From the NCBI RefSeq assembly GCF_039645585.1, contig NZ_CP147915.1, forward strand, positions 1,922,001-1,986,000: a stretch of 64,000 nt of DNA, written 5' to 3'. A program made the translations under genes and the position numbers. The stretch's first letter is position 1. Every line of letters begins with the position of its first letter. The stretch is from Sulfurimonas sp. HSL-1656 (GTDB taxonomy: Bacteria; Campylobacterota; Campylobacteria; Campylobacterales; Sulfurimonadaceae). A model generated the notes under the pieces. The model searched no databases, was not told where the DNA came from, and saw nothing but the letters and a program-made list of their open reading frames with translations. Shown here one piece after another: positions 1 to 64,000 of this stretch.

Positions 1-516
1 AAGCAGGAGCGAGCGGCGGCGGATACGCTGGTAGAGCGTCTTCACCATTGCATCGTAATCGCTCTTTTTCCCGACCGCCTCGAAAGCGTCTACCTTCTGT
101 GTCAGCTCGGAGACGGCATAGCGGTTCTTCGTCGGGCGCCCCTCGTCGTAGAGGCGGTCCGCAAAGAGCATGTAGCCCAGCGCGTCGCTGTTGTACTGCA
201 CGGCGTACCCCACCGTCGCGGCGATCTCGGCCATCACCTCCTGCTTGAAACGGTGCTGCCCGAAATGGACGCTGCCGCCGAGCATCATCGCGACGACGAC
301 GCTGAGCTCCCGCTCTTCGCGGAAGATCTTGATATAGGGGGTGCGCATCTTCGCCGTGATGTTCCAGTCGATATGGCGGATGTCGTCGCCGGGCATGTAC
401 TCGCGCAGCTCGATAAAGTCGTACCCCTCCCCATGGAAGATCGAGGGGTTGTTGCCGATCAGCTCGCTGAAGACCTGTCGCCGGGCCTTGACGAGGATGC
501 GCTGGACCGTTCCCAT
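1..516 (-). CDS. DUF58 domain protein, C-terminus cut by window edge
   Basis: The frame is open from an ATG at 516 to the window edge (172 codons, no stop), so this is the N-terminal part of a longer gene. It reads MGTVQRILVKARRQVFSELIGN, then FHGEGYDFIELREYMPGDD and IRHIDWNITAKMRTPYIKIF. The block G-x-D-F-x-x-L-R-x-Y-x-x-G-D-D-x-R-x-I-D-W is the DUF58 hallmark. It begins 6 nt after the moxR stop in the same direction. MoxR ATPases and DUF58 proteins commonly sit together in Bat/moxR-type operons that also carry von Willebrand A proteins, so such genes are expected further left. Its molecular job is not established. Confidence 0.9.
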   Translation of the reverse strand, partial: MGTVQRILVKARRQVFSELIGNNPSIFHGEGYDFIELREYMPGDDIRHIDWNITAKMRTPYIKIFREERELSVVVAMMLGGSVHFGQHRFKQEVMAEIAATVGYAVQYNSDALGYMLFADRLYDEGRPTKNRYAVSELTQKVDAFEAVGKKSDYDAMVKTLYQRIRRRSLLL

Positions 517-522
517 AAGACC

Positions 523-1470
523 CTACGGCAGCGGGACCGCTTCGATCACCCTGTCGATGATCTCGTCCGACGTGACGCCGTCGGCCTCGGCCTCGTAACT
601 GAGCACGATGCGGTGGCGCATCAGCTCCTTGATAATGAAAGCGACGTCAACAGGGCTGACGTAGTCCTTGCCGCGCAGATAGGCCATCGCCTTGACGGCC
701 TTGAACATATCGATGCTCACCCGCGGGCTCGCGCCGAACTGCAGCTGCGTTTCGAGGGCATCGAGACCGTACGCCTTCGGGTCGCGGGTCGCACTGACCA
801 GCTCGATCATGTAGCGCTCGACCTCTTCATCGACATGCACCTTTTTGACCTCCGCTTTGAGCGCCTCCAGGTCTTCGTGCATGATGACCGCATTAATCGT
901 CTCGGAAACGCCCGCAGCAATGCGGCGGGCGATCTCGAGCTCCTCCTCTTTCGTGTTGTAGCCGACCTTCAGTTTCAGCATAAAACGGTCCAGTTGCGCT
1001 TCGGGCAGCTGGTAGACCCCCTCCTGCTCCACCGGGTTCTGCGTCGCCATGACGAAGAAAGGGGGTGCGAGTTTGAAACTCTCCTCGCCGATGGTGACCT
1101 GCCGCTCCTGCATCACTTCCAGCAGGGCCGATTGCACCTTTGCCGGGGCACGGTTGATCTCGTCGGCGAGTAGCAGGTTCGTGAACACCGGACCGTGTTT
1201 GATCTTGAACGCGTTATGCTGCGGGTCGTAGATCTCGGCACCGAGGATGTCCGAGGGGAGCAGGTCCGGGGTAAACTGCACCCGTTTGAACTGCAGTCCC
1301 AGGCTTTGCGAGAGCGCTTTGACCGTCGTCGTCTTCGCCAGTCCGGGGATCCCTTCGATTAGAATGTGCCCTTCGCAGAGCAGGCCGATCAGCAGCCCGT
1401 CGATCATCTTGTCCTGGCCGACGACGACTTTCGCCACCTCGGACTTGATCGCTTCGATTTTGGAGTACAT
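523..1470 (-). CDS. moxR: MoxR-family AAA+ ATPase
   Basis: About 315 residues, usual MoxR length. Visible are Walker A (GIPGLAKTT, about residues 40-48), Walker B (LLADEIN) and the sensor segment FVMATQNPVEQEGVYQLPEAQLDRF. MoxR proteins act as chaperone-like ATPases that help mature or assemble metalloenzymes and cell-envelope complexes, usually with a DUF58 and VWA partner. The DUF58 gene follows 6 nt downstream. A TTG lies one codon upstream of the ATG at 1470, but AAAGGTG is better spaced for the ATG, so I start there. The substrate of this copy cannot be told from the sequence. Confidence 0.95.
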   Translation of the reverse strand: MYSKIEAIKSEVAKVVVGQDKMIDGLLIGLLCEGHILIEGIPGLAKTTTVKALSQSLGLQFKRVQFTPDLLPSDILGAEIYDPQHNAFKIKHGPVFTNLLLADEINRAPAKVQSALLEVMQERQVTIGEESFKLAPPFFVMATQNPVEQEGVYQLPEAQLDRFMLKLKVGYNTKEEELEIARRIAAGVSETINAVIMHEDLEALKAEVKKVHVDEEVERYMIELVSATRDPKAYGLDALETQLQFGASPRVSIDMFKAVKAMAYLRGKDYVSPVDVAFIIKELMRHRIVLSYEAEADGVTSDEIIDRVIEAVPLP

Positions 1471-1499
1471 CAATCACCTTTATAAGGATAATAGCGGCC

Positions 1500-1505
1500 A
1501 TTATA
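1500..1505 (-). promoter_or_regulatory. Candidate -10 box for moxR operon
   Basis: On the minus strand the hexamer is TATAAT, 29 nt upstream of the moxR start. No convincing -35 box is seen, as is common in Campylobacterota promoters. Confidence 0.45.
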
Positions 1506-1642
1506 ACGTTTTGAAGGTATAGATTGCCCTGCCCCGATGCCGAAGCAGCAGAGACGGCGGATGGGAAAAACAGGGATTTCAGCGCCGAAAATGCGACGCC
1601 AGAGGTTTTTTCGTTTTTTTTGTATTTTCTTCCGAAAAACTA

Positions 1643-1671
1643 TTGACTTTGAAGAGTGTTTTTCGTATAAT
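1643..1671 (+). promoter_or_regulatory. Sigma70 promoter for tRNA-Lys/tRNA-Glu
   Basis: TTGACT at 1643-1648, a 17-nt spacer, and a perfect TATAAT at 1666-1671. It ends 41 nt before tRNA-Lys. Both boxes and the spacer are near-ideal, which suits a strong stable-RNA promoter. Confidence 0.85.
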
Positions 1672-1712
1672 TCCCGTCCACAAACGAAGAGAGCTTATCT
1701 CATTGTTTGCAT

Positions 1713-1788
1713 GTCTCGTTAGCTCAGCTGGTAGAGCACGTCACTTTTAATGATGTGGCCGTTGGTTCGAATCCAACACGGGACACCA
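1713..1788 (+). tRNA. tRNA-Lys (TTT)
   Basis: A 76-nt cloverleaf with encoded CCA. The acceptor stem GTCTCGT pairs with ACGGGAC (one G-T pair). The D arm has TAGCTCAGCTGGTAGAGCA, the anticodon loop is CTTTTAA with anticodon TTT, and the T arm contains GGTTCGAATCC. Confidence 0.97.
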
Positions 1789-1804
1789 TTGTTACTCCTA
1801 TAGT

Positions 1805-1879
1805 GGCCCCATCGTCTAGCGGTTAGGATCCCAGATTTTCATTCTGGTTACCGGAGTTCGAGTCTCCGTGGGGTCACCA
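1805..1879 (+). tRNA. tRNA-Glu (TTC)
   Basis: A 75-nt cloverleaf with encoded CCA, 16 nt after tRNA-Lys and probably co-transcribed. The acceptor is GGCCCCA with TGGGGTC, the anticodon loop is TTTTCAT with anticodon TTC, and the T arm contains GAGTTCGAGTC. Its 3' side borders the AT-rich insert described next. Confidence 0.97.
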
Positions 1880-2028
1880 CTTATTTTTCCCTCTTTTGAA
1901 AACATTCAGCATCTTTTAAAATCAACTATATGTTATTTATACGCTCTTTTCACTCATCCGCGATATAACTTCAATATCATGTATGCATCACTAAACGGCT
2001 CTAGATGTTGCGATAACTATACTATCCC

Positions 2029-2904
2029 TTAATTCCACGGTGCCTTATTACGTCTGACGTAATCCTTTAATAGCTTGTATCTTGATCGTAGTTTCAAGCG
2101 TTTCTCTTCATCATCACAACCGTTGACTTCACGATATTGTCTTTCAACAAAACTCTGTAGACCTCGATAAACTTCTTTTCTCTCAGGGCCCATGCTCTCA
2201 GCAATGCTTTTATCCAAGTAGTGGAGAATGCTATGTCCATCACTATCAGTAGTAATCAGCGGATACAAATGAGCTAAGGCTTCTTGGTTGGAGACCTTAA
2301 AATAATCGTCTGCAACGGTTTGCTCTCTTTCAAAGTCTTTCATCATCTGTATCAACTCTTGTCCGATTATAATCCTAGGATATTTTGCCTCTTTACTTTC
2401 GAGATGATGCAGATTGTGCAGAATAGGACCATAGATACCACTTCTTTCAATTTCTGTAGCTATGCCGATATTTATTGCCCCTCGTAGAGGAATACCCTTC
2501 GACATCATTATAAGAAATGAAATGGCAGCAGAGGACAAAGCATTATATAAACTACGAATCGGAGTTTTGTTTTTTTCCTTGTCTAGAGTGAAGTATAAGA
2601 CGACTGTATCGGAAAAATACAATGATTGCAGGTTTAGTTTCCTTGATTCTTCAAACTGCCCACGTACTTCGGGTGATACAGAATCAAGCCACACCTGGAT
2701 ATCAGGAGTAATTGTTTCATAGCCTTTAAAAATTTCATCGAAAAGATGATGCAAACGCCTGACGTATCCAGCTGTTTCTCTGAATATGGCAAGAAGTTCT
2801 TCCCTACCCTCTTCGGTTAAAGGCAAGTGCTTTACACTGGCAAGCTTGTCACCTTGTCCGAGAATATCAATGAATACAGCAACATAGTAATTGATTCTAG
2901 CCAT
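2029..2904 (-). CDS. Putative class III cyclase-fold protein, likely acquired
   Basis: 291 residues, not assigned to a named family with certainty. The layout resembles nucleotidyl-cyclase homology domains: a hydrophobic strand with FIDILGQGDKL (Asp13), a second strand YFSDTVVLYF (Asp99), then IPLRGAINIG (Arg141, Gly142) and GPILHNLHHLESKEAKYPRIIIG. Asp13 and Asp99 sit where class III cyclases hold their two metal-binding aspartates. The C-terminal third is charged and helical, ending in a basic tail. The gene and both flanks are clearly richer in A+T than the surrounding genes and lie beside tRNA-Glu, which suggests transfer. No effector gene is adjacent, so a Pycsar-like defence pair is not supported. 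Activity is inference only. Confidence 0.6.
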   Translation of the reverse strand: MARINYYVAVFIDILGQGDKLASVKHLPLTEEGREELLAIFRETAGYVRRLHHLFDEIFKGYETITPDIQVWLDSVSPEVRGQFEESRKLNLQSLYFSDTVVLYFTLDKEKNKTPIRSLYNALSSAAISFLIMMSKGIPLRGAINIGIATEIERSGIYGPILHNLHHLESKEAKYPRIIIGQELIQMMKDFEREQTVADDYFKVSNQEALAHLYPLITTDSDGHSILHYLDKSIAESMGPERKEVYRGLQSFVERQYREVNGCDDEEKRLKLRSRYKLLKDYVRRNKAPWN

Positions 2905-3022
2905 TCAATTCTCTTCTTGTCCATACTTCTTCATACATACTCTCGTTCATATCTATGTATTTGATTTAAGAAATTGTATCAGAGGGAAAGAGCGCACGGC
3001 AAGTGCTTTTTTGTTGTAGCCT

Positions 3023-3550
3023 TTATTTCAGCTGCCCAGAAGCGACAAGCCTCTTTACCAGCTTCATATGGTTCATGACACGTTCAAAATAGGGCCAGTT
3101 CACCATGCCGCCGTTGTAGCCGCTGACACTTTTCATATAGTCGTGGCGGCGGTTCTTGAGGATGACAAGGTAGTGCGCGGCAATGCCGGCAGAAAGTTTG
3201 AGGTCCGTGAGCAGCAGGTTCGCGATCTGCATATCGCTGCGCGCTTTCAACCACGCCAGCTTTTCGACCCGTGCGGCGACATAGCGTGCCGTCGCGACCT
3301 GGACCTGCATCGGCCCCAGCGACGCCTTGGTGATATCGACCCCTTTATGAAAGTCGCCTATGATATTCCTTCCTGCACTGCTCTCGGTAAGGCAGATGGC
3401 GCTCAGGGTGTTCTCGTACGTCTCGCCGCTGCGGTCGGGAACGGCCCGCGCAATGTCCCGGACCGTCTGCAGCGTTGAGAGCTGCTCCGGCGTGAGCGCG
3501 GCCCGCAGGAATTCGGTCGTGGCATAGAAAAGTATCACTAGACGTTTCAA
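3023..3550 (-). CDS. Lytic-transglycosylase-like (SLT fold) protein
   Basis: 175 residues with an N-terminal hydrophobic stretch (MKRLVILFYA) that may be a short signal or anchor. The SLT pattern is visible: catalytic Glu56 in CLTESSAG, then LGPMQVQVATA, and SGYNGGMVNW near the C-terminus. Such enzymes cleave the MurNAc-GlcNAc bond of peptidoglycan to give 1,6-anhydro ends, in the periplasm. The start is TTG at 3550, preceded by GAGGA about 8 nt upstream. It stands alone, without secretion-system or flagellar neighbours, so a specific role such as hole-making for a machine cannot be assigned. Confidence 0.75.
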   Translation of the reverse strand: MKRLVILFYATTEFLRAALTPEQLSTLQTVRDIARAVPDRSGETYENTLSAICLTESSAGRNIIGDFHKGVDITKASLGPMQVQVATARYVAARVEKLAWLKARSDMQIANLLLTDLKLSAGIAAHYLVILKNRRHDYMKSVSGYNGGMVNWPYFERVMNHMKLVKRLVASGQLK

Positions 3551-3795
3551 TAAAACTTCCTCGTCAAAAAAATGCGTGGAATTTTACAGGAAAAGGACGT
3601 ATGGGGTCTACCAATAATGTTTTTATATAAAATAATTAAGAACTTCTAATAGATATTAGCTGATACGATCGGTGACACTGTGGATAGATGCCTTAAGTTT
3701 CATGCGTAAAAATGATACATAGTTGAGGAATTTCTGTCAAAAATGGCTTTTTTCTTAAGGATGACAATCAAGGAAAGCGGCAGAAGATGCTACCT

Positions 3796-4170
3796 TTATT
3801 CCCAGTCTCTGAATTTCTCCGAGGTGTGCTTGTCTTTTTTGTAACGGCGGCGGTTCATGGACTTCTCGATCTGGTTGGCGGTATAGAGGATGTCCTCTTT
3901 GAGCTCTTCGATCGTGGCGTCGCTGTCGCGGTAGGCAAGGATCTTGGTGACGAGGGTTTCGAGGTCGTTGTAGTCCCCTTTGTAGAGCGGGACCTTTTCG
4001 GTACGGTCTAGGTATTTGCGGTTGTTGTCGACTTTCTTGTCGAACTGCTCGCGCGTCGCGTCCTCCGCCTTGAAAAGATACTTGGTGATACTGCTCGTAA
4101 AACGCTCGAGTACCCGGATGTAGCGGAGCCTTGCGGTATCTTCCACTTTTTTCGCCGAAACCTTTGCCAA
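3796..4170 (-). CDS. Hypothetical charged helical protein
   Basis: 124 residues, not recognised. It is very rich in Lys, Arg, Asp and Glu, has no signal peptide or membrane segment, and is predicted by eye to be nearly all helical, with two stretches that could pair as coiled coils (about residues 15-60 and 75-105). The start is TTG at 4170 with AAGGTGA 4 nt upstream. It is divergent from the rhodanese gene, and 66 nt separate the two starts. The coding bias matches the neighbours, so it is probably a real cytoplasmic gene. Confidence 0.6.
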   Translation of the reverse strand: MAKVSAKKVEDTARLRYIRVLERFTSSITKYLFKAEDATREQFDKKVDNNRKYLDRTEKVPLYKGDYNDLETLVTKILAYRDSDATIEELKEDILYTANQIEKSMNRRRYKKDKHTSEKFRDWE

Positions 4171-4199
4171 TAGTTCACCTTTCTCGGAAGCTCAGTCGC

Positions 4200-4205
4200 T
4201 ATAAT
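4200..4205 (+). promoter_or_regulatory. -10 box for rhodanese gene
   Basis: TATAAT at 4200-4205, preceded by GC, 31 nt before the rhodanese ATG. The leader holds a weak AAGG. Confidence 0.5.
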
Positions 4206-4236
4206 TATACCTATTCTAAGAAGGTAGCAACTCTAT

Positions 4237-4632
4237 ATGAAAAAACTGATTGTTTTATGGTTTATCGTCGTCGCCGGTCTCCTGCATGCCGAAGTCATCA
4301 ACGAGCCGGCAAGCAAGGCGCTGCTGGCCAAACAGATCCCCGTCGTCGACATCCGTACCCCGGGCGAATGGAAAGAGACCGGCCTGCTCAAAGGGAGCAT
4401 CCCCATCATGTTCTTCGATGAAAAAGGGGGCTATAACGTCGACCGCTTTATGCTGGAGCTCAAGGCAAAAGTCGATACGACCAAACCCTTCGCGCTGATC
4501 TGCCGCACGGGTAGCCGCACCTCGATGCTGGCCCCCTTCCTGGCCCAGACCTACGGCTATACCGTCTATAACCTGCAAGGCGGGATCATGACCGCCTACC
4601 GTGCCGGCCTTCCCATCGTCCCTTATCAGTGA
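4237..4632 (+). CDS. Periplasmic single-domain rhodanese
   Basis: 131 residues with a clear Sec signal peptide (MKKLIVLWFIVVAGLLHA, cleavage after about residue 18). The rhodanese fold is marked by VVDIRTPGEW (residues 36-45) and the active-site loop CRTGSRT with Cys89 as the persulfide-forming cysteine. Rhodaneses carry sulfane sulfur. An exported one in a probable sulfide oxidiser could handle polysulfide or thiosulfate in the periplasm, though the donor and acceptor are unknown. The 3' end overlaps a tiny membrane protein gene by a GTGA, so the two are probably translationally coupled. Confidence 0.9.
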   Translation: MKKLIVLWFIVVAGLLHAEVINEPASKALLAKQIPVVDIRTPGEWKETGLLKGSIPIMFFDEKGGYNVDRFMLELKAKVDTTKPFALICRTGSRTSMLAPFLAQTYGYTVYNLQGGIMTAYRAGLPIVPYQ

Positions 4633-4742
4633 AAGCGCTTAAAATCGCCCTGCTGATCCTGCTGCGGGCCGCCGCCGTTTTCGGCGTCATCGCGCTGATC
4701 GTCTTTCTCTTCTGGGGATTTTTGTACCTGCTGCTGTATTGA
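4629..4742 (+). CDS. Small single-pass membrane protein, 37 aa
   Basis: A GTG start at 4629 overlaps the rhodanese stop (GTGA). The product begins VKALKIALLILLRAAA and continues VFGVIALIVFLFWGFLYLLLY to a TGA at 4740-4742. It is basic at the N-terminus and hydrophobic throughout the rest, consistent with one membrane helix and the N-terminus inside. I know no family for it. Support comes from the overlap, the codon use and the clean hydrophobic pattern. It could be chance, but it fills exactly the space before the convergent SUI1 gene, whose stop is at 4747. Confidence 0.5.
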   Translation: MKALKIALLILLRAAAVFGVIALIVFLFWGFLYLLLY

Positions 4743-4746
4743 GCGG

Positions 4747-5082
4747 TTACTTTTTGAAGCGGAAGGATTCGGCTTCGAGCAGGCTGCGCAGCTTCTCACT
4801 GCACTCTCCCTGGAACTCCATCCACGGCGCCTTGTAGCTGCCGCCGGAACCGAGCTTTTTCTTCACGCTTTTGAGCACGCCTTCGGCATCGCTCTTTTCC
4901 AGGGCGAACGGCCCGACGAGCGTGACGGTTTTTCCCCGCCGCTTTTCACGTTTGAAGACGAGAAGGTGTTTTTCGGGTGCGAGCAGCTCCGCCGGCACTT
5001 CCGTCCGGTGCGCTTCCACTTCCGACCAGCCGCTGCCGAGCTCCCCGCCGATAAAAAGGTCGAGCTTCTTACCGCGGCTCAT
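4747..5082 (-). CDS. SUI1/YciH-family translation factor-like protein
   Basis: 111 residues from the ATG at 5082. The C-terminal half has the SUI1 core: GKTVTLVGPF, then VLKSVKKKLGSGGSYKAPWM and EFQGECSEKLRSLL. SUI1 (eIF1) proteins in bacteria, such as YciH, bind near the ribosomal P site and affect initiation fidelity. Their physiological role is poorly known. An in-frame extension upstream to 5319 exists but runs through the neighbouring DUF1653 gene and looks like no protein, so I reject it. The gene overlaps the DUF1653 gene by 14 nt and is last in a three-gene unit. Confidence 0.8.
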   Translation of the reverse strand: MSRGKKLDLFIGGELGSGWSEVEAHRTEVPAELLAPEKHLLVFKREKRRGKTVTLVGPFALEKSDAEGVLKSVKKKLGSGGSYKAPWMEFQGECSEKLRSLLEAESFRFKK

Positions 5083-5293
5083 GGGCTTCCCCGATATATT
5101 CAAACCGTTTGATGTAGACGCTCTCGTGGGGGATGCATTCGGTAAACATGGAGAGCGGGCGGACCCAGAGTCCGTGTTCGCCGTACAGGGCACGGTAGAC
5201 GACGAGCTCCTCCTCCGTCTCGGAGTGCTTCGCCACGCCGAGCACCTCGTAGTGCTTCCCTTTGTAGTGCTGGTAGAGGCCCGGTTTAAGCAC
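5069..5293 (-). CDS. DUF1653 family protein
   Basis: 74 residues from a GTG at 5293 that overlaps the stop region of the preceding gene. The sequence LKPGLYQHYKGKHYEVLGVA, the conserved E-E-L-V-V-Y-R-A-L-Y-G and G-L-W-V-R-P-L-S-M-F are the DUF1653 pattern. Family members are about 70-80 residues, matching this length. Longer in-frame starts up to 5341 would lie inside the upstream gene and add nothing conserved. Function is unknown. Its position between DUF5718 and SUI1 genes, with overlaps on both sides, suggests one transcript. Confidence 0.85.
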   Translation of the reverse strand: MLKPGLYQHYKGKHYEVLGVAKHSETEEELVVYRALYGEHGLWVRPLSMFTECIPHESVYIKRFEYIGEAHEPR

Positions 5294-6119
5294 CGACGAC
5301 CTTTTGGGAGAGGACGCACATCCCATTCGCTCTGTAGGCACCGGCGTCGATGCTTTCCATCACGGTATCGGCGTCGCAGCAGTTTGTATCATAGAGCACG
5401 ACGATCACCTCGTCGCCCTCCTGAAGGAAGGTCGTCTCACCGTAAGCCGTATAGCGCGTCGCCCCGATGCTGATGATCATCTTCTCGGGGTATCCCGCCG
5501 CTGCCAGATAGGAGAGCACCGGTTCGAGCGGACCGGTATCGGTCTGCGTGTTGAGCTGATTGACGATCCAATCCGTGAGCTTGCTGTGGAAATAGCTGTA
5601 GCCCGTCAATGCGGCATCTTCACCGTAACGGTGCAGTTCGCTGCCGCGGCGCAGGAAGGAGGCGATGTGCCAGCTGTCCATCACGCCGTCCGGCGCGAAG
5701 GTGTCAATCGGCGTCATCTCCGCTCCGAGCCCCTTGCTCATTTCACCCCAGTTCTTCTTCTGCGAGATCTTTTTCGCTCCCGGGCGGCGGATGGAGCAGT
5801 CGTTGTAGGGAGCGAAACGCTCCGGCACGACCGCAACGACTTGGCCGTCTTCATAGCGCAGGCTGCACTCCAGTGCCACTTCCGGTTCCGCCTGGACATT
5901 CAGTGCTGCATCTTCGGGCAGTCTGATGGTGTCGGAAGAGAGGGGGTAGACGCCTATAGGCGCCTCAAAGCCCGGCATGTAGAAAGGGAAGATCCCCTTG
6001 GGACCGTTTTCGTCGGCGACTTCAAGGTCTTTGAAATCCTCGATTTCCCCGGCCTGCTCCAGGTGCAGGGCGAAGTTGCCGGCGATGCCGAACCCGGCGT
6101 AAGCTTTAAAGCTTTCCAT
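5286..6119 (-). CDS. DUF5718-like protein (fumarylacetoacetase-type fold possible)
   Basis: 277 residues from the ATG at 6119, overlapping the ABC-F stop by 14 nt. It opens with FKAYAGFGIAGNFALHLEQA and contains IGVYPLSSDTIRLPEDAALN and EPEVALECSLRYEDGQVVAV. I recognise this as the Campylobacterota protein usually labelled DUF5718. The E-P-E-V-A-L segment and the overall order faintly recall FAH-type hydrolases, but a catalytic set cannot be defended. It is soluble, with no signal peptide. Two cysteines adjoin in TNCCDADT near the C-terminus. Confidence 0.65.
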   Translation of the reverse strand: MESFKAYAGFGIAGNFALHLEQAGEIEDFKDLEVADENGPKGIFPFYMPGFEAPIGVYPLSSDTIRLPEDAALNVQAEPEVALECSLRYEDGQVVAVVPERFAPYNDCSIRRPGAKKISQKKNWGEMSKGLGAEMTPIDTFAPDGVMDSWHIASFLRRGSELHRYGEDAALTGYSYFHSKLTDWIVNQLNTQTDTGPLEPVLSYLAAAGYPEKMIISIGATRYTAYGETTFLQEGDEVIVVLYDTNCCDADTVMESIDAGAYRANGMCVLSQKVVGA

Positions 6120-7710
6120 GCTCTTTCGCCTCGGCAAACTCTTCGTAGCTGCCTTTGAAGTCGATATAGCTGCCGTCGGGCTTGAGTTCGATAATACGTG
6201 AGGCGAACGCGTCAAGCAGTTCGCGGTCATGGGAGACACAGATGACGTTGCCGTCGAAATTGAAAAGCGCTTCACCGAGGGCAACGATCGCTTCGAGGTC
6301 GAGGTGGTTGGTCGGTTCGTCCATAACGAGGAAGTTCGGCCCTTCGAGCATCAGTTTGCTCAGCATCATCCGGTGCTTCTCGCCCCCGGAGATGTTCGTC
6401 GCCGATTTCTCCTGCTGCTCACCGTTGAAGAGCATACGCCCCAGGCAGTTACGGATCTCGGAGATGTCCGCTTTCGGGTCGAAGGCGCGCAGCCAGTCAT
6501 AAAGGGTGTCGTTGCTCTTGATACGGTCGGTCGTATCCTGCGGGAAGTAGCCCGGCTCTATGGTCGCGCCCCACTTCACCGTACCCTCTTTGGGCTTGAG
6601 CTCTTCCATGATGATCTGGCAGAGCGTCGTTTTACCGACACCGTTGGGACCGATCAGCGCGATCTTCTCGCCCGGCTCGATGTGGAGGCTGATGTTGTTC
6701 AGGACCGGGCCCTCGCCGTAGTCGTGGCTGACGTTGATGACGTCCAGGGCTTCGTCGCCCATCTGGCGCTTGGCCTTGAAGACGATACTCGGGTCACGGC
6801 GGCTTGATGGCTTGATATCCTCGATCTCCAGTTTTTCCAGCTGTTTCTGGCGGGACGTCGCCTGCTTCGCTTTGGAGGCGTTGGCGGAGAAGCGGCGTAC
6901 GAAGGCTTCGAGCTGCTCTTTTTCCTTGAGCTTCTTATCGCGCTCCATCTCCATCTGCTTCGCCATGACGTTCGCGGCGATGTACCAGTCGTCGTAGTTG
7001 CCGGTAAATTCGCGGATCTTCTGGAAGTCGACGTCGAGGATGTTCGTGACGACGGCGTTGAGGAAGTGGCGGTCGTGGGAGATGACGACCATCGTCCCCT
7101 CATGGCGCTGCAGTTCGTTCTCCAGCCAGCTGATCGTCTCGATGTCGAGGTTGTTGGTCGGTTCGTCGAGGAAAAGGACTTCCGGTTTCGGGAAGAGCAC
7201 CTGGGCCAGCAGGACCTTGAACTTGTCGCTGGAAGGCAGCGAAGACATCAGGTCATGGTGCTGCTCCGCCGGAATGCCGACGTTCTCGAGGATCTTCGTG
7301 ATGTTGACGTCATACTCGTACGTCGGGTCCTCCTCGACGCTGATCACTTCCAGCTCCGCCAGGCGGTTGTTGACGGCGTCGTCTTCGAAGTCGCCGTTGG
7401 CATAGAGCTCCTCTTTTTCCTTGATGGCATCATAGAGGCGCTTGTTGCCGTACAGTACCGCGTCGGCGATGGTGTAATCTTCGAAGGCGAACTGGTTCTG
7501 CCCGAGGACGCCGACCTTCAGGCCCGATTCGATGGAGATCTCCCCTTCGTACTCTTTGTCCTGTCCGCTGAGGATCTTGAGGAATGTCGTCTTCCCGGCG
7601 CCGTTCGCACCGATGAGACCGTAGCGCTTGTGCGGGTCGAGTTTGAGGTTGATGCCTTCGAACAGCACGCGGCTGCCGAAGCGTTTTGTCAGGTTTGTAA
7701 CTTGTACCAT
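6106..7710 (-). CDS. ybiT: ABC-F ATPase, YbiT-like
   Basis: 534 residues with two ATP-binding cassettes in one chain and no membrane segments, as in ribosome-acting ABC-F proteins. Cassette 1 has Walker A GANGAGKTT (34-42) and Walker B VLFLDEPTNNLD. Cassette 2 has GPNGVGKTT, signature ISGGEKHRMM and FLVMDEPTNHLD. The first signature is degenerate (LPSSDKFKVLLAQ instead of LSGGE), a feature also known from E. coli YbiT, as are the FGSRVLFEGI opening and the charged linker between cassettes. ABC-F proteins bind the ribosomal E site and relieve stalled or misarranged complexes. It is first in the unit ABC-F, DUF5718, DUF1653, SUI1, two members of which are translation-related. Confidence 0.92.
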   Translation of the reverse strand: MVQVTNLTKRFGSRVLFEGINLKLDPHKRYGLIGANGAGKTTFLKILSGQDKEYEGEISIESGLKVGVLGQNQFAFEDYTIADAVLYGNKRLYDAIKEKEELYANGDFEDDAVNNRLAELEVISVEEDPTYEYDVNITKILENVGIPAEQHHDLMSSLPSSDKFKVLLAQVLFPKPEVLFLDEPTNNLDIETISWLENELQRHEGTMVVISHDRHFLNAVVTNILDVDFQKIREFTGNYDDWYIAANVMAKQMEMERDKKLKEKEQLEAFVRRFSANASKAKQATSRQKQLEKLEIEDIKPSSRRDPSIVFKAKRQMGDEALDVINVSHDYGEGPVLNNISLHIEPGEKIALIGPNGVGKTTLCQIIMEELKPKEGTVKWGATIEPGYFPQDTTDRIKSNDTLYDWLRAFDPKADISEIRNCLGRMLFNGEQQEKSATNISGGEKHRMMLSKLMLEGPNFLVMDEPTNHLDLEAIVALGEALFNFDGNVICVSHDRELLDAFASRIIELKPDGSYIDFKGSYEEFAEAKEHGKL

Positions 7711-7740
7711 TATGTCATCGCTTCTGTAATTTTTTCGCGA

Positions 7741-8196
7741 TTATACCATACAGCACTTTTTGAATTTTTTTCCGCTGCCGCAGGGACAGGGATCGTTCCG
7801 CCCGACGGAGGCTTCATAGAGGGTGCCTTCGTCATAGTACCAGCGGCCGTCCATGCGGCGGAAGGTGCTCTTTTCGTGGTGCACCCTGATGGGACCGTCG
7901 CCTTCGCGGTAGTAGGCTTTGAAGCTCACCGTTGCCGCACTGTCGGCCTCTTTTGCCTCGAGCACGTCCAGTTTAAGCCACCTCGTCGCCTCCGCATGCT
8001 GCCGGATCAGTTCGGCATCGTCTGGCACCTGTTTTTCGGGAACGGTTGTCGCGACGAGGTACTCACCCGCACCGAGCACATAGGCACTGTAACGCGAGCG
8101 CATAAGCGCCTCCGCCCCGGACACCGGGGCACTCCCGTCGATCAACGGTGCGCAGCACGTCTCGAACGTTTTTCCGCTGCCGCAATAACACTGCAT
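7741..8196 (-). CDS. ychJ: YchJ-family protein with two SEC-C zinc motifs
   Basis: 151 residues from the ATG at 8196, chosen because GGAGAGGAT sits directly before it; an in-frame start at 8241 lacks such a site. An N-terminal SEC-C motif ([13 protein letters not shown]) and a C-terminal one ([15 protein letters not shown]) flank an NTF2-like middle part ([18 protein letters not shown] and [11 protein letters not shown]). This is the arrangement of YchJ/UPF0225 proteins. SEC-C motifs bind one zinc ion and, in SecA, contact SecB and the ribosome. The role of YchJ is not firmly known. Confidence 0.9.
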
Positions 8197-8247
8197 ATCC
8201 TCTCCTTCAAATGGGGGACGCATCATACCATGCAGCGCCAAAAGGGG

Positions 8248-8691
8248 TTATGCGGCGGAAAGGTAGCGGCTCATCAGGGCACAGTGGCGCGCCCGTTCGT
8301 AGTGGGAAGGGGTCAGGGCGACACCCTCGAGACGGTGCAGCATCCCGATAAGCTGGTCATAGTCGTTGAAAGCGAGCCCTTCGTTATGCAGGACACGCCG
8401 CGCCATCTCGGCAAGGACGGCGTCACTCGCATATTCCGGGAAGAGCATCCGGAAGTGGGCGTACGATACCGCAAGGCCGCTGCCCTGCGGTGCGAAGTGT
8501 TCCGCGACGATCTGCTGGGCGGTGCCCGCTTCGAGCCCTCTGGCGACGAGCGCTTCGGCGACGGCCTTGCGCACTTCGTGTTCGGACTGCTCCGCGCTAC
8601 GGACAGTCACCGCGCTCGGACGCAGCGGTACGGCAAGCAGCAGATTACCCGCCAGAATCAAAGAACCCATAACTGTCATGACCGGTCGCAT
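8248..8691 (-). CDS. Hypothetical exported protein
   Basis: 147 residues, not recognised. The N-terminus MRPVMTVMGSLILAGNLLLA reads as a Sec signal peptide. The remainder is a soluble, mostly helical domain. AAGGAGAGTGA before the ATG is a strong ribosome-binding site. It is separated by 51 nt from the ychJ start downstream and transcribed in the same direction. Confidence 0.65.
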   Translation of the reverse strand: MRPVMTVMGSLILAGNLLLAVPLRPSAVTVRSAEQSEHEVRKAVAEALVARGLEAGTAQQIVAEHFAPQGSGLAVSYAHFRMLFPEYASDAVLAEMARRVLHNEGLAFNDYDQLIGMLHRLEGVALTPSHYERARHCALMSRYLSAA

Positions 8692-8783
8692 TCACTCTCC
8701 TTGCCGTTTATTTTGATATCGGAACAGTCTACCGACAAAGAGTAAACAGCGCATCCGCCCGCACACAAACCCAAGATTCAGGC

Positions 8784-8789
8784 TATAAT
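8784..8789 (+). promoter_or_regulatory. -10 box 5 nt before a start codon (leaderless candidate)
   Basis: TATAAT at 8784-8789 is followed by only five bases before the ATG at 8795. Transcription would start at or next to the A of ATG, and no Shine-Dalgarno sequence is present. Confidence 0.6.
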
Positions 8790-8794
8790 TACGC

Positions 8795-8998
8795 ATGACA
8801 TACAAGATCGAAAACGAATTCATTGAACTCAATAAACTCATCAAGCTGCTCGACCTCGTCGACACCGGCGGGCAGGCGAAACAGCTGATCGAAAACGGCC
8901 TGGTCCTCCGCAACGGCGAGGTCGAAACCCGTAAACGGGCGAAGATCCGTCCCGGCGAAACCATCACCATCGGCGACGTCACCATTAAGACCGTCTGA
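8795..8998 (+). CDS. S4-domain RNA-binding protein (YbcJ type)
   Basis: 67 residues, the normal size of YbcJ/YaaA-type stand-alone S4 proteins. The S4 core runs through EFIELNKLIKLLDLVDTGGQ, AKQLIENGLVLRNGEVETRK and RAKIRPGETITIGD. S4 domains hold structured RNA, often rRNA, and many stand-alone members are linked to ribosome assembly or stalled-ribosome handling. The promoter lies so close to the start codon that the mRNA is predicted to be leaderless. Confidence 0.9.
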   Translation: MTYKIENEFIELNKLIKLLDLVDTGGQAKQLIENGLVLRNGEVETRKRAKIRPGETITIGDVTIKTV

Positions 8999-9045
8999 GG
9001 CGTGTACGATTTACGTACTGTTAATGCGCCTCTAAACACCCCCTT

Positions 9046-9054
9046 TGCTATAAT
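9046..9054 (+). promoter_or_regulatory. Extended -10 box 6 nt before a start codon (leaderless candidate)
   Basis: TGC followed by TATAAT at 9049-9054, then six bases to the ATG at 9061. With the usual 6-7 nt from the -10 box to the first transcribed base, the transcript would begin at the start codon. Confidence 0.65.
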
Positions 9055-9060
9055 CGCGCC

Positions 9061-9537
9061 ATGATTAAAACATTTGCACAACTCCTCGCGGAGGAGAAGA
9101 TCGACACCATTGAAAGCGCACTGAAGGTGGCGCTGACAAACGCGAACGAATCCCCCTTCTGGTCACAGAAGGTCATGCCCCTGGCCCAGGCCGTGCTGGC
9201 CGTCCTCGTACCGCTGCGCGACCAGGGGCTGCTCTTTGACCCCGAAGGCAAACCCCAGCCCCGTCTCACATCCGAGCTCGTCCTGCGCTGGTGCGACCTT
9301 GTCAGCCTCAAGACCCTGGCGTTCACGCTGCAAAAAAGCAACGAGGCCGGCCGGCTGCTCCGCACCTCCCTCCCGGAAGAGGCCTGCGCAGCCTATGCGC
9401 CGATCGACCTGACCCTGCTCGGCACCTACCTGAGCGGCTACATGGTCAACCTCGAAAACGAGGCGCTCGATTTTCCGATCGCCCACTACAACCTGCACAC
9501 GGGCATTGCCGGTGCGCTCGAACCCCTGATGAAATAA
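9061..9537 (+). CDS. Hypothetical cytoplasmic protein, 158 aa
   Basis: Not recognised. It has no signal peptide or membrane helix and is largely helical, with a hydrophobic segment LAQAVLAVLVPLRDQGLLF around residues 41-59. Codon use matches the neighbours. It precedes, by 12 nt, another unknown gene of similar size, so the two probably share a transcript. No Shine-Dalgarno sequence is seen, in line with the leaderless promoter. Confidence 0.65.
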   Translation: MIKTFAQLLAEEKIDTIESALKVALTNANESPFWSQKVMPLAQAVLAVLVPLRDQGLLFDPEGKPQPRLTSELVLRWCDLVSLKTLAFTLQKSNEAGRLLRTSLPEEACAAYAPIDLTLLGTYLSGYMVNLENEALDFPIAHYNLHTGIAGALEPLMK

Positions 9538-9549
9538 AGGCGAAACGTG

Positions 9550-9990
9550 ATGACACAGGAACACCAGGCCCTCAAGACCGAACAGTACCTCAACCCGGCG
9601 GAGATCGCTTCGCACCTCGAAGGCGTCGAGTACATCGTGATGGCAGCCCCCGCCGTGCGCGACACGGCCAAAGCGCCGATCCACTTCACCCTTTTTCTCA
9701 ATACGGCCGACAACCTGCCTGCCGATATCCAGCAGGCCGTCCTCGACAAATTTGCCGACCAGTACGGATTCCGCGGTATTGCCGACCTCTTCAGCCAACC
9801 TGACCGTGTCGCTTTCGCCGTGACCACGCAGGAGACGCCGATGCCCCTGCACCTCTTCAAGCCCGAAGACAAGATGCGCCTCCCCTCAACGGTGATGTTC
9901 GTCATGGATTTCGAGGCCGATTCCGACAACTTCCCCGAAGTCAAAGAGAAACAGCTGACCGGCTGGACCTACGCTTACGAAACGGAATAA
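9550..9990 (+). CDS. Hypothetical cytoplasmic protein, 146 aa
   Basis: Not recognised. Acidic and soluble, without a signal peptide or Cys. The start may be the GTG at 9547 or the ATG at 9550; AAAGG upstream fits both (6 or 9 nt). It contains a beta-rich middle (IHFTLFLNTADN, RVAFAVTTQ) and VMFVMDFEADSDNFP. It is second in a likely two-gene unit after the 158-aa protein. Confidence 0.65.
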   Translation: MTQEHQALKTEQYLNPAEIASHLEGVEYIVMAAPAVRDTAKAPIHFTLFLNTADNLPADIQQAVLDKFADQYGFRGIADLFSQPDRVAFAVTTQETPMPLHLFKPEDKMRLPSTVMFVMDFEADSDNFPEVKEKQLTGWTYAYETE

Positions 9991-10044
9991 ATACACCCTG
10001 TTCCACCCGCTGGCATCTACTGCATGCCGGTGTCGCTGTCATCA

Positions 10045-10053
10045 TGCTATAAT
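10045..10053 (+). promoter_or_regulatory. Extended -10 promoter for lipoprotein gene
   Basis: TGC-TATAAT at 10045-10053, followed by a 28-nt leader with AAAGGA before the TTG start. This is the same TGC-TATAAT form as at 9046, but with a normal leader. Confidence 0.65.
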
Positions 10054-10081
10054 TTTGCCACTACCATTCAAAGGAATCCTC

Positions 10082-10336
10082 TTGTCTAAACGTATCATGC
10101 TCCCTGCCCTTCTCCTGCTCCTTCTCAGCGGCTGCAGCAAAGTCACCAAAGAGAACTACGACAAAATCGAATCCGGCATGTCCTATGACGAGGTCGTCAA
10201 ACTGATCGGGAAACCCGAAGAGTGTGCGGAAACCCTCGGCATCAGCAGCTGCCAGTGGAAAAACGACGGTGCCGTGATCGATATCAAGTTTATCTCCGAC
10301 CAGGTAACGTTCACCTCGGCCAAAGGGCTGAAGTAA
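10082..10336 (+). CDS. Small lipoprotein, DUF3862/BamE-like fold
   Basis: 84 residues from a TTG at 10082 with AAGGA 6-7 nt upstream; the longer frame from 10055 has no such site. The signal peptide ends in the lipobox LLSGC, so Cys is the lipidated residue. The mature part YDKIESGMSYDEVVKLIGKPEE follows the pattern of the SmpA/OmlA/DUF3862 small-lipoprotein fold, and two later cysteines (PEECAETLGISSCQW) may pair. Such proteins sit in the periplasm on the inner or outer membrane. A partner is not evident from the neighbours. Confidence 0.85.
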   Translation: MSKRIMLPALLLLLLSGCSKVTKENYDKIESGMSYDEVVKLIGKPEECAETLGISSCQWKNDGAVIDIKFISDQVTFTSAKGLK

Positions 10337-10515
10337 ATCTTCCCTCTTCTGCTTCCGGCGGGAGCAGACCTCTTCTCATGCATTTAGCATCGTCTCTGCA
10401 ACCCCTTTTCATACCGCACGCCTGAACAAAACTTCCGACACGACAAACGGTGCCGGTCTGATCACGGGGAAAAAAAGTGGAATAAAATAAAGGGAAAAAA
10501 GGTGTAGAAGATGGC

Positions 10516-10541
10516 GGGAACCCGTCGTTAACGGGTCTCCC
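10516..10541 (-). terminator. Hairpin downstream of groEL
   Basis: GGGAACCCGT, a loop of about five bases, then ACGGGTCTCCC, with one asymmetric mismatch. It lies 20 nt past the groEL stop. The T-rich tract on the minus strand starts only about 15 nt later, so termination efficiency is uncertain. Confidence 0.55.
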
Positions 10542-10560
10542 TGAGGAGGCGCGTGGGGAG

Positions 10561-12195
10561 TTACATCATCCCCGGCATACCGCCCATGCCGCCCATGCCG
10601 CCCATATCCGGCGCAGGTTTCTCTTCCGGGATCTCGTGGATCGTCGCTTCCGTCGTCAGCAGGAGGCTGGAGACGGATGTCGCGTTCGTCAGGGCGACGC
10701 GCTCGACTTTGAGCGGGTCGATAATACCCGCTTCGAACATGTCGACATACTCGCCTGTCGCCGCGTTAAACCCGACGTTCTCGTTCGTAGCTGTCTCGAT
10801 GCCGTTGACGACGACGCCCGTATCAAAGCCCGCATTGGCAGCGATCTGCTTGACCGGCGCCTTGACGGCGCGCAGGATGATCTCGTAACCGATCTTCTGG
10901 TCGCCTTCGAGGTCCAGCTGGACCTTGGACGCGGCACGGATCAGTGCGGCACCGCCCCCGATGACGATCCCCTCTTCCACGGCGGCTTTCGTCGCGGAGA
11001 GCGCATCGTCGACGCGGTCTTTCTTCTCTTTCATTTCCGTCTCTGTCGCGGCACCAACCTTGATGACGGCAACCCCGCCGGAAAGCTTCGCCAGGCGCTC
11101 CTGGAGCTTCTCTTTGTCGTACTCGGACGTCGTCGCCTCGATCTGCGTCTTGATCTCGTTGATGCGCGCCTGAACCGCCGCGCTGTCACCGATACCGTCG
11201 ACGATCGTCGTGTTGTCTTTGTCGATGACGACGCGGGACGCCTGGCCGAGGTCGGCCAGGTTCGCGGACTCGAGCGTACGGCCGATCTCCTCGGAGATCA
11301 CCTGGCCGCCGGTGAGAATAGCGATATCCTGCAGCATTGCCTTGCGGCGGTCACCGAAGCCCGGTGCTTTGACTGCTGAGATGTTGAGGATACCGCGCAG
11401 CTTGTTGACGACCAGGGTCGCCAGTGCTTCGCCTTCGACGTCTTCGGCGATGATGAGCAGCGGGCGGTTCGTCTTCTGCACCTGCTCGAGGACCGGCAGC
11501 AGGTCTTTGAGATTGCTGATCTTCTGGTCGAAGAGCAGGATGAACGGGTTTTCGATCTCCGCAATCATCTTCTCGCTGTTGGTGATGAAATAGGGGCTGA
11601 GGTAACCGCGGTCGAACTGCATCCCTTCGACGACGTCGAGTTCGTCGCTGATCCCCTTCGCCTCTTCAACGGTGATGACACCGTCCTGACCGACTTTCTC
11701 CATCGCTTCGGCGATCATGTTACCGATTTCGCTGTCGGAGTTCGCGGAGATTGTCGCGACCTGGGCGATCTCGGTCTTGTCCTTGATGGACTTGGAGATG
11801 GCTTTGAGCTCGGCGAGGATCGCTTCGGTCGCCTTGTCCATACCGCGCTTGACCTCAACCGGGTTCGCACCGGCCGTGATGTTGCGCAGACCTTCCTGGA
11901 AGATAGCATTGGCAAGGACCGTTGCAGTCGTCGTACCGTCACCGGCCTCGTCGGCCGTGTTGGATGCGACCTGCTTGACCAGCTGCGCACCCATGTTTTC
12001 CAGCGGATCTTTCAGTTCAATCTCGCGGGCGACGGAGACACCGTCTTTGGTGATATTAGGAGAGCCGTAGCTCTTCTGGATCAGGACGTTGCGTCCGCGC
12101 GGCCCCATCGTGACCTTGACGGCGTCCGTCAGCTTCTGTACGCCTGCGGCGAGGGTATTGCGTGCTTCATCCGAAAAGTGAATCTCTTTTGCCAT
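10561..12195 (-). CDS. groL: Chaperonin GroEL
   Basis: 544 residues, standard length, ending in the typical GGM repeat tail ([13 protein letters not shown]). Family blocks are intact: [24 protein letters not shown] (nucleotide binding, with the conserved Asp of DGTT), [20 protein letters not shown] and [10 protein letters not shown]. GroEL folds proteins in the cytoplasm inside the double ring capped by GroES. It follows groES by 18 nt in one operon and is followed by a hairpin. Confidence 0.99.
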
Positions 12196-12213
12196 ATCTG
12201 TCTCCTCTAAAAT

Positions 12214-12474
12214 TTATTTGATGATTCCAAAAATATCGTCGGCATCCATGATGAGATACTCTTTGCCGTCGAGGGAAAGCTCGTTGCCGGAGTATTTGCC
12301 GAAAACAACGGTATCGCCGACAGCGATGCTCTCGACGTCGCCGCCGATCGCAACGATCTTGCCCTGGGAAGGCTTCTCTTTTGCATTGTCCGGGATGATG
12401 ATCCCTGAAGCGGTGGTCTGCGCATCTTCGACACGCTCGACAAGCACACGGTTACCAAGTGGTTGAAAGTTCAT
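12214..12474 (-). CDS. groES: Co-chaperonin GroES
   Basis: 86 residues. [20 protein letters not shown], the mobile loop [16 protein letters not shown] and [14 protein letters not shown] are all typical of the family. It caps GroEL. AAGGAGAACAC precedes the ATG. It is first in groESL, with a strong sigma70 promoter 52 nt upstream and several inverted repeats around that promoter. Confidence 0.98.
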
Positions 12475-12525
12475 GTGTTCTCCTTTGCTTTACAAAGCAC
12501 TATGTGCTAAAAATTTTACGCGCTA

Positions 12526-12554
12526 ATTTTACTTGATAGCCATTTAATTGTCAA
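12526..12554 (-). promoter_or_regulatory. Sigma70 promoter of groESL
   Basis: On the minus strand TTGACA (12549-12554), a 17-nt spacer and TAAAAT (12526-12531). This is close to the ideal housekeeping promoter, so heat control would need a repressor rather than an alternative sigma factor. Confidence 0.85.
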
Positions 12555-12568
12555 GAACTTTAGTGTAT

Positions 12569-12617
12569 TTGGCTAAAGAATAGTTAGCCAATTAACATAT
12601 AAACTGTTTAGCTAAAC
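12569..12617 (-). promoter_or_regulatory. Inverted repeats upstream of groESL promoter
   Basis: A perfect 8-bp inverted repeat, TTGGCTAA-N7-TTAGCCAA (12569-12591), lies 14 nt upstream of the -35 box. A second perfect palindrome, GTTTAGCTAAAC (12606-12617), follows. Between promoter and gene the leader holds TTAGCAC-ATA-GTGCT (12498-12512 region). All share TTAGC/GCTAA, the outer half of the HrcA site CIRCE (TTAGCACTC-N9-GAGTGCTAA), but no full CIRCE is present. The sites also face tRNA-Met. Confidence 0.5.
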
Positions 12618-12669
12618 TATTGCGAAAAAGAAGACGATCACTTTTAGGAAAATCTAAGGACTCTGAAAC

Positions 12670-12675
12670 TATAAT
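12670..12675 (+). promoter_or_regulatory. -10 box for tRNA-Met
   Basis: TATAAT at 12670-12675, 19 nt before the tRNA. No clear -35 box is visible. Confidence 0.5.
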
Positions 12676-12694
12676 TTCGGTCTTTCAAACGGAT

Positions 12695-12771
12695 GTCAAG
12701 GTAGCTCAGCTGGTTAGAGCGCTGGTCTCATAAGCCGGAGGTCGAGAGTTCAAGTCTCTCTCTTGACACCA
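12695..12771 (+). tRNA. tRNA-Met (CAT)
   Basis: 77 nt with encoded CCA. The acceptor GTCAAGG pairs with TCTTGAC (one G-T pair). The D arm is TAGCTCAGCTGGTTAGAGCG, the anticodon loop CTCATAA with anticodon CAT, and the T arm GAGTTCAAGTC. A CAT anticodon could also be tRNA-Ile2 (lysidine-modified), which sequence alone does not separate well. Elongator Met is the better guess. It lacks the C1-A72 mismatch of an initiator. Confidence 0.9.
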
Positions 12772-12876
12772 TCCTTCCAAAAACTCCCTATTTACAGAAC
12801 CTTCAAAATCAATACATTTAAAGTGTGCCCGAATCGTGCCCTTTTGGTATTCCGATCCTATACAACCATTAAATGC

Positions 12877-13530
12877 TCAAGCCATTTTTCTGATATAGAA
12901 AGCTGCGTAGTTTTGTGCCGTGTGCTTCGGCGTTGTATGAACAAAGGTTTCAGTATCGACGAGCTCCAGGCCTTCTGGCAGTTCTTCCTCTATCCTCTTC
13001 CGGTCATACCGCATCGTACTCAACCCCGCACACTCGATTTCGCCATCCGCGGCAAAGGTGTTGATGATGGCGGTGCCGCCCGGGAGCAGAGCGGCCTGCA
13101 TCACCTCAAAATACTTCCGGCGCTCTGTTGCGTCCAGCAGGAAATGGAACATCGCCCTGTCATGCCAGACATGAAACTGACGCGGCGGGTTGAAATTGAC
13201 GATATCCGAACAGATATATTCAGGGATGTTGGCATCCGACGCCAAACGCTCCCGGACAATCTGCAGTGACACTTCGGACGCATCCAATAGAGAGAGGTTC
13301 CGGTACCCCTTCCCAATAAGATAGTCGACCAGTAACGAGGCGCCGCACCCCACGTCGATGACAGCGTCATCCGGTTGCGCGAAGGTTTCAATCTGTGCAA
13401 GTGATTTGGCAGGAGTGGTTTGATGCCACAGGACGTCGGTATATGTTTTGGATCTGAAAAGGCTGTCCCAGTGTTCCCGGCGGAACGCATCCGGTAGAAC
13501 GTTTTCCATACTTTCTGTCGTGTCGCTCAT
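12877..13530 (-). CDS. Class I SAM-dependent methyltransferase
   Basis: 217 residues from the ATG at 13530, 8 nt after the glutaredoxin stop. Motif I is AVIDVGCGASLLVDYLIGKG, motif II follows in LSLLDASEVSLQI, and a later strand reads LLPGGTAIINTFAADGEIEC. The N-terminus REHWDSLFRSKTYTDVLWHQ is typical of small-molecule methyltransferases of the thiopurine or trans-aconitate type. The substrate is unknown. It ends the tonB-pyrC-exbBD operon and converges on tRNA-Met. Confidence 0.85.
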   Translation of the reverse strand: MSDTTESMENVLPDAFRREHWDSLFRSKTYTDVLWHQTTPAKSLAQIETFAQPDDAVIDVGCGASLLVDYLIGKGYRNLSLLDASEVSLQIVRERLASDANIPEYICSDIVNFNPPRQFHVWHDRAMFHFLLDATERRKYFEVMQAALLPGGTAIINTFAADGEIECAGLSTMRYDRKRIEEELPEGLELVDTETFVHTTPKHTAQNYAAFYIRKMA

Positions 13531-13538
13531 CCGGACGA

Positions 13539-13868
13539 TTACGAAAGCCCCAGCTCTTTGTCGATCGTCTTCTGGTCGAAGCCGCAGATCCAGCGGTTGC
13601 CGATCAGCACGACCGGGACGCCGCGGCAGCCGTGTTTGAGACAGTCCTTCGCCGCCTGGTTGTTTGTGGAGATGTCGAAGGTACGGAACCTTATGCCTTT
13701 GTCCTTGAGGTACTTCTTGGCCGTCGTACACCATTTGCAACCCGGTGCCGTGAAGAGTGCCACCGGTTTCTGGCTTTTTGGCTTCGGTTTGCCACCGGCT
13801 TTTGCAGGGGAGGACTTGGCCTGTCCCGGTTTCGCCCCCTGCGGTCTGCTTTTTGGTTTTTCCGCCAT
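13539..13868 (-). CDS. Glutaredoxin-like protein with basic N-terminal tail
   Basis: 109 residues. The glutaredoxin fold occupies about residues 35-109: VALFTAPGCKWCTTAKKYL with the redox pair Cys44-Lys-Trp-Cys47, the cis-proline loop RGVPVVLIG and CGFDQKTID. The first 33 residues are almost only Lys, Pro, Gln, Ala, Gly and Ser (KPKSRPQG, SPAKAGGKPKPKSQKP), an unusual low-complexity basic tail that may bind RNA or membranes or simply be disordered. It lies 12 nt after exbD in the same operon. Confidence 0.85.
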   Translation of the reverse strand: MAEKPKSRPQGAKPGQAKSSPAKAGGKPKPKSQKPVALFTAPGCKWCTTAKKYLKDKGIRFRTFDISTNNQAAKDCLKHGCRGVPVVLIGNRWICGFDQKTIDKELGLS

Positions 13869-13880
13869 CGTCTTGCCGCC

Positions 13881-14258
13881 CTACTCTTTCGTCACGATAT
13901 AAAGCTGCTCGTGGTTGTACTTCTTAAGCAGGTCCATGACCGTCACGAAGTTCTGGAAGGTCGCGTCTTTGTCGCTGCGCAGCACCACCGTCTGATCCTT
14001 GGGAATCTCTGAAATGCGTTTTTCCAGCTCCGCGACGCTGATGGGTGTCTTGTCCAGGTGGTATTTCCCGTCCTTGGTCACGTAAACATCAATCTCTTTC
14101 TGCTCCTCTTTCTTGTCCGCGGACTTGGCATCGGGCAGTTCCACGGGAAGGATTCCCTGTTTGATGAATGTAGCGGTCGTCACGACCATGACCAAAAGCA
14201 CGAGCAGGATGTCGATCAGCGGGATGACATTGATCTGGTCAAAGCGTTTACGCTGCAT
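13881..14258 (-). CDS. exbD: ExbD/TolR-family protein (system 1)
   Basis: 125 residues. One membrane helix near the N-terminus (INVIPLIDILLVLLVMVVTTATF) carries the conserved Asp that takes part in proton passage, and a periplasmic domain follows. It pairs with the ExbB 1 nt upstream to energise TonB. This is the first of two ExbBD sets in the window; its TonB is probably the one encoded upstream in the same operon (17289-18044). Confidence 0.93.
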   Translation of the reverse strand: MQRKRFDQINVIPLIDILLVLLVMVVTTATFIKQGILPVELPDAKSADKKEEQKEIDVYVTKDGKYHLDKTPISVAELEKRISEIPKDQTVVLRSDKDATFQNFVTVMDLLKKYNHEQLYIVTKE

Positions 14259-14259
14259 C

Positions 14260-14709
14260 CTACCGGTTCCCTTTTTGCGTGTTGACGTCCCAGTAGGTGA
14301 GCAGCCGCTCCATCTTGCGCAGCAGCGCCGTGTAGAAGACGATGGAAGGGATCGCGACGAGGATACCGAAGCCGGTCGCCTTCAGCGCCAGCGCCAGCCC
14401 CGTCATGACTTTTTTCGTATCGACCGTACCGATCTCACCGAGACCGTAAAAGGTGATCATGATCCCCAGGATCGTCCCCAGCAGGCCGACATAGGGCGCA
14501 TTGGCCCCGATGGCAGAAATCGTCGAGAGGTTGTCGCTGAGATCGAGCTCCAGCAGTTCTTTGTTGTCATAGGCGTTGACATCGACGCCTCTGTAATACA
14601 TCAGCCGTTCAATAAAGAGCCACAGGGCAACCACACTCATCAAAAGCAATGTGCCCATCACTCCGTAATCCAACAACTGTTCCGCCAACTCCAACCAATT
14701 ACCCTGCAT
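14260..14709 (-). CDS. exbB: ExbB/TolQ-family protein (system 1)
   Basis: 149 residues with three membrane helices: GVMGTLLLMSVVALWLFIE, then ANAPYVGLLGTILGIMITFY and GLALALKATGFGILVAIPSI. These are the MotA/TolQ/ExbB proton-channel blocks. The length suits the short ExbB form of Campylobacterota. It overlaps the histidine kinase gene by 11 nt, so the sensor pair and the energising proteins are made from one message. Confidence 0.93.
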   Translation of the reverse strand: MQGNWLELAEQLLDYGVMGTLLLMSVVALWLFIERLMYYRGVDVNAYDNKELLELDLSDNLSTISAIGANAPYVGLLGTILGIMITFYGLGEIGTVDTKKVMTGLALALKATGFGILVAIPSIVFYTALLRKMERLLTYWDVNTQKGNR

Positions 14710-15562
14710 CTTCTGCTACCTCCGCTAAATTAAGTGTTACCGTCGTCCCCTGTCCCGGCGCCGAATCGATACTGAGCCCGATCTTGTGCCGGTCGCAGTA
14801 GCGTTTGACGAGGTCGAGCCCGATCCCGTACCCGGGGAGGGAGTCATCGCTCTGATAGTACCGGTCGAACACCTTGAAGAGCTCGACCTCATCCATGCCG
14901 CGTCCCTCGTCCCGGATCTCAAGGCGTCTGGCTTTCAGGTTCAGGCTGATTGTTGTCCCGCCGGGGGAGTTTTTGACCGCATTGTCGATCAGGTTGTCCA
15001 CGACTTTGATGAAGCCCATTCTATCGAGTTTCAGACTAATGGGCTCTAAATCGCACACCAGCGATACGCCGGGGTAGATCTCCTGCAGCGCCTCGCAGCG
15101 CTCCTGCAGCAGCGGGGCGATCGCAACGGTGTCGATCCGCTCCTTTTGCATTTGGCTTTTGATCAGGTAGTCCAGTTCGTCGTAACGGGCCTCCAGGAGT
15201 TCGCACGCCGAGGCGATACGGCCGATCCGTTTGCGCGACTTTTCATCCGTGCACCCTTTCTCGAGCATCTGGGCGTTCGTCTTGATCGTACTGACCGGGA
15301 TGTTGAGCTCGTGCAGCGTCTCTTTTGAGAATCGCTCCAGGGTCTCGAAGTGGCTGATCAGCGGTTCGATCGCGATCTTGGAAAACATCCAGCCCAGCAG
15401 CAGCGCAAACGGCAGAGCGATAAAAAGCAGCGCCACGATGGAGAAGATCTGGAACTGCAGCTGCAGCACAAACACTCCGGCGACTATCGTCAGCACCGAG
15501 ACCACGTAGAAGAAGGCTATTGCCAAAAAGAAGTTACGAAACAAGGCGGTACCCCACCCCAC
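14699..15562 (-). CDS. Sensor histidine kinase without large sensor domain
   Basis: 287 residues. Two adjacent membrane helices at the N-terminus (about 10-33 and 39-60) leave almost no periplasmic loop, so the signal is likely sensed in the membrane or cytoplasm. The phospho-acceptor box is FSKETLHELNIPVSTIKT with His84; it departs from the usual SHELRTPL but keeps His, Glu and Pro. ATP-binding boxes follow: VVDNLIDNAVKNS (N), EIRDEGRGMDE (G1) and GYGIGLDLVKRY (G2). It overlaps the response regulator gene by 29 nt. Confidence 0.92.
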   Translation of the reverse strand: MGWGTALFRNFFLAIAFFYVVSVLTIVAGVFVLQLQFQIFSIVALLFIALPFALLLGWMFSKIAIEPLISHFETLERFSKETLHELNIPVSTIKTNAQMLEKGCTDEKSRKRIGRIASACELLEARYDELDYLIKSQMQKERIDTVAIAPLLQERCEALQEIYPGVSLVCDLEPISLKLDRMGFIKVVDNLIDNAVKNSPGGTTISLNLKARRLEIRDEGRGMDEVELFKVFDRYYQSDDSLPGYGIGLDLVKRYCDRHKIGLSIDSAPGQGTTVTLNLAEVAEDAG

Positions 15563-16193
15563 GGATATTTTCGATCATCTCCGCGCCGATGAGCTGTTTG
15601 ATGCGGTTGATGTAGACGCGCACGGCCCCTTCGCTCCCTGATTCGCCGGCGCTCCAGAGCACCTCCTCAATCATCGCCTTCGTGACGGTCTTGTTGCAGT
15701 GGCGCATCAGCAGGGTCAGCAGGTCATACTCTTTGCGTGTCAGTTCCAGGGCGTTACCGTCGAAGAGAACCGTGTGGTGTTCCGCGTCATGGCAGAGCCG
15801 CCCGTTGCACAGGCCGTCGAGACGCCCGCTTCGGCGCAGCAGCGCCGTGATCCGCCAGAGCAGCTCGTCGTTGTCAAAGGGTTTGGTCAGGTAGTCGTCC
15901 GCCCCCGCGGTGAAGCCCTCTTTACGCTTCTCTTTTTCTTTATGCGACGTCAGAAAGATCGACGGCGTCGTATCGGCCGCCGAGCGCAGTTCGGAAAGCA
16001 GGGTCAGTCCGTCGACCTGCGGCACGTTGATGTCGAGGAGGTAGAGATCGAAGCTCTCTTCAAACGTCACATCGAGCGCTTCCTGGCCATTGCGGCACCA
16101 GCGCACACGGTAGCCCTCATCCTCCAGCAGATCGCCGAGCGTCTCGCCCAGCAGAAGGTCGTCTTCAAGCAGGAGGATGCTGGCCGTCGTCAT
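15534..16193 (-). CDS. OmpR-family response regulator
   Basis: 219 residues. The receiver has the acidic pair Glu10-Asp11 and phospho-Asp54 in LYLLDINVP, with Lys in YLTKPFD. The C-terminal winged helix contains [19 protein letters not shown] and [19 protein letters not shown]. It starts inside the pyrC stop (ATGA overlap). Its kinase is the next gene. A possible target is the direct repeat between tonB and cpsB (18060-18080), whose 11-bp period suits this family; that is inference. Confidence 0.93.
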
Positions 16194-17239
16194 AGCACGT
16201 CTTCGATACTCCAGCCAATCGTCTCACCGGCGAACATCGGAACGACGTCGCCGTATTTGGCCGGAACGGTGAAGGGGGTGTCGGAGAGGGTTACCTCTTT
16301 GAACTCGGGACAGATGCCGTAGATACTCTGGGCGTTGTCGCTGATGAAGGCCTGCAGGTTATCGAGCTTGCCGTAGTGGTCAAAGAGCTCGCACAGCGCC
16401 TGCAGCGCGATGGGTGCCGTAAAGACGCCGGCGGCGCAGCCGCAGGCCTCTTTTTTATGCTGAGGGTGCGGCGCGGAGTCGGAGCCGAACATCACCTTCG
16501 GATGGGCTTCAAGCGCGACGCCGAGCAGCGCTTCGCGGTCCTCGGGACGTTTCGCGATCGGTTTGCAGAAGAGGTGCGGCCGCATCAGACCGCCGGCGAC
16601 GTCATCAAGGGTGATAAGGAGGTGGTGCAGCGTGATCGTCGCGTAGAGGTTGGGATATTTGTCCAGCATATCGACGGCCGCCTTCGTCGTAATGTGTTCC
16701 ATCACGATTTTGAGGTCGGGGAAGTTGGAGGCGAGCATCTCGTAAATGCTCATAAATTCCGCTTCGCGGTCCATAACGAAACCGTCGGTCTCGCCGTGGA
16801 TCAGCAGCGGAATACCCAATGCGCTCATCGCCTCGAGGGTCGGGCGCATGGCATCGAGGTCAAAACGGCTGACACCGCCTTCGGAGTTCGTCGTGATCCC
16901 TGCGGGGTAGAGCTTGATCGCAAAGATGTCATCACGTACCTCTTCGAGGAATTCGCGCTCATAGTGCTGGTAGAACAGGGTCATCAACGGCTCGAAATAG
17001 TCGGCATTGGTCGTTTCGAACATGTCGTCCTCGTCGGTGAGGGGGGTACCGAGGGCTGAAAAAATACGCTCTTTATAGGCCTGGACATCCTCTTTGGACG
17101 TGACCGGCGGGACCAGGTTCGGCATCACGACGGCGCCGCTGAAGCTGTAGGCGCTGAGCGGGGCGACCGTCTCGAGCATTACCCCGTCGCGGAGGTGGAG
17201 GTGCATGTCCAAAGGCATTAAAAGCGTATGGGTTTTCAT
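16190..17239 (-). CDS. pyrC: Dihydroorotase, class II
   Basis: 349 residues, normal for the class II (E. coli PyrC-like) enzyme. It opens with [17 protein letters not shown] (metal-binding HxH), continues with [17 protein letters not shown] (the Lys that is carboxylated in the family), [17 protein letters not shown] and FGSDSAPH. It closes carbamoyl-aspartate to dihydroorotate in pyrimidine synthesis. A good AAGGA precedes the ATG. It sits between tonB and a two-component pair, with no functional link visible. Confidence 0.97.
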
Positions 17240-17288
17240 TGAAATCCTTGAATTCTTAATCGATACTTTATTCTAACATTTCGCGGAT

Positions 17289-18044
17289 TTATTTGAGCAC
17301 AAAGCGGATCGGGACATTCAGCGTCAAGGCGTGCCGGGGATGCGGCAGACGGCCTGCAAGCGACGTGATCGTTCGGATGGCCGCCCGGTCAAGGATCTCC
17401 CGGGCATGTTTCTGAATCGTGACGTCGTGGACGCTGCCGTCCGGCTCCACACGGAAACTGGCGACAACCTCCCCCTCGATATGGCGCTTGCGTGCCATAC
17501 GCGGGTAGTAGAGGTGCCGCTGCAGCAGCTGCGCGATAATGGCCAGGTGCTCGTTCATATAACTCTCACTGCTCTGTACGGAGGCGCTCTCATCCGCACC
17601 GGTCTGTGCAGCAGTGGGGGCTTCGGTTTGGCTCTCCCCCTCGGCCGCAGCTACCGGTTCCGTTTCAGTCATCACTTCCATCGCTGTCTCGGGCAGCGTC
17701 TCTTCGATGACCGGTGCCGGTTCCTCTTTGACAACCGGCAGCGCTTTGACCGCGGGGGTCTTCAGGACGACCGCCGGTCTGACGATTTCCGGGCGCTTTA
17801 CGACCTTCTCGGGCGCTTTTTTCTTAACTGGGGCAGGCTTGACCGCGGCAGGTGCCGGGGTCACAGCCTGTTCGCTCTTTTTCGGCGGCAGTTTCGGGGC
17901 CACCCGTGACAATGAAAGGCAGTAATGGGGGGCTTCCGCCGAGACCGACATCGGAATTTTCGGCAAAACGACGATGAGCAATACAATCCCGATTGTGAGG
18001 TGCAGTGACAGTGAAACCAGAAATGCCTGCGGGGAACGTGCCAT
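17289..18044 (-). CDS. tonB: TonB energy transducer (system 1)
   Basis: 251 residues. One N-terminal membrane helix (FLVSLSLHLTIGIVLLIVVL) is followed by a long Pro/Lys/Glu-rich stretch (about 50-140) that can span the periplasm, then a C-terminal TonB domain: YYPRMARKRHIEGEVVASFR, EPDGSVHDVTIQKHAREILD and LNVPIRFVLK. TonB passes proton-motive energy from ExbBD to outer-membrane receptors. No receptor gene is nearby in this cluster. It heads the operon with pyrC, two-component pair, exbB, exbD, glutaredoxin and methyltransferase. Confidence 0.93.
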   Translation of the reverse strand: MARSPQAFLVSLSLHLTIGIVLLIVVLPKIPMSVSAEAPHYCLSLSRVAPKLPPKKSEQAVTPAPAAVKPAPVKKKAPEKVVKRPEIVRPAVVLKTPAVKALPVVKEEPAPVIEETLPETAMEVMTETEPVAAAEGESQTEAPTAAQTGADESASVQSSESYMNEHLAIIAQLLQRHLYYPRMARKRHIEGEVVASFRVEPDGSVHDVTIQKHAREILDRAAIRTITSLAGRLPHPRHALTLNVPIRFVLK

Positions 18045-18059
18045 ACCGAATCCTAACCG

Positions 18060-18098
18060 AAAAGTATTACAAAAGTATTAATATGCTTCTGCTATGAT
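18060..18098 (+). promoter_or_regulatory. Direct repeat and extended -10 promoter of the CpsB-type gene
   Basis: AAAAGTATTA occurs at 18060-18069 and again at 18071-18080, an exact 11-bp period. TGC-TATGAT follows at 18090-18098, and only six bases separate it from the ATG at 18105, predicting a leaderless message. The repeat lies where a -35 box would be and could bind an OmpR-type activator. It also lies 15 nt from the tonB start on the other strand. Confidence 0.5.
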
Positions 18099-18104
18099 TG
18101 CGCG

Positions 18105-18842
18105 ATGTACGCGAGACTAAAACGCCTGTTACGGCCCGAAAAACACAGCTCCGAACCCCTGACGACCGACCTGCATTCGCATCTCGTCCCCGGGATCGAC
18201 GACGGGGCCAAAGACTTAGAGACGTCACTCAACCTCGTGCGCTCCCTCTACGATCTGGGGTATCGCCGCCTGATTACGACCCCGCATATCATGATGCACC
18301 GCTTCCCAAACTCCCGTGACATCATCCTGCGCGGACTCGACACCCTTCGCAGTGCGGTCGATGCCGAAGGTATCCCCGTGAGTATCGACGCGGCCTCCGA
18401 GTATTATGTCGACGAGCATTTCCGTGAACTGATCGAGAAGGAGGAGCTGCTCACCTTCGGGAAGAATGAGGTGCTCTTCGAGCTCTCTTACGTCATTCCC
18501 CCCATCGACCTCGACACCATTATTTTCGAGCTCCAAAGCCGCGGTTACCAGCCGGTACTCGCCCACCCGGAGCGTTACCTTTATATGCACAAGGATGAAG
18601 AGGCCTATCCCCGCCTCAAAGAAAAAGGGGTGCGTTTCCAGGTCAACATCAACTCACTGGGGGGCTACTACTCCAAGCCGGTACAGAAAGCCGCGCGGCG
18701 GCTGATGGACGAAGGCTGGATCACCTACCTGGGATCCGACACCCACCACCGTCGCCATATCGAAGCCCTCACCAAAACGCTGCATGCGGACATTGTCGCC
18801 AAGGTGCAGCGGAACAACACCCTCCTCAACAACGCCCTCTAG
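18105..18842 (+). CDS. cpsB: CpsB/YwqE-type PHP tyrosine phosphatase
   Basis: 245 residues. Metal-binding motifs of the PHP fold are complete: DLHSHLVPGIDDGAKD, TTPHIM, EYYVDEHF, LAHPERYLYM and GSDTHHRRH. CpsB/Wzb-like phosphatases remove phosphate from tyrosines of the bacterial tyrosine kinase that controls polysaccharide chain length. The matching kinase-type gene (18852-21197) lies convergently, with only 9 nt between the stops. The promoter is so close to the ATG that a leaderless message is likely. Confidence 0.93.
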   Translation: MYARLKRLLRPEKHSSEPLTTDLHSHLVPGIDDGAKDLETSLNLVRSLYDLGYRRLITTPHIMMHRFPNSRDIILRGLDTLRSAVDAEGIPVSIDAASEYYVDEHFRELIEKEELLTFGKNEVLFELSYVIPPIDLDTIIFELQSRGYQPVLAHPERYLYMHKDEEAYPRLKEKGVRFQVNINSLGGYYSKPVQKAARRLMDEGWITYLGSDTHHRRHIEALTKTLHADIVAKVQRNNTLLNNAL

Positions 18843-18851
18843 GCGCTGTGC

Positions 18852-21197
18852 TTACGAATAGTATTTGTCCCCGCCGTACTTATAGCCGTAACCGTAACCG
18901 TAGCCATAGTTCTTCTCAAGGTTCACCCCGTTAAAGACGAGGCCGACATGCTCGATCTTGTGGTCTTTAATCAGGCGGTCAAGCCCCCGGACAAACTCTT
19001 TTTTCGAATAGCCGTAGCGCGCCACGAGCAAAGAGGCATCCGCACGGTGCATCAGGATCGCGGCATCGGTCACCAGACCCACCGGCGGCGTATCCAGGAT
19101 GACATGGTCGTAGCGTTCCCGCAGGGTATTGATCAGCGTTTCGGCATGCTCGGACATGATGAGTTCCGACGGGTTCGGCGGGACCGGCCCGGCGGCAATA
19201 ACATCGACACCGTCCTGCTCCGAGTGCTGCAGTACTTCGTCCAGGGTGTGGCGGTGGCTGAGCAGGGTACTGAGTCCTTTTTCATTCCCGAGGTCAAAGT
19301 ATTCGCTCAGTTTCGCCCGCCGCATATCAAGGTCGAGAACGACGACTTTTTTCCCGCCTTTGGCCAGGATCGCTGCGAGGTTCGAGGCAACCGTCGTCTT
19401 CCCTTCTCCCGATACCGTCGAGGTGACCGCAATCGTTTTGTAAGGCGTATCGCTGCGCATAAACTCCAGGTTCGTACGCAGGGCCCGGAACGCCTCGAAG
19501 AAGATGGAATTAAACTTTTTGCCTTTGACCGTCGGGATCATCCCGTACAGCGGTATCGTGGTCAGCTGTTCAATATCTTCTTTGCTTTTGACCGTATTGT
19601 CAATGAATTCGCGCAGGAACGCAAGCGCAATCCCCCCGATGAGTCCCAGGATCAGGCCGACGACGGCAATCAGCGAACGTTTCGGCTTGGTCGGTACCGC
19701 CGGTACCATCGCTTTGTCGATCACCCGGGTTTTCGAGACGGTGGAAGAGCGCAGGATCGCTGTCTCCGCCCGTTTTTCAAGCAGGAATTCGTAAATCTTT
19801 TCATTGACCATCGTCGAGCGCGTCAGGTTGGCCAGCCGCTGCTCCTGCACCGGCAGCGCCTCGAGGGAGCGCTTGTAATCACTGATGATCTTGTTCAGGG
19901 ACTGTTTGCGCTGCACGATCACGGCGAGCGTGCTGTCGAGGGTGTACATGATCGAACGGCGCAGGGAGCTGATGGACTCCGAAAGCTTGACGACATCGGG
20001 GTGCAGCGGTGTATACTCCACCAGCAGGGCATTGCGTTCGACCGTTTTCTTTTTGAGCTCGGCGATCATCTGCATCAGGTTCTCGTTCGCGAACCCCTCT
20101 GCCCCCAGCGCGATCCCGGAGATGTCATCATTGCTGCTGATGTACTCCTGCAGGTTTGAAAGCACGTTCTGCTGGATATCGAGTTCCTGCAGTTTGCTCT
20201 CGTAATCGCTGAGCTTTTCAGCCATCAGCGTCGCTTTTTCCGAAATATCGACGACAATGTTGCTCTGCTTGAAGCGCTCAAGGTTCTTCTGCGATGACTG
20301 CAGCGCCTTGTTAATCGCATCGAGCTGGCCGTCGATGAAAGCCAGGGTATGGTCCGCCTCCGCCGTTTTACGCTCGATCTCCTGGTCCAGGTAGGCCTGG
20401 GCTACGGCGTTGACCACCTCTTTGGCACGGAGCGGACTGTTATCCTGGTAGCTGATCAGCAGGATCGAGCCCATTTTGGTGGGCAGACTCGTCGTGATCC
20501 CGCCCTGGACCATCCCCCACATCTCCTCGTTCGGCATCACGCTGAAGCGGTAGGGTTTCGTTCCCATTTCCGCAATACGACGGACCTGCAGCTTGAACCA
20601 CGGTGTGGCAATCGTCTCCCCGAAGGTATGCTCGCCGCTGTAGGTGATCGGCGTCTCTTTGAGCGGCTCAAGCAGACCGATGCGGCGCAGGATACCGCGG
20701 ACCGTCCATTGCGAAGGCGGGTCGATCCTCAGTTCAAAATGTTCTGTGTCAAGGGGCACCAGCTCCATCATCAACCCGTAGGCACGCTCATCAATGTATT
20801 GTATATTGACGATAAAGGGCGCTTCACGGTAGAGCTCGACCTCGCGGTAGCCGCGGGTCGTATAGTAACGCGTACCGATATCGAGGTAGCTCAGCGCCTT
20901 TTGCGCCAGGAAGCGTGACTGCAGTACCAGCTGTTCGTTGTCGAGGTTTGTCGAACCGCCGCCGAACGCCTGCGTCATAAAGTCCGTGGTCTGGCCGCCC
21001 CAGTAGCGCTGGGCCTGCAGCTCGATCGACGTCGAAGCCGTATAGACACTCGGTTTGAAATAGGCATAGGCTGCCGCCAGCATAAAAGAGAGCAGCGCGA
21101 TCAGAATAATTGAAATCTTATACCGGTACAGCGTCGAAAAGATCGCCTTGAGGTCGATCTCGTCCTCTTCGACGGGGGTTACGGGGGTGTTGTTCAT
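18852..21197 (-). CDS. wzc: Wzc-like polysaccharide co-polymerase and tyrosine kinase
   Basis: 781 residues. A Wzz domain lies between two membrane helices (about 31-48 and 520-540), with coiled-coil stretches between them, followed by a cytoplasmic BY-kinase domain: Walker A STVSGEGKTTVASNLA, A' VVVLDLDMRRAKL and Walker B VILDTPPVGLVTDA. The C-terminus is a tyrosine cluster (YGYGYGYGYKYGGDKYYS), the expected autophosphorylation tail. Cycling of that tail controls assembly of exported polysaccharide. It follows the Wza-like gene by 5 nt and faces the CpsB-type phosphatase gene. No glycosyltransferase or flippase is in the window. Confidence 0.95.
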   Translation of the reverse strand: MNNTPVTPVEEDEIDLKAIFSTLYRYKISIILIALLSFMLAAAYAYFKPSVYTASTSIELQAQRYWGGQTTDFMTQAFGGGSTNLDNEQLVLQSRFLAQKALSYLDIGTRYYTTRGYREVELYREAPFIVNIQYIDERAYGLMMELVPLDTEHFELRIDPPSQWTVRGILRRIGLLEPLKETPITYSGEHTFGETIATPWFKLQVRRIAEMGTKPYRFSVMPNEEMWGMVQGGITTSLPTKMGSILLISYQDNSPLRAKEVVNAVAQAYLDQEIERKTAEADHTLAFIDGQLDAINKALQSSQKNLERFKQSNIVVDISEKATLMAEKLSDYESKLQELDIQQNVLSNLQEYISSNDDISGIALGAEGFANENLMQMIAELKKKTVERNALLVEYTPLHPDVVKLSESISSLRRSIMYTLDSTLAVIVQRKQSLNKIISDYKRSLEALPVQEQRLANLTRSTMVNEKIYEFLLEKRAETAILRSSTVSKTRVIDKAMVPAVPTKPKRSLIAVVGLILGLIGGIALAFLREFIDNTVKSKEDIEQLTTIPLYGMIPTVKGKKFNSIFFEAFRALRTNLEFMRSDTPYKTIAVTSTVSGEGKTTVASNLAAILAKGGKKVVVLDLDMRRAKLSEYFDLGNEKGLSTLLSHRHTLDEVLQHSEQDGVDVIAAGPVPPNPSELIMSEHAETLINTLRERYDHVILDTPPVGLVTDAAILMHRADASLLVARYGYSKKEFVRGLDRLIKDHKIEHVGLVFNGVNLEKNYGYGYGYGYKYGGDKYYS

Positions 21198-21202
21198 TCA
21201 GA

Positions 21203-22015
21203 CTACTCCAAAGCTTTTTGCAGATAAACGATATTGACGAAAGGCTGTAGAATAGATGAAAGAAGCTGGAACGGCGGTGCAATCTCGTTAAAGGCCATGT
21301 TATAGCCTTTCATCGCCCGCGGCTGGACATAGACGATATCGTTGGGTTTGAGGTAGAGGCTAGTGAGGCGGATCGCCGACATCTGCGTCAGATCGACCAC
21401 GCGCACATCCGGAGCGCGGAGGTCACCGCGGATAATCTTGATACTCGTCCGGTCGGCGTAGTCGGTCAGGTCATTCGAACGTGCAAGCGCTTCAATCAGA
21501 TTCATCATCCCATTGGTGACCGGGACGACGCCCGGATCTTTCACTTCGCCGAGCACAAAGATACGCTGGTTCATAATCTCGACAGTGACATAGGGGTTAC
21601 GCAGATACTTCTGGTACTGCGTGATCAGGAAGTTGGCGGCCTCATCCTCCGTCATCCCCGTGATCTTCTGGCGCCCGATAAGCGGCAGCCGGACCGTCCC
21701 CTCCTGGGTGACCAGAAGTCCCAGCGTCTCGTCCCTGCCTGCGGATGAAGCACCGCTCATGCCGCCGCGGCTGCTCACCATGGAGGTCATCTGCCGCGAA
21801 TCCGTTGAGGACTGGTTATAGACCATCACCGCCACACGGTCGTTCGGTGCAATGATATTCTCGAACACCATCTCGTCACGGTACTCCGCCGCTGAAACCG
21901 CCGTCGTTTCGTCGGAGAGATTGTCGTCCTGGAACAGACGGTACTCCTTCATACTGCATCCGCTGAGCAAAAAAAGCGAAACAGCCGTCATAATCGTCAA
22001 CAATCGCAGGGGCAT
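21203..22015 (-). CDS. wza: Wza-like polysaccharide export lipoprotein
   Basis: 270 residues. The signal peptide ends in the lipobox LLSGC (Cys20). Then comes the Poly_export domain (FENIIAPNDRVAVMVYNQSS, VTQEGTVRLPLIGRQKITGM) and an SLBB-type segment (MNQRIFVLGEVKDPGVVPVT and LYLKPNDIVYVQPRAM). It lacks the long extra SLBB repeats of E. coli Wza and ends in a possible amphipathic helix (PPFQLLSSILQPFVNIVYLQ). It forms the outer-membrane exit for polysaccharide, with the Wzc-like partner encoded next. Confidence 0.92.
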   Translation of the reverse strand: MPLRLLTIMTAVSLFLLSGCSMKEYRLFQDDNLSDETTAVSAAEYRDEMVFENIIAPNDRVAVMVYNQSSTDSRQMTSMVSSRGGMSGASSAGRDETLGLLVTQEGTVRLPLIGRQKITGMTEDEAANFLITQYQKYLRNPYVTVEIMNQRIFVLGEVKDPGVVPVTNGMMNLIEALARSNDLTDYADRTSIKIIRGDLRAPDVRVVDLTQMSAIRLTSLYLKPNDIVYVQPRAMKGYNMAFNEIAPPFQLLSSILQPFVNIVYLQKALE

Positions 22016-22049
22016 CGGTACTCCATCATCACGTTATATATAGTGGTGG

Positions 22050-22055
22050 ATTATA
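22050..22055 (-). promoter_or_regulatory. Candidate -10 box for wza-wzc
   Basis: TATAAT on the minus strand, 34 nt upstream of the wza start. No good -35 box at 16-18 nt. Confidence 0.45.
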
Positions 22056-22116
22056 GACTATGGAGTGTAAAAAGAAGCTAAGCCGAGGAAAAACGTTATG
22101 GATTGTGAAAGGGGTT

Positions 22117-22133
22117 GGTGCCGTAAAGGCACC
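22117..22133 (-). terminator. Hairpin downstream of mrp
   Basis: GGTGCC, five-base loop, GGCACC, a perfect 6-bp stem a few bases past the mrp stop. The minus-strand sequence after it (AACCCCTTT) has only a weak T tract. Confidence 0.5.
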
Positions 22134-22136
22134 GTT

Positions 22137-23309
22137 TTAGTGGCAGCCGCAGCCTGTGCCGCAGCTTTCGCCGCTGCTCTGCTCGCTCTGTTTCGGCGCC
22201 GCCGCCGTGGAGCAGGCGGAAACGCCCGGAGGGGTGTTCGGCTGGATCGCCATGTTGTCGACGCCGCCCTCTTCGTTGATCTTTTCGATCTGCGCCCAGA
22301 TATCCTCGGCCGCTTTCATATAGCGCTTCGCCGTTTCGGATTCCGGTTTCGCATAGGTGACAGGTTTCCCTTCGTCACCGCCGATGCGGACCGCCGGCTC
22401 GATCGGGATCTCGGCGAGAATATGCGTACCGAACTCCTTCGCGAGAGGTGCTGTCGTACCTTTGCCGAAAATGTCGTATTCGACACCCGTATCCGGCGCG
22501 ATGAAGCCGCTCATGTTCTCGACGATACCGCCGATCGGGATGTGCAGTTTCTTGAACATGTCAAGTGAACGGCGTGAGTCGTCCAGGGAGACCGTCTGCG
22601 GTGTCGTGACCGTGACGCCAAGCGTGACGGGGACGCTCTGTGCCAGGGTCAGCTGTGCGTCACCCGTGCCCGGGGGCATATCGATGACGAGACAGTCCAG
22701 CTCGGACCAGAGAATGTCGCGCAGGAACTGTTCGATCGCCTTCATGATCATCGCCCCGCGCCAGATGAGCGACTGCCCCTCTTCCATCAGGGAGCCCATG
22801 GACATCATCTCGATACCGTAGGCTTTGAGCGGCAGGACCTTGTTGCCCTGGATCTCCGGCTTGACCTCTTCGACACCGAGCATACGGGGGATGTTCGGCC
22901 CGTAGATGTCCGCATCGAGCAGACCGACTTTCTTGCCCTGCATCGCCAGCGCGATCGCCAGGTTGACGGAGCTGGTCGATTTGCCGACGCCGCCCTTGCC
23001 GGAGCTGACCATGATGAAGTTTTTCACCTGCGGCGCGATGTTCTTGCCCTTGGAGGAGCTTTCGCGCGGCATTTTCGGTGCCGTTATCTTGATCTCTACG
23101 ATCCCCGCACCGGCGCGTTTGAGTTCCGCCGTCGCTTCGTCCGTGATCTGCTGCGCCACTTCCGGCGCGCTGGAAGTGATATCGACCGTGACGGCGACGT
23201 CGTTGCCGTTAATCGTGACCTCTTTAACGAATCCGAAGGTCACGATATCTTTCGTAAAGCCCGGGTACGTCACGTTAGACAATGCCGATTTTACAATTTC
23301 TTCTGTCAT
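22137..23309 (-). CDS. mrp: Mrp/ApbC-type Fe-S carrier ATPase
   Basis: 390 residues. An N-terminal DUF59-like domain (about 1-90) is followed by the deviant P-loop MVSSGKGGVGKSTSSVNLA, DADIYGPNIPRMLG and LVIDMPPGTGDAQLTLAQ. These ATPases carry and pass on [4Fe-4S] clusters. The CxxC expected in the C-terminal part is replaced by ENMSGFIAPDTG, whereas the extreme C-terminus has a Cys tail (CGTGCGCH) plus ACSTAAAP, which may supply cluster ligands. It follows thiC by 19 nt; ThiC needs a [4Fe-4S] cluster, so the pairing makes sense. Confidence 0.93.
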   Translation of the reverse strand: MTEEIVKSALSNVTYPGFTKDIVTFGFVKEVTINGNDVAVTVDITSSAPEVAQQITDEATAELKRAGAGIVEIKITAPKMPRESSSKGKNIAPQVKNFIMVSSGKGGVGKSTSSVNLAIALAMQGKKVGLLDADIYGPNIPRMLGVEEVKPEIQGNKVLPLKAYGIEMMSMGSLMEEGQSLIWRGAMIMKAIEQFLRDILWSELDCLVIDMPPGTGDAQLTLAQSVPVTLGVTVTTPQTVSLDDSRRSLDMFKKLHIPIGGIVENMSGFIAPDTGVEYDIFGKGTTAPLAKEFGTHILAEIPIEPAVRIGGDEGKPVTYAKPESETAKRYMKAAEDIWAQIEKINEEGGVDNMAIQPNTPPGVSACSTAAAPKQSEQSSGESCGTGCGCH

Positions 23310-23328
23310 AACTGTTTCCTTTTAAAAT

Positions 23329-24702
23329 TTAGTGCTGTGCCGCCGCCGCTTCTCTGGCGATGGCTTCGATAGCTTCTGGGTTTTCCATGATGTTCTGCGT
23401 GATCTTGTACGAGCAGAACTTCGGTCCGCACATGGAGCAGAACTCCGCCTCTTTGAAGACGTCCTGCGGCAGGGTCTCGTCGTGGTACTCGCGTGCCCGT
23501 TCGGAGTCCAGGGCCAGTTCGAACTGCTTCTCCCAGTCGAAGGTGTAGCGCGCGTCGCTCATCTCATCATCAATATCGCGCGCCCCTTTACGGCCGCGGG
23601 CGATGTCCGCCGCGTGCGCCGCGATCTTGTAGGCGATGATCCCTTCGCGGACATCTTCCGCGTTCGGCAGCCCCAGGTGCTCTTTGGGCGTAACGTAACA
23701 GAGCATGGACGCCCCGTGCCAGCCGCCGACCGCCGCGCCGATCGCAGAGGAGATGTGGTCGTATCCCGCCGCGATGTCGGTAACGAGCGGCCCGAGGATG
23801 TAAAAAGGTGCCTCGTGGCAGAGCTCGCGCTGCAGCTTCATGTTGCGCTCGATCTGGTTGAGCGGCACGTGCCCCGGCCCCTCGATCATCACCTGGACGT
23901 TTTTCTCCCAGGCGCGCAGGGTCAGTTCCCCCAGGACTTTCAGTTCGCCCAGCTGGGCGTCGTCGCTGGCATCCGCCAGACAGCCCGGGCGCAGCGAGTC
24001 GCCCAGGGAGAGGGAGACGTCGTGGCGCGCACAGATGTCCAGGATCTCGTCGAACGCCGTGTAAAACGGGTTCTCGCGGTGGTAGTGCATCATCCATGCC
24101 GCCATCAGCGAACCGCCGCGGCTGACGATCCCCATTTTGCGCTTGGCGACCTTCGGCATCGTCTCGAGCAGGAAGCCCGCGTGGATGGTGAAGTAGCTTA
24201 CCCCCTGCTGCGCCTGGCGCTCAAGCACCTCGAGCATCTTCTCGATGGTGAGGTCTTCGATCTTGTTGTTGACGTCGTGCAGGATCTGGTAGATCGGCAC
24301 GGTCCCGATGGGGATCTTGGAGTTGGCGATGACCGCTTTGCGGATCTCGTCGAGGTCGCCGCCGGTGGAGAGGTCCATCGCCGTATCCGCTTTATAATGT
24401 TGGGAAACCTGGACCTTCTCGATCTCGCCCTGGACATCCGAGGCGATCGCCGAGGAACCGATGTTCGCGTTGATCTTGCAGGTCGCAGCAATCCCGATGG
24501 CCATCGGTTCAAGGTTGGTGTGGTTGACGTTGGCCGGGATGATCATGCGGCCGCGGGCGACCTCGGAACGCACCAGTTCAGGCGACAGATTCTCGATCTT
24601 GGCGACGTACTCCATCTCTTCGGTAACAATGCCCTGCTTGGCATAATACATCTGCGTGCGGACTTTATCGTTCTTACGTTTCTCTACCCATGAGGTTCTC
24701 AT
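23329..24702 (-). CDS. thiC: Phosphomethylpyrimidine synthase ThiC
   Basis: 457 residues from the ATG at 24702, chosen for the AGGAG 6 nt upstream. This is the shorter bacterial form without the long N-terminal extension. Visible are [65 protein letters not shown] and the C-terminal cluster motif [12 protein letters not shown] (CxxCx4C). It rearranges aminoimidazole ribotide into the HMP-phosphate of thiamine by radical SAM chemistry. No TPP riboswitch is seen upstream. Confidence 0.98.
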
Positions 24703-24936
24703 AGCGAACTCCTGTAGCAATTCTTTGGCGTAATATAGTCACCGCCGATAAAAAGGCCTACGGCATATCGAACGAGCGACAATCTTTCAAAATAAATTAA
24801 GAGAAATTTACTCCGAATTGCAGCAATCTTATTTGTGGAATCATACATTATCCGCCGCAATTTTCCGCTGGCACCGCCAGCCTGAAAAGAAAAAGTATTA
24901 CGATTCTACACAAGCATCACAAAAGCTTTGCATCTG

Positions 24937-24942
24937 TATAAT
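24937..24942 (+). promoter_or_regulatory. -10 box for ispDF operon
   Basis: TATAAT at 24937-24942, 32 nt before the TTG start. The AT-rich stretch 24880-24935 lacks a clear -35 box. A copy of AAAAGTATTAC at about 24891-24901 repeats the element found twice before the CpsB-type gene (18060-18080). The 272-nt region between thiC and ispDF holds nothing else I can name. Confidence 0.5.
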
Positions 24943-24974
24943 TTCGTAACATTTTTCCGTAAAGAGGATAATTT

Positions 24975-26096
24975 TTGTCTGATTTAACGCTTATCCTGCT
25001 AGCTGCCGGAGATTCAAGCCGGTTTCAATGCGGAGTGAAAAAACAGTGGCTTCGCATCGGCGACGCACCGCTGTGGCAATTTGTTACCGATCGTTTCATC
25101 CGGAGCGGACAATTTGCAGAAGTGATCATCACCGCCCATCCCGATGAAGCCGACTATATGCGCCTGCACGGTGCGTACCGTGTCGTCAGCGGCGGCAGCG
25201 ACCGCCAGGCCTCCCTGCGCCATGCACTGGCCGAGGTCAAAACCCCCTACGTCATGGTCACCGACGTCGCCCGCGGCTGCATCGACACGGCGCTTGTTTC
25301 ACGCCTCATCGCGGCACGGGATCAAGCGGACTGCATCGTACCGGCCCTCGGCGTCCATGATACCGTCACCTTCCGCGGCGAGACGATCGACCGCGGCGCG
25401 CTGCTGCGCATCCAGACCCCCCAGCTCTCCAAGACGGACGTGCTCAAAACGGCCCTGGCCACCGATGAAACCTATACCGATGAGAGCAGTGCCATCGTCG
25501 CCGCCGGCGGCAGCCGCCACTTTGTCGAGGGGGATGAAGCGGCCCGAAAACTGACGACGCTGGCCGACCTGAAGGCCATGGCATGCTTCGAGGGACCTGC
25601 GGCGACCGTGTTGACCGGCAACGGTTTTGACGTTCATGCCTTCGATACCGTAGGGAGTATGGTCCTCGGCGGCGTGGCCATCGACCACCCCGTCGGGTTC
25701 AAAGCCCACAGCGACGGCGACGTCGCCATCCACGCCCTCATCGACGCCCTGCTCGGCGCCGCGGGCCTTGGGGACATCGGGATGCTCTTTCCCGATACGG
25801 ACGACACCTACAAAGGGATCGATTCGGCCGAACTGCTGGACACCGTCGTGACGCGGCTGAAGCGCTACGGTTTCGGCATCGTCAACGCCGACATCACGAT
25901 CGCGGCGCAGGCCCCGCGCCTCTCGCCTTATAAAGAAGCGATGCGGCAACGGCTCGGTGCCATTCTCGATCTCCCGCCCGTGCGCGTCAGCGTCAAAGCG
26001 ACAACGACGGAAAAACTCGGCTTCGTCGGCCGTAAAGAGGGGGTCGCCGTGATGGCCTCCGCTACCTTAAATTATATAAATTGGACACAGTTATGA
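24975..26096 (+). CDS. ispDF: Bifunctional IspD/IspF isoprenoid enzyme
   Basis: 373 residues, starting at a TTG with AGAGGA 6-7 nt upstream. Residues 1-210 are the IspD cytidylyltransferase (LILLAAGDSSRFQCGVKKQW, SGGSDRQASLRHAL, VMVTDVARG). Residues 215-373 are IspF (GNGFDVHAF, GGVAIDHPVGFKAHSDGDV, DIGMLFPDTDDTYKG, SVKATTTEKLGFVGRKEGVA). The protein performs steps 3 and 5 of the MEP pathway. Fusion of the two is the rule in Campylobacterota and alphaproteobacteria. It overlaps the next gene by an ATGA. Confidence 0.98.
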   Translation: MSDLTLILLAAGDSSRFQCGVKKQWLRIGDAPLWQFVTDRFIRSGQFAEVIITAHPDEADYMRLHGAYRVVSGGSDRQASLRHALAEVKTPYVMVTDVARGCIDTALVSRLIAARDQADCIVPALGVHDTVTFRGETIDRGALLRIQTPQLSKTDVLKTALATDETYTDESSAIVAAGGSRHFVEGDEAARKLTTLADLKAMACFEGPAATVLTGNGFDVHAFDTVGSMVLGGVAIDHPVGFKAHSDGDVAIHALIDALLGAAGLGDIGMLFPDTDDTYKGIDSAELLDTVVTRLKRYGFGIVNADITIAAQAPRLSPYKEAMRQRLGAILDLPPVRVSVKATTTEKLGFVGRKEGVAVMASATLNYINWTQL

Positions 26097-26980
26097 GAGT
26101 ATTGATTATTGAGAACGAGATCTATTTGGCACAGAGCATCGCCAGCAAACTGGGTGAACTGGGCTACCAGTGCGATATCAGCAGTTCCATCCAGGACGCT
26201 TTCAAAGGGGTCGCCTACGATGTCGTATTGCTCTCGACCAACATCAGCGGCCAGGACATCTACCCCGTCATCGAAGCGTTCCGCGACGCCGTCGTGATCC
26301 TGATGGTCTCGTATATCAGCAACGACACCGTGACCAAGCCGCTGGCCGCCGGGGCAAAAGACTACATTCTCAAGCCCTTCATGATCGAAGAGCTCATCAG
26401 GAAGATCGAACATTTCCAGGAGTTCAACCGCCTCAAACTGGCCAACGAGACCTACAAACGCTACCTCGACCAGCACTTCAAGGGGGTCAAGATCACGCAG
26501 GACCTCGACAACGTCACGCCACCGGTCTTCATCGCCTCGAACTTCCAGAAATACGCCGACCGCTTCGCCTTCGATTATGCGAAAACCAACGGCCGGGAGC
26601 TCGTCTACATCAGCCTCGACAACTCCAGCGCTTTCAACGAGATTTCCAAAGCGCCGGCGGCCGCCCTGCTCTACATCACCGATTTCCAGTCGCTGAAGAA
26701 GGCCGACCGCAAACCCTTCCTCGAGCTCATCAACGCGCGCAACGTCATCGTCTCCAGTACCGATTCCGTCGATGTTGAAGGCGTCCAGATAATTGAGATA
26801 AAAAGTGACAGCACGGTCTTCGAACAGGGCGATATCCTCCCGATCGAGGACTATGTTAAATATATCGTGTTAAATTATCAGCATAAATTCCCCGATACGG
26901 AACTCTCCAAAAAACTGGGAATCTCGCGTAAAAGCCTCTGGGAGAAGCGTAAAAAGTATGGCATCATCAAGAAAAAATAG
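26093..26980 (+). CDS. HP1021-type orphan response regulator
   Basis: 295 residues from the ATG at 26093. The receiver-like domain starts MRVLIIENEIYLAQSIASK but has Ser in the phospho-acceptor position (VVLLSTNISG), while the LKPF Lys remains. The C-terminal part is a Fis-like helix-turn-helix (DTELSKKLGISRKSLWEKRK). Position directly after ispDF and before a sat-like gene matches Helicobacter HP1021 and Campylobacter Cj1608, regulators of replication origin, metabolism and redox response. HP1021 works without phosphorylation and, as I recall, uses several cysteines for redox sensing; this protein has a single Cys (Cys27). Confidence 0.88.
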   Translation: MRVLIIENEIYLAQSIASKLGELGYQCDISSSIQDAFKGVAYDVVLLSTNISGQDIYPVIEAFRDAVVILMVSYISNDTVTKPLAAGAKDYILKPFMIEELIRKIEHFQEFNRLKLANETYKRYLDQHFKGVKITQDLDNVTPPVFIASNFQKYADRFAFDYAKTNGRELVYISLDNSSAFNEISKAPAAALLYITDFQSLKKADRKPFLELINARNVIVSSTDSVDVEGVQIIEIKSDSTVFEQGDILPIEDYVKYIVLNYQHKFPDTELSKKLGISRKSLWEKRKKYGIIKKK

Positions 26981-28148
26981 CGCCCTTTTCCTCGACCAGG
27001 AAGCGCTCTCGGCCCTCAGCATCCTCAAAGCCGGCATGCTCTCGCCGGTCACGGAGCTGATGAACGAAGCGCAGATGAAGCAGGTCCTCTCCACGGGCCG
27101 TTTCGATGACACGACCTTCCCTTTCCCGTTCATTCTCGCCCCGGCCGGCAGTACCAACGAAAAGGTCCTCGGCGGTGCCAAGCAGGGGGAGACACTCGAC
27201 CTCTTCGTCGACGGTGAACTCTCCGGAACCATCACGGTCGACGAAGTCTACGAGATCGACCCCAACGAGCGTGTCCGCCACATCTACGGGACGGACAACC
27301 CCTCGCATCCCGGGGTCAGCTCGACCCTCAAGCGCTTGGGGAAACGCGCCGTCAGCGGTGCGCTGTCACTGCTGAACGACCCGGTCGCGCCGATTCTCCA
27401 AAACATCGAAGAGGCCAAACAGCGTATCGGCGCGAAGCATACGACCGCGATCATGATGGCGGCCAACCCCCTGCACCGCGCCCATGAACGTCTTATCCGC
27501 CAGACCCTGGACAGTACCGACCTCGTCGTCATCTTCCTGCTCAAACCCTATAACACGGCGGACCTCAGCTACGAGATCCGGGAGCAGGCGCTCACCTACT
27601 TCGTCGAGAACTACCTCCCCCGCAACCGGGTCGTCATCATCCCGCTGGAGTACAGCTACATCTTCGCGGGCTACAACGAGGTGATCATCGATGCCATCGT
27701 CGCGAAGAACTTCGGCTGCGACCGTCTGATGATCGGCCAGAACCATGCCGGCGTCGGCATGTACTACGACCACAACAGCAACCAATCCGTCAAGGACCGC
27801 ATGTACGGCATCGACATCGAGGTCGCCATCGCGCGCGAATACGTCTACTGCAACGAGTGCAAGACACTGGTAAGCACCCAGACCTGCCCCCACGGCAACC
27901 ACCACCACATCTCCTACCACGCCGACTCCATCCTGGAGCTCGTCAAAACAGGGCTGATGCCGCCGGCGGTGCTGATGCGCAAGGAGATCTCCGCCATCCT
28001 GCTCTGCCGCCTCTTCCCGGGCCGCATCAAGAACATCGAGAAGCTCTACTACGACATCATGCCGGTCAACGGCCTGCTCGAAGAGCATACCGACCGCGAC
28101 TTCTACATCAAACTGATGGAACTCTACCAGACGACATCGCTGACCTGA
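26958..28148 (+). CDS. sat: ATP-sulfurylase-like protein with altered active site
   Basis: 396 residues, overlapping the regulator gene by 23 nt. The fold is Sat: PUA-like N-terminal part (1-150), nucleotide part with NPLHRAHERL (HxxH, His173/His176) and GQNHAGVGMYY, and a Cys/His cluster (CNECKTLVSTQTCPHGNHHH). ATP sulfurylases normally show QTRNP and GRDHAG, where the Arg side chains hold sulfate. Here these are MAANP (167-171) and GQNHAG (260-265), so both anion-binding Arg residues are missing. The ATP-binding histidines stay. It may be a nucleotidyltransferase for a different substrate. No cysDNHC, apr or sox genes are nearby. Confidence 0.85.
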   Translation: MASSRKNSALFLDQEALSALSILKAGMLSPVTELMNEAQMKQVLSTGRFDDTTFPFPFILAPAGSTNEKVLGGAKQGETLDLFVDGELSGTITVDEVYEIDPNERVRHIYGTDNPSHPGVSSTLKRLGKRAVSGALSLLNDPVAPILQNIEEAKQRIGAKHTTAIMMAANPLHRAHERLIRQTLDSTDLVVIFLLKPYNTADLSYEIREQALTYFVENYLPRNRVVIIPLEYSYIFAGYNEVIIDAIVAKNFGCDRLMIGQNHAGVGMYYDHNSNQSVKDRMYGIDIEVAIAREYVYCNECKTLVSTQTCPHGNHHHISYHADSILELVKTGLMPPAVLMRKEISAILLCRLFPGRIKNIEKLYYDIMPVNGLLEEHTDRDFYIKLMELYQTTSLT

Positions 28149-28170
28149 GACGGCATTGAAAGGACACTCT

Positions 28171-28689
28171 TTGAAACTCAACTGGATGTTTCTGACCGTA
28201 GGCTACAGCGGTCTCTCCCCCAAAGCCCCCGGCACCGTCGGCACCCTGGTCTCTTTGCCTGCAGGGATGGCCATTCTGCTCTTCCTGGGCCCGCAGACCC
28301 TCTTCCTGGCGACGATCCTCATCACGCTGATCGCCGTCAAAACGATTGACGCCCACGAACAGGCCGGCAATCCCCATGACGACCAGCGTATCGTGATCGA
28401 CGAGCTCGCAGGGATGTGGCTGGCACTGGCCATTGCACCCGGCATCATGATCGCGCCGGAAGCGTTAATGCAGTGGGAAAACGGCTTTGTCATTCAGAGC
28501 CTGCTCGGATTCGCTTTTTTCCGTCTTTACGATATCAAGAAACCGTCGATGATCGGCCGTATCGACCGTGAGGCAAAAGGGGGAATCGGGGTCATGGGCG
28601 ACGACCTGCTCGCCGGCGTCCTTGCGGGGATCTCCACGGCTATTGTGTGGCAGGTTATCCTCAAAGCCATGGCGGCTTTTTCCGCTTAG
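28171..28689 (+). CDS. pgpA: Phosphatidylglycerophosphatase A
   Basis: 172 residues from a TTG at 28171, with AAGGA 6 nt upstream. Motifs: GLSPKAPGTVGTLVSLPAG, PHDDQRIVIDELAGMW and FFRLYDIKKPSMIGRIDREA followed by GGIGVMGDDLLAGVLAG. Several membrane helices are visible. It removes phosphate from phosphatidylglycerol-phosphate in the inner membrane. It is last in the ispDF, HP1021-type, sat-like, pgpA unit and overlaps the end of a small convergent gene. Confidence 0.95.
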   Translation: MKLNWMFLTVGYSGLSPKAPGTVGTLVSLPAGMAILLFLGPQTLFLATILITLIAVKTIDAHEQAGNPHDDQRIVIDELAGMWLALAIAPGIMIAPEALMQWENGFVIQSLLGFAFFRLYDIKKPSMIGRIDREAKGGIGVMGDDLLAGVLAGISTAIVWQVILKAMAAFSA

Positions 28690-28823
28690 AAGAACTCCAT
28701 CAACAGGTGCAGTGACCAGTCCGGGATATAGATCCCCGCATCTTCATACTCCGCCATGTGGTGGGCGAACGCGCTGGAGGCCAGCGCACCTGTCAAACAT
28801 ACTGCTGCAATCAGTTTCTTCAT
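28686..28823 (-). CDS. Small exported His-rich peptide, 45 aa
   Basis: The sequence starts with a clear signal peptide (MKKLIAAVCLTGALASSAFA) followed by a 25-residue mature part HHMAEYEDAGIYIPDWSLHL and LMEFF. AAAGGAAACAGC precedes the ATG. The stop (TAA) overlaps the pgpA stop on the other strand. HH after the cleavage site and the acidic residues could bind a metal, but I know no family. It lies upstream of, and in the same direction as, the Fe-S oxidoreductase gene only if that gene is read through, which is not possible as that gene lies to its right, so it is probably a separate transcript or the tail of that one. Confidence 0.6.
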   Translation of the reverse strand: MKKLIAAVCLTGALASSAFAHHMAEYEDAGIYIPDWSLHLLMEFF

Positions 28824-28897
28824 GCTGTTTCCTTTGAATGAAATCAGCGAAATAGTACGAAAAGTGTGTGAGTAAAGTGTCAGCGTCCCAGAGGGAC

Positions 28898-30193
28898 TCA
28901 AGCCTTCTTGGGGGCGAGGGCTTCCGCGATGAGCTCGATGGGGTTTTTAAAGACCGTGTCGACGTCGGCCTGGTGCATGGCGTTGTTGATCTGCATCCGG
29001 CAGGCCGAACACTCCGCGGAGACGACCTGCGCCCCGCTGGCTTTGATCATCGCCGCTTTGGGCTTGCCCGCCGCTTCGGCGAAGTGGTACTTCTCCGTCT
29101 GCATCGTCACCCCGCCGAAACCGCAGCAGGCATTGGGGTCGCTCATCTCCTGGATGGCGTAGCTCTGGCCGATCAGTTTGCGCGGCTCCTGGTAGACCCC
29201 CTGCATTTTGCGGGCATGGCAGGGGTCGTGGTAGGTGACGGTGAGATCGCGCCGTCCCTTTGAGGCGAGCAGTTCACTCAGGTGCGTCTTCTGCTCCAGC
29301 CACTCCGTCGCCATGAAGACCTTGTTTTTCAGCTTATGCGCCCGTGCTTTCCACTCCGGCTGGTCGTGGAAGAAGTGCTCGTAGTCGATCTTGATCATCG
29401 CCGAGCAGGTCGCTTCGGGGATGATGATCGCCTCGACCTCGTCGATGAAGCTCTCGAAGTACTCGATGTTCTTCTTCGCGTTGTGGTCTACCGTCGCGAA
29501 ATCCCCCGTGAAATAGGCCGGTGCCCCGCAGCAGAGCTGCTTTTTGGGGATGAAGGCGTCGATCTCCAGCACTTCGAGGATCTCCATCAGCGATTTGCCG
29601 ATGCCGGTGTAGTTGTAGTTGGCCAGACAGCCGATAAAGATGGCGACTTTGCGCTTGCCGCCATTGTTCGTCATCTCCGGGTAGGAGTTCAGGAAGGACT
29701 TTTTGCCCATGGAGGGCAGCAGGCGCTCTTTCTTGATCAGCGGCAGGGAGAAGCGCGGCTGCATGGAGGAGGTCTGCTCCTTGATCTTGAAGCCGCAGGT
29801 CTGGAAGGCGTAGCCGGACTTCATGAAGAAGTCCATCAGGCGGCGGTGGCGCAGCAGGAAGAAGAATGCCTTCTTGAACCAGGCGATGCCGAACTTGTCC
29901 GCGATGTCGGCGCGTACCTGCTCGATGACCATGTCGGTGGGCAGGGACTTGGGGCAGACGTCGGTACAGTTGGTACAGAGGAAGCAGCTCTCGAAGATAT
30001 CCTTGGCCGTCTTGTCCAGCTCCAGCTGGCCGCGCTCGTAGGCACCGAGCAGGTCGATGAAACCGCGGGGGCTCGTGACCTCGTCCGCGTTGACGTTGTG
30101 GATCGTACAGACGGGAATACACTTCCCGCACTTGATACATGCATCCGACGTGGCCGTAAAATTGAAAATCTCTTCCGAATACCGTTTAGTCAT
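28898..30193 (-). CDS. GlpC/GlcF-type iron-sulfur oxidoreductase subunit
   Basis: 431 residues. Two [4Fe-4S] motifs sit at the N-terminus: CIKCGKCIPVC (Cys19, 22, 25, 29) and CFLCTNCTDVCP. Two CCG domains follow: GCLANYNYTGIG with CCGAPAYF, and HDPCHARKMQG with CCGFGG. This is the layout of subunits that pass electrons from a flavoprotein dehydrogenase (glycolate, lactate or glycerol-phosphate type) to the quinone pool or heterodisulfide. No flavoprotein partner adjoins. The organic substrate is unknown. It precedes the 45-aa exported peptide gene on the same strand. Confidence 0.9.
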   Translation of the reverse strand: MTKRYSEEIFNFTATSDACIKCGKCIPVCTIHNVNADEVTSPRGFIDLLGAYERGQLELDKTAKDIFESCFLCTNCTDVCPKSLPTDMVIEQVRADIADKFGIAWFKKAFFFLLRHRRLMDFFMKSGYAFQTCGFKIKEQTSSMQPRFSLPLIKKERLLPSMGKKSFLNSYPEMTNNGGKRKVAIFIGCLANYNYTGIGKSLMEILEVLEIDAFIPKKQLCCGAPAYFTGDFATVDHNAKKNIEYFESFIDEVEAIIIPEATCSAMIKIDYEHFFHDQPEWKARAHKLKNKVFMATEWLEQKTHLSELLASKGRRDLTVTYHDPCHARKMQGVYQEPRKLIGQSYAIQEMSDPNACCGFGGVTMQTEKYHFAEAAGKPKAAMIKASGAQVVSAECSACRMQINNAMHQADVDTVFKNPIELIAEALAPKKA

Positions 30194-30250
30194 GGCGCAA
30201 TTTTAGCGAATGTTTTTCAATTCGTTTATATTTTTGATCATTAATACGAA

Positions 30251-31618
30251 TCAGACAGTTTTCGAAAATGTCTTCTTGCTGCCGGCGTGTTTTTTCATGT
30301 AGGCGTCAAAGGCCATCGCGATGTTGCGGATCAGCAGCGTGCCTGTCGGGGAGCACTCGATCTTCTCCGGGGCGATCTCCAGCAGCTCCTCGTGGACCAT
30401 CGGCTGCAGCTCTTCCAGTGCATCGGCGAAATACTCGTCGAACTTCACGCCGAACTTCGCTTCGAAGCGGGTGATGTCGAGCTTGAAGTTGCTCATCAGC
30501 TCCATGATGACGTGCTGGCGGATCAGGTCATCGGCACTGTGGGTAACCCCGCGCTCAAATGGCAATTGGCCCGCATCGATCGCCGCTTCGTAAGCGGCCA
30601 TCTCCTTGAAGTTCTGCGCGTAGTAGTCGACGCCCTCGCCGATGGAGGTAAGGCCGACGCCGACGAGGTCCGCCCCGCCCTTGGTCGTATAGCCCTGGAA
30701 GTTGCGGTGCAGCTCCCCCTTCTCAATCGCCTTGAAGAGCTCATCCTCGGGTTTTGCGAAGTGGTCCATCCCGATCATACGGTAGCCGTTGTTTTCCATA
30801 AAATCGATCGTCTGCTGCATAATGGAGAGCTTCGCTTCCGGCTTGGGCAGGGTCGTCTCGTCGATCTTGCGCATCGTCTTTTTGAGCCACGGCACATGCG
30901 CGTAGTTGAAAACGGCGAAACGGTCGGGGTTCAGCGTCACGGCGAGCTTCAGCGTCTCCATGAAGGTCGCCAGTGTCTGGTGCGGCAGGCCGTAAATGAG
31001 GTCGACGTTGACACTGACCATGTTGTATTTGCGCGCCAGGTCCATCGCATTTTTCGTAATGTCGTAGGGCTGGACCCGGTGCACCGCTTCCTGGACCTTC
31101 TCGTTGAAGTCCTGGATCCCGAAGCTCACCCGGTTGAAGCCGGCGTCGCTCATCACCTTCATCTGCGCCTCGTCGATGTGGCGCGGGTCGATCTCGCAGC
31201 TCACCTCGGCATCGGCGGCGAAGTTCGGGAAGTGGGCCTTGATGGCCGTAATGATTTCGTCGAGCTGTGCGGCGCTGAAGAAGGTCGGCGTCCCGCCCCC
31301 GAAGTGCAGCTGGATCACCTCCCGCGACGTATCGAGGTGCTGCGCGAGGATATCCATCTCGCGCTTGAGGTAGTCGATGTAGCGGATCTTTTTATCCTCT
31401 TTGGAGGTGAAGACGACATTACAGCCGCAGAAATAGCATGCGTTGCGGCAGAAAGGGAGATGGAAATAGAGCGAAAGGGGGCGGTTCTTGTCCTGCCCTT
31501 TCAGCTTTTCGAGGTAGGTGTCGTAAGCAAAGTCGGTGCTGAATTCCAGTGCCGTCGGGTAGCTCGTGTAGCGCGGTCCCGGTCTGGAATATTTGGTGAA
31601 TTTTGCGAAATCAAGCAT
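30251..31618 (-). CDS. hemN: Oxygen-independent coproporphyrinogen III oxidase
   Basis: 455 residues from the ATG at 31618 (GGACAGAG upstream); another ATG at 31630 is possible but has a poorer site. It opens FAKFTKYSRPGPRYTSYPTA, the HemN signature, and has the radical-SAM cluster motif HLPFCRNACYFCGCN (CxxxCxxC), QLHFGGGTPTF and VNVDLIYGLPHQT. It decarboxylates two propionates of coproporphyrinogen III to make protoporphyrinogen IX for haem, without oxygen. Confidence 0.97.
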   Translation of the reverse strand: MLDFAKFTKYSRPGPRYTSYPTALEFSTDFAYDTYLEKLKGQDKNRPLSLYFHLPFCRNACYFCGCNVVFTSKEDKKIRYIDYLKREMDILAQHLDTSREVIQLHFGGGTPTFFSAAQLDEIITAIKAHFPNFAADAEVSCEIDPRHIDEAQMKVMSDAGFNRVSFGIQDFNEKVQEAVHRVQPYDITKNAMDLARKYNMVSVNVDLIYGLPHQTLATFMETLKLAVTLNPDRFAVFNYAHVPWLKKTMRKIDETTLPKPEAKLSIMQQTIDFMENNGYRMIGMDHFAKPEDELFKAIEKGELHRNFQGYTTKGGADLVGVGLTSIGEGVDYYAQNFKEMAAYEAAIDAGQLPFERGVTHSADDLIRQHVIMELMSNFKLDITRFEAKFGVKFDEYFADALEELQPMVHEELLEIAPEKIECSPTGTLLIRNIAMAFDAYMKKHAGSKKTFSKTV

Positions 31619-31704
31619 GCTCTGTCCCATCAAGGAAAATTAAGATGCTATTATGCCCGCAAGGGGCTTGAGGGGGGATAAAGCAGCGGCTTTTGCCGCC
31701 GCCA

Positions 31705-34700
31705 TCAGAAGGTTGCGCGTACCGAGAGTGAGTAGGAGCGGCCTGTTTTATACTTGAAGGTCGTCTGGCTTCCCTGCTCCCAGACCGTTTCGTCGTCGAG
31801 GAGGTTCTTGACTTTGAAAGTCAGGTCCAGCGTCGTATTGAGCGCATCGACCTCGAACTTCTCGATCCAGGTGAAATCGAGCAGGTGCGGCGGGATCTCG
31901 TAATCGTCCAGCCCGAGGATAACGTCGCCGTTTTTCAGTGCGACGCGCATCAGACGGCGGGCCATCTTGTTGTACGAGAGGTTGACCGAACGCGTGTTCG
32001 GGTCGTCGTAGGTGAGCGAGAGGTTGAGCACCTGCGGTGAAAGCCCCTGCAGACCGCGGTCCTGGGTCACGAACTTCGCTTGCTGTTCCGGCGTCAGCTC
32101 CACCTTGGAGTAGATATAGGTGTAGTTCCCGCCGAAACTGACGTCCTCAAGAGACGAATCGATGAAATCGAGGTGCTTGTTCCAGCTCAGCTCGATCCCC
32201 GCCAGCTCCGCCGCCTTGGAGTTGTCGAAGGAGAAGCGCGGCAGGGTACCCGTCGTGAAGGCGCGGGTATCCTCGATCGGGTTGTCCATGTGCTTGTAGA
32301 ACAGCGCCGCCGTCAGGGCGTCCGTCTCGTTCATATAGTATTCGTAGCGCGCATCGATGCTCTGGATATCCGTCTCGATCAGGTCCGGGTTCCCCGCGAC
32401 TTTCGCCAGGTAGAGCGGGTGCATGAACTCGGCATTGACGAACTCACGGAAGTCCGGGTAGATGAAGGTCTCCGAATAGGCCAGACGGAACTGGTTGCTG
32501 TCGTCGAGGCGGTAGGTCATCCCGAGGCTCGGGAGGACTTTGTTGAACTTCAGCGTGTTCGGCGTCAGGACGATGATGTTGTTATCGACCTGATACTGCT
32601 CCACCGTCTGGCGCAGATCCACGTAGCGTCCGCCGAAGGTGATATCCATCGCCTCCGTCGGTTTGATCATCCCTTTGACATAGTAGGCGTTGCGGTCGAG
32701 CTCCGCATTGTACTGGTCTCTGGGCAGTGAGGTCAGCGAGAAGTCCAGGTCCGAACCGTCGCCGTAGTTGATAATGCCGTTGATCGGACCGGAGCTGACA
32801 CCGAGGTCTTTGATGTTACTCTGCATCTGCAGGTCGACCCGGCGCCCTTCACGCTCTTTATGCTCAGTGACGATCCCGGCTTCGAGGTAGTCCTCGTCGC
32901 TGAGCATCGGCACCTGGGTACGGTTCTTCGCATAGACGTTGTAAAGCTTGTCGTCCGTCGTACGGTGGCTGTAGCTCAGCATGCTGTCCGGACGTGCAAA
33001 GACGTACGGCTGCGTCGAGAAGTACTGTTTGTAGTTGTAATAGACATCGTTGGGAACGTATTCGCTCGCCTGGGCAAGCTCCGCGCCGAAATCGAAACGG
33101 TTGTCGACCCACAGCTTGTAGTCAAGGCCGCCGCTGAGCTGATCGATGTTGAGCTCGCGCTCCTGCCATTCGAAATAGTACTGGTGCTCTTTGGAGTTGT
33201 TCTCGCCGAACGTCCCGTTGACGTCACGGGTCTGGTCGAGCGTATTGAGCACGAAGAGTTTCGTATACTGCAGATCCAGGTTGCGGAACTGGTACCCCAG
33301 GCTGATAATCCCGCCGTGCTGGATCGTCGTCTGCAGCATGTCGTTCGTCGCGGTGTTGTCCGGCGTCGGCGTCTGTACCCCGTCACGGGAGACGAGGTAG
33401 TCGTAAGATGTGTAGGTACGCAGGCTGGATTCGCCCTTGTAGCCGTAGGAGGCCAGCAGGCTCAGCTCGTGCTCGTCGGCGATCGTATACTGTTTGCCGA
33501 ACTCGACCTGCACTTCGCCGCCGTAAGGCACCGTCGTCGACTGCGCGTTGACGTCACGGCGCTGCAGCATGGAGCGCAGCTCCGCGTCCGTATAGTTGAG
33601 TGTCGGCGGTGTCGATCCTACCGTCGGCAGGGATGCACTGTTGAACCCGCCCGGGAAAGGGCGGAAACTGTGGTCATAGCCCGTCCAGTCAGAGGAAGCA
33701 CCCTCATACGTGGTCGCATCCTTCCCGGCGCTGTCATGGGCATTGATCCCCAGCTTGATGCTGGCATGGTCCTCATCGACGTTCGACTTGGTCCGCACGT
33801 TGACGTAGCCGCCGCCGAACGCACCGGTGATGTCCGGGGTGAAGGTCTTCTGGACCTGCAGGCTCCCGATGACCATGCTGGGGAACATGTCCAGCGGGAC
33901 CGTCCGTTTGATCGGGTTCGGTGAGGGCAGCGACATCCCGTTGAGCTCGGTGTTCGAGTAACGGTCACCCAGACCGCGGACATAGATGTACTTGCCGCCG
34001 ATAATCGTAATCCCCGGGACACGTTTCAGGGCGCTCGCCGCGTTGGAGTCCCCCTGCTTCGACATCTGCGCGGAACCGATCACGTTCGCGATCGTCTCGC
34101 TGTTGCGGACCTCCGCCATGACGGCCGCGATACTCCCCTCGACCTGCGGCGCCAGGACGACGAACTCTTCGAGTTCCATCGCCGCCGGGCTCAGCTCGAC
34201 CGTACGGCTGACCATCTCTTTGGGCAGGACCGTCACTTTGATGTTCTGCGAAGAGTAGCTGGTGTGGATGATTGAGAGCGTCTGGTTCCCCTCCGGCAGG
34301 TCGATCACGATATGACCGGCCGCATCCGAAACGGCGTTGACCTTCACGCCCGGCACGAAGACACGGGCACCCGCAACCGGTTTCTCATCTTCGCCGGAGA
34401 GCAGTGTCAGCGCCACCGTACCGTTGACGCGCGCGACACTCTTCTTGGTGTCCGCTTCCGTGGCCAGGTCGGCCGGGGCTTCGACGTCCGCGAAGGAGAG
34501 CGTATTGTCCGTCTTGAGCGACAGGATGATCTGGGTCTGTTTGCCCGGCGCGATCACGAAGTTCTTTTTGACGAAGGCCTGGGGCGTCCCGTTGTCCGTC
34601 GCCAGCAGCTGGAGCTGGTAGCGCCCTTCGGGCATTGCCGTGGTCAGGTAGCCCTGCGCATCCGTCATCCATTCGGCGCCGAACATCTCCGATGCCGCAG

Positions 34701-34851
34701 CCCCGTTTTCCGTATCGGAAGGCAGTTCGAGGATAACGACCTGCTGTTCCGGCAGCGGTTTGCCGTCTTTGAGCACGTAGAGTGAAAGCTCTCCGCCCGC
34801 GGCGAAGAGGCTCATGGTCAGCCAGGTTACCAAAAAAAGTATACGCATCAT
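31705..34851 (-). CDS. TonB-dependent outer-membrane receptor of the TonB2 cluster
   Basis: 1048 residues from the ATG at 34851 (ATGA overlap with the TPR gene; a second ATG follows at once). A signal peptide (FLVTWLTMSLFAAGG) is followed by two carboxypeptidase-regulatory-like beta domains (about 20-120 and 150-235), then the plug (VIGSAQMSKQGDSNAASALK, RVPGITIIGGKYIYVRGLGD, RYSNTELNGMSLPSP) and a barrel that ends in RSYSLSVRATF, with terminal Phe. Such receptors take up scarce large or complexed substrates. The ligand is unknown. It is last in the TonB2 operon, in a phosphate-starvation neighbourhood. Confidence 0.93.
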   Translation of the reverse strand: MMRILFLVTWLTMSLFAAGGELSLYVLKDGKPLPEQQVVILELPSDTENGAAASEMFGAEWMTDAQGYLTTAMPEGRYQLQLLATDNGTPQAFVKKNFVIAPGKQTQIILSLKTDNTLSFADVEAPADLATEADTKKSVARVNGTVALTLLSGEDEKPVAGARVFVPGVKVNAVSDAAGHIVIDLPEGNQTLSIIHTSYSSQNIKVTVLPKEMVSRTVELSPAAMELEEFVVLAPQVEGSIAAVMAEVRNSETIANVIGSAQMSKQGDSNAASALKRVPGITIIGGKYIYVRGLGDRYSNTELNGMSLPSPNPIKRTVPLDMFPSMVIGSLQVQKTFTPDITGAFGGGYVNVRTKSNVDEDHASIKLGINAHDSAGKDATTYEGASSDWTGYDHSFRPFPGGFNSASLPTVGSTPPTLNYTDAELRSMLQRRDVNAQSTTVPYGGEVQVEFGKQYTIADEHELSLLASYGYKGESSLRTYTSYDYLVSRDGVQTPTPDNTATNDMLQTTIQHGGIISLGYQFRNLDLQYTKLFVLNTLDQTRDVNGTFGENNSKEHQYYFEWQERELNIDQLSGGLDYKLWVDNRFDFGAELAQASEYVPNDVYYNYKQYFSTQPYVFARPDSMLSYSHRTTDDKLYNVYAKNRTQVPMLSDEDYLEAGIVTEHKEREGRRVDLQMQSNIKDLGVSSGPINGIINYGDGSDLDFSLTSLPRDQYNAELDRNAYYVKGMIKPTEAMDITFGGRYVDLRQTVEQYQVDNNIIVLTPNTLKFNKVLPSLGMTYRLDDSNQFRLAYSETFIYPDFREFVNAEFMHPLYLAKVAGNPDLIETDIQSIDARYEYYMNETDALTAALFYKHMDNPIEDTRAFTTGTLPRFSFDNSKAAELAGIELSWNKHLDFIDSSLEDVSFGGNYTYIYSKVELTPEQQAKFVTQDRGLQGLSPQVLNLSLTYDDPNTRSVNLSYNKMARRLMRVALKNGDVILGLDDYEIPPHLLDFTWIEKFEVDALNTTLDLTFKVKNLLDDETVWEQGSQTTFKYKTGRSYSLSVRATF

Positions 34852-35999
34852 TGCTGGCACTCCCAGATATTGTTTTTGCATTTTTCCATCTTCTTGCGCA
34901 GTTCGACCGCCTTGGAAAAGAGATCCGGCTGCGTCAGGGTCTCGAGCAGCGCTTCGGTCTGTTCGAATTCACCCTCCATATAGTAGGCGTATGCGAGCGC
35001 GTAACGCATGCTCTCCTCTTCCATCAGGCCGCTGCGCGCCATCGCCTGGCGGGTCACGATGATACGCTCATAGTCGCCGTACTCCAGGAAGATCGCGATC
35101 CGCTGCTTGTACTTCTCTTTCGTATCGAGCATCTGCGTGTTTTTGAGCAGCGCCATAACGTAATCACGCGCACGGCGGTACATCTCCGCCGATTCGTTGG
35201 TGTACTTCCCGTCCTCGATGGAGGCTTCGTTGAAAAGCTCCGCCGCGGCACCGATCATCTCCTTGTCAAGGTAGAGGTGCGCAAGCATCACCGTCACCTT
35301 CGCACTGCTCGGGTAGCGCAGGTTCGCCGTTTCGGCGAGTTCGATCGCCTTGTCCGTCTGGCCGCTCTGGCGCAGGGCGTTGATGAAGTTGATCAGGATC
35401 GTCTCGTTCGCCTTGGCATTGGCCAGATAGATCTGCGCATCTTCCAGCGCCGCCTGGTAAAGCCCCAGGGAGACGAGGTAGTAAAAGCGCTGCTTGTAGG
35501 CGTCCCAGTACTCCGGGAAACGGCTGTTCACATCGCGCAGCACCGCCATCGCCCTGTCTTTGTCGCCTTCACGCCAATAACACTCCGCCTTGAGACCGAA
35601 GAGTTTCGGGTTCTGGGCCATAAGGTCGGGGACCTTGTCCAGCGCCGCGATACACCCTTTGTACTCTTTGAGCTTGAAACTGTTCTGGGCGATATAGAGG
35701 TAGAGCGGTTTGGACGCGTTCGTATCCTCGTTCAGCTCGATGGACTTGTAGAAATCCGCATTGGCCTCTTTATAGAGGCTCTGCTTCGTTTCCACCAGAC
35801 CCTTGAGCATGTAGTAGCGCGGCAGGTCGGTCTCGGTATCGTTGAGATCGACCATATTCAGGGCATCGCCGGCACGTTCAACGTGACCGTCGCGCAGCAT
35901 CATCGCCCCCAGTTCGACATAATCGACATCATCGGTTTTGGCAGCCAGTGAGACGGAGAGAGCCCCGACCAATGCCATAACAATCAGTATCTGTTTCAT
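34848..35999 (-). CDS. Periplasmic TPR protein of the TonB2 operon
   Basis: 383 residues with a signal peptide (MKQILIVMALVGALSVSLA). The rest is a chain of tetratricopeptide-like helical pairs, for example YYMLKGLVETKQSLYKEANA, ANLRYPSSAKVTVMLAHLYL and ALAYAYYMEGEFEQTEALLE. It ends with two Cys (KCKNNIWECQQ). TPR proteins are standard members of TonB2/TtpC operons of marine Gammaproteobacteria and probably scaffold the energy-transfer complex. It lies 12 nt after tonB with GAGGAGAACC as ribosome site. Confidence 0.88.
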   Translation of the reverse strand: MKQILIVMALVGALSVSLAAKTDDVDYVELGAMMLRDGHVERAGDALNMVDLNDTETDLPRYYMLKGLVETKQSLYKEANADFYKSIELNEDTNASKPLYLYIAQNSFKLKEYKGCIAALDKVPDLMAQNPKLFGLKAECYWREGDKDRAMAVLRDVNSRFPEYWDAYKQRFYYLVSLGLYQAALEDAQIYLANAKANETILINFINALRQSGQTDKAIELAETANLRYPSSAKVTVMLAHLYLDKEMIGAAAELFNEASIEDGKYTNESAEMYRRARDYVMALLKNTQMLDTKEKYKQRIAIFLEYGDYERIIVTRQAMARSGLMEEESMRYALAYAYYMEGEFEQTEALLETLTQPDLFSKAVELRKKMEKCKNNIWECQQ

Positions 36000-36011
36000 C
36001 GGTTCTCCTCC

Positions 36012-36650
36012 TTAATTGAGGTCGAAGCGGATCTTCTGCTTCGCCCATACTTTGACCGGTTCGCCCTGGTACTGCGCCGGTTTGAACTCCCAGCTCTTGA
36101 CGGCGGCGACGGCAACATCATCAAAGGTGTCGGCCGGGTCGCTCTCGAGCACCTTGACCTTCTCGACACGCCCCTGCTTGTTGATCAGCAGGTTCATCAG
36201 CACGTAGCCCGTGATTCCCATCTTGCGCGCCTTCTTCGGATACTCGATCGGCGTGCGGCGGGAGGGCTGCGGCGCCTGGTCGACCGTATCGTCGGTCATG
36301 ACCATATCCTTGCCGACATCGCCGAGCAGCGCATCGTCGCTGAGCAGGTCATCCGCCTGGAACGCTTCGAGGCCCGTATCGAGGCCGGAGAGCTGTGAGC
36401 TCAGATCCGGTGCCGGGGCGGCGCGCTTGGGCTTCACCTTTTTCGGTTTCGGCTTCGGCTTCGGTTTGGGCTTCGGTTTCGGTTTGGCAACTTTTTGCAT
36501 ATCGAACTGCGCCGAGGCCATCTTCTTCTTCGGCGGTTCCGTCGCCCCCTCGTTGTTCATCTCGATCACGACGATAAAGACGAAAAAGAGACCGAAGACG
36601 CTCCACAGCAGTGCGAGCGCATGCTTTTTCAGCGGGGAAGCGGTACGCAC
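36012..36650 (-). CDS. tonB2: TonB energy transducer (system 2)
   Basis: 212 residues from a GTG at 36650, one base after the exbD stop, with GAGGT in exbD as ribosome site; a longer ATG start at 36695 would lie 44 nt inside exbD. The membrane helix is ALALLWSVFGLFFVFIVVIE, followed by a KP repeat (KPKPKPKPKPKPKPKKVKPK) as periplasmic spacer and a C-terminal TonB domain with PIEYPKKARKMGITGYVLMN and VKSWEFKPAQYQGEPV. The short spacer and the operon context match the TonB2 class. Confidence 0.92.
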   Translation of the reverse strand: MRTASPLKKHALALLWSVFGLFFVFIVVIEMNNEGATEPPKKKMASAQFDMQKVAKPKPKPKPKPKPKPKKVKPKRAAPAPDLSSQLSGLDTGLEAFQADDLLSDDALLGDVGKDMVMTDDTVDQAPQPSRRTPIEYPKKARKMGITGYVLMNLLINKQGRVEKVKVLESDPADTFDDVAVAAVKSWEFKPAQYQGEPVKVWAKQKIRFDLN

Positions 36651-36651
36651 C

Positions 36652-37056
36652 TTAACCGACCTCTTTTTTCGTGGCGACCGCGACGTCTTTGGCACCGGAG
36701 AGGCGGCACTGGTCGACGACTTCGATCAGTTTTTCCACGGCGATCGTGTCATCGGTCACGACGAGCACGGACTTCTCCGTAGAGGTGCGCAGCATATCCC
36801 GCAGTTTGCTCTGGAGCGCCCAGACTTTGATGGGCTGGTTGTCGATATACGCCTGTGCCTGGTTGTCGAGGTAGACCTTGATCACCTTGCTTGATGCCCG
36901 TGAAGCCGACGAGGCCCCCGGACGTTCAAGGTCGAGCTTCATGTCTTTGACAAAGGTCGTACTGACCATGAAAAAGATCAGCAGAATGAATACCATGTCG
37001 ATCAGCGGCGAGATATCGACGGCCTGATCCAGCTCTTTTTTCTGTCTAAAACGCAT
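36652..37056 (-). CDS. exbD2: ExbD (system 2)
   Basis: 134 residues. The single helix QAVDISPLIDMVFILLIFFM holds the channel Asp (DMVFILLIFF), and the periplasmic domain includes LQSKLRDMLRTSTEKSVLVV. It begins directly after the ExbB stop and is followed one base later by tonB2. With the preceding ExbB it forms the proton-driven motor. Confidence 0.94.
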   Translation of the reverse strand: MRFRQKKELDQAVDISPLIDMVFILLIFFMVSTTFVKDMKLDLERPGASSASRASSKVIKVYLDNQAQAYIDNQPIKVWALQSKLRDMLRTSTEKSVLVVTDDTIAVEKLIEVVDQCRLSGAKDVAVATKKEVG

Positions 37057-37671
37057 TTATTTTCCTTCTTCTTCGGAACAGACGATGTCTTTGATCTGTT
37101 CCAGTTCGAGTTCCATGATCTTCGAGCGGCGGTCGATCAGACGGCCGATGACCAGGCCCGGTACGGCGACGACGAGCCCCAGCTGCGTCGTAAAGAGCGC
37201 CTGCGAAATACCGGCGGCGATCCCGCCGCCCTGGCTGTAAAGCGTCATGCTGCCGAGCGAATCGAAGGTCTCGATCATCCCGGCAACCGTACCCAGAAGC
37301 CCGATCAGCGGGGCGACCATGACGATCGTATTGACCGTCTTGCGGTATTTTTTCAGCTCCTGGCGGTAGGGGTAGAACGCGTCCTCGATCAGTTCGCGTC
37401 CGACCGTACCGCGGTAGCCCTCATTAGTGATCTTGAGCGCATCGACGACGGCGCCGTCAATGAGCCCGCGGGGGATTTCGCGCTTGCCCGAATCGAATTT
37501 ACGGATCAGAACGCGGACGCTTTTTTCCGATCCGCGCTTGATGGCGTGGAAACGGTAGCCCAGCGCATACCACAGGACGATGACCAGGACGAACAGCGGC
37601 CACATGACAAAGCCGCCGCTCTGCATGTAGACATCGAACTGGCCGAAAAGGTTTTGAAGTGCCGGTTGCAT
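37057..37671 (-). CDS. exbB2: ExbB (system 2)
   Basis: 204 residues with three helices: GGFVMWPLFVLVIVLWYALG, VNTIVMVAPLIGLLGTVAGM and ISQALFTTQLGLVVAVPGLV. These are classical MotA/TolQ/ExbB blocks. It starts on the last base of the TtpC-like stop (TAATG), so translation is coupled. In TonB2 systems both this ExbB and the longer TtpC-like one are needed. Confidence 0.94.
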   Translation of the reverse strand: MQPALQNLFGQFDVYMQSGGFVMWPLFVLVIVLWYALGYRFHAIKRGSEKSVRVLIRKFDSGKREIPRGLIDGAVVDALKITNEGYRGTVGRELIEDAFYPYRQELKKYRKTVNTIVMVAPLIGLLGTVAGMIETFDSLGSMTLYSQGGGIAAGISQALFTTQLGLVVAVPGLVIGRLIDRRSKIMELELEQIKDIVCSEEEGK

Positions 37672-38984
37672 TACTTCAGCTTGTTATACTCGTTGATCAG
37701 GTGCAGCGCAGACTGCTCCATACCGTCTTTGATACGCTCCGCCCAGCCGTTGAGCATATTGCCCAGCAGCAGCAGCGGGATCGCCACGATCAGACCCAGC
37801 TCCGTGGTAACGAGCGCGATCGAGATACCGCCGGAGAGCAGTTTCGGATCACCCGTACCGAACTCGGTGATGATGTCGAAGGTTGCGATCATCCCGGTAA
37901 CCGTACCCAGAAGACCCAGCAGCGGTGCGACGGCGGCGACGACCATGATGGCCGAGCCGTAACGGTCGAGGCGTTCGCTTTCGTGCATGATGGCTTCGGC
38001 GACGATATCCTCGATATGCTCGCGGTCGCGGTCAAGGTTACGGACCGTCGCCTTCATGACGCGGGCTGCTGCCCCTTTGCGGCTTTTTAGGAATTCCAGT
38101 GTCGCTTCAACCCCTTTGGATTTGAGCTCGACCAGTGTCTCTTTGGCGACCGGCAGCGTTTTGGACGCGGCGCCGCTGAGGAAGAAGCTGCGCAGGACGA
38201 CGAGCAGGAACGCAAAGAGGCCCATGACCACGATGACCCAGCCGATGACGCCGCCGGACTCGATGACATCCATCAGTCCTTTTTCCGTTTTGTCCTCAAC
38301 CTCTTTGGAGACGTTCTCATAGACGAAGATCTCAAGCGATGCCGGTGTCTCTCCCTGGGCCAGTGCCGCCGCTGTCGCTGCAGATGCCGGGGCATCCCAC
38401 AGTTTCAGCTTGTCGCCGCCTGCCGGTACCAGGACGCCGGATGCGCCTTCGGCAACGCCGTAAGTCGCGATGTTACCGACCATGACAAGCTTGCCTTTCT
38501 GCTCCGTACCGTCTTTGAGGTAGAAGCTCCCCTCGGTCACGCGGACAGATGAGAGTTCACGGCCGAGTGTCAGCGTCGATGCAAAAAGCTGCTGCAGGGT
38601 CGTCGGGTAATCTTCTTTGTCGATCGCCAGCTTGATGCCGTACGGGGCGAGGGAGGATTGTCCCTGCAGTGCCACGGACTCAAGCAGTGCCGTATCGTCG
38701 CTGATGCTCTCCGCATTCTGCTGGGAGCGGAAAAGCTGCTCGGCCAGACGGTCGGAGCTCTGTGTTTTGACCAGAACCTCGTTCTGCAGTGACGCGATCT
38801 CATTTTTCGCGGACGCGATACGGGCCGCATCCTCTTTTTTCACCTGTGAAAGGCGCTTCTGGAGCATCTCTTTCTGGGCTTTAAGGAACGCGAACTCTTT
38901 GGCATAGGCGCGCTGCAGTTCTGTTTCTGTCGCGGCGGAGAGGGAAAGTACCGCCATCATCAGGATAAGGACAATACGTTTCAT
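37671..38984 (-). CDS. ttpC: TtpC-like ExbB-family protein with N-terminal extension
   Basis: 437 residues, about twice a normal ExbB. A signal peptide (MKRIVLILMMAVLSLSAA) and a roughly 230-residue periplasmic part with coiled coil (about 20-90) and a beta domain (SFYLKDGTEQKGKLVMVGNI) come before the three-helix MotA/TolQ/ExbB domain (VIGWVIVVMGLFAFLLVVLR, VVAAVAPLLGLLGTVTGMIA, TTELGLIVAIPLLLLGNMLN). This arrangement is that of TtpC, the TonB2-specific extra protein of Vibrio. It overlaps the DUF3450 stop by one base. Confidence 0.9.
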   Translation of the reverse strand: MKRIVLILMMAVLSLSAATETELQRAYAKEFAFLKAQKEMLQKRLSQVKKEDAARIASAKNEIASLQNEVLVKTQSSDRLAEQLFRSQQNAESISDDTALLESVALQGQSSLAPYGIKLAIDKEDYPTTLQQLFASTLTLGRELSSVRVTEGSFYLKDGTEQKGKLVMVGNIATYGVAEGASGVLVPAGGDKLKLWDAPASAATAAALAQGETPASLEIFVYENVSKEVEDKTEKGLMDVIESGGVIGWVIVVMGLFAFLLVVLRSFFLSGAASKTLPVAKETLVELKSKGVEATLEFLKSRKGAAARVMKATVRNLDRDREHIEDIVAEAIMHESERLDRYGSAIMVVAAVAPLLGLLGTVTGMIATFDIITEFGTGDPKLLSGGISIALVTTELGLIVAIPLLLLGNMLNGWAERIKDGMEQSALHLINEYNKLK

Positions 38985-39748
38985 TATTTCACCTCCGTCG
39001 TCGCAATGGCATTCGGCAGGGTAAAGTAGCCGGTGCGGATCTGTTTTTGCATCGCGTCAAACAGCGCGATGATCTGCTCTTGTTCGGTCTTGCTGACGGA
39101 CTCTTTATAGAACCAGCCGTTGGCGTCTTTGGCCGCATAGCCGACACGGTCGTCCGGTGTTCTGAAGAACATCATGATGCTGCCCAGACGCGCGATCTCT
39201 GCCAGGCGGTCTTCACCGTCGAGCTTGATCGTCTGCTTGAACAGGGCGTTCTCCTTGCTCATACGCACTTCATCCGCGTAGCTGTTCCAGACCTGGGCCA
39301 GTGCCTTCTGCGGCGTGATAAGCCCTTCGTTCATCTGTGTCTCGATCCGCGTAACATCGTCGAGGCGCTCTGCCGTTTTGAAAGGAATCTCGGAAGCGAT
39401 CTGCGCTTTGAGGTCGGCGATGGCGGCAACGACAACGGGTTTGATCCCTTCGCTGTTCTTGCTTGCCGCCGTGATCTGCTTGCGGACCTTCTCGATCTCC
39501 TGCTCGATCTGCTTGATCTTCAGGTTTTCGCGCCCGATCGTTGCGTCGAGTTCATTCTTTTCGATGACGAGCGAACGCATTGTCGCTTTCGTGTCATCTT
39601 TTTCTTCCTGAATCTGCGTGTTCAGTTGTTCGACTTCTGCACGCAGCTTCATCAAGGAAGCCGCCATGTTTTCTTCGGTGCTTGCTGCGAGTGTTGACGC
39701 TGCGATCAGCGAACCGGCCAGCCAGAGTTTTATCGTATTCGGTACCAT
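38984..39748 (-). CDS. DUF3450 periplasmic coiled-coil protein
   Basis: 254 residues with a signal peptide (about 1-22). Residues 25-95 form a long coiled coil (MKLRAEVEQLNTQIQEEKDD, LKIKQIEQEIEKVRKQITAA). The C-terminal half has ARLGSIMMFFRTPDDRVGYA and NGWFYKESVSKTE, typical of DUF3450. It is the first gene of the TonB2 operon, as in marine Gammaproteobacteria, where it probably works with TtpC. A weak Pho-box-like repeat lies 60 nt upstream. Confidence 0.9.
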   Translation of the reverse strand: MVPNTIKLWLAGSLIAASTLAASTEENMAASLMKLRAEVEQLNTQIQEEKDDTKATMRSLVIEKNELDATIGRENLKIKQIEQEIEKVRKQITAASKNSEGIKPVVVAAIADLKAQIASEIPFKTAERLDDVTRIETQMNEGLITPQKALAQVWNSYADEVRMSKENALFKQTIKLDGEDRLAEIARLGSIMMFFRTPDDRVGYAAKDANGWFYKESVSKTEQEQIIALFDAMQKQIRTGYFTLPNAIATTEVK

Positions 39749-39807
39749 ACATACCCCACATAAAAAAGATAGGCGAAGGGTACAGAGTTTGCGTTACGTC
39801 ATCGTCA

Positions 39808-39825
39808 CCGTTAGGTAACATTACG
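39808..39825 (-). promoter_or_regulatory. Weak Pho-box-like repeat before TonB2 operon
   Basis: On the minus strand CGTAATG-TTAC-CTAACGG, two half sites with an 11-bp period, close to TGTAATC...TGTAACC. The position 9 nt downstream reads CGTAAC, not a good -10 box, so either this is a weaker site or the true promoter lies elsewhere. Confidence 0.35.
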
Positions 39826-39870
39826 GAAACATTTTGAGATAAATGGGAGGGAAAAAGGGGAAGAAAGGGG

Positions 39871-39896
39871 CCGGGAAACCCCTGCAGGGGCTCCCG
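39871..39896 (-). terminator. Hairpin downstream of beta-helix lipoprotein gene
   Basis: CCGGGA...TCCCGG enclosing the palindromic core CCCCTGCAGGGG, 13 nt past the stop. On the minus strand it is followed by CCCCTTTCTTCCCCTTTTT, a pyrimidine-rich tail that suits factor-independent termination before the TonB2 operon. Confidence 0.65.
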
Positions 39897-39909
39897 GAGG
39901 GCTCAAAGG

Positions 39910-42111
39910 TTACTTTGCAGTAACATCTTTGAAGCTGATAGTCGCTTTTTGTAATGTTGAGAAGAGCTTCTTCGTATGGAAGGCTGCATCCGTGTCGGTG
40001 AGTCTGCTGATCAGACCGTTGACGAATGCCGGAGCCGTCGTATCGTCTTTGATGTAGATACCGCCTTCGTCGCTTCCGTTGACCTTGTTGATGGAGAAGT
40101 TGGAGATCTTCGCCATGGTCATCGGAGTGTCACCGCCACTGGAGATTTCGAAACCAGCATGAGCAATCTCTTTCTGCTGGACAAAGATGTTCGTTGCATG
40201 ACCGCTGTAACCGTAGTCAAGGTCAAAGCTGTCATCCTGGCAGTTGATCATCGCCAGGTTGCTGACGTCTACCGTACCGCCCCAGATCTCGATACAGTCA
40301 TCGGAAGAGTTGATGACCGTGACATCGTCGACAATAGTGCCCGCACCGACACCTGCCAGTGAAAGACCGTTGATCTCGAGGTCTGTTGCGACCGTGTAAC
40401 CGGAGTTCATGATGTAAACGTTGCGCAGGATACCGCTGTTGTCGTTCGCATCACCTGCACCCGCTACCGCGTTACCGAATGCGAAATCTGCATCCGTCTC
40501 GTCAACCTCGTAGAACGGGCTGGCGTGGTTTGTCGGTGCCGCACCCAGAACGGTCAGACCGCCCCACTGGCCGACGTCTCCTGCCGCCGGGCTGAGCAGT
40601 GCCGTCTTGGAAGTAAAGATGATCGGATCGGCTTTCGTACCGTCGGCGATGATCTTGGAACCCTGTGTGATGACGATGTAGTTCGCACCGGCGTCACCGA
40701 AGACAACCGTACCCGCTTCGACTGTCAGCGTTGCACCGTTCTTGACTTTAACCAGGCCCTGAACGTCCCACTGCTTGTCCGCCGTCAGCGTCGTGTCAAC
40801 CGTGATGTCGCCGGTCAGAGCCATGACGTTCGCCGCATCGTATGCCGGAGCCGGCACTGCACTGTAAGTAGAATCGTTGGCTGTATAACGCGTCTCGATG
40901 TCCGCTGCACCGGCACCGTCGTAGAGCGTTTCCGCACGTACGGTTACATCGTTAAATGCGATGACCGCTTTCTGTGTCGCCGAGAAGAGTTTCTTCGTAT
41001 GGAAAGCCGCGTCCGTTGCACCGAGCGTGCTGATCAGGCCGTTGACGAATGCCGGAGCCGTTGTATCGTCTTTGATGTAGATACCGCCCTCGTCGCTTCC
41101 GTTGACCTTGTTGATGGAGAAGTTGGAGATCTTCGCCGTCGTCATCGGAGTGTCACCGCCACTGGAGATCTCGAAACCAGCATGAGCAATCTCTTTCTGC
41201 TGGACGAAGATGTTCGTCGCGTGACCGCTGTAACCGTAGTCAAGGTCGAAGCTGTCGTCCTGGCAGTTGATCATCGCCAGGTTGCTCACGTCAACCGTAC
41301 CGCCCCAGATCTCGATACAGTCGTCAGAGGAGTTGATAACCGTAACATCGTCGATCAGTGTACCTGCACCGACACCTGCCAGTGAAAGACCGTTGATCTC
41401 GAGGTCTGTTGCGACCGTGTAACCGGAGTTCATGATGTAAACGTTGCGCAGGATACCGCTGTTGTCGTTCGCATCACCTGCACCCGCTACCGCGTTACCG
41501 AATGCGAAATCCGCATCCGTCTCGTCAACCTCGTAGAACGGGCTGGCGTGGTTTGTCGGTGCCGCACCCAGAACGGTCAGACCGCCCCACTGGCCGACGT
41601 CAGCCGTTGAAGGATCCTGCAGTGCAGCCTTGGAAGTAAAGATAATCGGATCGGCTTTTGTACCGTCTGCGATGATCTTGGAACCCTGTGTGATGACGAT
41701 GTAGTTCGCACCGGCGTCACCGAAGACAACCGTACCCGGCTCAACCGTCAGCGTCGCGCCGTTTTTAACTTTGACCAGGCCCTGAACGTCCCACTGCTTG
41801 TCCGCCGTCAGCGTCGTGTCAACCGTGATGTCGCCGGTCAGTACGCTGATGTTCGCAGCATCGTATGCCGGAGCCGGTACTGCACTGTAAGTAGAATCGT
41901 TCGCTGTGTAACGTGCCTCGATGTCCGCCGCGCCCGCACCATCGTAAAGAAGCGTGCTTGTTGTCGTCGTATTCGTATCTGTTGTCGTGTTCGTATCGGT
42001 GTTGACAGTGGTTCCTGTACTGCCGCCGCCGCCGCCGCAGCCTGAGAAAGTCAGAAGAATGGCTGTCGCAGCGCTCAGGGCGATTGCGGATGTGTTTTGT
42101 GAAAGGGCCAT
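39910..42111 (-). CDS. Beta-helix lipoprotein with tandem internal duplication
   Basis: 733 residues. The signal peptide ends in the lipobox TFSGC (Cys25), followed by GGGGG and a Thr/Asn/Asp linker (about 30-53). Then come two near-identical units of 341 residues (54-394 and 395-733), each starting LYDGAGAADIE and ending near DVT. Each unit shows the short strands and turns of a right-handed parallel beta helix (GLVKVKNGATLTVE, GTVVFGDAGANYIVITQGSK, DDCIEIWGGTVDVSNLAMIN), many Asp/Asn that could bind cations, and Cys in NCQDD. I infer an outer-membrane surface or periplasmic binding protein that works with the TonB2 receptor. No enzyme motif is seen. Confidence 0.85.
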   Translation of the reverse strand: MALSQNTSAIALSAATAILLTFSGCGGGGGSTGTTVNTDTNTTTDTNTTTTSTLLYDGAGAADIEARYTANDSTYSAVPAPAYDAANISVLTGDITVDTTLTADKQWDVQGLVKVKNGATLTVEPGTVVFGDAGANYIVITQGSKIIADGTKADPIIFTSKAALQDPSTADVGQWGGLTVLGAAPTNHASPFYEVDETDADFAFGNAVAGAGDANDNSGILRNVYIMNSGYTVATDLEINGLSLAGVGAGTLIDDVTVINSSDDCIEIWGGTVDVSNLAMINCQDDSFDLDYGYSGHATNIFVQQKEIAHAGFEISSGGDTPMTTAKISNFSINKVNGSDEGGIYIKDDTTAPAFVNGLISTLGATDAAFHTKKLFSATQKAVIAFNDVTVRAETLYDGAGAADIETRYTANDSTYSAVPAPAYDAANVMALTGDITVDTTLTADKQWDVQGLVKVKNGATLTVEAGTVVFGDAGANYIVITQGSKIIADGTKADPIIFTSKTALLSPAAGDVGQWGGLTVLGAAPTNHASPFYEVDETDADFAFGNAVAGAGDANDNSGILRNVYIMNSGYTVATDLEINGLSLAGVGAGTIVDDVTVINSSDDCIEIWGGTVDVSNLAMINCQDDSFDLDYGYSGHATNIFVQQKEIAHAGFEISSGGDTPMTMAKISNFSINKVNGSDEGGIYIKDDTTAPAFVNGLISRLTDTDAAFHTKKLFSTLQKATISFKDVTAK
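39913..41952 (-). repeat. Tandem 1023-bp intragenic duplication
   Basis: Unit 1 spans 40930-41952 and unit 2 spans 39913-40929; equivalent bases are exactly 1023 bp (341 codons) apart. Long stretches are identical at DNA level, for example around 40432-40560 compared with 41455-41583, while the ends of the units differ more (TADVGQWG against AGDVGQWG, and LISTLGATD against LISRLTDTD). Confidence 0.93.
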
Positions 42112-42141
42112 AAATGTTCTCCGTATGTAAAAGATGGCGGA

Positions 42142-42196
42142 AGTGTAAAATTGTTTTGTTACAGCCCCTGCACAGCAAGATCACTGAATGATTACA
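42142..42196 (-). promoter_or_regulatory. Phased Pho half sites before beta-helix gene
   Basis: Reading the minus strand, four heptamers start at exact 11-bp steps: TGTAATC (42196), AGTGATC (42185), TGTGCAG (42174) and TGTAACA (42163). Nine bases after the last pair (18-mer ending at 42157) lies TACACT (42142-42147), the position a -10 box has at the other Pho promoters here. The two middle half sites are imperfect. Confidence 0.55.
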
Positions 42197-42222
42197 TTGT
42201 TTTGGTGGGGGAGTATTGTTTA

Positions 42223-42255
42223 TGTAACCGAAACGTAATGTCCTTTTAATAAGGT
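42223..42255 (+). promoter_or_regulatory. Pho box and weak -10 before orphan PhoB gene
   Basis: TGTAA-CCGAAA-CGTAA-TG at 42223-42240, the 11-bp direct repeat, followed after 9 nt by TAAGGT (42250-42255). The alternative TATAAA at 42263 lies farther away. The arrangement implies autoregulation or PhoB control. Confidence 0.6.
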
Positions 42256-42293
42256 TCCGTGCTATAAACATTAATTTGCACAAGGTACAAGCT

Positions 42294-42968
42294 ATGAAAG
42301 CTACGATTGCCATCGTTGAAGACGATACTGATCTTCTTGAGCTCCTGGAATACAGACTGGGCAAAGAGGGCTTCGACGTTGTCGGTTTCACCAATACGAA
42401 AAATGTCAAGCAGGTCCTGACCGAAGAGCCGGTCGACCTGATCCTCATGGACCGTAACCTTCCCGATGTCGAGGGAAGCGAATATATCGCGATGCTGCGC
42501 TACCAGGGGCTGAAAACCCCGGTGATCTTCCTCTCGGCCAAAGACGGCAGTGCCCAGGTGCAGGAGGGGTTTCTCCGGGGCGGCGACGACTACATCACCA
42601 AGCCATTTGAAATCGATGAGCTGATCCTGCGGATCAAAGCGGTCCTGCGCCGCACCCGCGGCGAGGAAGAGGAGCAGATCGTCACCTACCGCGACATCGA
42701 GCTGCACCTGCATTCGCGCGAAGCCTTCATCGCCGGCATGCCCGTCGAACTGACCAAACTGGAGTTCAACCTGCTGCGTACCTTTATCGAGAACCGCACC
42801 ACCGTGCTGCGGCGCGACTACCTTCTCAAAAGCGTCTGGGGGAAAAGCGACAGCTACCAGGGGCGCACGGTCAACGTCGCCATCAACCGCCTCAAAGAGA
42901 AGATCGACCCGGACAAAAGCAAAGACTACATCAAAACCGTCCGCGGCATCGGCTACATGATCCGCTAA
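42294..42968 (+). CDS. PhoB-type response regulator, orphan paralogue
   Basis: 224 residues from the ATG at 42294. The receiver has Glu9-Asp10-Asp11, phospho-Asp53 in LILMDRNLPD and Lys in YITKPFE. The winged-helix domain has ELTKLEFNLLRTFIE and the recognition helix GRTVNVAINRLKEKID. It is very similar to the regulator at 47144-47818, with identical stretches over the recognition helix, so both probably bind the same DNA. No kinase gene adjoins. It is divergent from the beta-helix lipoprotein gene and has its own Pho box. Confidence 0.92.
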   Translation: MKATIAIVEDDTDLLELLEYRLGKEGFDVVGFTNTKNVKQVLTEEPVDLILMDRNLPDVEGSEYIAMLRYQGLKTPVIFLSAKDGSAQVQEGFLRGGDDYITKPFEIDELILRIKAVLRRTRGEEEEQIVTYRDIELHLHSREAFIAGMPVELTKLEFNLLRTFIENRTTVLRRDYLLKSVWGKSDSYQGRTVNVAINRLKEKIDPDKSKDYIKTVRGIGYMIR

Positions 42969-43043
42969 CCGGTGCGCCCGCACCGTAGACAACAGCAATA
43001 AAATCAAAAAATATATTTTAGAAAAGAAGTTAAACGAAAGAAA

Positions 43044-43060
43044 GCGCAGTTCAACTGCGC
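43044..43060 (-). terminator. Hairpin at end of pst operon
   Basis: GCGCAGTT-C-AACTGCGC, a perfect inverted repeat between the convergent orphan phoB-like gene and pstB. On the minus strand TTTCTTTCGTTT follows, so it mainly suits termination of pstCAB. Confidence 0.65.
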
Positions 43061-43112
43061 GCGCCCTGGAAGAAGTACCCGCGGGGTGTGAGCTCTCTGC
43101 TGAAGAAGATGA

Positions 43113-43898
43113 TCAGCCGAACTTGCCGCTGATGTACTCCTGGGTCAGTTTTTCCGCCGGGGTGACGAACATCTCGTCGGTCTTGTTCAGCTCAATCAGC
43201 TCGCCCAGGTACATGAAGCCCGTATAGTCGCTGACCCGGGCCGCCTGCTGCATGTTGTGCGTGACGATGATGATCGTGACGCGGTCGCGCAGCTCCATGA
43301 CGAGCTTCTCGATCCCCTGGGTGGAGATGGGGTCGAGCGCCGAGGTCGGTTCGTCGAAGAGCAGGACGTCCGGCTCGACGGCGATGGCACGGGCGATACA
43401 GAGGCGCTGCTGCTGGCCGCCGGAGAGACCATTCGCATCGTGCTTGAGGCGGTCCTTGACCTCGTCCCAGATCGCGGCGTCGCGCAGCGCCTTCTCGACG
43501 CGGTCGGCGAGCTCCGTCTTGTTTTTGAGTCCCTGCAGGCGCATGCCGTAGGCGATGTTGTCGAAGATGCTCATCGGGAACGCCGTCGGTTTCTGGAAGA
43601 TCATCCCGATCTTGATGCGCAGGTTGATCAGGTCCTCTTTGCTCTCGACGATATTGCGCCCTTCGAACATGATCTTGCCGTCATACTGGTTCCCCGGGTA
43701 GAGGTCGTGCATGCGGTTGAACGAGCGCAGCAGGGTCGTCTTCCCGCAGCCCGAAGGCCCGATCAGGGCCGTCACCGCGTTTTTCGCGATCGGCATGGAG
43801 ATGTTTTTGAGGTTCGGTGACGTGGCACCGGCATAGGTAAAACTGAAATTGTTGACTTCGATCGCCTTCTCGGACGGAATGTCGATTACGGTCGCCAT
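43113..43898 (-). CDS. pstB: Phosphate ABC transporter ATPase PstB
   Basis: 261 residues. Walker [11 protein letters not shown]-loop [20 protein letters not shown], signature [16 protein letters not shown] and Walker [13 protein letters not shown]. The [12 protein letters not shown] and [11 protein letters not shown] segments are characteristic of PstB. It powers inner-membrane phosphate import through PstC and PstA, 3 nt after pstA. Confidence 0.98.
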
Positions 43899-43901
43899 AG
43901 G

Positions 43902-44744
43902 CTATCTCCCTTTTTTCTTGAGTAGGATCAGACGGCCCAGAATGTTGAGGCCGAGAATGAACATCGAGAGGATGAACGCCGCGGCCCATCCCATCTTCTG
44001 CCAGTCCTCATAGGGGCTGGTCGCGTAGTTGAACATCGTCACGGTCAGCGACGCCATCGGCTCGCTGAGATCGTAGTTGAGGAAGTTGTCGTTGAACGAC
44101 GTAAAGAGCAGCGGTGCCGTCTCCCCGCCTACACGGGCGATCCCCAGCAGGACACCGGTGAGGACCCCCGCTTTCGCACCGCGGTAGACGACCTGCATGA
44201 TCACCTTGTACTTCGGTGCGCCCAGGGCGAAGGCCGCCTCGCGCAGGGTCGAGGGGACCAGCTGCAGCATATCGTCCGTCGTGCGCAGAATGATCGGGAT
44301 CATGATGATCGCCAGCGCCACGACGCCGGCCCAGCCGCTGAAATGGCCCATCGGCAGGACGATGATGGCGTAAACGAAAGAGCCGATAACGATACTCGGC
44401 GCACTCATCATGATGTCGGAGATGTCGCGGATGATCTCCGCGAGCTTCGACTTCTGCCCGTACTCGCTGAGGTAGGTCCCGGCCAGGATGCCCAGGGGCA
44501 CGCCGACGGCGGTCGCCACACCGACCAGGATCAGCTGGCCGATCAGTGCCTGCCGCAGACCGCTCTCCTCGTAGCCAGGAGGCGCCCCTTCGAAGATGAA
44601 GATGTTCCAGTTGATGGCGTCGATGCCGTTGGCGACGAGGACGTAGAGGATCCAGAAGAGAAACCCGATCCCGATCAGGGCCGAGAGGCTCGAAAGCCCG
44701 AGAACGATCTTGTTGACGAGCAGGCGTTTTTCAATCGCGGTCAT
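43902..44744 (-). CDS. pstA: Phosphate ABC transporter permease PstA
   Basis: 280 residues with six membrane helices. The permease loop is TLREAAFALGAPKYKVIMQV, and ARVGGETAPLLFTSFNDNFL is the PstA-specific segment. ATGA overlap with pstC indicates coupled translation. Confidence 0.97.
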   Translation of the reverse strand: MTAIEKRLLVNKIVLGLSSLSALIGIGFLFWILYVLVANGIDAINWNIFIFEGAPPGYEESGLRQALIGQLILVGVATAVGVPLGILAGTYLSEYGQKSKLAEIIRDISDIMMSAPSIVIGSFVYAIIVLPMGHFSGWAGVVALAIIMIPIILRTTDDMLQLVPSTLREAAFALGAPKYKVIMQVVYRGAKAGVLTGVLLGIARVGGETAPLLFTSFNDNFLNYDLSEPMASLTVTMFNYATSPYEDWQKMGWAAAFILSMFILGLNILGRLILLKKKGR

Positions 44745-45601
44745 TTCACTTTCCTTGTACGGCGCAGAAAATAGAACTTGGCCAGCGCGATGATGACGAA
44801 GCTCATCACCATCAGGATCAGCGCCAGTTCGAAGAGGCTCGAGAAGTAGAGATCCGTATCGGCCTCCGTGAACTCATTGGCAAGGGTGACGGGAATCGAC
44901 GTCGCCGGCGCGGTAATGTCCAGCGAGATCTTGTGCACGTTCCCCATGACGAAGGTGACGGCCATCGTCTCGCCGACGGCACGGCCCAGGGCCAGGATCA
45001 GCGAACCGATGATCCCCGCCTTGGCGTAAGGGATGACGACATCCTTGATGACGTCCCACTTCGTCGCCCCCAGGGCGTATGCCGACTCTTTGAGGATGTC
45101 GGGCGTCGTGTTCATCGCGTCGCGGGTGACCGCCGCCATGAACGGCAGGATCATGATCGCGAGGATGATCCCCGCGGTAAGCATCCCGATGCCGAGTCCC
45201 CCGAAAATGTCCCGGATGATGGGCACGAAATAGAAAAGCCCCCACATCCCGTAGATAACCGAGGGGATCGCCGCCAGCAGCTCGATGGAGACCCCGACGG
45301 GGGATTTGAGTTTCGCCGGGGCGATCTCGCTCAAAAATATCGCCACCCCGATCGCGACCGGGACCGCGAACAGCATCGCCAGGAAAGTCGAGATGACCGA
45401 ACCGGCAATCGCGGCGAACCCGCCGAATTTTTCCAGGTTCGGCGCCCATTTGTCCTGGAGGATGAAATCGAACCCGAACGCGGCGATCGCCTCTGTGGAG
45501 TGCTGAAAAAGCACCGTAAAAATCCAGGCGACGAGCAGCAAAATAGCCACCGCGACAAAGCGGGTCGCGTTCGCAAACAGTTTGTCAATCAGTAGTGTCA
45601 A
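44741..45601 (-). CDS. pstC: Phosphate ABC transporter permease PstC
   Basis: 286 residues with a TTG start at 45601. Family blocks: FGGFAAIAGSVISTFLAMLF, ELLAAIPSVIYGMWGLFYFV, LKESAYALGATKWDVIKDVV and GRAVGETMAVTFVMGN. It is first of pstCAB, with a Pho box and a -10 box at 45650-45682 immediately upstream. The binding protein gene pstS is about 3 kb away on the other strand, beyond phoR-phoB-phoU. Confidence 0.97.
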   Translation of the reverse strand: MTLLIDKLFANATRFVAVAILLLVAWIFTVLFQHSTEAIAAFGFDFILQDKWAPNLEKFGGFAAIAGSVISTFLAMLFAVPVAIGVAIFLSEIAPAKLKSPVGVSIELLAAIPSVIYGMWGLFYFVPIIRDIFGGLGIGMLTAGIILAIMILPFMAAVTRDAMNTTPDILKESAYALGATKWDVIKDVVIPYAKAGIIGSLILALGRAVGETMAVTFVMGNVHKISLDITAPATSIPVTLANEFTEADTDLYFSSLFELALILMVMSFVIIALAKFYFLRRTRKVK

Positions 45602-45649
45602 ACTTCTCTCTCTTCATCGGGCTTAGATGCCCTTAATATGGTGGGCGCA

Positions 45650-45682
45650 ATGGTAAGCTACAAAGGTTACAGAAACATTACA
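45650..45682 (-). promoter_or_regulatory. Pho box and -10 box of pstCAB
   Basis: On the minus strand TGTAA-TGTTTC-TGTAA-CC (45665-45682), then 9 nt, then TACCAT (45650-45655). A further TGTAG lies just downstream. The site falls between the phoR stop and the pstC start. Confidence 0.75.
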
Positions 45683-45713
45683 TATAGGCGGTAAAGCCCG
45701 CAGGCAAGGGGCT

Positions 45714-47150
45714 TCAGAGCAGTGGGACGTCGGCTGCCGGCGCGGTATCCGAAGCGGCACCCGGCAGGAGGGGGGCGAGGCTGAATCCGAACGAGGAGCC
45801 CTCCCCTTCCACGCTGCTGATCTGAAGCTTCGTGTTGTGCAGGGCCAGGATGTAGCTGACGATGGAGAGCCCCAGTCCCATCGAATTGTCCCAGGTGTTC
45901 TTGTCGACACGGTAGAACTTGCTGCTGATACGGTCAAGCTCCTTTGCGGCGATGCCGATCCCCCGGTCATGGACCCAGAGCATCCCGTCCACGATCTCCA
46001 GTGTCACCGCACCTTCGGAGTATTTCATCGCGTTATCGAGCAGGTTCGTGACGACCAGGTCGATCATCGTGCGGTCCGCTTCGACGCTGCTGGGGGGACA
46101 GGAGACGTCCAGGGTCCGGTCGGTGTACTTTTTCCCGATATTGTTTGCACACTCGGTCGCCAGGTCGCAGAGGTCGAACCGGCTCTTCGCCGGGGCCAGG
46201 TCGTTGTTCTCGAGCTTGACGGAGAGCGACAGGCGGTCGAGCATCGTCGAGATCTTCTGGGCGTTGGCCGTGATCTTCTGCAAGAAGCGCTGCCGGATCC
46301 GGCCGTCGATTTCCGGATCGTCATGGAGCGTCTCCGCGTAACCGACGATCGAGGCAATCGGGTTCTTGAACTCGTGGCTGATCGCCGAGAGGATATCGTT
46401 GCGCTGCTTGTTGATGAGGCGCAGCCGCGCCGTGTACTTGCGCTTCTGCCGCTCCCGCTTGGCCAGCTTCTTGACAAGGTTCTTGAGCAGCAGCGAGATC
46501 TGCAGGAACTCGGTGAAATAGCGCGGTTTGACGACCGCCTTGTAGTTCTTGTCGCTGATCTCTTCGAGGTAGGCCGAAAGCTGGGCGATGTCGTACCGGA
46601 TCTTGCGGCTCATCCGCACCGCGAGGTAAACTACGACGAGCAGCAGCAGGGCCAGGACGCCCGCCAGCCGGTAGAGCAGCTTATAGAAGTCGTCGAGCAC
46701 CTTCTGCAGACTGACGGCGATGCGCAGCGTATAAGAGCGCCCCTGCCAGACGATGCGCTTGGCCACGTAAAGAAAATCGATGCCGATAGTATGGGAGAAG
46801 CGGACGGCCTGGCCGAACTCCCCTTTGGCGGCGGCCATGACCTCTTCGCGGTTGGCATGGTTCTCCATCTCTTCACGGTTGGCATCGCTCTCTGCGGCCA
46901 CCGTGCCGTCGGAGGCAATCACGGTAATGCGTTTGCCGATCCGCGGTGCCGTCTCCGCAATATAGGCGTCAAGGCTGGGAACGTAATGCAGGGTGGACTC
47001 GATCAGCCCGATCTCCTGCTTGAGACGTACCTCGTAGTCGCTGATGACGGACTCTTTGAGGGTAAAGTAACCCACAAACGAGGCAATAACCCCCATCAGC
47101 GCGAAGATGCCGAGGAACTGGAGTACGAAAGAGTGGTGGATTTTCAGCAA
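45714..47150 (-). CDS. phoR: PhoR-type sensor histidine kinase
   Basis: 478 residues from a TTG at 47150, next to the regulator stop. Helix 1 (about 9-30), a periplasmic sensor of about 125 residues (contains RIGKRITVIASDGTVAAESD and FLYVAKRIVWQGRSYTLRIA), helix 2 (about 162-180), a linker, then His259 in SAISHEFKNPIASIVGYAET, VVTNLLDNAMKYS, WVHDRGIGIAA and GLGLSIVSYI. The periplasmic domain resembles that of PhoR kinases of Gram-positives rather than the short E. coli type. It follows the PhoB gene and precedes pstC. Confidence 0.92.
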   Translation of the reverse strand: MLKIHHSFVLQFLGIFALMGVIASFVGYFTLKESVISDYEVRLKQEIGLIESTLHYVPSLDAYIAETAPRIGKRITVIASDGTVAAESDANREEMENHANREEVMAAAKGEFGQAVRFSHTIGIDFLYVAKRIVWQGRSYTLRIAVSLQKVLDDFYKLLYRLAGVLALLLLVVVYLAVRMSRKIRYDIAQLSAYLEEISDKNYKAVVKPRYFTEFLQISLLLKNLVKKLAKRERQKRKYTARLRLINKQRNDILSAISHEFKNPIASIVGYAETLHDDPEIDGRIRQRFLQKITANAQKISTMLDRLSLSVKLENNDLAPAKSRFDLCDLATECANNIGKKYTDRTLDVSCPPSSVEADRTMIDLVVTNLLDNAMKYSEGAVTLEIVDGMLWVHDRGIGIAAKELDRISSKFYRVDKNTWDNSMGLGLSIVSYILALHNTKLQISSVEGEGSSFGFSLAPLLPGAASDTAPAADVPLL

Positions 47151-47818
47151 AGTGTGTACCCTACTCCGCGTACCGTTTTGATGTACTCTTTGCTCTTGTC
47201 CGGGTCGATCTTCTCTTTGAGGCGGTTGATCGCGACGTTGACCGTGCGGTCCTGGTACACCTCATCGCCTCCCCAGACATGTTCAAGCAGGTAGTCCCGG
47301 TCGAGGACGACGTTCTGGTTGGAGATTAGCGTATGCAGCAGGTCGAATTCGAGCTTGGTGAGCGTGACGGGGCTCCCCTCGATGGTCACCTCCCGCGAGG
47401 CGAGGTTGAGCAGGATGTCCCGGTAGGCGACGACCCCCTCGGAAGGGCTGCCCTTGGTCCGGCGAAGCACGGCATTGATGCGCAGCAGCAGCTCTTTCAT
47501 ATTGAAGGGCTTGGTCATATAGTCGTCCCCGCCGCGCATGAACCCCTCTTCGATGTCACTCTCTTTGTTTTTGGCACTGAGGTAGATGACCGGGGTCTGG
47601 ATCCCCTCCTTGCGCAGCCCCGCGACGAATTCGCTCCCCTCCGCACCGGGCAGGTTCCGGTCCATGATCATCAGGTCGACCGACTCCTCCTCGAGCACGC
47701 GGCGGACGTTTTTCGTGTTCAGGAATCCGATCGTCTCAAACCCCTCTTTCTCCAGATTGTACTCGATGAGTTCGAGAAGGTCCTCTTCATCCTCAACAAT
47801 GACTATCGTCGTTTGCAT
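47144..47818 (-). CDS. phoB: PhoB response regulator
   Basis: 224 residues from the ATG at 47818, chosen by alignment with the paralogue at 42294; a TTG at 47842 that overlaps the phoU stop is the alternative and adds eight residues. Receiver with Glu9-Asp10-Glu11, phospho-Asp53 in LMIMDRNLPG and Lys in YMTKPFN; winged helix with TLTKLEFDLLHTLI and RTVNVAINRLKEKID. Partner kinase PhoR follows with an overlapping start. It is the likely binder of the TGTAA-N6-TGTAA repeats in this region. Confidence 0.94.
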   Translation of the reverse strand: MQTTIVIVEDEEDLLELIEYNLEKEGFETIGFLNTKNVRRVLEEESVDLMIMDRNLPGAEGSEFVAGLRKEGIQTPVIYLSAKNKESDIEEGFMRGGDDYMTKPFNMKELLLRINAVLRRTKGSPSEGVVAYRDILLNLASREVTIEGSPVTLTKLEFDLLHTLISNQNVVLDRDYLLEHVWGGDEVYQDRTVNVAINRLKEKIDPDKSKEYIKTVRGVGYTLC

Positions 47819-47838
47819 CGCGTTTCCCACTCCCTTAT

Positions 47839-48507
47839 TCAATAGCTCTGAAGTTTCCCGCCTTTGTGTTCGAACATCAGCAGGTTGGCAACGTTGACGG
47901 CACGGTCACAGACCCGTTCGAGCTTGCGCAGCGTCCCCAGCATCCGAACATACGATGCGGAGAGCTCATGCTCGGAGATGATCAGGGACATGATATCTTT
48001 TTCGAGGATCGCGAAGAGGTCGTCGTTTTTGCTCTCTTCGACCATCACTTTCCGGTAGGTCTCCTCGACATCGCAGGAGTCGATCTTTGACACGCACTCA
48101 TAGATGCTGGTTAAGGCGTTGACGACGCTCTTGTGCAGCTGGATAATGGCGTTGTCGAAAGGTTCGAGGTTGCAATCGGTCTGCATCAGTTCACGGATGC
48201 GGCGGGCATATTTTTTCGTCCCCTCGGCGATGCGGACCAGTTCGTTGGTCATCTTGAGGTAGGCCACGAGCCCGCGGAGCTCCTGGGCCTCCGGACCGAA
48301 CAGCGCAAAGGTCTTCACGATCTCGTTGTCGACGGTGTTGCCGTCGCTCTCGATCATCTTCAATGTTTCCGTCGCTGCTTCGAAACCGTCCGCATTCTTG
48401 GCGCTGTACGCCTCGAGGGCCATACGGTTTGCTGTGACCTCTTTATGAATGATCTCGGCGACCATCCCCTGTATCTCGCGCAACTTTGTTTCGTAGCGTG
48501 GAAGCAT
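47839..48507 (-). CDS. phoU: PhoU phosphate-signalling regulator
   Basis: 222 residues from the ATG at 48507, preceded by AAGGA at good spacing; an ATG two codons upstream lies too close to it. All helical, with two repeats of the PhoU three-helix unit, marked by DNTVDNEIVKTFALFGPEAQ-like and KNDDLFAILEKDIMSLIISE segments carrying the acidic metal-binding residues. PhoU links the Pst transporter to PhoR and limits signalling in high phosphate. It is first in phoU-phoB-phoR and divergent from pstS. Confidence 0.95.
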   Translation of the reverse strand: MLPRYETKLREIQGMVAEIIHKEVTANRMALEAYSAKNADGFEAATETLKMIESDGNTVDNEIVKTFALFGPEAQELRGLVAYLKMTNELVRIAEGTKKYARRIRELMQTDCNLEPFDNAIIQLHKSVVNALTSIYECVSKIDSCDVEETYRKVMVEESKNDDLFAILEKDIMSLIISEHELSASYVRMLGTLRKLERVCDRAVNVANLLMFEHKGGKLQSY

Positions 48508-48607
48508 GCTCATCCTTACTTTATTTCAGATAGTGTAACACAACTCCTTAGCGTGCCGGTATCCCCGGGCCGCGGCAGCCGTGTTTTATAAATAAATGAC
48601 GGGCGGG

Positions 48608-48640
48608 ATTATACGGGGGCTAGGTAACATAAAGGTTACA
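48608..48640 (-). promoter_or_regulatory. Pho box and -10 box of phoU-phoB-phoR
   Basis: On the minus strand TGTAA-CCTTTA-TGTTA-CC (48623-48640), then 9 nt, then a perfect TATAAT (48608-48613). Same geometry as the pstS site 25 nt to the right on the other strand. Confidence 0.8.
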
Positions 48641-48664
48641 ATCCCCGCCGCCCGGAAAATGGAG

Positions 48665-48697
48665 TGTAATCATTTTGTAACCGTGCGATTCTACAAT
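48665..48697 (+). promoter_or_regulatory. Pho box and -10 box of pstS
   Basis: TGTAA-TCATTT-TGTAA-CC (48665-48682), then 9 nt, then TACAAT (48692-48697), 28 nt before the pstS ATG. Confidence 0.85.
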
Positions 48698-48725
48698 TCG
48701 GCCATCACAACACGAAGGATCGTTT

Positions 48726-49730
48726 ATGTTCAAACGCATCGCAACTGCCCTGACACTTGCATCGCTTGCACTGGCCTCTGCATCTGCAGCCGACAAGATC
48801 AGCGGCGCGGGCGCTTCATTCCCCGCCCCGCTCTATTATGACTGGGCTTTCAACTACGGCAAAGAGACCCGCAGCCGTGTCAACTACCAGTCCATCGGTT
48901 CCGGCGGCGGGATCAAGCAGATCACGAACCGTATCGTCGACTTCGGTGCCTCCGACAAGCCGCTCACGACCAAGGAGCTGACCAAGGCGAAACTGCTCCA
49001 GTTCCCGGCCGTGATCGGGGCGATCGTCGTCTCGTACAACCTTCCGGGCATCGCCGACGAAGCGCTCAAACTCTCCAACACTCTGGTCGCCGACATCTTC
49101 GCCGGCAAGATCACGATGTGGAACGACCCGGCGATCGCCGCCGAGAACAAAGGGCTGGCGCTCCCGAACGAAAAGATCATCGTCGTCCACCGTTCCGACG
49201 GATCAGGCACGACGTACAACTTTACCTATTACCTGACAAAGAGCTCCGAGAACTGGGCGAACACCTACGGTGCCGGCAAGGCGATCGACTGGGCCGTCGG
49301 TATGGGCGGCAAAGGCAACGAAGGGGTTTCCAACCTCCTCAAACAGACGCCTTTCACCATCGGTTACATCGAAAGCGCCTACAAAGAGAAGAACCACCTC
49401 GCCGCCGCGACGCTGCAGACGGCGAACGGCAAGTGGGTCACGGCCCGCGAGGAGAACTTCAAGGCGGCGGCACAGTACGCCAGCTGGACGAAAGAGGACA
49501 ACTTCTACGCGCTGCTGGCACTCCAGCCGGGCGACACCTCCTACCCGATCGTCGCGGCCACTTTCATCCTCCTGCCCAAAGAGAAGGCGGGCATGAACAA
49601 GAAGGTAACCGCCTTCTATGACTACGCCTTCAAGCAGGGCGACGAGAGCGCCAAGAAACTCGGTTACATCCCGCTGCCCGAAAGCACGAAACAGATGATC
49701 CGCGAATACTGGACAACGAACATCAAATAA
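48726..49730 (+). CDS. pstS: Periplasmic phosphate-binding protein PstS
   Basis: 334 residues with signal peptide MFKRIATALTLASLALASASA. Phosphate-binding segments: ISGAGASFPAPLYYDWAFNY, YQSIGSGGGIKQITNRIVDF, GASDKPLT and VVHRSDGSGTTYNFTYYL. It hands phosphate to PstCA. A strong Pho box lies directly upstream. It is transcribed away from phoU and followed by the porin gene, which has its own promoter. Confidence 0.98.
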   Translation: MFKRIATALTLASLALASASAADKISGAGASFPAPLYYDWAFNYGKETRSRVNYQSIGSGGGIKQITNRIVDFGASDKPLTTKELTKAKLLQFPAVIGAIVVSYNLPGIADEALKLSNTLVADIFAGKITMWNDPAIAAENKGLALPNEKIIVVHRSDGSGTTYNFTYYLTKSSENWANTYGAGKAIDWAVGMGGKGNEGVSNLLKQTPFTIGYIESAYKEKNHLAAATLQTANGKWVTAREENFKAAAQYASWTKEDNFYALLALQPGDTSYPIVAATFILLPKEKAGMNKKVTAFYDYAFKQGDESAKKLGYIPLPESTKQMIREYWTTNIK

Positions 49731-49947
49731 TCCGGGCGGTTACACGCGCCTTTATCCGGCGGCCCCGCGCCGCCGTTCCCCCTTCCATCCACGCTAAATC
49801 AACCTTTTTCTCTCTGCCGTACACCACCAAACCATGTCACTTCCGGTATTCTCCGTGTGCTATACTGGACCGGATACGGTTCATCCCACCGGACGCCGCA
49901 TTATGGTTACGCCACCGTTGCTCTATGGTTACAGAAGGATACGGCTT

Positions 49948-49980
49948 TGTAATCTTTATGTAACCAAGCTGCTTTACAAT
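49948..49980 (+). promoter_or_regulatory. Pho box and -10 box of oprP-like porin
   Basis: TGTAA-TCTTTA-TGTAA-CC (49948-49965), then 9 nt, then TACAAT (49975-49980), identical -10 to pstS. Upstream, TGGTTAC occurs at about 49903 and 49925. The rest of the 282-nt gap after pstS holds nothing else that I recognise. Confidence 0.82.
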
Positions 49981-50012
49981 TCACACAACTTAATGAATGA
50001 GGAAGCACAACA

Positions 50013-51353
50013 ATGAAACACATCGTTCTCTCAACGATTGCCGCACTGACACTGAGTACGGTCGCATCTGCCGACGCCACCACGCTTTACAGTGATCCGA
50101 CGACGGGACAGGTCTTTACTCAGCCGGGCGAGAACCGTGTCAAGATGGGTGAGTTCGTCGATGCGAACACCCTTGAAACGTCCGGAGAGAAGACGACGGT
50201 TATTGCAAAGGATTCCCCGGAATTCCTGCTGGGCCAGGAGACCGCGCCGAACATGAAGTTCACGGCGTCGGACAACCCGGACATGTGGCTCAAACTCGGG
50301 GTCCGCATCCAGGGCACGTTCGAGAACTACCAGCGTGATTATGAAGACGCGGCGAAGAGCGACACCAACAACTGGGACGCCTACCTCCGCCGGACGCGTT
50401 TCGAAGCCGCTGCCGGCTTCAGCAAAAACGTCTCATTCACAATGGATATCCGCAACGACAAGGCCAACTACCAGGACGACGGCGAGCAGAAGTTCAATGT
50501 CGGCGATGCATACCTCAAGATCAGCAAGCCCTTCGGGACATCCCTGGTGAACTTCCGCCTCTACCGCGGCAAGATCGACGTGTCCCGTACCGAGACCGTC
50601 AAATCAGCCTATGTCCTGCACTATGACCGCCCGCACGTCGCGGATGAAGCGGCGCAGTACATCACCCACAACCGCCGCGGGACCAATGCGAAAATGTACG
50701 GGGACTGGAAGAAGAAGATCTATTACGAGGTCGCCTTCGGTGACGGTGTCTACTCCGGCAAGTTCAAGGACGCCGGCGGCAGCAGCTTCGACGGGGACGA
50801 TTTCAACCAGAAAAGCTTCTTCTACGGCGGGAAGGTCGTCCTCTCTCCGTTTGACGGCTGGGAAGAGACGAAGCGGACCGAAACCTACTTCGGCAAAGGC
50901 AAGCACTTCGAAATCGGCGCCTCCTACTGGAACAGCCCCGGCATCGAGTATGCCGACAGCAATGTCTCACAGACCATCGACCACGAGCTGATCAACCTCG
51001 AGATGTCGGCACACTACAAAGGCGCCTTTGTGCAGGCGGAATGGTTCCAGTTCGACGGCGTCGTCAAGAACTGGGGCGAGGCCGAAACCGGTAAATCCAG
51101 CGGCTGGTACGTCACCGGGGAATACGTCATTGAAGCACTCAATTACCTCGCACCCTTCGTCCGCTACGAAAACTGGGACAAATACGACGGGAAAGGGGAC
51201 TGGGAACTCGAGTCGAAAATGGCAGGGGTGAACTGGTACCTCAGAGGCAACTCGACCAAAGTCGGTCTCGTCTTCCAGGAAGACACCTACGGGAAAGATC
51301 TCGGTGATTACACCGATACACGCTTCAAAGTCACGACACAGTGGTTCTTCTAA
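50013..51353 (+). CDS. oprP: OprP/OprO-type phosphate porin
   Basis: 446 residues with signal peptide MKHIVLSTIAALTLSTVASA. The barrel starts after residue 85 (MWLKLGVRIQGTFENYQRDY) and contains WDAYLRRTRFEAAAGFSKNV, typical of OprP/O, and ends in TRFKVTTQWFF with terminal Phe. Lys and Arg residues are frequent on the strands, in keeping with an anion channel. It moves phosphate or polyphosphate across the outer membrane for PstS. GAGGAAG gives a good ribosome site, and a Pho box precedes it. Confidence 0.93.
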   Translation: MKHIVLSTIAALTLSTVASADATTLYSDPTTGQVFTQPGENRVKMGEFVDANTLETSGEKTTVIAKDSPEFLLGQETAPNMKFTASDNPDMWLKLGVRIQGTFENYQRDYEDAAKSDTNNWDAYLRRTRFEAAAGFSKNVSFTMDIRNDKANYQDDGEQKFNVGDAYLKISKPFGTSLVNFRLYRGKIDVSRTETVKSAYVLHYDRPHVADEAAQYITHNRRGTNAKMYGDWKKKIYYEVAFGDGVYSGKFKDAGGSSFDGDDFNQKSFFYGGKVVLSPFDGWEETKRTETYFGKGKHFEIGASYWNSPGIEYADSNVSQTIDHELINLEMSAHYKGAFVQAEWFQFDGVVKNWGEAETGKSSGWYVTGEYVIEALNYLAPFVRYENWDKYDGKGDWELESKMAGVNWYLRGNSTKVGLVFQEDTYGKDLGDYTDTRFKVTTQWFF

Positions 51354-51378
51354 AGAACCGCTGCCCCGCGCCTAAACT

Positions 51379-52128
51379 TCAATCCTCGATATAGTAACCG
51401 ATCCCCGAAGCGTTCTGGATAATGTCTGTCGGCAGTTTGTTGCGCAGGCGCCACACCAGGGTGCGCACGCTGTTCTCCGTCGCCCCCTTCTCCTCCCAGA
51501 CGTAGTTGATCGCCTGGTCGAAACTGACCACAAGGCCCAGCTGGGCGACCAGCAGGCGCATGAAAGCGTTCTCTTTCTTCGTCAGCTTGATCTTCTTGCC
51601 ATGATAGAATGTTTCGCAGACGCTGATGTCGAGGTAATAGTCGTCACCGAACGGGACGATCGGCTTGTCGGAGAGCTTCTTGTTGTAGAGCAGCTTTTCG
51701 AGGTTGAGCTTGTCGTTTTTAAGCCCCTCCATATTCTCTTCACGCTCTTTTTCGACATGGTATTTGTACATCGCCATCTGGATCGTCGCATGCAGCGATT
51801 CCGGGTCGAAAGGTTTGACGATGTAACCGTAAGGTTCGGTCTGTTTTGCTTCGTCGATGATGTTGGCATCGGAGTGGGCCGTGAGGTAGATGAACGGAAG
51901 GGCGTGTTTCTCGCGGATATACTTCGCCAGTTCGATCCCGTCCGCATCTTCTTGAAGACTGATATCAACCAAGACGATGTCGGGTTCGTATACCTTGATC
52001 TTGTTGGGTGCCTGGATCGATGAATCGACCGTCGCAGCAACCTCATACCCCTGGTTTTCCAAAGCGATCTGCAGGTTCATCGCCGTAACGGGATCGTCCT
52101 CGACGATCATGACTTTGTAACTTTCCAT
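51379..52128 (-). CDS. Response regulator with winged-helix output
   Basis: 249 residues from the ATG at 52128. The receiver has Glu-Asp-Asp (VMIVEDDPVTAM), the phospho-Asp in IVLVDISLQED and Lys in YIVKPFDP. Between receiver and output lies a charged helix (about 125-150). The output has KLTKKENAFMRLLVAQLGLV and NSVRTLVWRLRNKLPTDIIQ, an OmpR-like winged helix. This form, with a receiver of the LytTR/Campylobacterota type ending in TIQMAMYKYHVEKE, often pairs with orphan kinases. The hybrid kinase gene lies 140 nt to the right on the same strand. An 11-bp direct repeat overlaps its promoter. Confidence 0.9.
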   Translation of the reverse strand: MESYKVMIVEDDPVTAMNLQIALENQGYEVAATVDSSIQAPNKIKVYEPDIVLVDISLQEDADGIELAKYIREKHALPFIYLTAHSDANIIDEAKQTEPYGYIVKPFDPESLHATIQMAMYKYHVEKEREENMEGLKNDKLNLEKLLYNKKLSDKPIVPFGDDYYLDISVCETFYHGKKIKLTKKENAFMRLLVAQLGLVVSFDQAINYVWEEKGATENSVRTLVWRLRNKLPTDIIQNASGIGYYIED

Positions 52129-52152
52129 CCCCACCCTTATACAAGCTCGATC

Positions 52153-52184
52153 AGTGCATCAAAAGTGCATTAAAAATAATTATA
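52153..52184 (-). promoter_or_regulatory. Direct repeat over the transcription start of the regulator at 51379
   Basis: AGTGCATCAAA (52153-52163) is followed at once by AGTGCATTAAA (52164-52174), an 11-bp period typical of OmpR-family sites. TATAAT on the minus strand (52179-52184) puts the transcription start inside the repeat, so binding there should repress. Confidence 0.55.
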
Positions 52185-52268
52185 GTGAAAAAGGACTTTA
52201 TTACAAAGTTATCATACAGATGTCACATAAAACAAAATTCACCAAATAATGAAATGTTTCAAAACGAA

Positions 52269-54908
52269 TCAGCTTTTTTCCGCAACGAAGGCATTGAAAC
52301 AGTTCCGCATCTCACTCAGCACGCCGGCATAATCAAGCGCGCTGTTTCCCCCGCGCGCTTCCCACTCCATCGATTCGGCCAGCCGGGTCATCGCCTCGAA
52401 ACGGAAATTGCTGCTTGAACCTTTGACCGAGTGGGCCAAAAGGGCGACCTGCTTGAGGTCCCCCTCGGCGATCGCCTCCTCCAGCGCCCCGAAACTCTGC
52501 ATCATCTTCTCCCGGTAGACGCCGAGCAGCATCTGAAGCTGCGCCTCCGTGACCTGCAGAATCTCGCACAGCTCTTTGTGCTCCGGGACCGTCACTTCAG
52601 GCGCCACCTCCGCCGCATCGGCCCTTTCGGCGCGGGGAAGATAGCGTTCGAGGGAAGCAACCAGGGTCTCCATTCGGATCGGTTTTCCGAGGAAGTCGTC
52701 ATAGATGCGCCGCTGTTCGATCCCGCCCAGCACGTTGGCCGTCAGGGCGATCACCGGCAGGTGCGGCCGCCGCTCCCGGCTCTCGATATGCCGGATCGCA
52801 CTCACCGCGTCCCGGCCGTTCATGACCGGCATCTGCTCGTCCATCAACACGAGATCAAACGCCTCAGAGCGGAACCGTTTGAGCGCCTCGGCCCCGTTGC
52901 CGACGATCGTATAGGTCACCCCGAGGTTCCCCAGCAGGGTGCCGATCAGCTCCTGATTCGCCTCATTGTCCTCGGCGACCAGGACGTGGCCGTCGAAACG
53001 CACCCCCGCTGTGTCCCGTTTGGGCTCCGGTTCGACGTCACCCGTCAGGGCCGTTTCGATCACTTCCTGCAGTTTGGCGCAGTACAGCGGCATCACGAGC
53101 GGGGTCACCCCGCTGACACTCTCATAGGTGTCATAGGGGGCATCCATCAACACCACCTTGGGGGAGGCCTCTTTCAGCAGTGCATCCCGTTCCGGCGCTC
53201 CGATACAGTGTTCCGAGAAAAAGAGGAGGTCGTAATTGCCGTCAAGCTGCTCCACCGCCGTGATCTCCACGCCGAAGCTCTGGAGATAGCGCACGAGCGA
53301 CGCCGCCATCGGGTCGAATTTCTGCTCGGGGCAGTAGAGTGCGAGCCGTTTGGTGCGGATACACTCCAGGTCCGTCAGCAGCGGGCGCGTTTCATCCCCG
53401 ACGCGGACGGGAAGCGCGATGGTAAAGGTACTCCCGATCCCGGGATGCGAGTGCACCGTGATCTCCCCCTCCATATGCCGCACCAGCTGGGCGCTGATGG
53501 AGAGTCCCAGCCCCGTACCGCCCGCGGCCGGATGGTCCGCGTTCCTCGCCTGGGAGAAGGGGTCGAAGATGTGACGCTGATCTTTGGCCGCGATCCCGAT
53601 CCCGGTATCGATGACGCTGATGCTGATCCGCCCGTCGGTGTAGTATGCCTCGACCGTGATCTCCCCGCCCGGCGGGGTGAACTTGATGGCATTGCCGAGC
53701 AAATTGGAGATCACCTGCTGAATGCGCAGCGGATCGGCGATCAGCTCGTAGGGGATGCGCGGATCGATGAAGCTTGTGAGGGTGAGATGCTGCTGGTTGA
53801 CGCTGGGAACGAAGAGTTCCAGGGTATGGGTGATCGTGCGGTGCAGGTTGAAGGCTACGGGGTCGACGGTGAACTCGCCGCTGCGCAGTTTGGAAAAATC
53901 GAGGATATCGTTGATAATGCTCAGCAGGTTCTCGCCGCTGCTGTAGATAATATCGAGGTAACGGCGGTCTTTGGCCGTCTGCGCTTCATCCTTGAGCAGC
54001 GCCACAAACCCCAGGATGGCATTGAGCGGCGTACGGATCTCGTGCGACATGTTGGAGAGGAAGTACTCCTTCGCCTCCCCCGCCGCGATCGCCTCCTCCT
54101 TGGCCACGACGAGGTCGGTGACCTCGTAACTGATCGCCATGTACTCCGTCACCCCGCTTTGCGTGTCGGTGATCGGCACGACCGTCGTATCGATATAGAA
54201 GGTCCGCCCCTCTTTCGCCCGCCCCTTGATGGTCCCTTTGAAGACCCCCTCTTCGCTGATGGCCGCCGCCAGATGACTGAAAAAGCTCCCCGGCATTTCA
54301 GGGTCGTAAAGCATGGTATGGGAGCTGCCGACAAGCTCTTCCTGGCTGTAGCCGCAGACGCGTGTCAGTTTCTCATTGGCATAAGTAATGATGCCCTGCG
54401 CATCCGTTTTGGCGACAATGGCGCTTTCGTCGATGGCCCGGCGGTACTCCTCGAGCAGTTTGACGTTGCGCTCGATCTCCCGCTCTTTCTGGTAGATCGT
54501 CTCGGTATAGCGTTTGAGCACCCCGGAGAAGTTGAGGTCGAAGACGTAGCTGATCTCGTCGTAGACCTCCTGCGAATTGACGCCGATCTCGTAGGAGACA
54601 TCCACCATTGCACGGCGGAAGTGGCTGCAGAGCATAAAAAGTTCGTCGGAGGTAACCTCGTGGTCTTTGAGGTATTCGAGCAGTTCCGCCATGACCGGGC
54701 AGTCGCCGATCTGCATCTCGCCGCGGATGACCATCTCGAAATAGTCGTAGACCCCCGAGGCGTACTGGCGGATAAAAAAGTCGGTTTCGATCCCGTGGCG
54801 CCGCAGCACCGATCCGGCCGCCTCATAGGAGACCCAGCGCTGCAGAATGGTCGCCTTGGCCTCCTTGAAACGGTCAATAACCCGTTGAAGCTGCGGAACG
54901 GACGGCAT
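52269..54908 (-). CDS. Hybrid sensor histidine kinase: sensor, PAS, kinase, receiver, HPt
   Basis: 879 residues, no membrane helix. Residues 1-150 form a helical domain like the bacterial globin-coupled or RsbR N-terminal type (IDRFKEAKATILQRWVSYEA). A PAS domain follows (about 160-280, IVAKTDAQGIITYANEKLTR). The kinase core has NMSHEIRTPLNAILGFVALL, ISNLLGNAIKFTPPGGEITV and SVIDTGIGIAAKDQRHIFDP. Then come a degenerate receiver-like region (about 535-630), a true receiver with LVLMDEQMPVMNGRDAVSAI, and an HPt domain (LLAHSVKGSSSNFRFEAM). The order is that of BarA/ArcB phosphorelays. The likely final target is the regulator at 51379, though this is inference. Confidence 0.92.
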   Translation of the reverse strand: MPSVPQLQRVIDRFKEAKATILQRWVSYEAAGSVLRRHGIETDFFIRQYASGVYDYFEMVIRGEMQIGDCPVMAELLEYLKDHEVTSDELFMLCSHFRRAMVDVSYEIGVNSQEVYDEISYVFDLNFSGVLKRYTETIYQKEREIERNVKLLEEYRRAIDESAIVAKTDAQGIITYANEKLTRVCGYSQEELVGSSHTMLYDPEMPGSFFSHLAAAISEEGVFKGTIKGRAKEGRTFYIDTTVVPITDTQSGVTEYMAISYEVTDLVVAKEEAIAAGEAKEYFLSNMSHEIRTPLNAILGFVALLKDEAQTAKDRRYLDIIYSSGENLLSIINDILDFSKLRSGEFTVDPVAFNLHRTITHTLELFVPSVNQQHLTLTSFIDPRIPYELIADPLRIQQVISNLLGNAIKFTPPGGEITVEAYYTDGRISISVIDTGIGIAAKDQRHIFDPFSQARNADHPAAGGTGLGLSISAQLVRHMEGEITVHSHPGIGSTFTIALPVRVGDETRPLLTDLECIRTKRLALYCPEQKFDPMAASLVRYLQSFGVEITAVEQLDGNYDLLFFSEHCIGAPERDALLKEASPKVVLMDAPYDTYESVSGVTPLVMPLYCAKLQEVIETALTGDVEPEPKRDTAGVRFDGHVLVAEDNEANQELIGTLLGNLGVTYTIVGNGAEALKRFRSEAFDLVLMDEQMPVMNGRDAVSAIRHIESRERRPHLPVIALTANVLGGIEQRRIYDDFLGKPIRMETLVASLERYLPRAERADAAEVAPEVTVPEHKELCEILQVTEAQLQMLLGVYREKMMQSFGALEEAIAEGDLKQVALLAHSVKGSSSNFRFEAMTRLAESMEWEARGGNSALDYAGVLSEMRNCFNAFVAEKS

Positions 54909-54972
54909 ACGCTTCTCCTGCGATATTCAAATTAAAAAAATTGATTTTAGCACATCGGGGGAAACGGTTGGA

Positions 54973-55797
54973 TCAGGGCGCCACCCAGGCGACGACGCCG
55001 AGGCCGAGCAGCGCCAGCTGCCCCAGGGCAATCGCGGAGGTTCCGATGATGTTGCCCGTCTGGCAGCTGGTGCACTGCTTGTACTTTTTCGCCTCGTACT
55101 CGGCATAAAAAAAGTAGGCGATGATCAGCACGAAGATGAGGGCCAGGGCGCCAAGGTCCGCGAGGGCTACGCTCTGTACCGCCGGTTCTTCGAGCATGAA
55201 GGGTGCAAGGAAACTGAGCAGGACGCCCAGCATCACCAGGCGGTAGGCTTTCTTGATATAGTCGCGTACGAAGACCGTCGGGCAGCTGCCGCTCTTTTCG
55301 CCGGGCATCCGGCTCTCTTTGACGAGGCCGTGTTCAAGGTAGGCGTCGATCTGTGCCTTGACCGCGCGGGGGACCCGGTCGACGAAGGTGCTGCCGAAGG
55401 CGTAGTCGAGCTGGTGCTGGAAGGTCCGTGCCAACGCCCCCTCCACGTCACGCGAATGCATCGCTCCCGTCTCATCCTCGTAGATGACCGTCAGGGAGGT
55501 GTAGCGCTCCACTTCCGCCGTAAAGTCGTAATAGGTCGAACGCTCCACTGCGGCCGCCTTGCCCTGCTCTTTGAGGAAGCGGGCGTTGATATAGGGGGTA
55601 TATTTCCCCTCCTCTTTGAGGACGATGACGTTGTACTGGATGCCGATCTGGATCGCAGAGAGCGCGTCGAGGCCGTTGGCCTCCATCGTGTCGGTCATAT
55701 CTGCGATAATGTCTTTGAGGGTCTCATTGAAAAAACGGACATTACCGGAAATAAGACGTATGCGGGGGTCGGGGTATTGAAGCAGGGGCTGTATCAT
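54973..55797 (-). CDS. Membrane protein with a dead peptide-deformylase domain
   Basis: 274 residues. Residues 1-150 follow peptide deformylase throughout: LLQYPDPRIRLISGNV, ALSAIQIGIQYNVIVL (motif GLAAxQIGI), AEVERYTSLTVIYEDETG and FQHQLDYAFGSTFVDRVP (motif QHExDHLxGxLFxDR). The metal site is destroyed: HEIDH reads HQLDY (Gln129, Tyr132) and the Cys of EGCLS is replaced (ERSTY, Ser87). After a linker, two or three membrane helices follow (about 186-201, 208-231, 250-272) with a CTSC pair (242, 245) between them. It is not a deformylase. It may bind formyl-Met or another peptide end at the membrane. Confidence 0.8.
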   Translation of the reverse strand: MIQPLLQYPDPRIRLISGNVRFFNETLKDIIADMTDTMEANGLDALSAIQIGIQYNVIVLKEEGKYTPYINARFLKEQGKAAAVERSTYYDFTAEVERYTSLTVIYEDETGAMHSRDVEGALARTFQHQLDYAFGSTFVDRVPRAVKAQIDAYLEHGLVKESRMPGEKSGSCPTVFVRDYIKKAYRLVMLGVLLSFLAPFMLEEPAVQSVALADLGALALIFVLIIAYFFYAEYEAKKYKQCTSCQTGNIIGTSAIALGQLALLGLGVVAWVAP

Positions 55798-55834
55798 TGA
55801 TGGATTCTTTAAAGTGGTTCAATTGGTGATGTGA

Positions 55835-55848
55835 CGGCCCGGGGGCCG
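55835..55848 (-). terminator. GC-rich hairpin after small gene
   Basis: CGGCCC-GG-GGGCCG, 6 nt past the stop of the 54-aa protein gene. No T tract, so function is uncertain. Confidence 0.3.
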
Positions 55849-55854
55849 CAGGTG

Positions 55855-56019
55855 TTATCCGTGGCTTTTACGGACGACGATGATCATCTTGATGTTGATG
55901 ATCACAAAACGGATGAACTGCCAGATTTTACACGTACGCATCATCCGGGCGAAACGGCCCGGGATCATCGAGGTGTTAAACTTGTCATTCAGCGCGAAAT
56001 TCACTTCTTCTTGTCTCAT
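55855..56019 (-). CDS. Small basic protein after SQR, 54 aa
   Basis: The frame runs from the ATG at 56019 to a TAA at 55855-55857, beginning 18 nt after the SQR stop. GGAGG sits 8 nt before this ATG, one of the strongest ribosome sites in the window; an ATG two codons earlier is too close to it. The protein has an acidic N-terminus (MRQEEVNFALND), then FNTSMIPGRFARMMRTCKIW, and a hydrophobic, Lys/Arg-flanked C-terminus (FIRFVIINIKMIIVVRKSHG) that could lie on or in the membrane. No family is known to me. Its position suggests a partner or anchor for the membrane-associated SQR. Confidence 0.65.
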   Translation of the reverse strand: MRQEEVNFALNDKFNTSMIPGRFARMMRTCKIWQFIRFVIINIKMIIVVRKSHG

Positions 56020-56036
56020 ATTCATCTCCTCCTTTC

Positions 56037-57506
56037 TTATTCCGGAATCAGCGTCCAGCCCGGCTTGAGCTTCGCTTTGTAGATAAAGAGGTAGTGCAGG
56101 ATGTGCTTGATCCAGTGTCCTGCCAGACCGATCTCTCCGAAGGTATAGTCCGTATCACGGCCCGTACCCGGGTACTTGTCGAAGTCCGGAACGACCGGGT
56201 AGACGGTCATCGCGGCCGCCTGGCCGTTGAGCCACCCTTTACCGGCGGAAGCGACACAGGCCGCACCCATCTCTGCCATGGAAGCTTCATGCAGGTGTGC
56301 ATTCTCGCCGTTCTTGATCAGGTCGACGACGGAGTGCGCAACAGCCTTGCCCATGATACCCGAAGGCATACCCGTCCGCGGCGGTGTCGGGTTGATCACC
56401 GTGCCGTTGGGCGATTTCATCGGTTTGGAGATGATATGCGGCGGTGCGAACGCGATACCCGCGGCGAACATGTTCTTGTACGTCGGGTTCTGGTAGGTAC
56501 GCGGCCAGTCGCTCGCTTTCCACTCTTCGTACGGTTTCGGCGTGTAATCCGCGTCGACTTTCATAAAGCCGTTCGGTGCGAAAACCGTGTCGGTGATCTC
56601 TTCGCCCGCTTTGTTGTAGGCTTTGAGGCCGACACCCGCAAACGGCGGGATCAGCATCGCGAAATCGAAATTCTCTTCGCCGGTGGAACCGTCAAGCAGT
56701 TCGTAATCGACTTTACCCGCTTCAACCTTGTTGACGTGCGCGCCGATCACGTAATCGACACCGCGCTCGGCAAAGAGGGACTCGGTAAAGATACGGGAGC
56801 TGACGACGTAGCCGCCGACTTTCATATGAAGACCGCCCATACCGAAGTCACCGAGGAAGGATTCGTTGGAGATCCACTTGATCTCGACATTGTCGCGGAT
56901 GCCCGCTTTGCGCGCTTCGTGTTCAATGTTGAAGATGTACTCGAACGCCGCACCCTGGCAGGTACACATACCGTGGCCGGTCCCGACGAGGATCTTCTGC
57001 TTTTCACCCGCTTTCGCTTTCTCGAAGACCTTGTTCAGCTCTTCGCTCGCATGGACGGCGTGGTCGGCGGTACAGACGGAAACGGTATGCGTACCGATCT
57101 CGCTGCCTTCGCCCAGCCCCGGAGTCGCACCGAAGTTCAGTTTCGGACCCGTGGCGTTGATCAGATAATCAAAAGTGACATCTTCATTCTCACCGGCTTT
57201 GTCCTGCGCCGTGTATTCGATCGTCACAAACGGCTTGTCGGAATTCGCATCCCCCTCCGGATTGATCGAAACCGCTTTCGCCTGTTTATAGGTAATACCC
57301 GCTTTCGCGTAAACCGGTGCCAGATCGAAAGTGACATCTTCTTTTGTCATCTCACCGACGCCAACCCAGATGTTCGACGGAATCCAGTTCCACTTTGAAT
57401 TCGGTGTCACAACGACGACTTCATGCTCTTTACCCAGCCACTTAGCGGCGAATGTTGCCGCCGTATGGCCGGCAACACCGCCGCCGAGTACGACTAATCT
57501 TGCCAT
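56037..57506 (-). CDS. sqr: Sulfide:quinone reductase-family flavoprotein, no export signal
   Basis: 489 residues from the ATG at 57506 with GGAGTAAGC directly upstream. FAD-binding N-terminus LVVLGGGVAGHTAATFAAKW, second NAD(P)-like fold KILVGTGHGMCTCQGAAFEY, and FAD loop MFAAGIAFAPP. Cysteines lie at 145, 181, 183 and 417; SQR uses two or three Cys to take up sulfide sulfur. The C-terminus (HWIKHILHYLFIYKAKLKPG) is an amphipathic helix of the sort that inserts SQR into the membrane at the quinone pool. SQR class (I-VI) could not be fixed. Alternatives in this superfamily are flavocytochrome c and NDH-2. Confidence 0.85.
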   Translation of the reverse strand: MARLVVLGGGVAGHTAATFAAKWLGKEHEVVVVTPNSKWNWIPSNIWVGVGEMTKEDVTFDLAPVYAKAGITYKQAKAVSINPEGDANSDKPFVTIEYTAQDKAGENEDVTFDYLINATGPKLNFGATPGLGEGSEIGTHTVSVCTADHAVHASEELNKVFEKAKAGEKQKILVGTGHGMCTCQGAAFEYIFNIEHEARKAGIRDNVEIKWISNESFLGDFGMGGLHMKVGGYVVSSRIFTESLFAERGVDYVIGAHVNKVEAGKVDYELLDGSTGEENFDFAMLIPPFAGVGLKAYNKAGEEITDTVFAPNGFMKVDADYTPKPYEEWKASDWPRTYQNPTYKNMFAAGIAFAPPHIISKPMKSPNGTVINPTPPRTGMPSGIMGKAVAHSVVDLIKNGENAHLHEASMAEMGAACVASAGKGWLNGQAAAMTVYPVVPDFDKYPGTGRDTDYTFGEIGLAGHWIKHILHYLFIYKAKLKPGWTLIPE

Positions 57507-57787
57507 GCTTACTCCTTCTCTTATCATCGCATAAACTCACGAAGATTTTAGTGCAAAAAAATACATTCATGACAATTCTACGACCCTGGAGTCACAAAAT
57601 TATCACTTTGATAAGTTCTGCTTAACTTATTCTCCAACATGTTTCATAAATTTACATTTAATCTTTAAGGAAAATGACGAAGAAATTAACAAAATAATCA
57701 TTGATTATAATTATTCTAATTTTATCTTATTTTAATTTTGACGTTAGTACTATTCATTTTCATCAATTTCATCGTCAAAGGAAAAAA
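57507..57787. other. AT-rich divergent intergenic region
   Basis: 281 nt between sqr (minus) and the exported Cys protein (plus), much richer in A+T than the coding DNA. On the plus strand TTATAAT occurs at about 57708; on the minus strand TAAAAT at about 57547 is preceded 19 nt upstream by TTGTCA. No direct or inverted repeat stands out. It must carry the promoters of both sulfide-oxidation transcripts. Confidence 0.5.
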
Positions 57788-58123
57788 ATGACAACTTTTG
57801 GAAAACTCACTACCTCCGCACTGCTGGGCCTTGGCCTCCTCACAACCTCCCTCTACGCCGATGCCGACAAAGGTCAGCGCCTCTATCAGAAGAAGCTCAA
57901 AGCGACCTGCGGGATGACCGGTGCCGTCTTCGCGGCGAAACATACGCAGATGGAGTGGGAAGAGGCTAAAGAGAGCGGCAACCTCGCCGAAATGATGACG
58001 GAGGCCTGCCCCGAAGGCAAAAGTTTCTTTGAAAGCGGCAAGTTCAAAAGCAAATTTGAAGAGCACCTTTACGACTTCGTCCACGACTTCGCCAGCGACA
58101 GCGGAAACATCCCTTCTTGCTAA
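57788..58123 (+). CDS. Small exported Cys-containing protein
   Basis: 111 residues with a signal peptide (about 1-24). The mature part resembles small cytochrome-like proteins of Campylobacterota (DKGQRLYQKKLKATCGMTGA, VFAAKHTQMEWEEAKESGNL) and has three Cys (TCGMTG, ACPEGK, final IPSC). There is no CxxCH, so it does not bind haem c in the normal way. It may be a sulfur-carrying or copper-binding protein. AAAGGAAAAAA is the ribosome site. It opens the plus-strand sulfide cluster, 83 nt before the DUF3373 porin. Confidence 0.7.
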   Translation: MTTFGKLTTSALLGLGLLTTSLYADADKGQRLYQKKLKATCGMTGAVFAAKHTQMEWEEAKESGNLAEMMTEACPEGKSFFESGKFKSKFEEHLYDFVHDFASDSGNIPSC

Positions 58124-58206
58124 CCGCATCACAACTTCACTAGGGGGGCCACGCCTTTTCGGCCCCGCTTCTTTACAACCGATTCCCGTTACCCTAAAGG
58201 ATTATT

Positions 58207-59604
58207 ATGCGAAAAACCCTTCTTTCGACTGCCGTGTTGAGTCTGTTCGCCGGCGCGCTTGCCGCCGACGATGCATCGATGCAGGCGGAGATCGACGCGC
58301 TGATGCAAAAAGTGCAAAAACTCGAGCAACAGCAAAAGCGCACCAACAAAAAACTGAGCCAGGTCAATGCGCAGAGCGCGAACGACAATGTCAAGTTCGG
58401 GCTCGACTTCAGAAATGCCGTCGACGTCATCGATTACCGGAACAATGACGCCGACACCTATGCGACCAACCCTTCGCTGCTCACCAGCCGCCTCTACCTG
58501 ACCATGGGTGCGGCCCCGACGGAGGGGCTCACCTTCCAGGGCAAACTTGCCGTCTACTCCACCTGGGGCAGCCATCTTTACGTGACCGACCCCGCACTGA
58601 AAGACTGGGCGGCGAGCTCCAAAGCCTCCGACACCGTCATGCGCATCAAGGAAGCCTATTTCGTCTACTCCGACGAACTCGGCGGACAGCCGGTCAGCGT
58701 CTCGGTCGGCCGGCGCCCCTCCACCAACGGGTTCCTCGCCAATTACCGGGAAAACGAAGCCGACCCCGGTTCCCCGCTCGCACACATCACCAATATGGAA
58801 GTCAACGGCGCCATGGTCCGTCTCGACTGGAGCCGCTTCATCGACGGTGCCTATACCAAATTCGTGTTCGGCCGCGCGCACAGCGGGGAGATGCAGGACG
58901 TCTACGGCGACGTCTCGGGTGCACGCATGCCCTACGCTCTGAGCGGCGGTGACGTCAATACGACGCTCGAAGACACCAGTGTCGATTTCTTTGTCATGCC
59001 GGGGAACGCCTATGATGACGGGCAGTACCATGTGATGTACCAGTGGGCGCATATCTTCAACACCAAGGGGATGAAACTCGACGGGAACATCCCCAAGGCG
59101 GCATCCGGGTCGGCCGACCTCTTCTCCGTCGGGCTGAAAGTGAGCGGTATCGGCGAAGAGATCAGCGATTTCCTGGATGAGACGACCCTCTTCGTCTCCG
59201 GTGCCTATACGCACTACGACGCCAAAAACGGTTACACGCTCCTTGGTTCCGCCGACGGCGGGAGCCGCAGCGGCAGCTCCGTCTGGGCCGGGATCATCAT
59301 CCCGGATATGCTCACCGAGCGCGGCCGACTCGGCTTTGAGTATAACCACGGTTCAAAATACTGGACGCCGATGAACTGGGCGGAAGATACGGCAATAGGC
59401 TCCAAGCTCGCTGTACGCGGGAACGCCTATGAAGCGTACTGGAACTTCGACCTCTTCGGCGTCAAATACCTGCCGTCGCAGATCCGCTACACCTATGTCC
59501 AGCACGACTATACGCCCAATATCAACTGTGCCGGGTGGGTGGCCCCTGTGAAAACGGATATCACGGCGACGGACCTGCGGCTGGCCGTCACCTACCGATA
59601 CTGA
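58207..59604 (+). CDS. DUF3373 outer-membrane porin
   Basis: 465 residues. Signal peptide MRKTLLSTAVLSLFAGALA, a short coiled coil (MQAEIDALMQKVQKLEQQQK), then a beta barrel beginning VKFGLDFRNAVDVIDYRNND and ending TATDLRLAVTYRY with a terminal aromatic residue. VSVGRRPSTNGFLANYREN is typical of DUF3373. These porins are frequent near sulfur-oxidation genes of Campylobacterota and may let sulfur compounds through. Position between the exported Cys protein and the Tat-exported SQR supports such a role but does not prove it. Confidence 0.88.
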   Translation: MRKTLLSTAVLSLFAGALAADDASMQAEIDALMQKVQKLEQQQKRTNKKLSQVNAQSANDNVKFGLDFRNAVDVIDYRNNDADTYATNPSLLTSRLYLTMGAAPTEGLTFQGKLAVYSTWGSHLYVTDPALKDWAASSKASDTVMRIKEAYFVYSDELGGQPVSVSVGRRPSTNGFLANYRENEADPGSPLAHITNMEVNGAMVRLDWSRFIDGAYTKFVFGRAHSGEMQDVYGDVSGARMPYALSGGDVNTTLEDTSVDFFVMPGNAYDDGQYHVMYQWAHIFNTKGMKLDGNIPKAASGSADLFSVGLKVSGIGEEISDFLDETTLFVSGAYTHYDAKNGYTLLGSADGGSRSGSSVWAGIIIPDMLTERGRLGFEYNHGSKYWTPMNWAEDTAIGSKLAVRGNAYEAYWNFDLFGVKYLPSQIRYTYVQHDYTPNINCAGWVAPVKTDITATDLRLAVTYRY

Positions 59605-59668
59605 CGCTACCGTCAAAACGACCTCCCCTGCCGTTTCGTACGGTACGGGAACCTAAGGAGTGGAATAA

Positions 59669-61111
59669 ATGAATATGAAAAAACGATTTGAATCCCCGGA
59701 GACCAACACGCCTCCGGTCAACCTGTCGCGCCGCGAGGCGCTCAAACTGATGGGGATCTCCCCGATTGCCGCCGGCGTCCTTGCCGGCAGCGGCAGCAGC
59801 AGTTTCAACGAAGCCCGGGCCTCGGAGGCCAAGGGCAAGATCGTTATCGTCGGCGGGGGTGCGGGCGGTATCATGGCGATGGCGCGCCTGCACCGCGCCC
59901 TCTCCGATCCCGACATCACCCTCATCGCCCCGAACGAAAAGCATCTTTACCAGCCGGGCCAGGTCTTTATGGCCGCGGGCGAATACACCTTCGATGATAT
60001 CGTCAAAGAGAACCGGGAGTTCATCCCCGAAGACGTCAACTGGATCAAGGACGAGGTCAAGACCTTCGATCCCGACAACAACAGGGTCATCACCCGTGCG
60101 GGCGAGGAGATCGCCTACGACTACCTCGTCGTTGCAACGGGCCTGCAGTACCATTACGAATGGATCGAGGGGCTGAGTGCCGACATGATCGGCCAAAACG
60201 GCATCTCCAGTGTCTACCTGAACGACCCCGAAAAGGGGACGGCCGACGGCGGTTCGATCACCTGGCAGTGGTTCAACGATCTCAAAGCCGCGGCGAAAAC
60301 AGGGAATCCGAAGGTCATCTGTACCCAGCCGGGCACGCCGATCAAGTGCGGCGGCGCCCCGCAGAAGATCCTCTACCTCAGCGACGACTTCCTCAAGCGC
60401 GACGGTCTCAGCGCGGCGTTCACCTTTGCGACGACGAGCGGCAGCCTCTTCGGCGTGCCGGAGGTGAACAAGACCCTCGTCGAAGAGGTTCAGCCGCGCT
60501 ACGGCAACATCACCAACAAGTTCGGCCATAACCTCGTCGCCGTCGATGCCGCCGGCAAAGTCGCGACCTTCGAACACAAGTACGAGGTCCAGGGTGACTA
60601 CGACGAGGACCTCGAAGAGTACGATATGATCACCAAGGTCGACCGCGTGGAGATGCCGTACGACTTCCTCCATGTCGTCCCGCCGATGAGCGCGCCCGAC
60701 GCCGTCGCCTCCTCGCCGCTGGGGTGGCAGAAGGGCTCCGCCAAAGGGTGGCTCGAAGTGGACCGCTACACCCTGCAGCACCTGCGCTATCCCAATGTCT
60801 TCGGTATCGGGGATGTCTGCGGAATCCCGCTGGGCAAAACGGGGGGCAGTGCCCGCCACCACGGGCCGATCATGGTCGCCAACCTGCTGGCGCAGATGGA
60901 GGGCAAGGAACCGAAGGAGAAATTTGACGGTTATACCGTCTGTCCCCTCAAAACGCAGTATGGTAAAATCATCCTGGCCGAGTTCGACTACGACGGTGCC
61001 GCGCCCTCCTTCCCGCTTGCCGTCGGCGAAGCGCGCTGGGCGTGGTGGGCCTTTGACCTGTACATGCTCAAACCGATGTACTGGTATCTGATGATGCGGG
61101 GGTTGATGTAG
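59669..61111 (+). CDS. Tat-exported SQR/FccB-family flavoprotein
   Basis: 480 residues. The N-terminus has a twin-arginine signal (SRREALKLMG, Arg21-Arg22, then a hydrophobic stretch to ARASEA). FAD motif IVIVGGGAGGIMAMARLHRA, Cys227 in TPIKCGGAPQKILYLSDDF and Cys384 in VFGIGDVCGIPLGKTGGSAR; further Cys at 218 and 425. The PIKCGGAPQK and GIGD segments match type II (mitochondrial-like) SQR. The C-terminus AWWAFDLYMLKPMYWYLMMR is an aromatic membrane-contact helix. It would oxidise sulfide on the periplasmic side of the inner membrane. AAGGAG gives the start. Confidence 0.9.
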   Translation: MNMKKRFESPETNTPPVNLSRREALKLMGISPIAAGVLAGSGSSSFNEARASEAKGKIVIVGGGAGGIMAMARLHRALSDPDITLIAPNEKHLYQPGQVFMAAGEYTFDDIVKENREFIPEDVNWIKDEVKTFDPDNNRVITRAGEEIAYDYLVVATGLQYHYEWIEGLSADMIGQNGISSVYLNDPEKGTADGGSITWQWFNDLKAAAKTGNPKVICTQPGTPIKCGGAPQKILYLSDDFLKRDGLSAAFTFATTSGSLFGVPEVNKTLVEEVQPRYGNITNKFGHNLVAVDAAGKVATFEHKYEVQGDYDEDLEEYDMITKVDRVEMPYDFLHVVPPMSAPDAVASSPLGWQKGSAKGWLEVDRYTLQHLRYPNVFGIGDVCGIPLGKTGGSARHHGPIMVANLLAQMEGKEPKEKFDGYTVCPLKTQYGKIILAEFDYDGAAPSFPLAVGEARWAWWAFDLYMLKPMYWYLMMRGLM

Positions 61112-61114
61112 AAA

Positions 61115-61348
61115 ATGCGGAAATACGTGATAAAAGAGGGAGTGCTCTTCCTGCTCCTTCTGATCACACTGTCACTGCTGCTGCACCCGGACCTGCTGGG
61201 CGATCCGGCTTCGCGCCTGTCGCAGATGCTGGGAAGGGAGAATTACTTTCACCCCCTCCTCTACACGCTGCCGGTCTATCTGATCGTGCTTCTCTTCCGC
61301 GGCATCCTGCAGCTCTTCCGGCACCTCATCCGCCGGAACGAAGCGTAG
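61115..61348 (+). CDS. Small two-helix membrane protein
   Basis: 77 residues, 3 nt after the SQR-like gene. Two hydrophobic stretches (GVLFLLLLITLSLLL and LLYTLPVYLIVLLFRGILQL) are joined by a short loop with DPASRLSQMLGREN. The C-terminus is basic (RHLIRRNEA), so both ends are likely inside. Not recognised. As it is coupled to the exported SQR gene, it may anchor that flavoprotein or link it to the quinone pool. Confidence 0.7.
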   Translation: MRKYVIKEGVLFLLLLITLSLLLHPDLLGDPASRLSQMLGRENYFHPLLYTLPVYLIVLLFRGILQLFRHLIRRNEA

Positions 61349-61359
61349 GGCGGCTGCGC

Positions 61360-63972
61360 CTATCCCGCCAGAATCTTTCCGACGATCTCGTAAACGTTTT
61401 TAGAAATGCCCCGGTGCGCCTGTACCTTCTCCAGCGCGTCGCGCATCTGCGCCCGGCTGTGCGGGTTCAGCCGGTTGTAGGTCTTGTACGCGCCCGCCAG
61501 CCCTGCCGCGATCATCGGGTTGATCGCATCGAGGGCGATGATCTGCTCGGCAACGAAGGCGTAGCCGCTGCCGTCATAGGCGTGGAAATGATAAGGGTTG
61601 CGGGCAAAACTTCCGATCAATGCGCGCACGAGGTTCGGGACCTTGATGTTGAAGACCTCATCCTCCATCGCCGCATGCACTTTTGAGAGCGTATCGGGCT
61701 GCGGGGAGGAGGCGATGACGCTGAAATACTTCGTCATCACCAGCATATCCGTGCTGTAGCGTGCGTAGAAGTCGCGCATCGGCGCTTCGGCCGCTGCCGG
61801 TGCGCCGTGGTGCAGCAGTTGCAGTGCGGCCAGACGGTCCGTCATCGTCCGGCTTGCTTCGTACTGGGCCAGGGCGGCAGCGATGCTCTTCGAATCCTGC
61901 TGCGCCATCAGGTAGCCGAGCAGGCGGTTCTTGAGCGCACGGGCACCGATGCTCTCCGCCTCGAGTCCCACGTGTTCGGCACGGTGAAGCCCCTCGTACA
62001 GACGGCGCATCGTCGCCTCGCAGGCCACGGCGATCTCGCGCTTCAGCGCGTCGGAAGCTTCGAGAATGGCGTGCACATCGACACTCTGCTGTGCCTGCAT
62101 CAGCATCGTCACCGTCGGCAGGGAGAGCAGCTGCGCCTTGAACTGCAGGTCAAGAGATTCGTCTTCGAGAATATGGCTGAAGCTCTGCAGGAACTGGGGA
62201 CTGACCGCTTCGCCGCGCATCATCGCCTCGAGCGTCGAACGCGCAAAGGACTGGGCCGCTTCGTACCGTACGAACCCGTCGCTGTCATAGCGCATCAGGT
62301 TCATGACGTCCGCCTGCGGGTACTCCATAACGACCGGCGCGCCGAAATGACGGTTGAGCGACAGCGCGGGTTCGGAAGCCAGCCCGCCGAAGGTGAAGCT
62401 CTCCTCTTCACGGGTCACCAGCAAGATACCGCGTTCGAGCAGCGGCTGTGCCGCGGTGTCGCCCTCAAGCTGCAGCGGGAGCGTTTCGCCGCCGTGCCCC
62501 AGCAGCGCCAGGCGCAGCGGCATGCAGTAGGGCTCCTGCTTCCGGCCGTCTACCGCGTCAGGGACGATCTGCTCCAGCTTCAGCGTCAGCCTGCCCGTGG
62601 CCGCATCATAGGAGTGCTCCGCGCAGAGCGAGGGGGTGCGCTCCTGGGAGTACCACCGCGCGAACTGCGTGAGGTCTATCGGGCTGTGCTGCTGCATCGC
62701 CCAGAGGAAATCCTCCGTCCGCACCGCCTGGCCGTCGAAGGTCTCGAAGTAGAGATCCATGGCCGCGCGCCACGCCTTCTCCCCCAGGATAGTGTTGAGC
62801 ATACGGATCACTTCCGAGCCCTTTTCGTAGACCGTCGCCGTATAGAAGTTGTTGATCTCGATGTACTGTTCGGGTTTGATGGGGTGCGCGGTCGGGCCGG
62901 CATCTTCGGGGAACTGCCGCTCGCGCAGCATGTCGACATCGCGGATGCGCTGGACCACTTCGGACTGCATGTCGGCACTGAAGCTCTGGTCGCGGAAGAC
63001 GGTAAGCCCCTCTTTGAGGGTCAGCTGGAACCAGTCGCGGCAGGTGATGCGGTTCCCCGTCCAGTTGTGGAAATACTCGTGCGCAATCACGCTCTCGATC
63101 CCCAGGAAGTCGGCATCCGTCGCCGTCTCCTCGTCGGCCAGGACGTAGTGGGAGTTGAAGACGTTGAGCCCCTTGTTCTCCATCGCCCCCATGTTGAAGC
63201 TGTCCACCGCGACGATGTTGTAGACGGAGAGGTCGTAGCTGCGGCCGTAGGTCTCTTCGTCCCAGCGCATCGACGCTTTGAGCGAACGCATGGCGTGGTC
63301 GGCACGGCTTTCGTTGCCTTTGTCGACGTAGATGTTCAGTGCCACCGTGTTCCCCTCCGCCGTCGTAAAGGAGTCACTGATGTGTCCCAGGTCTCCTGCG
63401 ACCAGCGCAAAGAGGTAGGAGGGTTTCGGGAAGGGGTCATGCCAGAGGGCGTAGTGGCGCCCGTCGGGGAAGCTCCCCTCCTCTTCCAGGTTCCCGTTGC
63501 TCAGCAGCACCGGGCAGCCGGCCTGCTCCGCGATCACCTTGACGGTAAAGATGCTCATGTTGTCGGGGCGGTCGATAAAGTAGGTGATGCGGCGGAAACC
63601 GTGCGGCTCGCACTGGGTACAGTAGATGCCGCCGGAGCGGTAGAGCCCCTCGAGGGCCGTATTCTGGTCCGGGTAGATCTTCGTGACGACCTGAACCGTC
63701 GCTTCCGCACCCGGGTCGAAGATCGTCAATGCCTCCGCATCACGCGTATAGGCTTCGTCGGGGATCTTGACGTCATCGACCTTGACGCAGAGCAGTTTGA
63801 GATCATCACCGTCAAGGACCAATGGTACCGGCACGTCGCCGCGGCGCTTGACCGTCATGCGGTTGATGACCAGCGTATGCTCTTCGAAAATCTCGAACGT
63901 CAGCTCTGCCGTCAGGATCTGGTATGCCGGGGCTTCATACTCTTTCAGATAAATCGTTTTGGGTTGGGACAT
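61360..63972 (-). CDS. pepN: Aminopeptidase N (M1 family)
   Basis: 870 residues, the E. coli PepN size. Substrate motif GAMENKG and zinc site VIAHEYFHNWTGNRITCRDW followed by LKEGLTVFRDQSF. The N-terminal beta domain, the catalytic domain, the Ig-like domain and the C-terminal helical domain all follow PepN order (TIYLKEYEAPAYQI at the start, LNPHSRAQMRDALEKV near the end). It removes N-terminal residues from peptides in the cytoplasm; there is no signal peptide. It converges on the 77-aa membrane protein gene with an 11-nt gap. Confidence 0.97.
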   Translation of the reverse strand: MSQPKTIYLKEYEAPAYQILTAELTFEIFEEHTLVINRMTVKRRGDVPVPLVLDGDDLKLLCVKVDDVKIPDEAYTRDAEALTIFDPGAEATVQVVTKIYPDQNTALEGLYRSGGIYCTQCEPHGFRRITYFIDRPDNMSIFTVKVIAEQAGCPVLLSNGNLEEEGSFPDGRHYALWHDPFPKPSYLFALVAGDLGHISDSFTTAEGNTVALNIYVDKGNESRADHAMRSLKASMRWDEETYGRSYDLSVYNIVAVDSFNMGAMENKGLNVFNSHYVLADEETATDADFLGIESVIAHEYFHNWTGNRITCRDWFQLTLKEGLTVFRDQSFSADMQSEVVQRIRDVDMLRERQFPEDAGPTAHPIKPEQYIEINNFYTATVYEKGSEVIRMLNTILGEKAWRAAMDLYFETFDGQAVRTEDFLWAMQQHSPIDLTQFARWYSQERTPSLCAEHSYDAATGRLTLKLEQIVPDAVDGRKQEPYCMPLRLALLGHGGETLPLQLEGDTAAQPLLERGILLVTREEESFTFGGLASEPALSLNRHFGAPVVMEYPQADVMNLMRYDSDGFVRYEAAQSFARSTLEAMMRGEAVSPQFLQSFSHILEDESLDLQFKAQLLSLPTVTMLMQAQQSVDVHAILEASDALKREIAVACEATMRRLYEGLHRAEHVGLEAESIGARALKNRLLGYLMAQQDSKSIAAALAQYEASRTMTDRLAALQLLHHGAPAAAEAPMRDFYARYSTDMLVMTKYFSVIASSPQPDTLSKVHAAMEDEVFNIKVPNLVRALIGSFARNPYHFHAYDGSGYAFVAEQIIALDAINPMIAAGLAGAYKTYNRLNPHSRAQMRDALEKVQAHRGISKNVYEIVGKILAG

Positions 63973-64000
63973 GCTTTTTCCGTTTCTCGTAAATAGGCTG

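Follow-up and report, generated by a model that had tools for sequence, protein, structure and literature searches.

Why should a complete TonB energising system, with its own outer membrane receptor, lie beside the phosphate genes of a bacterium? The question arises in Sulfurimonas sp. HSL-1656, in which a stretch of 64,000 nt (NZ_CP147915.1, positions 1,922,001–1,986,000) was analysed. This whole stretch is termed the window here, and coordinates refer to it unless marked C1. The initial annotation described a single operon encoding a DUF3450 protein, a TtpC-type ExbB, ExbB, ExbD, TonB, a TPR protein and a receptor. Open reading frame calls and Pfam assignments bear this out: the seven genes span 31705–39748, all on the minus strand, and are separated by overlaps or by gaps of no more than 12 nt. 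The order given for the upstream side, a lipoprotein gene, a second phoB and then the pst-pho genes, was recovered in the same way. The genes are as follows.

31705–34881, minus: TonB-dependent receptor (TBDT), 1058 aa, with Pfam PF13715 (CarbopepD_reg_2), PF07715 (Plug) and PF00593 (barrel)
34848–35999, minus: TPR protein, TtpD-like (Pfam TPR_19), in the operon place of ttpD2 of Vibrio (PMC6957404)
36012–36695, minus: TonB (PF03544)
36652–37056, minus: ExbD (PF02472)
37057–37671, minus: ExbB (PF01618)
37671–38984, minus: TtpC-type ExbB (MotA_ExbB) with a long N-terminal extension, PF01618 at residues 305–423 of 437
38984–39748, minus: DUF3450 protein, TtpB-like (PF11932), sharing its 20 genomes with the receptor
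39910–42111, minus: predicted beta-helix surface lipoprotein, ElpS-like by its lipobox, AF2 model, fold search and ElpS-type gene order in Alphaproteobacteria
42276–42968, plus: second PhoB-type regulator
43113–45601, minus: pstB, pstA and pstC, named from sequence and homology across loci
45714–48513, minus: phoR, phoB and phoU (open reading frame calls, Pfam)
48726–51353, plus: pstS and an OprP-like porin gene (sequence-based)

The receptor carries a TonB-box-like sequence, ELEEFVVLAP. A gap of 161 bp, with its own promoter, separates the lipoprotein gene from that of DUF3450, and two transcription units are therefore likely, the lipoprotein gene and the DUF3450-to-receptor operon. The regulator at 42276–42968 is 66% identical to the PhoB encoded at 47144–47842, with a near-identical recognition region. 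Within the genus the two proteins cluster with each other, pointing to a lineage-specific duplication. A minus-strand open reading frame at 42246–43007 was rejected as a gene, as it is only the reverse-strand shadow of this regulator's own gene. The neighbours had been described as all phosphate genes; this holds for the upstream, pst-pho side, but the downstream side has genes for a hemN-like radical SAM protein, an Fe-S protein, PgpA and ATP-sulfurylase, and thiC. The TonB inventory of the window also needs amendment, as a tonB-exbB-exbD set at 13881–18044 is present besides the complete TtpC system. This second set is accompanied by a two-component system and an amidohydrolase.

The lipoprotein has the lipobox FSGC, a pI of 4.1 and two near-identical modules of ∼340 aa each. 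The beta-helix fold first assigned to it is upheld with moderate confidence by an AlphaFold model (pLDDT 72), in which the two modules form parallel beta-helices. The best PDB fold matches of the model are solely beta-helix folds (lyases, tailspikes and Ag43), with low TM-scores. An acidic ladder, DDxxExWGG...DDxxDxD, is kept in nearly every module. No Pfam or NCBIfam family matched the lipoprotein above threshold; a NeuB match was sub-threshold and is treated as spurious. A search of PDB sequences with the receptor and the lipoprotein gave no useful match, and a receptor AlphaFold model built from six sequences (pLDDT 49) was left out of the analysis. The module number in homologues varies from one to three. 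The corresponding halves of the lipoprotein share ∼88% DNA identity, as seen against genome G359.

Regulatory signals are predicted upstream of both units, as well as upstream of the other phosphate genes.

39793–39831, minus: predicted Pho box of the TonB operon, half-sites TGTTTC, TGTTAC, GGTGAC and CGTAAC at an 11-bp period, −10 TACCCT at 39777–39782
42158–42196, minus: predicted Pho box of the lipoprotein gene, half-sites TGTAAT, AGTGAT, TGTGCA and TGTAAC at an 11-bp period, −10 TACACT at 42142–42147
42223–42239, plus: predicted Pho box of the second phoB, TGTAAC-N5-CGTAAT
45666–45682: predicted Pho box of the pstB-A-C unit
48624–48640: predicted Pho box of the phoR-phoB-phoU unit
48665–48681 and 49948–49964: predicted Pho boxes of pstS and the OprP-like porin gene

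The matrix used (22 bp, consensus TTTTTGTAATCATTTTGTAACC) was trained solely on pstS, pstC, porin, Pit and PhoA promoters; the DUF3450 and lipoprotein promoters were held out, and 369 promoters served as controls. The median best score was 12.0 bits for DUF3450 promoters and 15.2 for lipoprotein promoters, versus −4.2 for controls (95th percentile 8.2). Mann–Whitney p-values against controls are 9e-10 and 6e-10, respectively, and overstate independence because the loci, although spanning several families, are related by descent. The test is conservative in another respect, since some control promoters belong to phosphate genes that were not listed as such (Pit, PPK2, porins). TGTAAC half-sites, most often four of them, are typically arranged in tandem in the operon and lipoprotein promoters. 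When four half-sites are modelled together, an 11-bp period gives a strong signal and periods of 9, 10, 12 and 13 bp a weak one. Both arrays of the window end ten bases before a TAnnnT −10 sequence. As the pstS and oprP promoters of the window show two clear half-sites and the TonB unit four, the latter may need more PhoB to fire. Exact two-site boxes number five in the genome, three of them at pstC, pstS and oprP of the window. A separate group of three tandem half-sites (TGTTAC, TGTAAC and TGTAAC, 11-bp period) lies at G000:C1:1441311–1441338 between convergent genes; no gene that it might serve is evident downstream, and it possibly marks a small RNA. A Fur-box scan with an E. coli-type consensus gave a best match of 11/19, and positive-control iron loci scored no better.

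The linkage extends beyond this genome. Three proteins (receptor, DUF3450 and lipoprotein) were searched for in 397 Campylobacterota genomes. The receptor is present in 20, and DUF3450 in the same 20, with two weak additional matches at 22% identity. The lipoprotein is found in 19 of these; in the remaining genome (G195) the contig starts just before DUF3450. Gene neighbourhoods were inspected in the 19 other genomes and in five named MAG loci, and the energiser–receptor order is kept throughout, barring copies truncated where a contig ends. In most copies the lipoprotein gene opens the set, but it follows the receptor in G060 and L029. On this comparison of gene order the operon does travel with pst-pho: a PhoB-type regulator adjoins the set or lies within a few kb in 18/20 genomes (G233 and G060 have none nearby), and pst genes occur within the examined stretch (8–60 kb per genome) in 10/20. 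The regulators near the set share one clade with PhoB, separate from other OmpR-family regulators. Beside other copies are Pit (PHO4), a Na/Pi cotransporter, PPK2 and phosphate-type porins, and the L028 copy has two PhoA alkaline phosphatases. Given these links to PhoB, pst, Pit, Na/Pi transporters, PPK2 and PhoA, the TtpC-type system appears confined essentially to a phosphate context within the 397-genome sample of the phylum. A chance position beside pst is rejected by the phylum-wide linkage together with the Pho boxes. In the relatives L026 and L049 (G331), pst has PPK2 genes as well as Pit and Na/Pi transporters beside it, which suggests a larger phosphate island there.

Outside the phylum, receptor and lipoprotein homologues are adjacent in Gammaproteobacteria, Alphaproteobacteria and Bacteroidota, in plasmid and chromid records. 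Alteromonas macleodii pBGP9 carries, in this order, phoB, phoR, phosphate-binding protein, oxygenase, lipoprotein, receptor, DUF3450, ExbB, ExbB, ExbD, TonB, TPR. The Alteromonas lipoprotein homologue (L078 5714–9784) has 1356 aa, nearly double the length of that of the window, and adjoins a 2OG-Fe(II) oxygenase. Pseudoalteromonas copies have the same arrays without adjacent pho genes, and one has siderophore genes 3 kb from the set; 11-bp arrays are found at both promoters of the Alteromonas and Pseudoalteromonas copies, but not at these siderophore genes. In Sphingomonas and Indioceanicola the lipoprotein–receptor pair precedes a type II secretion (gsp) cluster. A TtpC search of plasmid records gave no match at 1e-10, a cut-off that is too strict, as the family is annotated in L078–L080 and L087.

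Sister species G287/G304 show how the set changes. Between them and the window genome the energiser and TPR proteins are 91–99% identical, and PstB, PstS and the second PhoB 93–99%, versus 43–44% for the receptor and 37–38% for the lipoprotein. Within the receptor, identity is 48–94% over residues 1–250, ∼60% in the plug and 18–44% in the barrel. The break is sharp: DNA homology of 85–93% is interrupted twice, from 31686 to 33843 and from 39835 to 42023. Judged by these breakpoints, replacement is limited to the barrel of the receptor and the mature part of the lipoprotein, and the machinery is kept. Receptor and lipoprotein distances across 17 loci correlate after energiser distance is removed (r = 0.59, permutation p = 2e-4); the same correction gives 0.01 for receptor and TPR. 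Joint exchange and distance co-variation argue for a barrel and a lipoprotein that function in contact, with specificity, or phage resistance, changing by cassette. A possible, rather than probable, extension is that a TtpC-type TonB motor dedicated to phosphorus is fitted with an exchangeable specificity cassette of barrel and beta-helix lipoprotein. The cassette would be swapped between sister species by recombination in conserved flanks, changing the phosphorus substrate or escaping phages, while motor, promoters and regulation are retained.

Taken as a whole, the set is probably induced by phosphate starvation and takes up, across the outer membrane, a phosphorus-containing compound whose size or low concentration puts it beyond the reach of porins. 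A phosphorus-uptake role, proposed in the initial annotation, thus gains support from the linkage to PhoB and pst, the Pho boxes at both promoters, the homologous pairs reported as induced by phosphate starvation in Caulobacter (the lipoprotein) and Flavobacterium, and the presence of an iron-type TonB locus elsewhere in the genome. That locus (C1:62–70 kb) is of heme/siderophore type, with a siderophore/heme-type binding protein and a globin; the genome has 8 plug-domain receptors. Because distantly related bacteria have this set as well, a dedicated phosphorus pump is most likely. We infer induction from the promoter signals: when phosphate is short, PhoB, and probably its paralogue, would bind the tandem 11-bp half-sites and switch on the two units, the beta-helix lipoprotein and the receptor operon with its own TtpC-type energiser. 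The lipoprotein, presumably at the cell surface, would capture a ligand or present it to the barrel of the receptor. Proton force transmitted by TtpC, ExbB, ExbD and TonB would open the plug for import, aided by the DUF3450 and TPR proteins. Where needed, periplasmic hydrolysis of the product would follow, before its entry by Pst or Pit.

Several points count against uptake. There is no phosphatase gene in the operon and no PhoA in the genome, which encodes one weak PhoX-like protein, and hence no obvious hydrolase if esters are imported. The overall acidity of both lipoprotein and receptor gives no hint of direct binding to anions. Two of the 20 genomes, G233 and G060, have the set with no PhoB close to it. 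In Caulobacter crescentus, the TBDT gene cc0171, beside the gene of the surface lipoprotein ElpS, is reported to be expressed constitutively, and a shift to poor medium brought no detected change in intracellular phosphate (PMC2996285).

Perhaps the receptor acts outward or at the surface, exporting or positioning a beta-helix lipoprotein that itself captures phosphorus compounds or activates phosphatases. In Myxococcus xanthus, secretion of PopC depends on the TBDT Oar (PMC6434023), ElpS is reported to get to the Caulobacter surface without the type II secretion system (T2SS; PMC2996285, in part), and the receptor–lipoprotein pair is adjacent in two further phyla with distances that co-vary. 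Known surface lipoprotein/TBDT pairs (SusCD) import, however, and production of ElpS, as distinct from its surface location, is reported to persist in a CC0171 deletion (PMC2996285, in part). An outward role is considered unlikely.

It is quite unlikely that the set takes up a metal or a metal–phosphate complex needed in phosphate starvation, such as calcium- or iron-bound phosphate, and not organic phosphorus. The acidic ladder of the lipoprotein modules would fit such a role, as acidic repeats often bind calcium; but acidic ladders are also found as purely structural calcium sites, and the alkaline phosphatases beside the L028 copy favour esters.

Ordinary TonB2-type iron uptake, placed near pst by chance, is very improbable: it can draw on the shared gene order with the iron-regulated Vibrio TonB2 energiser, which has a putative Fur box (PMC6957404), and on the siderophore genes near one Pseudoalteromonas copy, but it is opposed by the recurrent Pho linkage and Pho boxes, the absence of the array from those siderophore genes, the separate iron-type TonB locus of this genome and the Flavobacterium TBDTs reported, in the available part of the source, to be induced under Pi depletion only (PMC8115612).

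With uptake of a phosphorus compound as the preferred reading, what is new can be set against what is known. A receptor–lipoprotein pair under phosphate control has already been reported (ElpS/CC0171; FI/FII-TBDT), and phosphate-starvation TBDTs are known in Bacteroidota and Caulobacter, without established energy source or substrates in the portions of the reports available (PMC8115612, PMC2996285). Neither a dedicated TtpC-type motor within a Pho-controlled set nor a barrel–lipoprotein exchange was found in the literature searched, mostly non-subscription papers; these two features, the exchange being between sister species, are the new elements. Since motor, receptor, surface protein and Pho promoters are in one small set, a single tonB or receptor deletion tests TonB-powered phosphorus uptake. 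Recurrence of the set in marine Gammaproteobacteria gives it relevance to phosphorus-poor waters.

The closest known pair is that of Caulobacter, in which phosphate-starved cells make the surface lipoprotein ElpS (cc0170; PMC2996285). By gene order and description the window pair resembles it in linking the gene of a surface lipoprotein, predicted as such in the window, to a TBDT gene, although in the window energiser genes lie between the two. Homologues in Sphingomonas and Indioceanicola keep the lipoprotein–receptor–gsp order of that cluster (PMC2996285, in part), and the Pho boxes predict phosphate-starvation production for the window pair as well. In contrast, the Caulobacter pair is linked to the T2SS, with no TonB energiser described for its cluster in the available text (PMC2996285), whereas no gsp genes lie beside the window pair. 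In F. johnsoniae, the lipoproteins FI and FII are reported as ElpS homologues beside TBDTs and strongly induced by phosphate depletion, FII lying in the phoBR operon with OprP (PMC8115612, in part). The phosphate utilisation systems PUSIII and PUSIV of this species, induced when Pi is depleted, combine a CarbopepD_reg TBDT with a pectin-lyase-fold or polygalacturonase-like lipoprotein, PUSIV within the phoBR/OprP cluster (PMC8115612, in part). The window likewise has a CarbopepD_reg and Plug TBDT with a lipoprotein modelled as a pectin-lyase fold in a pho cluster; it differs in its dedicated ExbB/ExbD/TonB set, as none is described for F. johnsoniae in the accessible part of the report (PMC8115612). 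VreA/VreI/VreR of Pseudomonas aeruginosa is another PhoB-controlled locus with TonB-type components but, compared by description, serves sigma/anti-sigma signalling (PMC4971064, in part). Vibrio TonB2 shares all six energiser genes and their arrangement, ttpB-ttpC-exbB-exbD-tonB-ttpD (PMC6957404). That system is iron-regulated, whereas the window promoter has predicted Pho boxes and the receptor and lipoprotein are part of the set. As the energiser order matches that of a system which serves iron, the motor of the window would be of a known kind with a different job.
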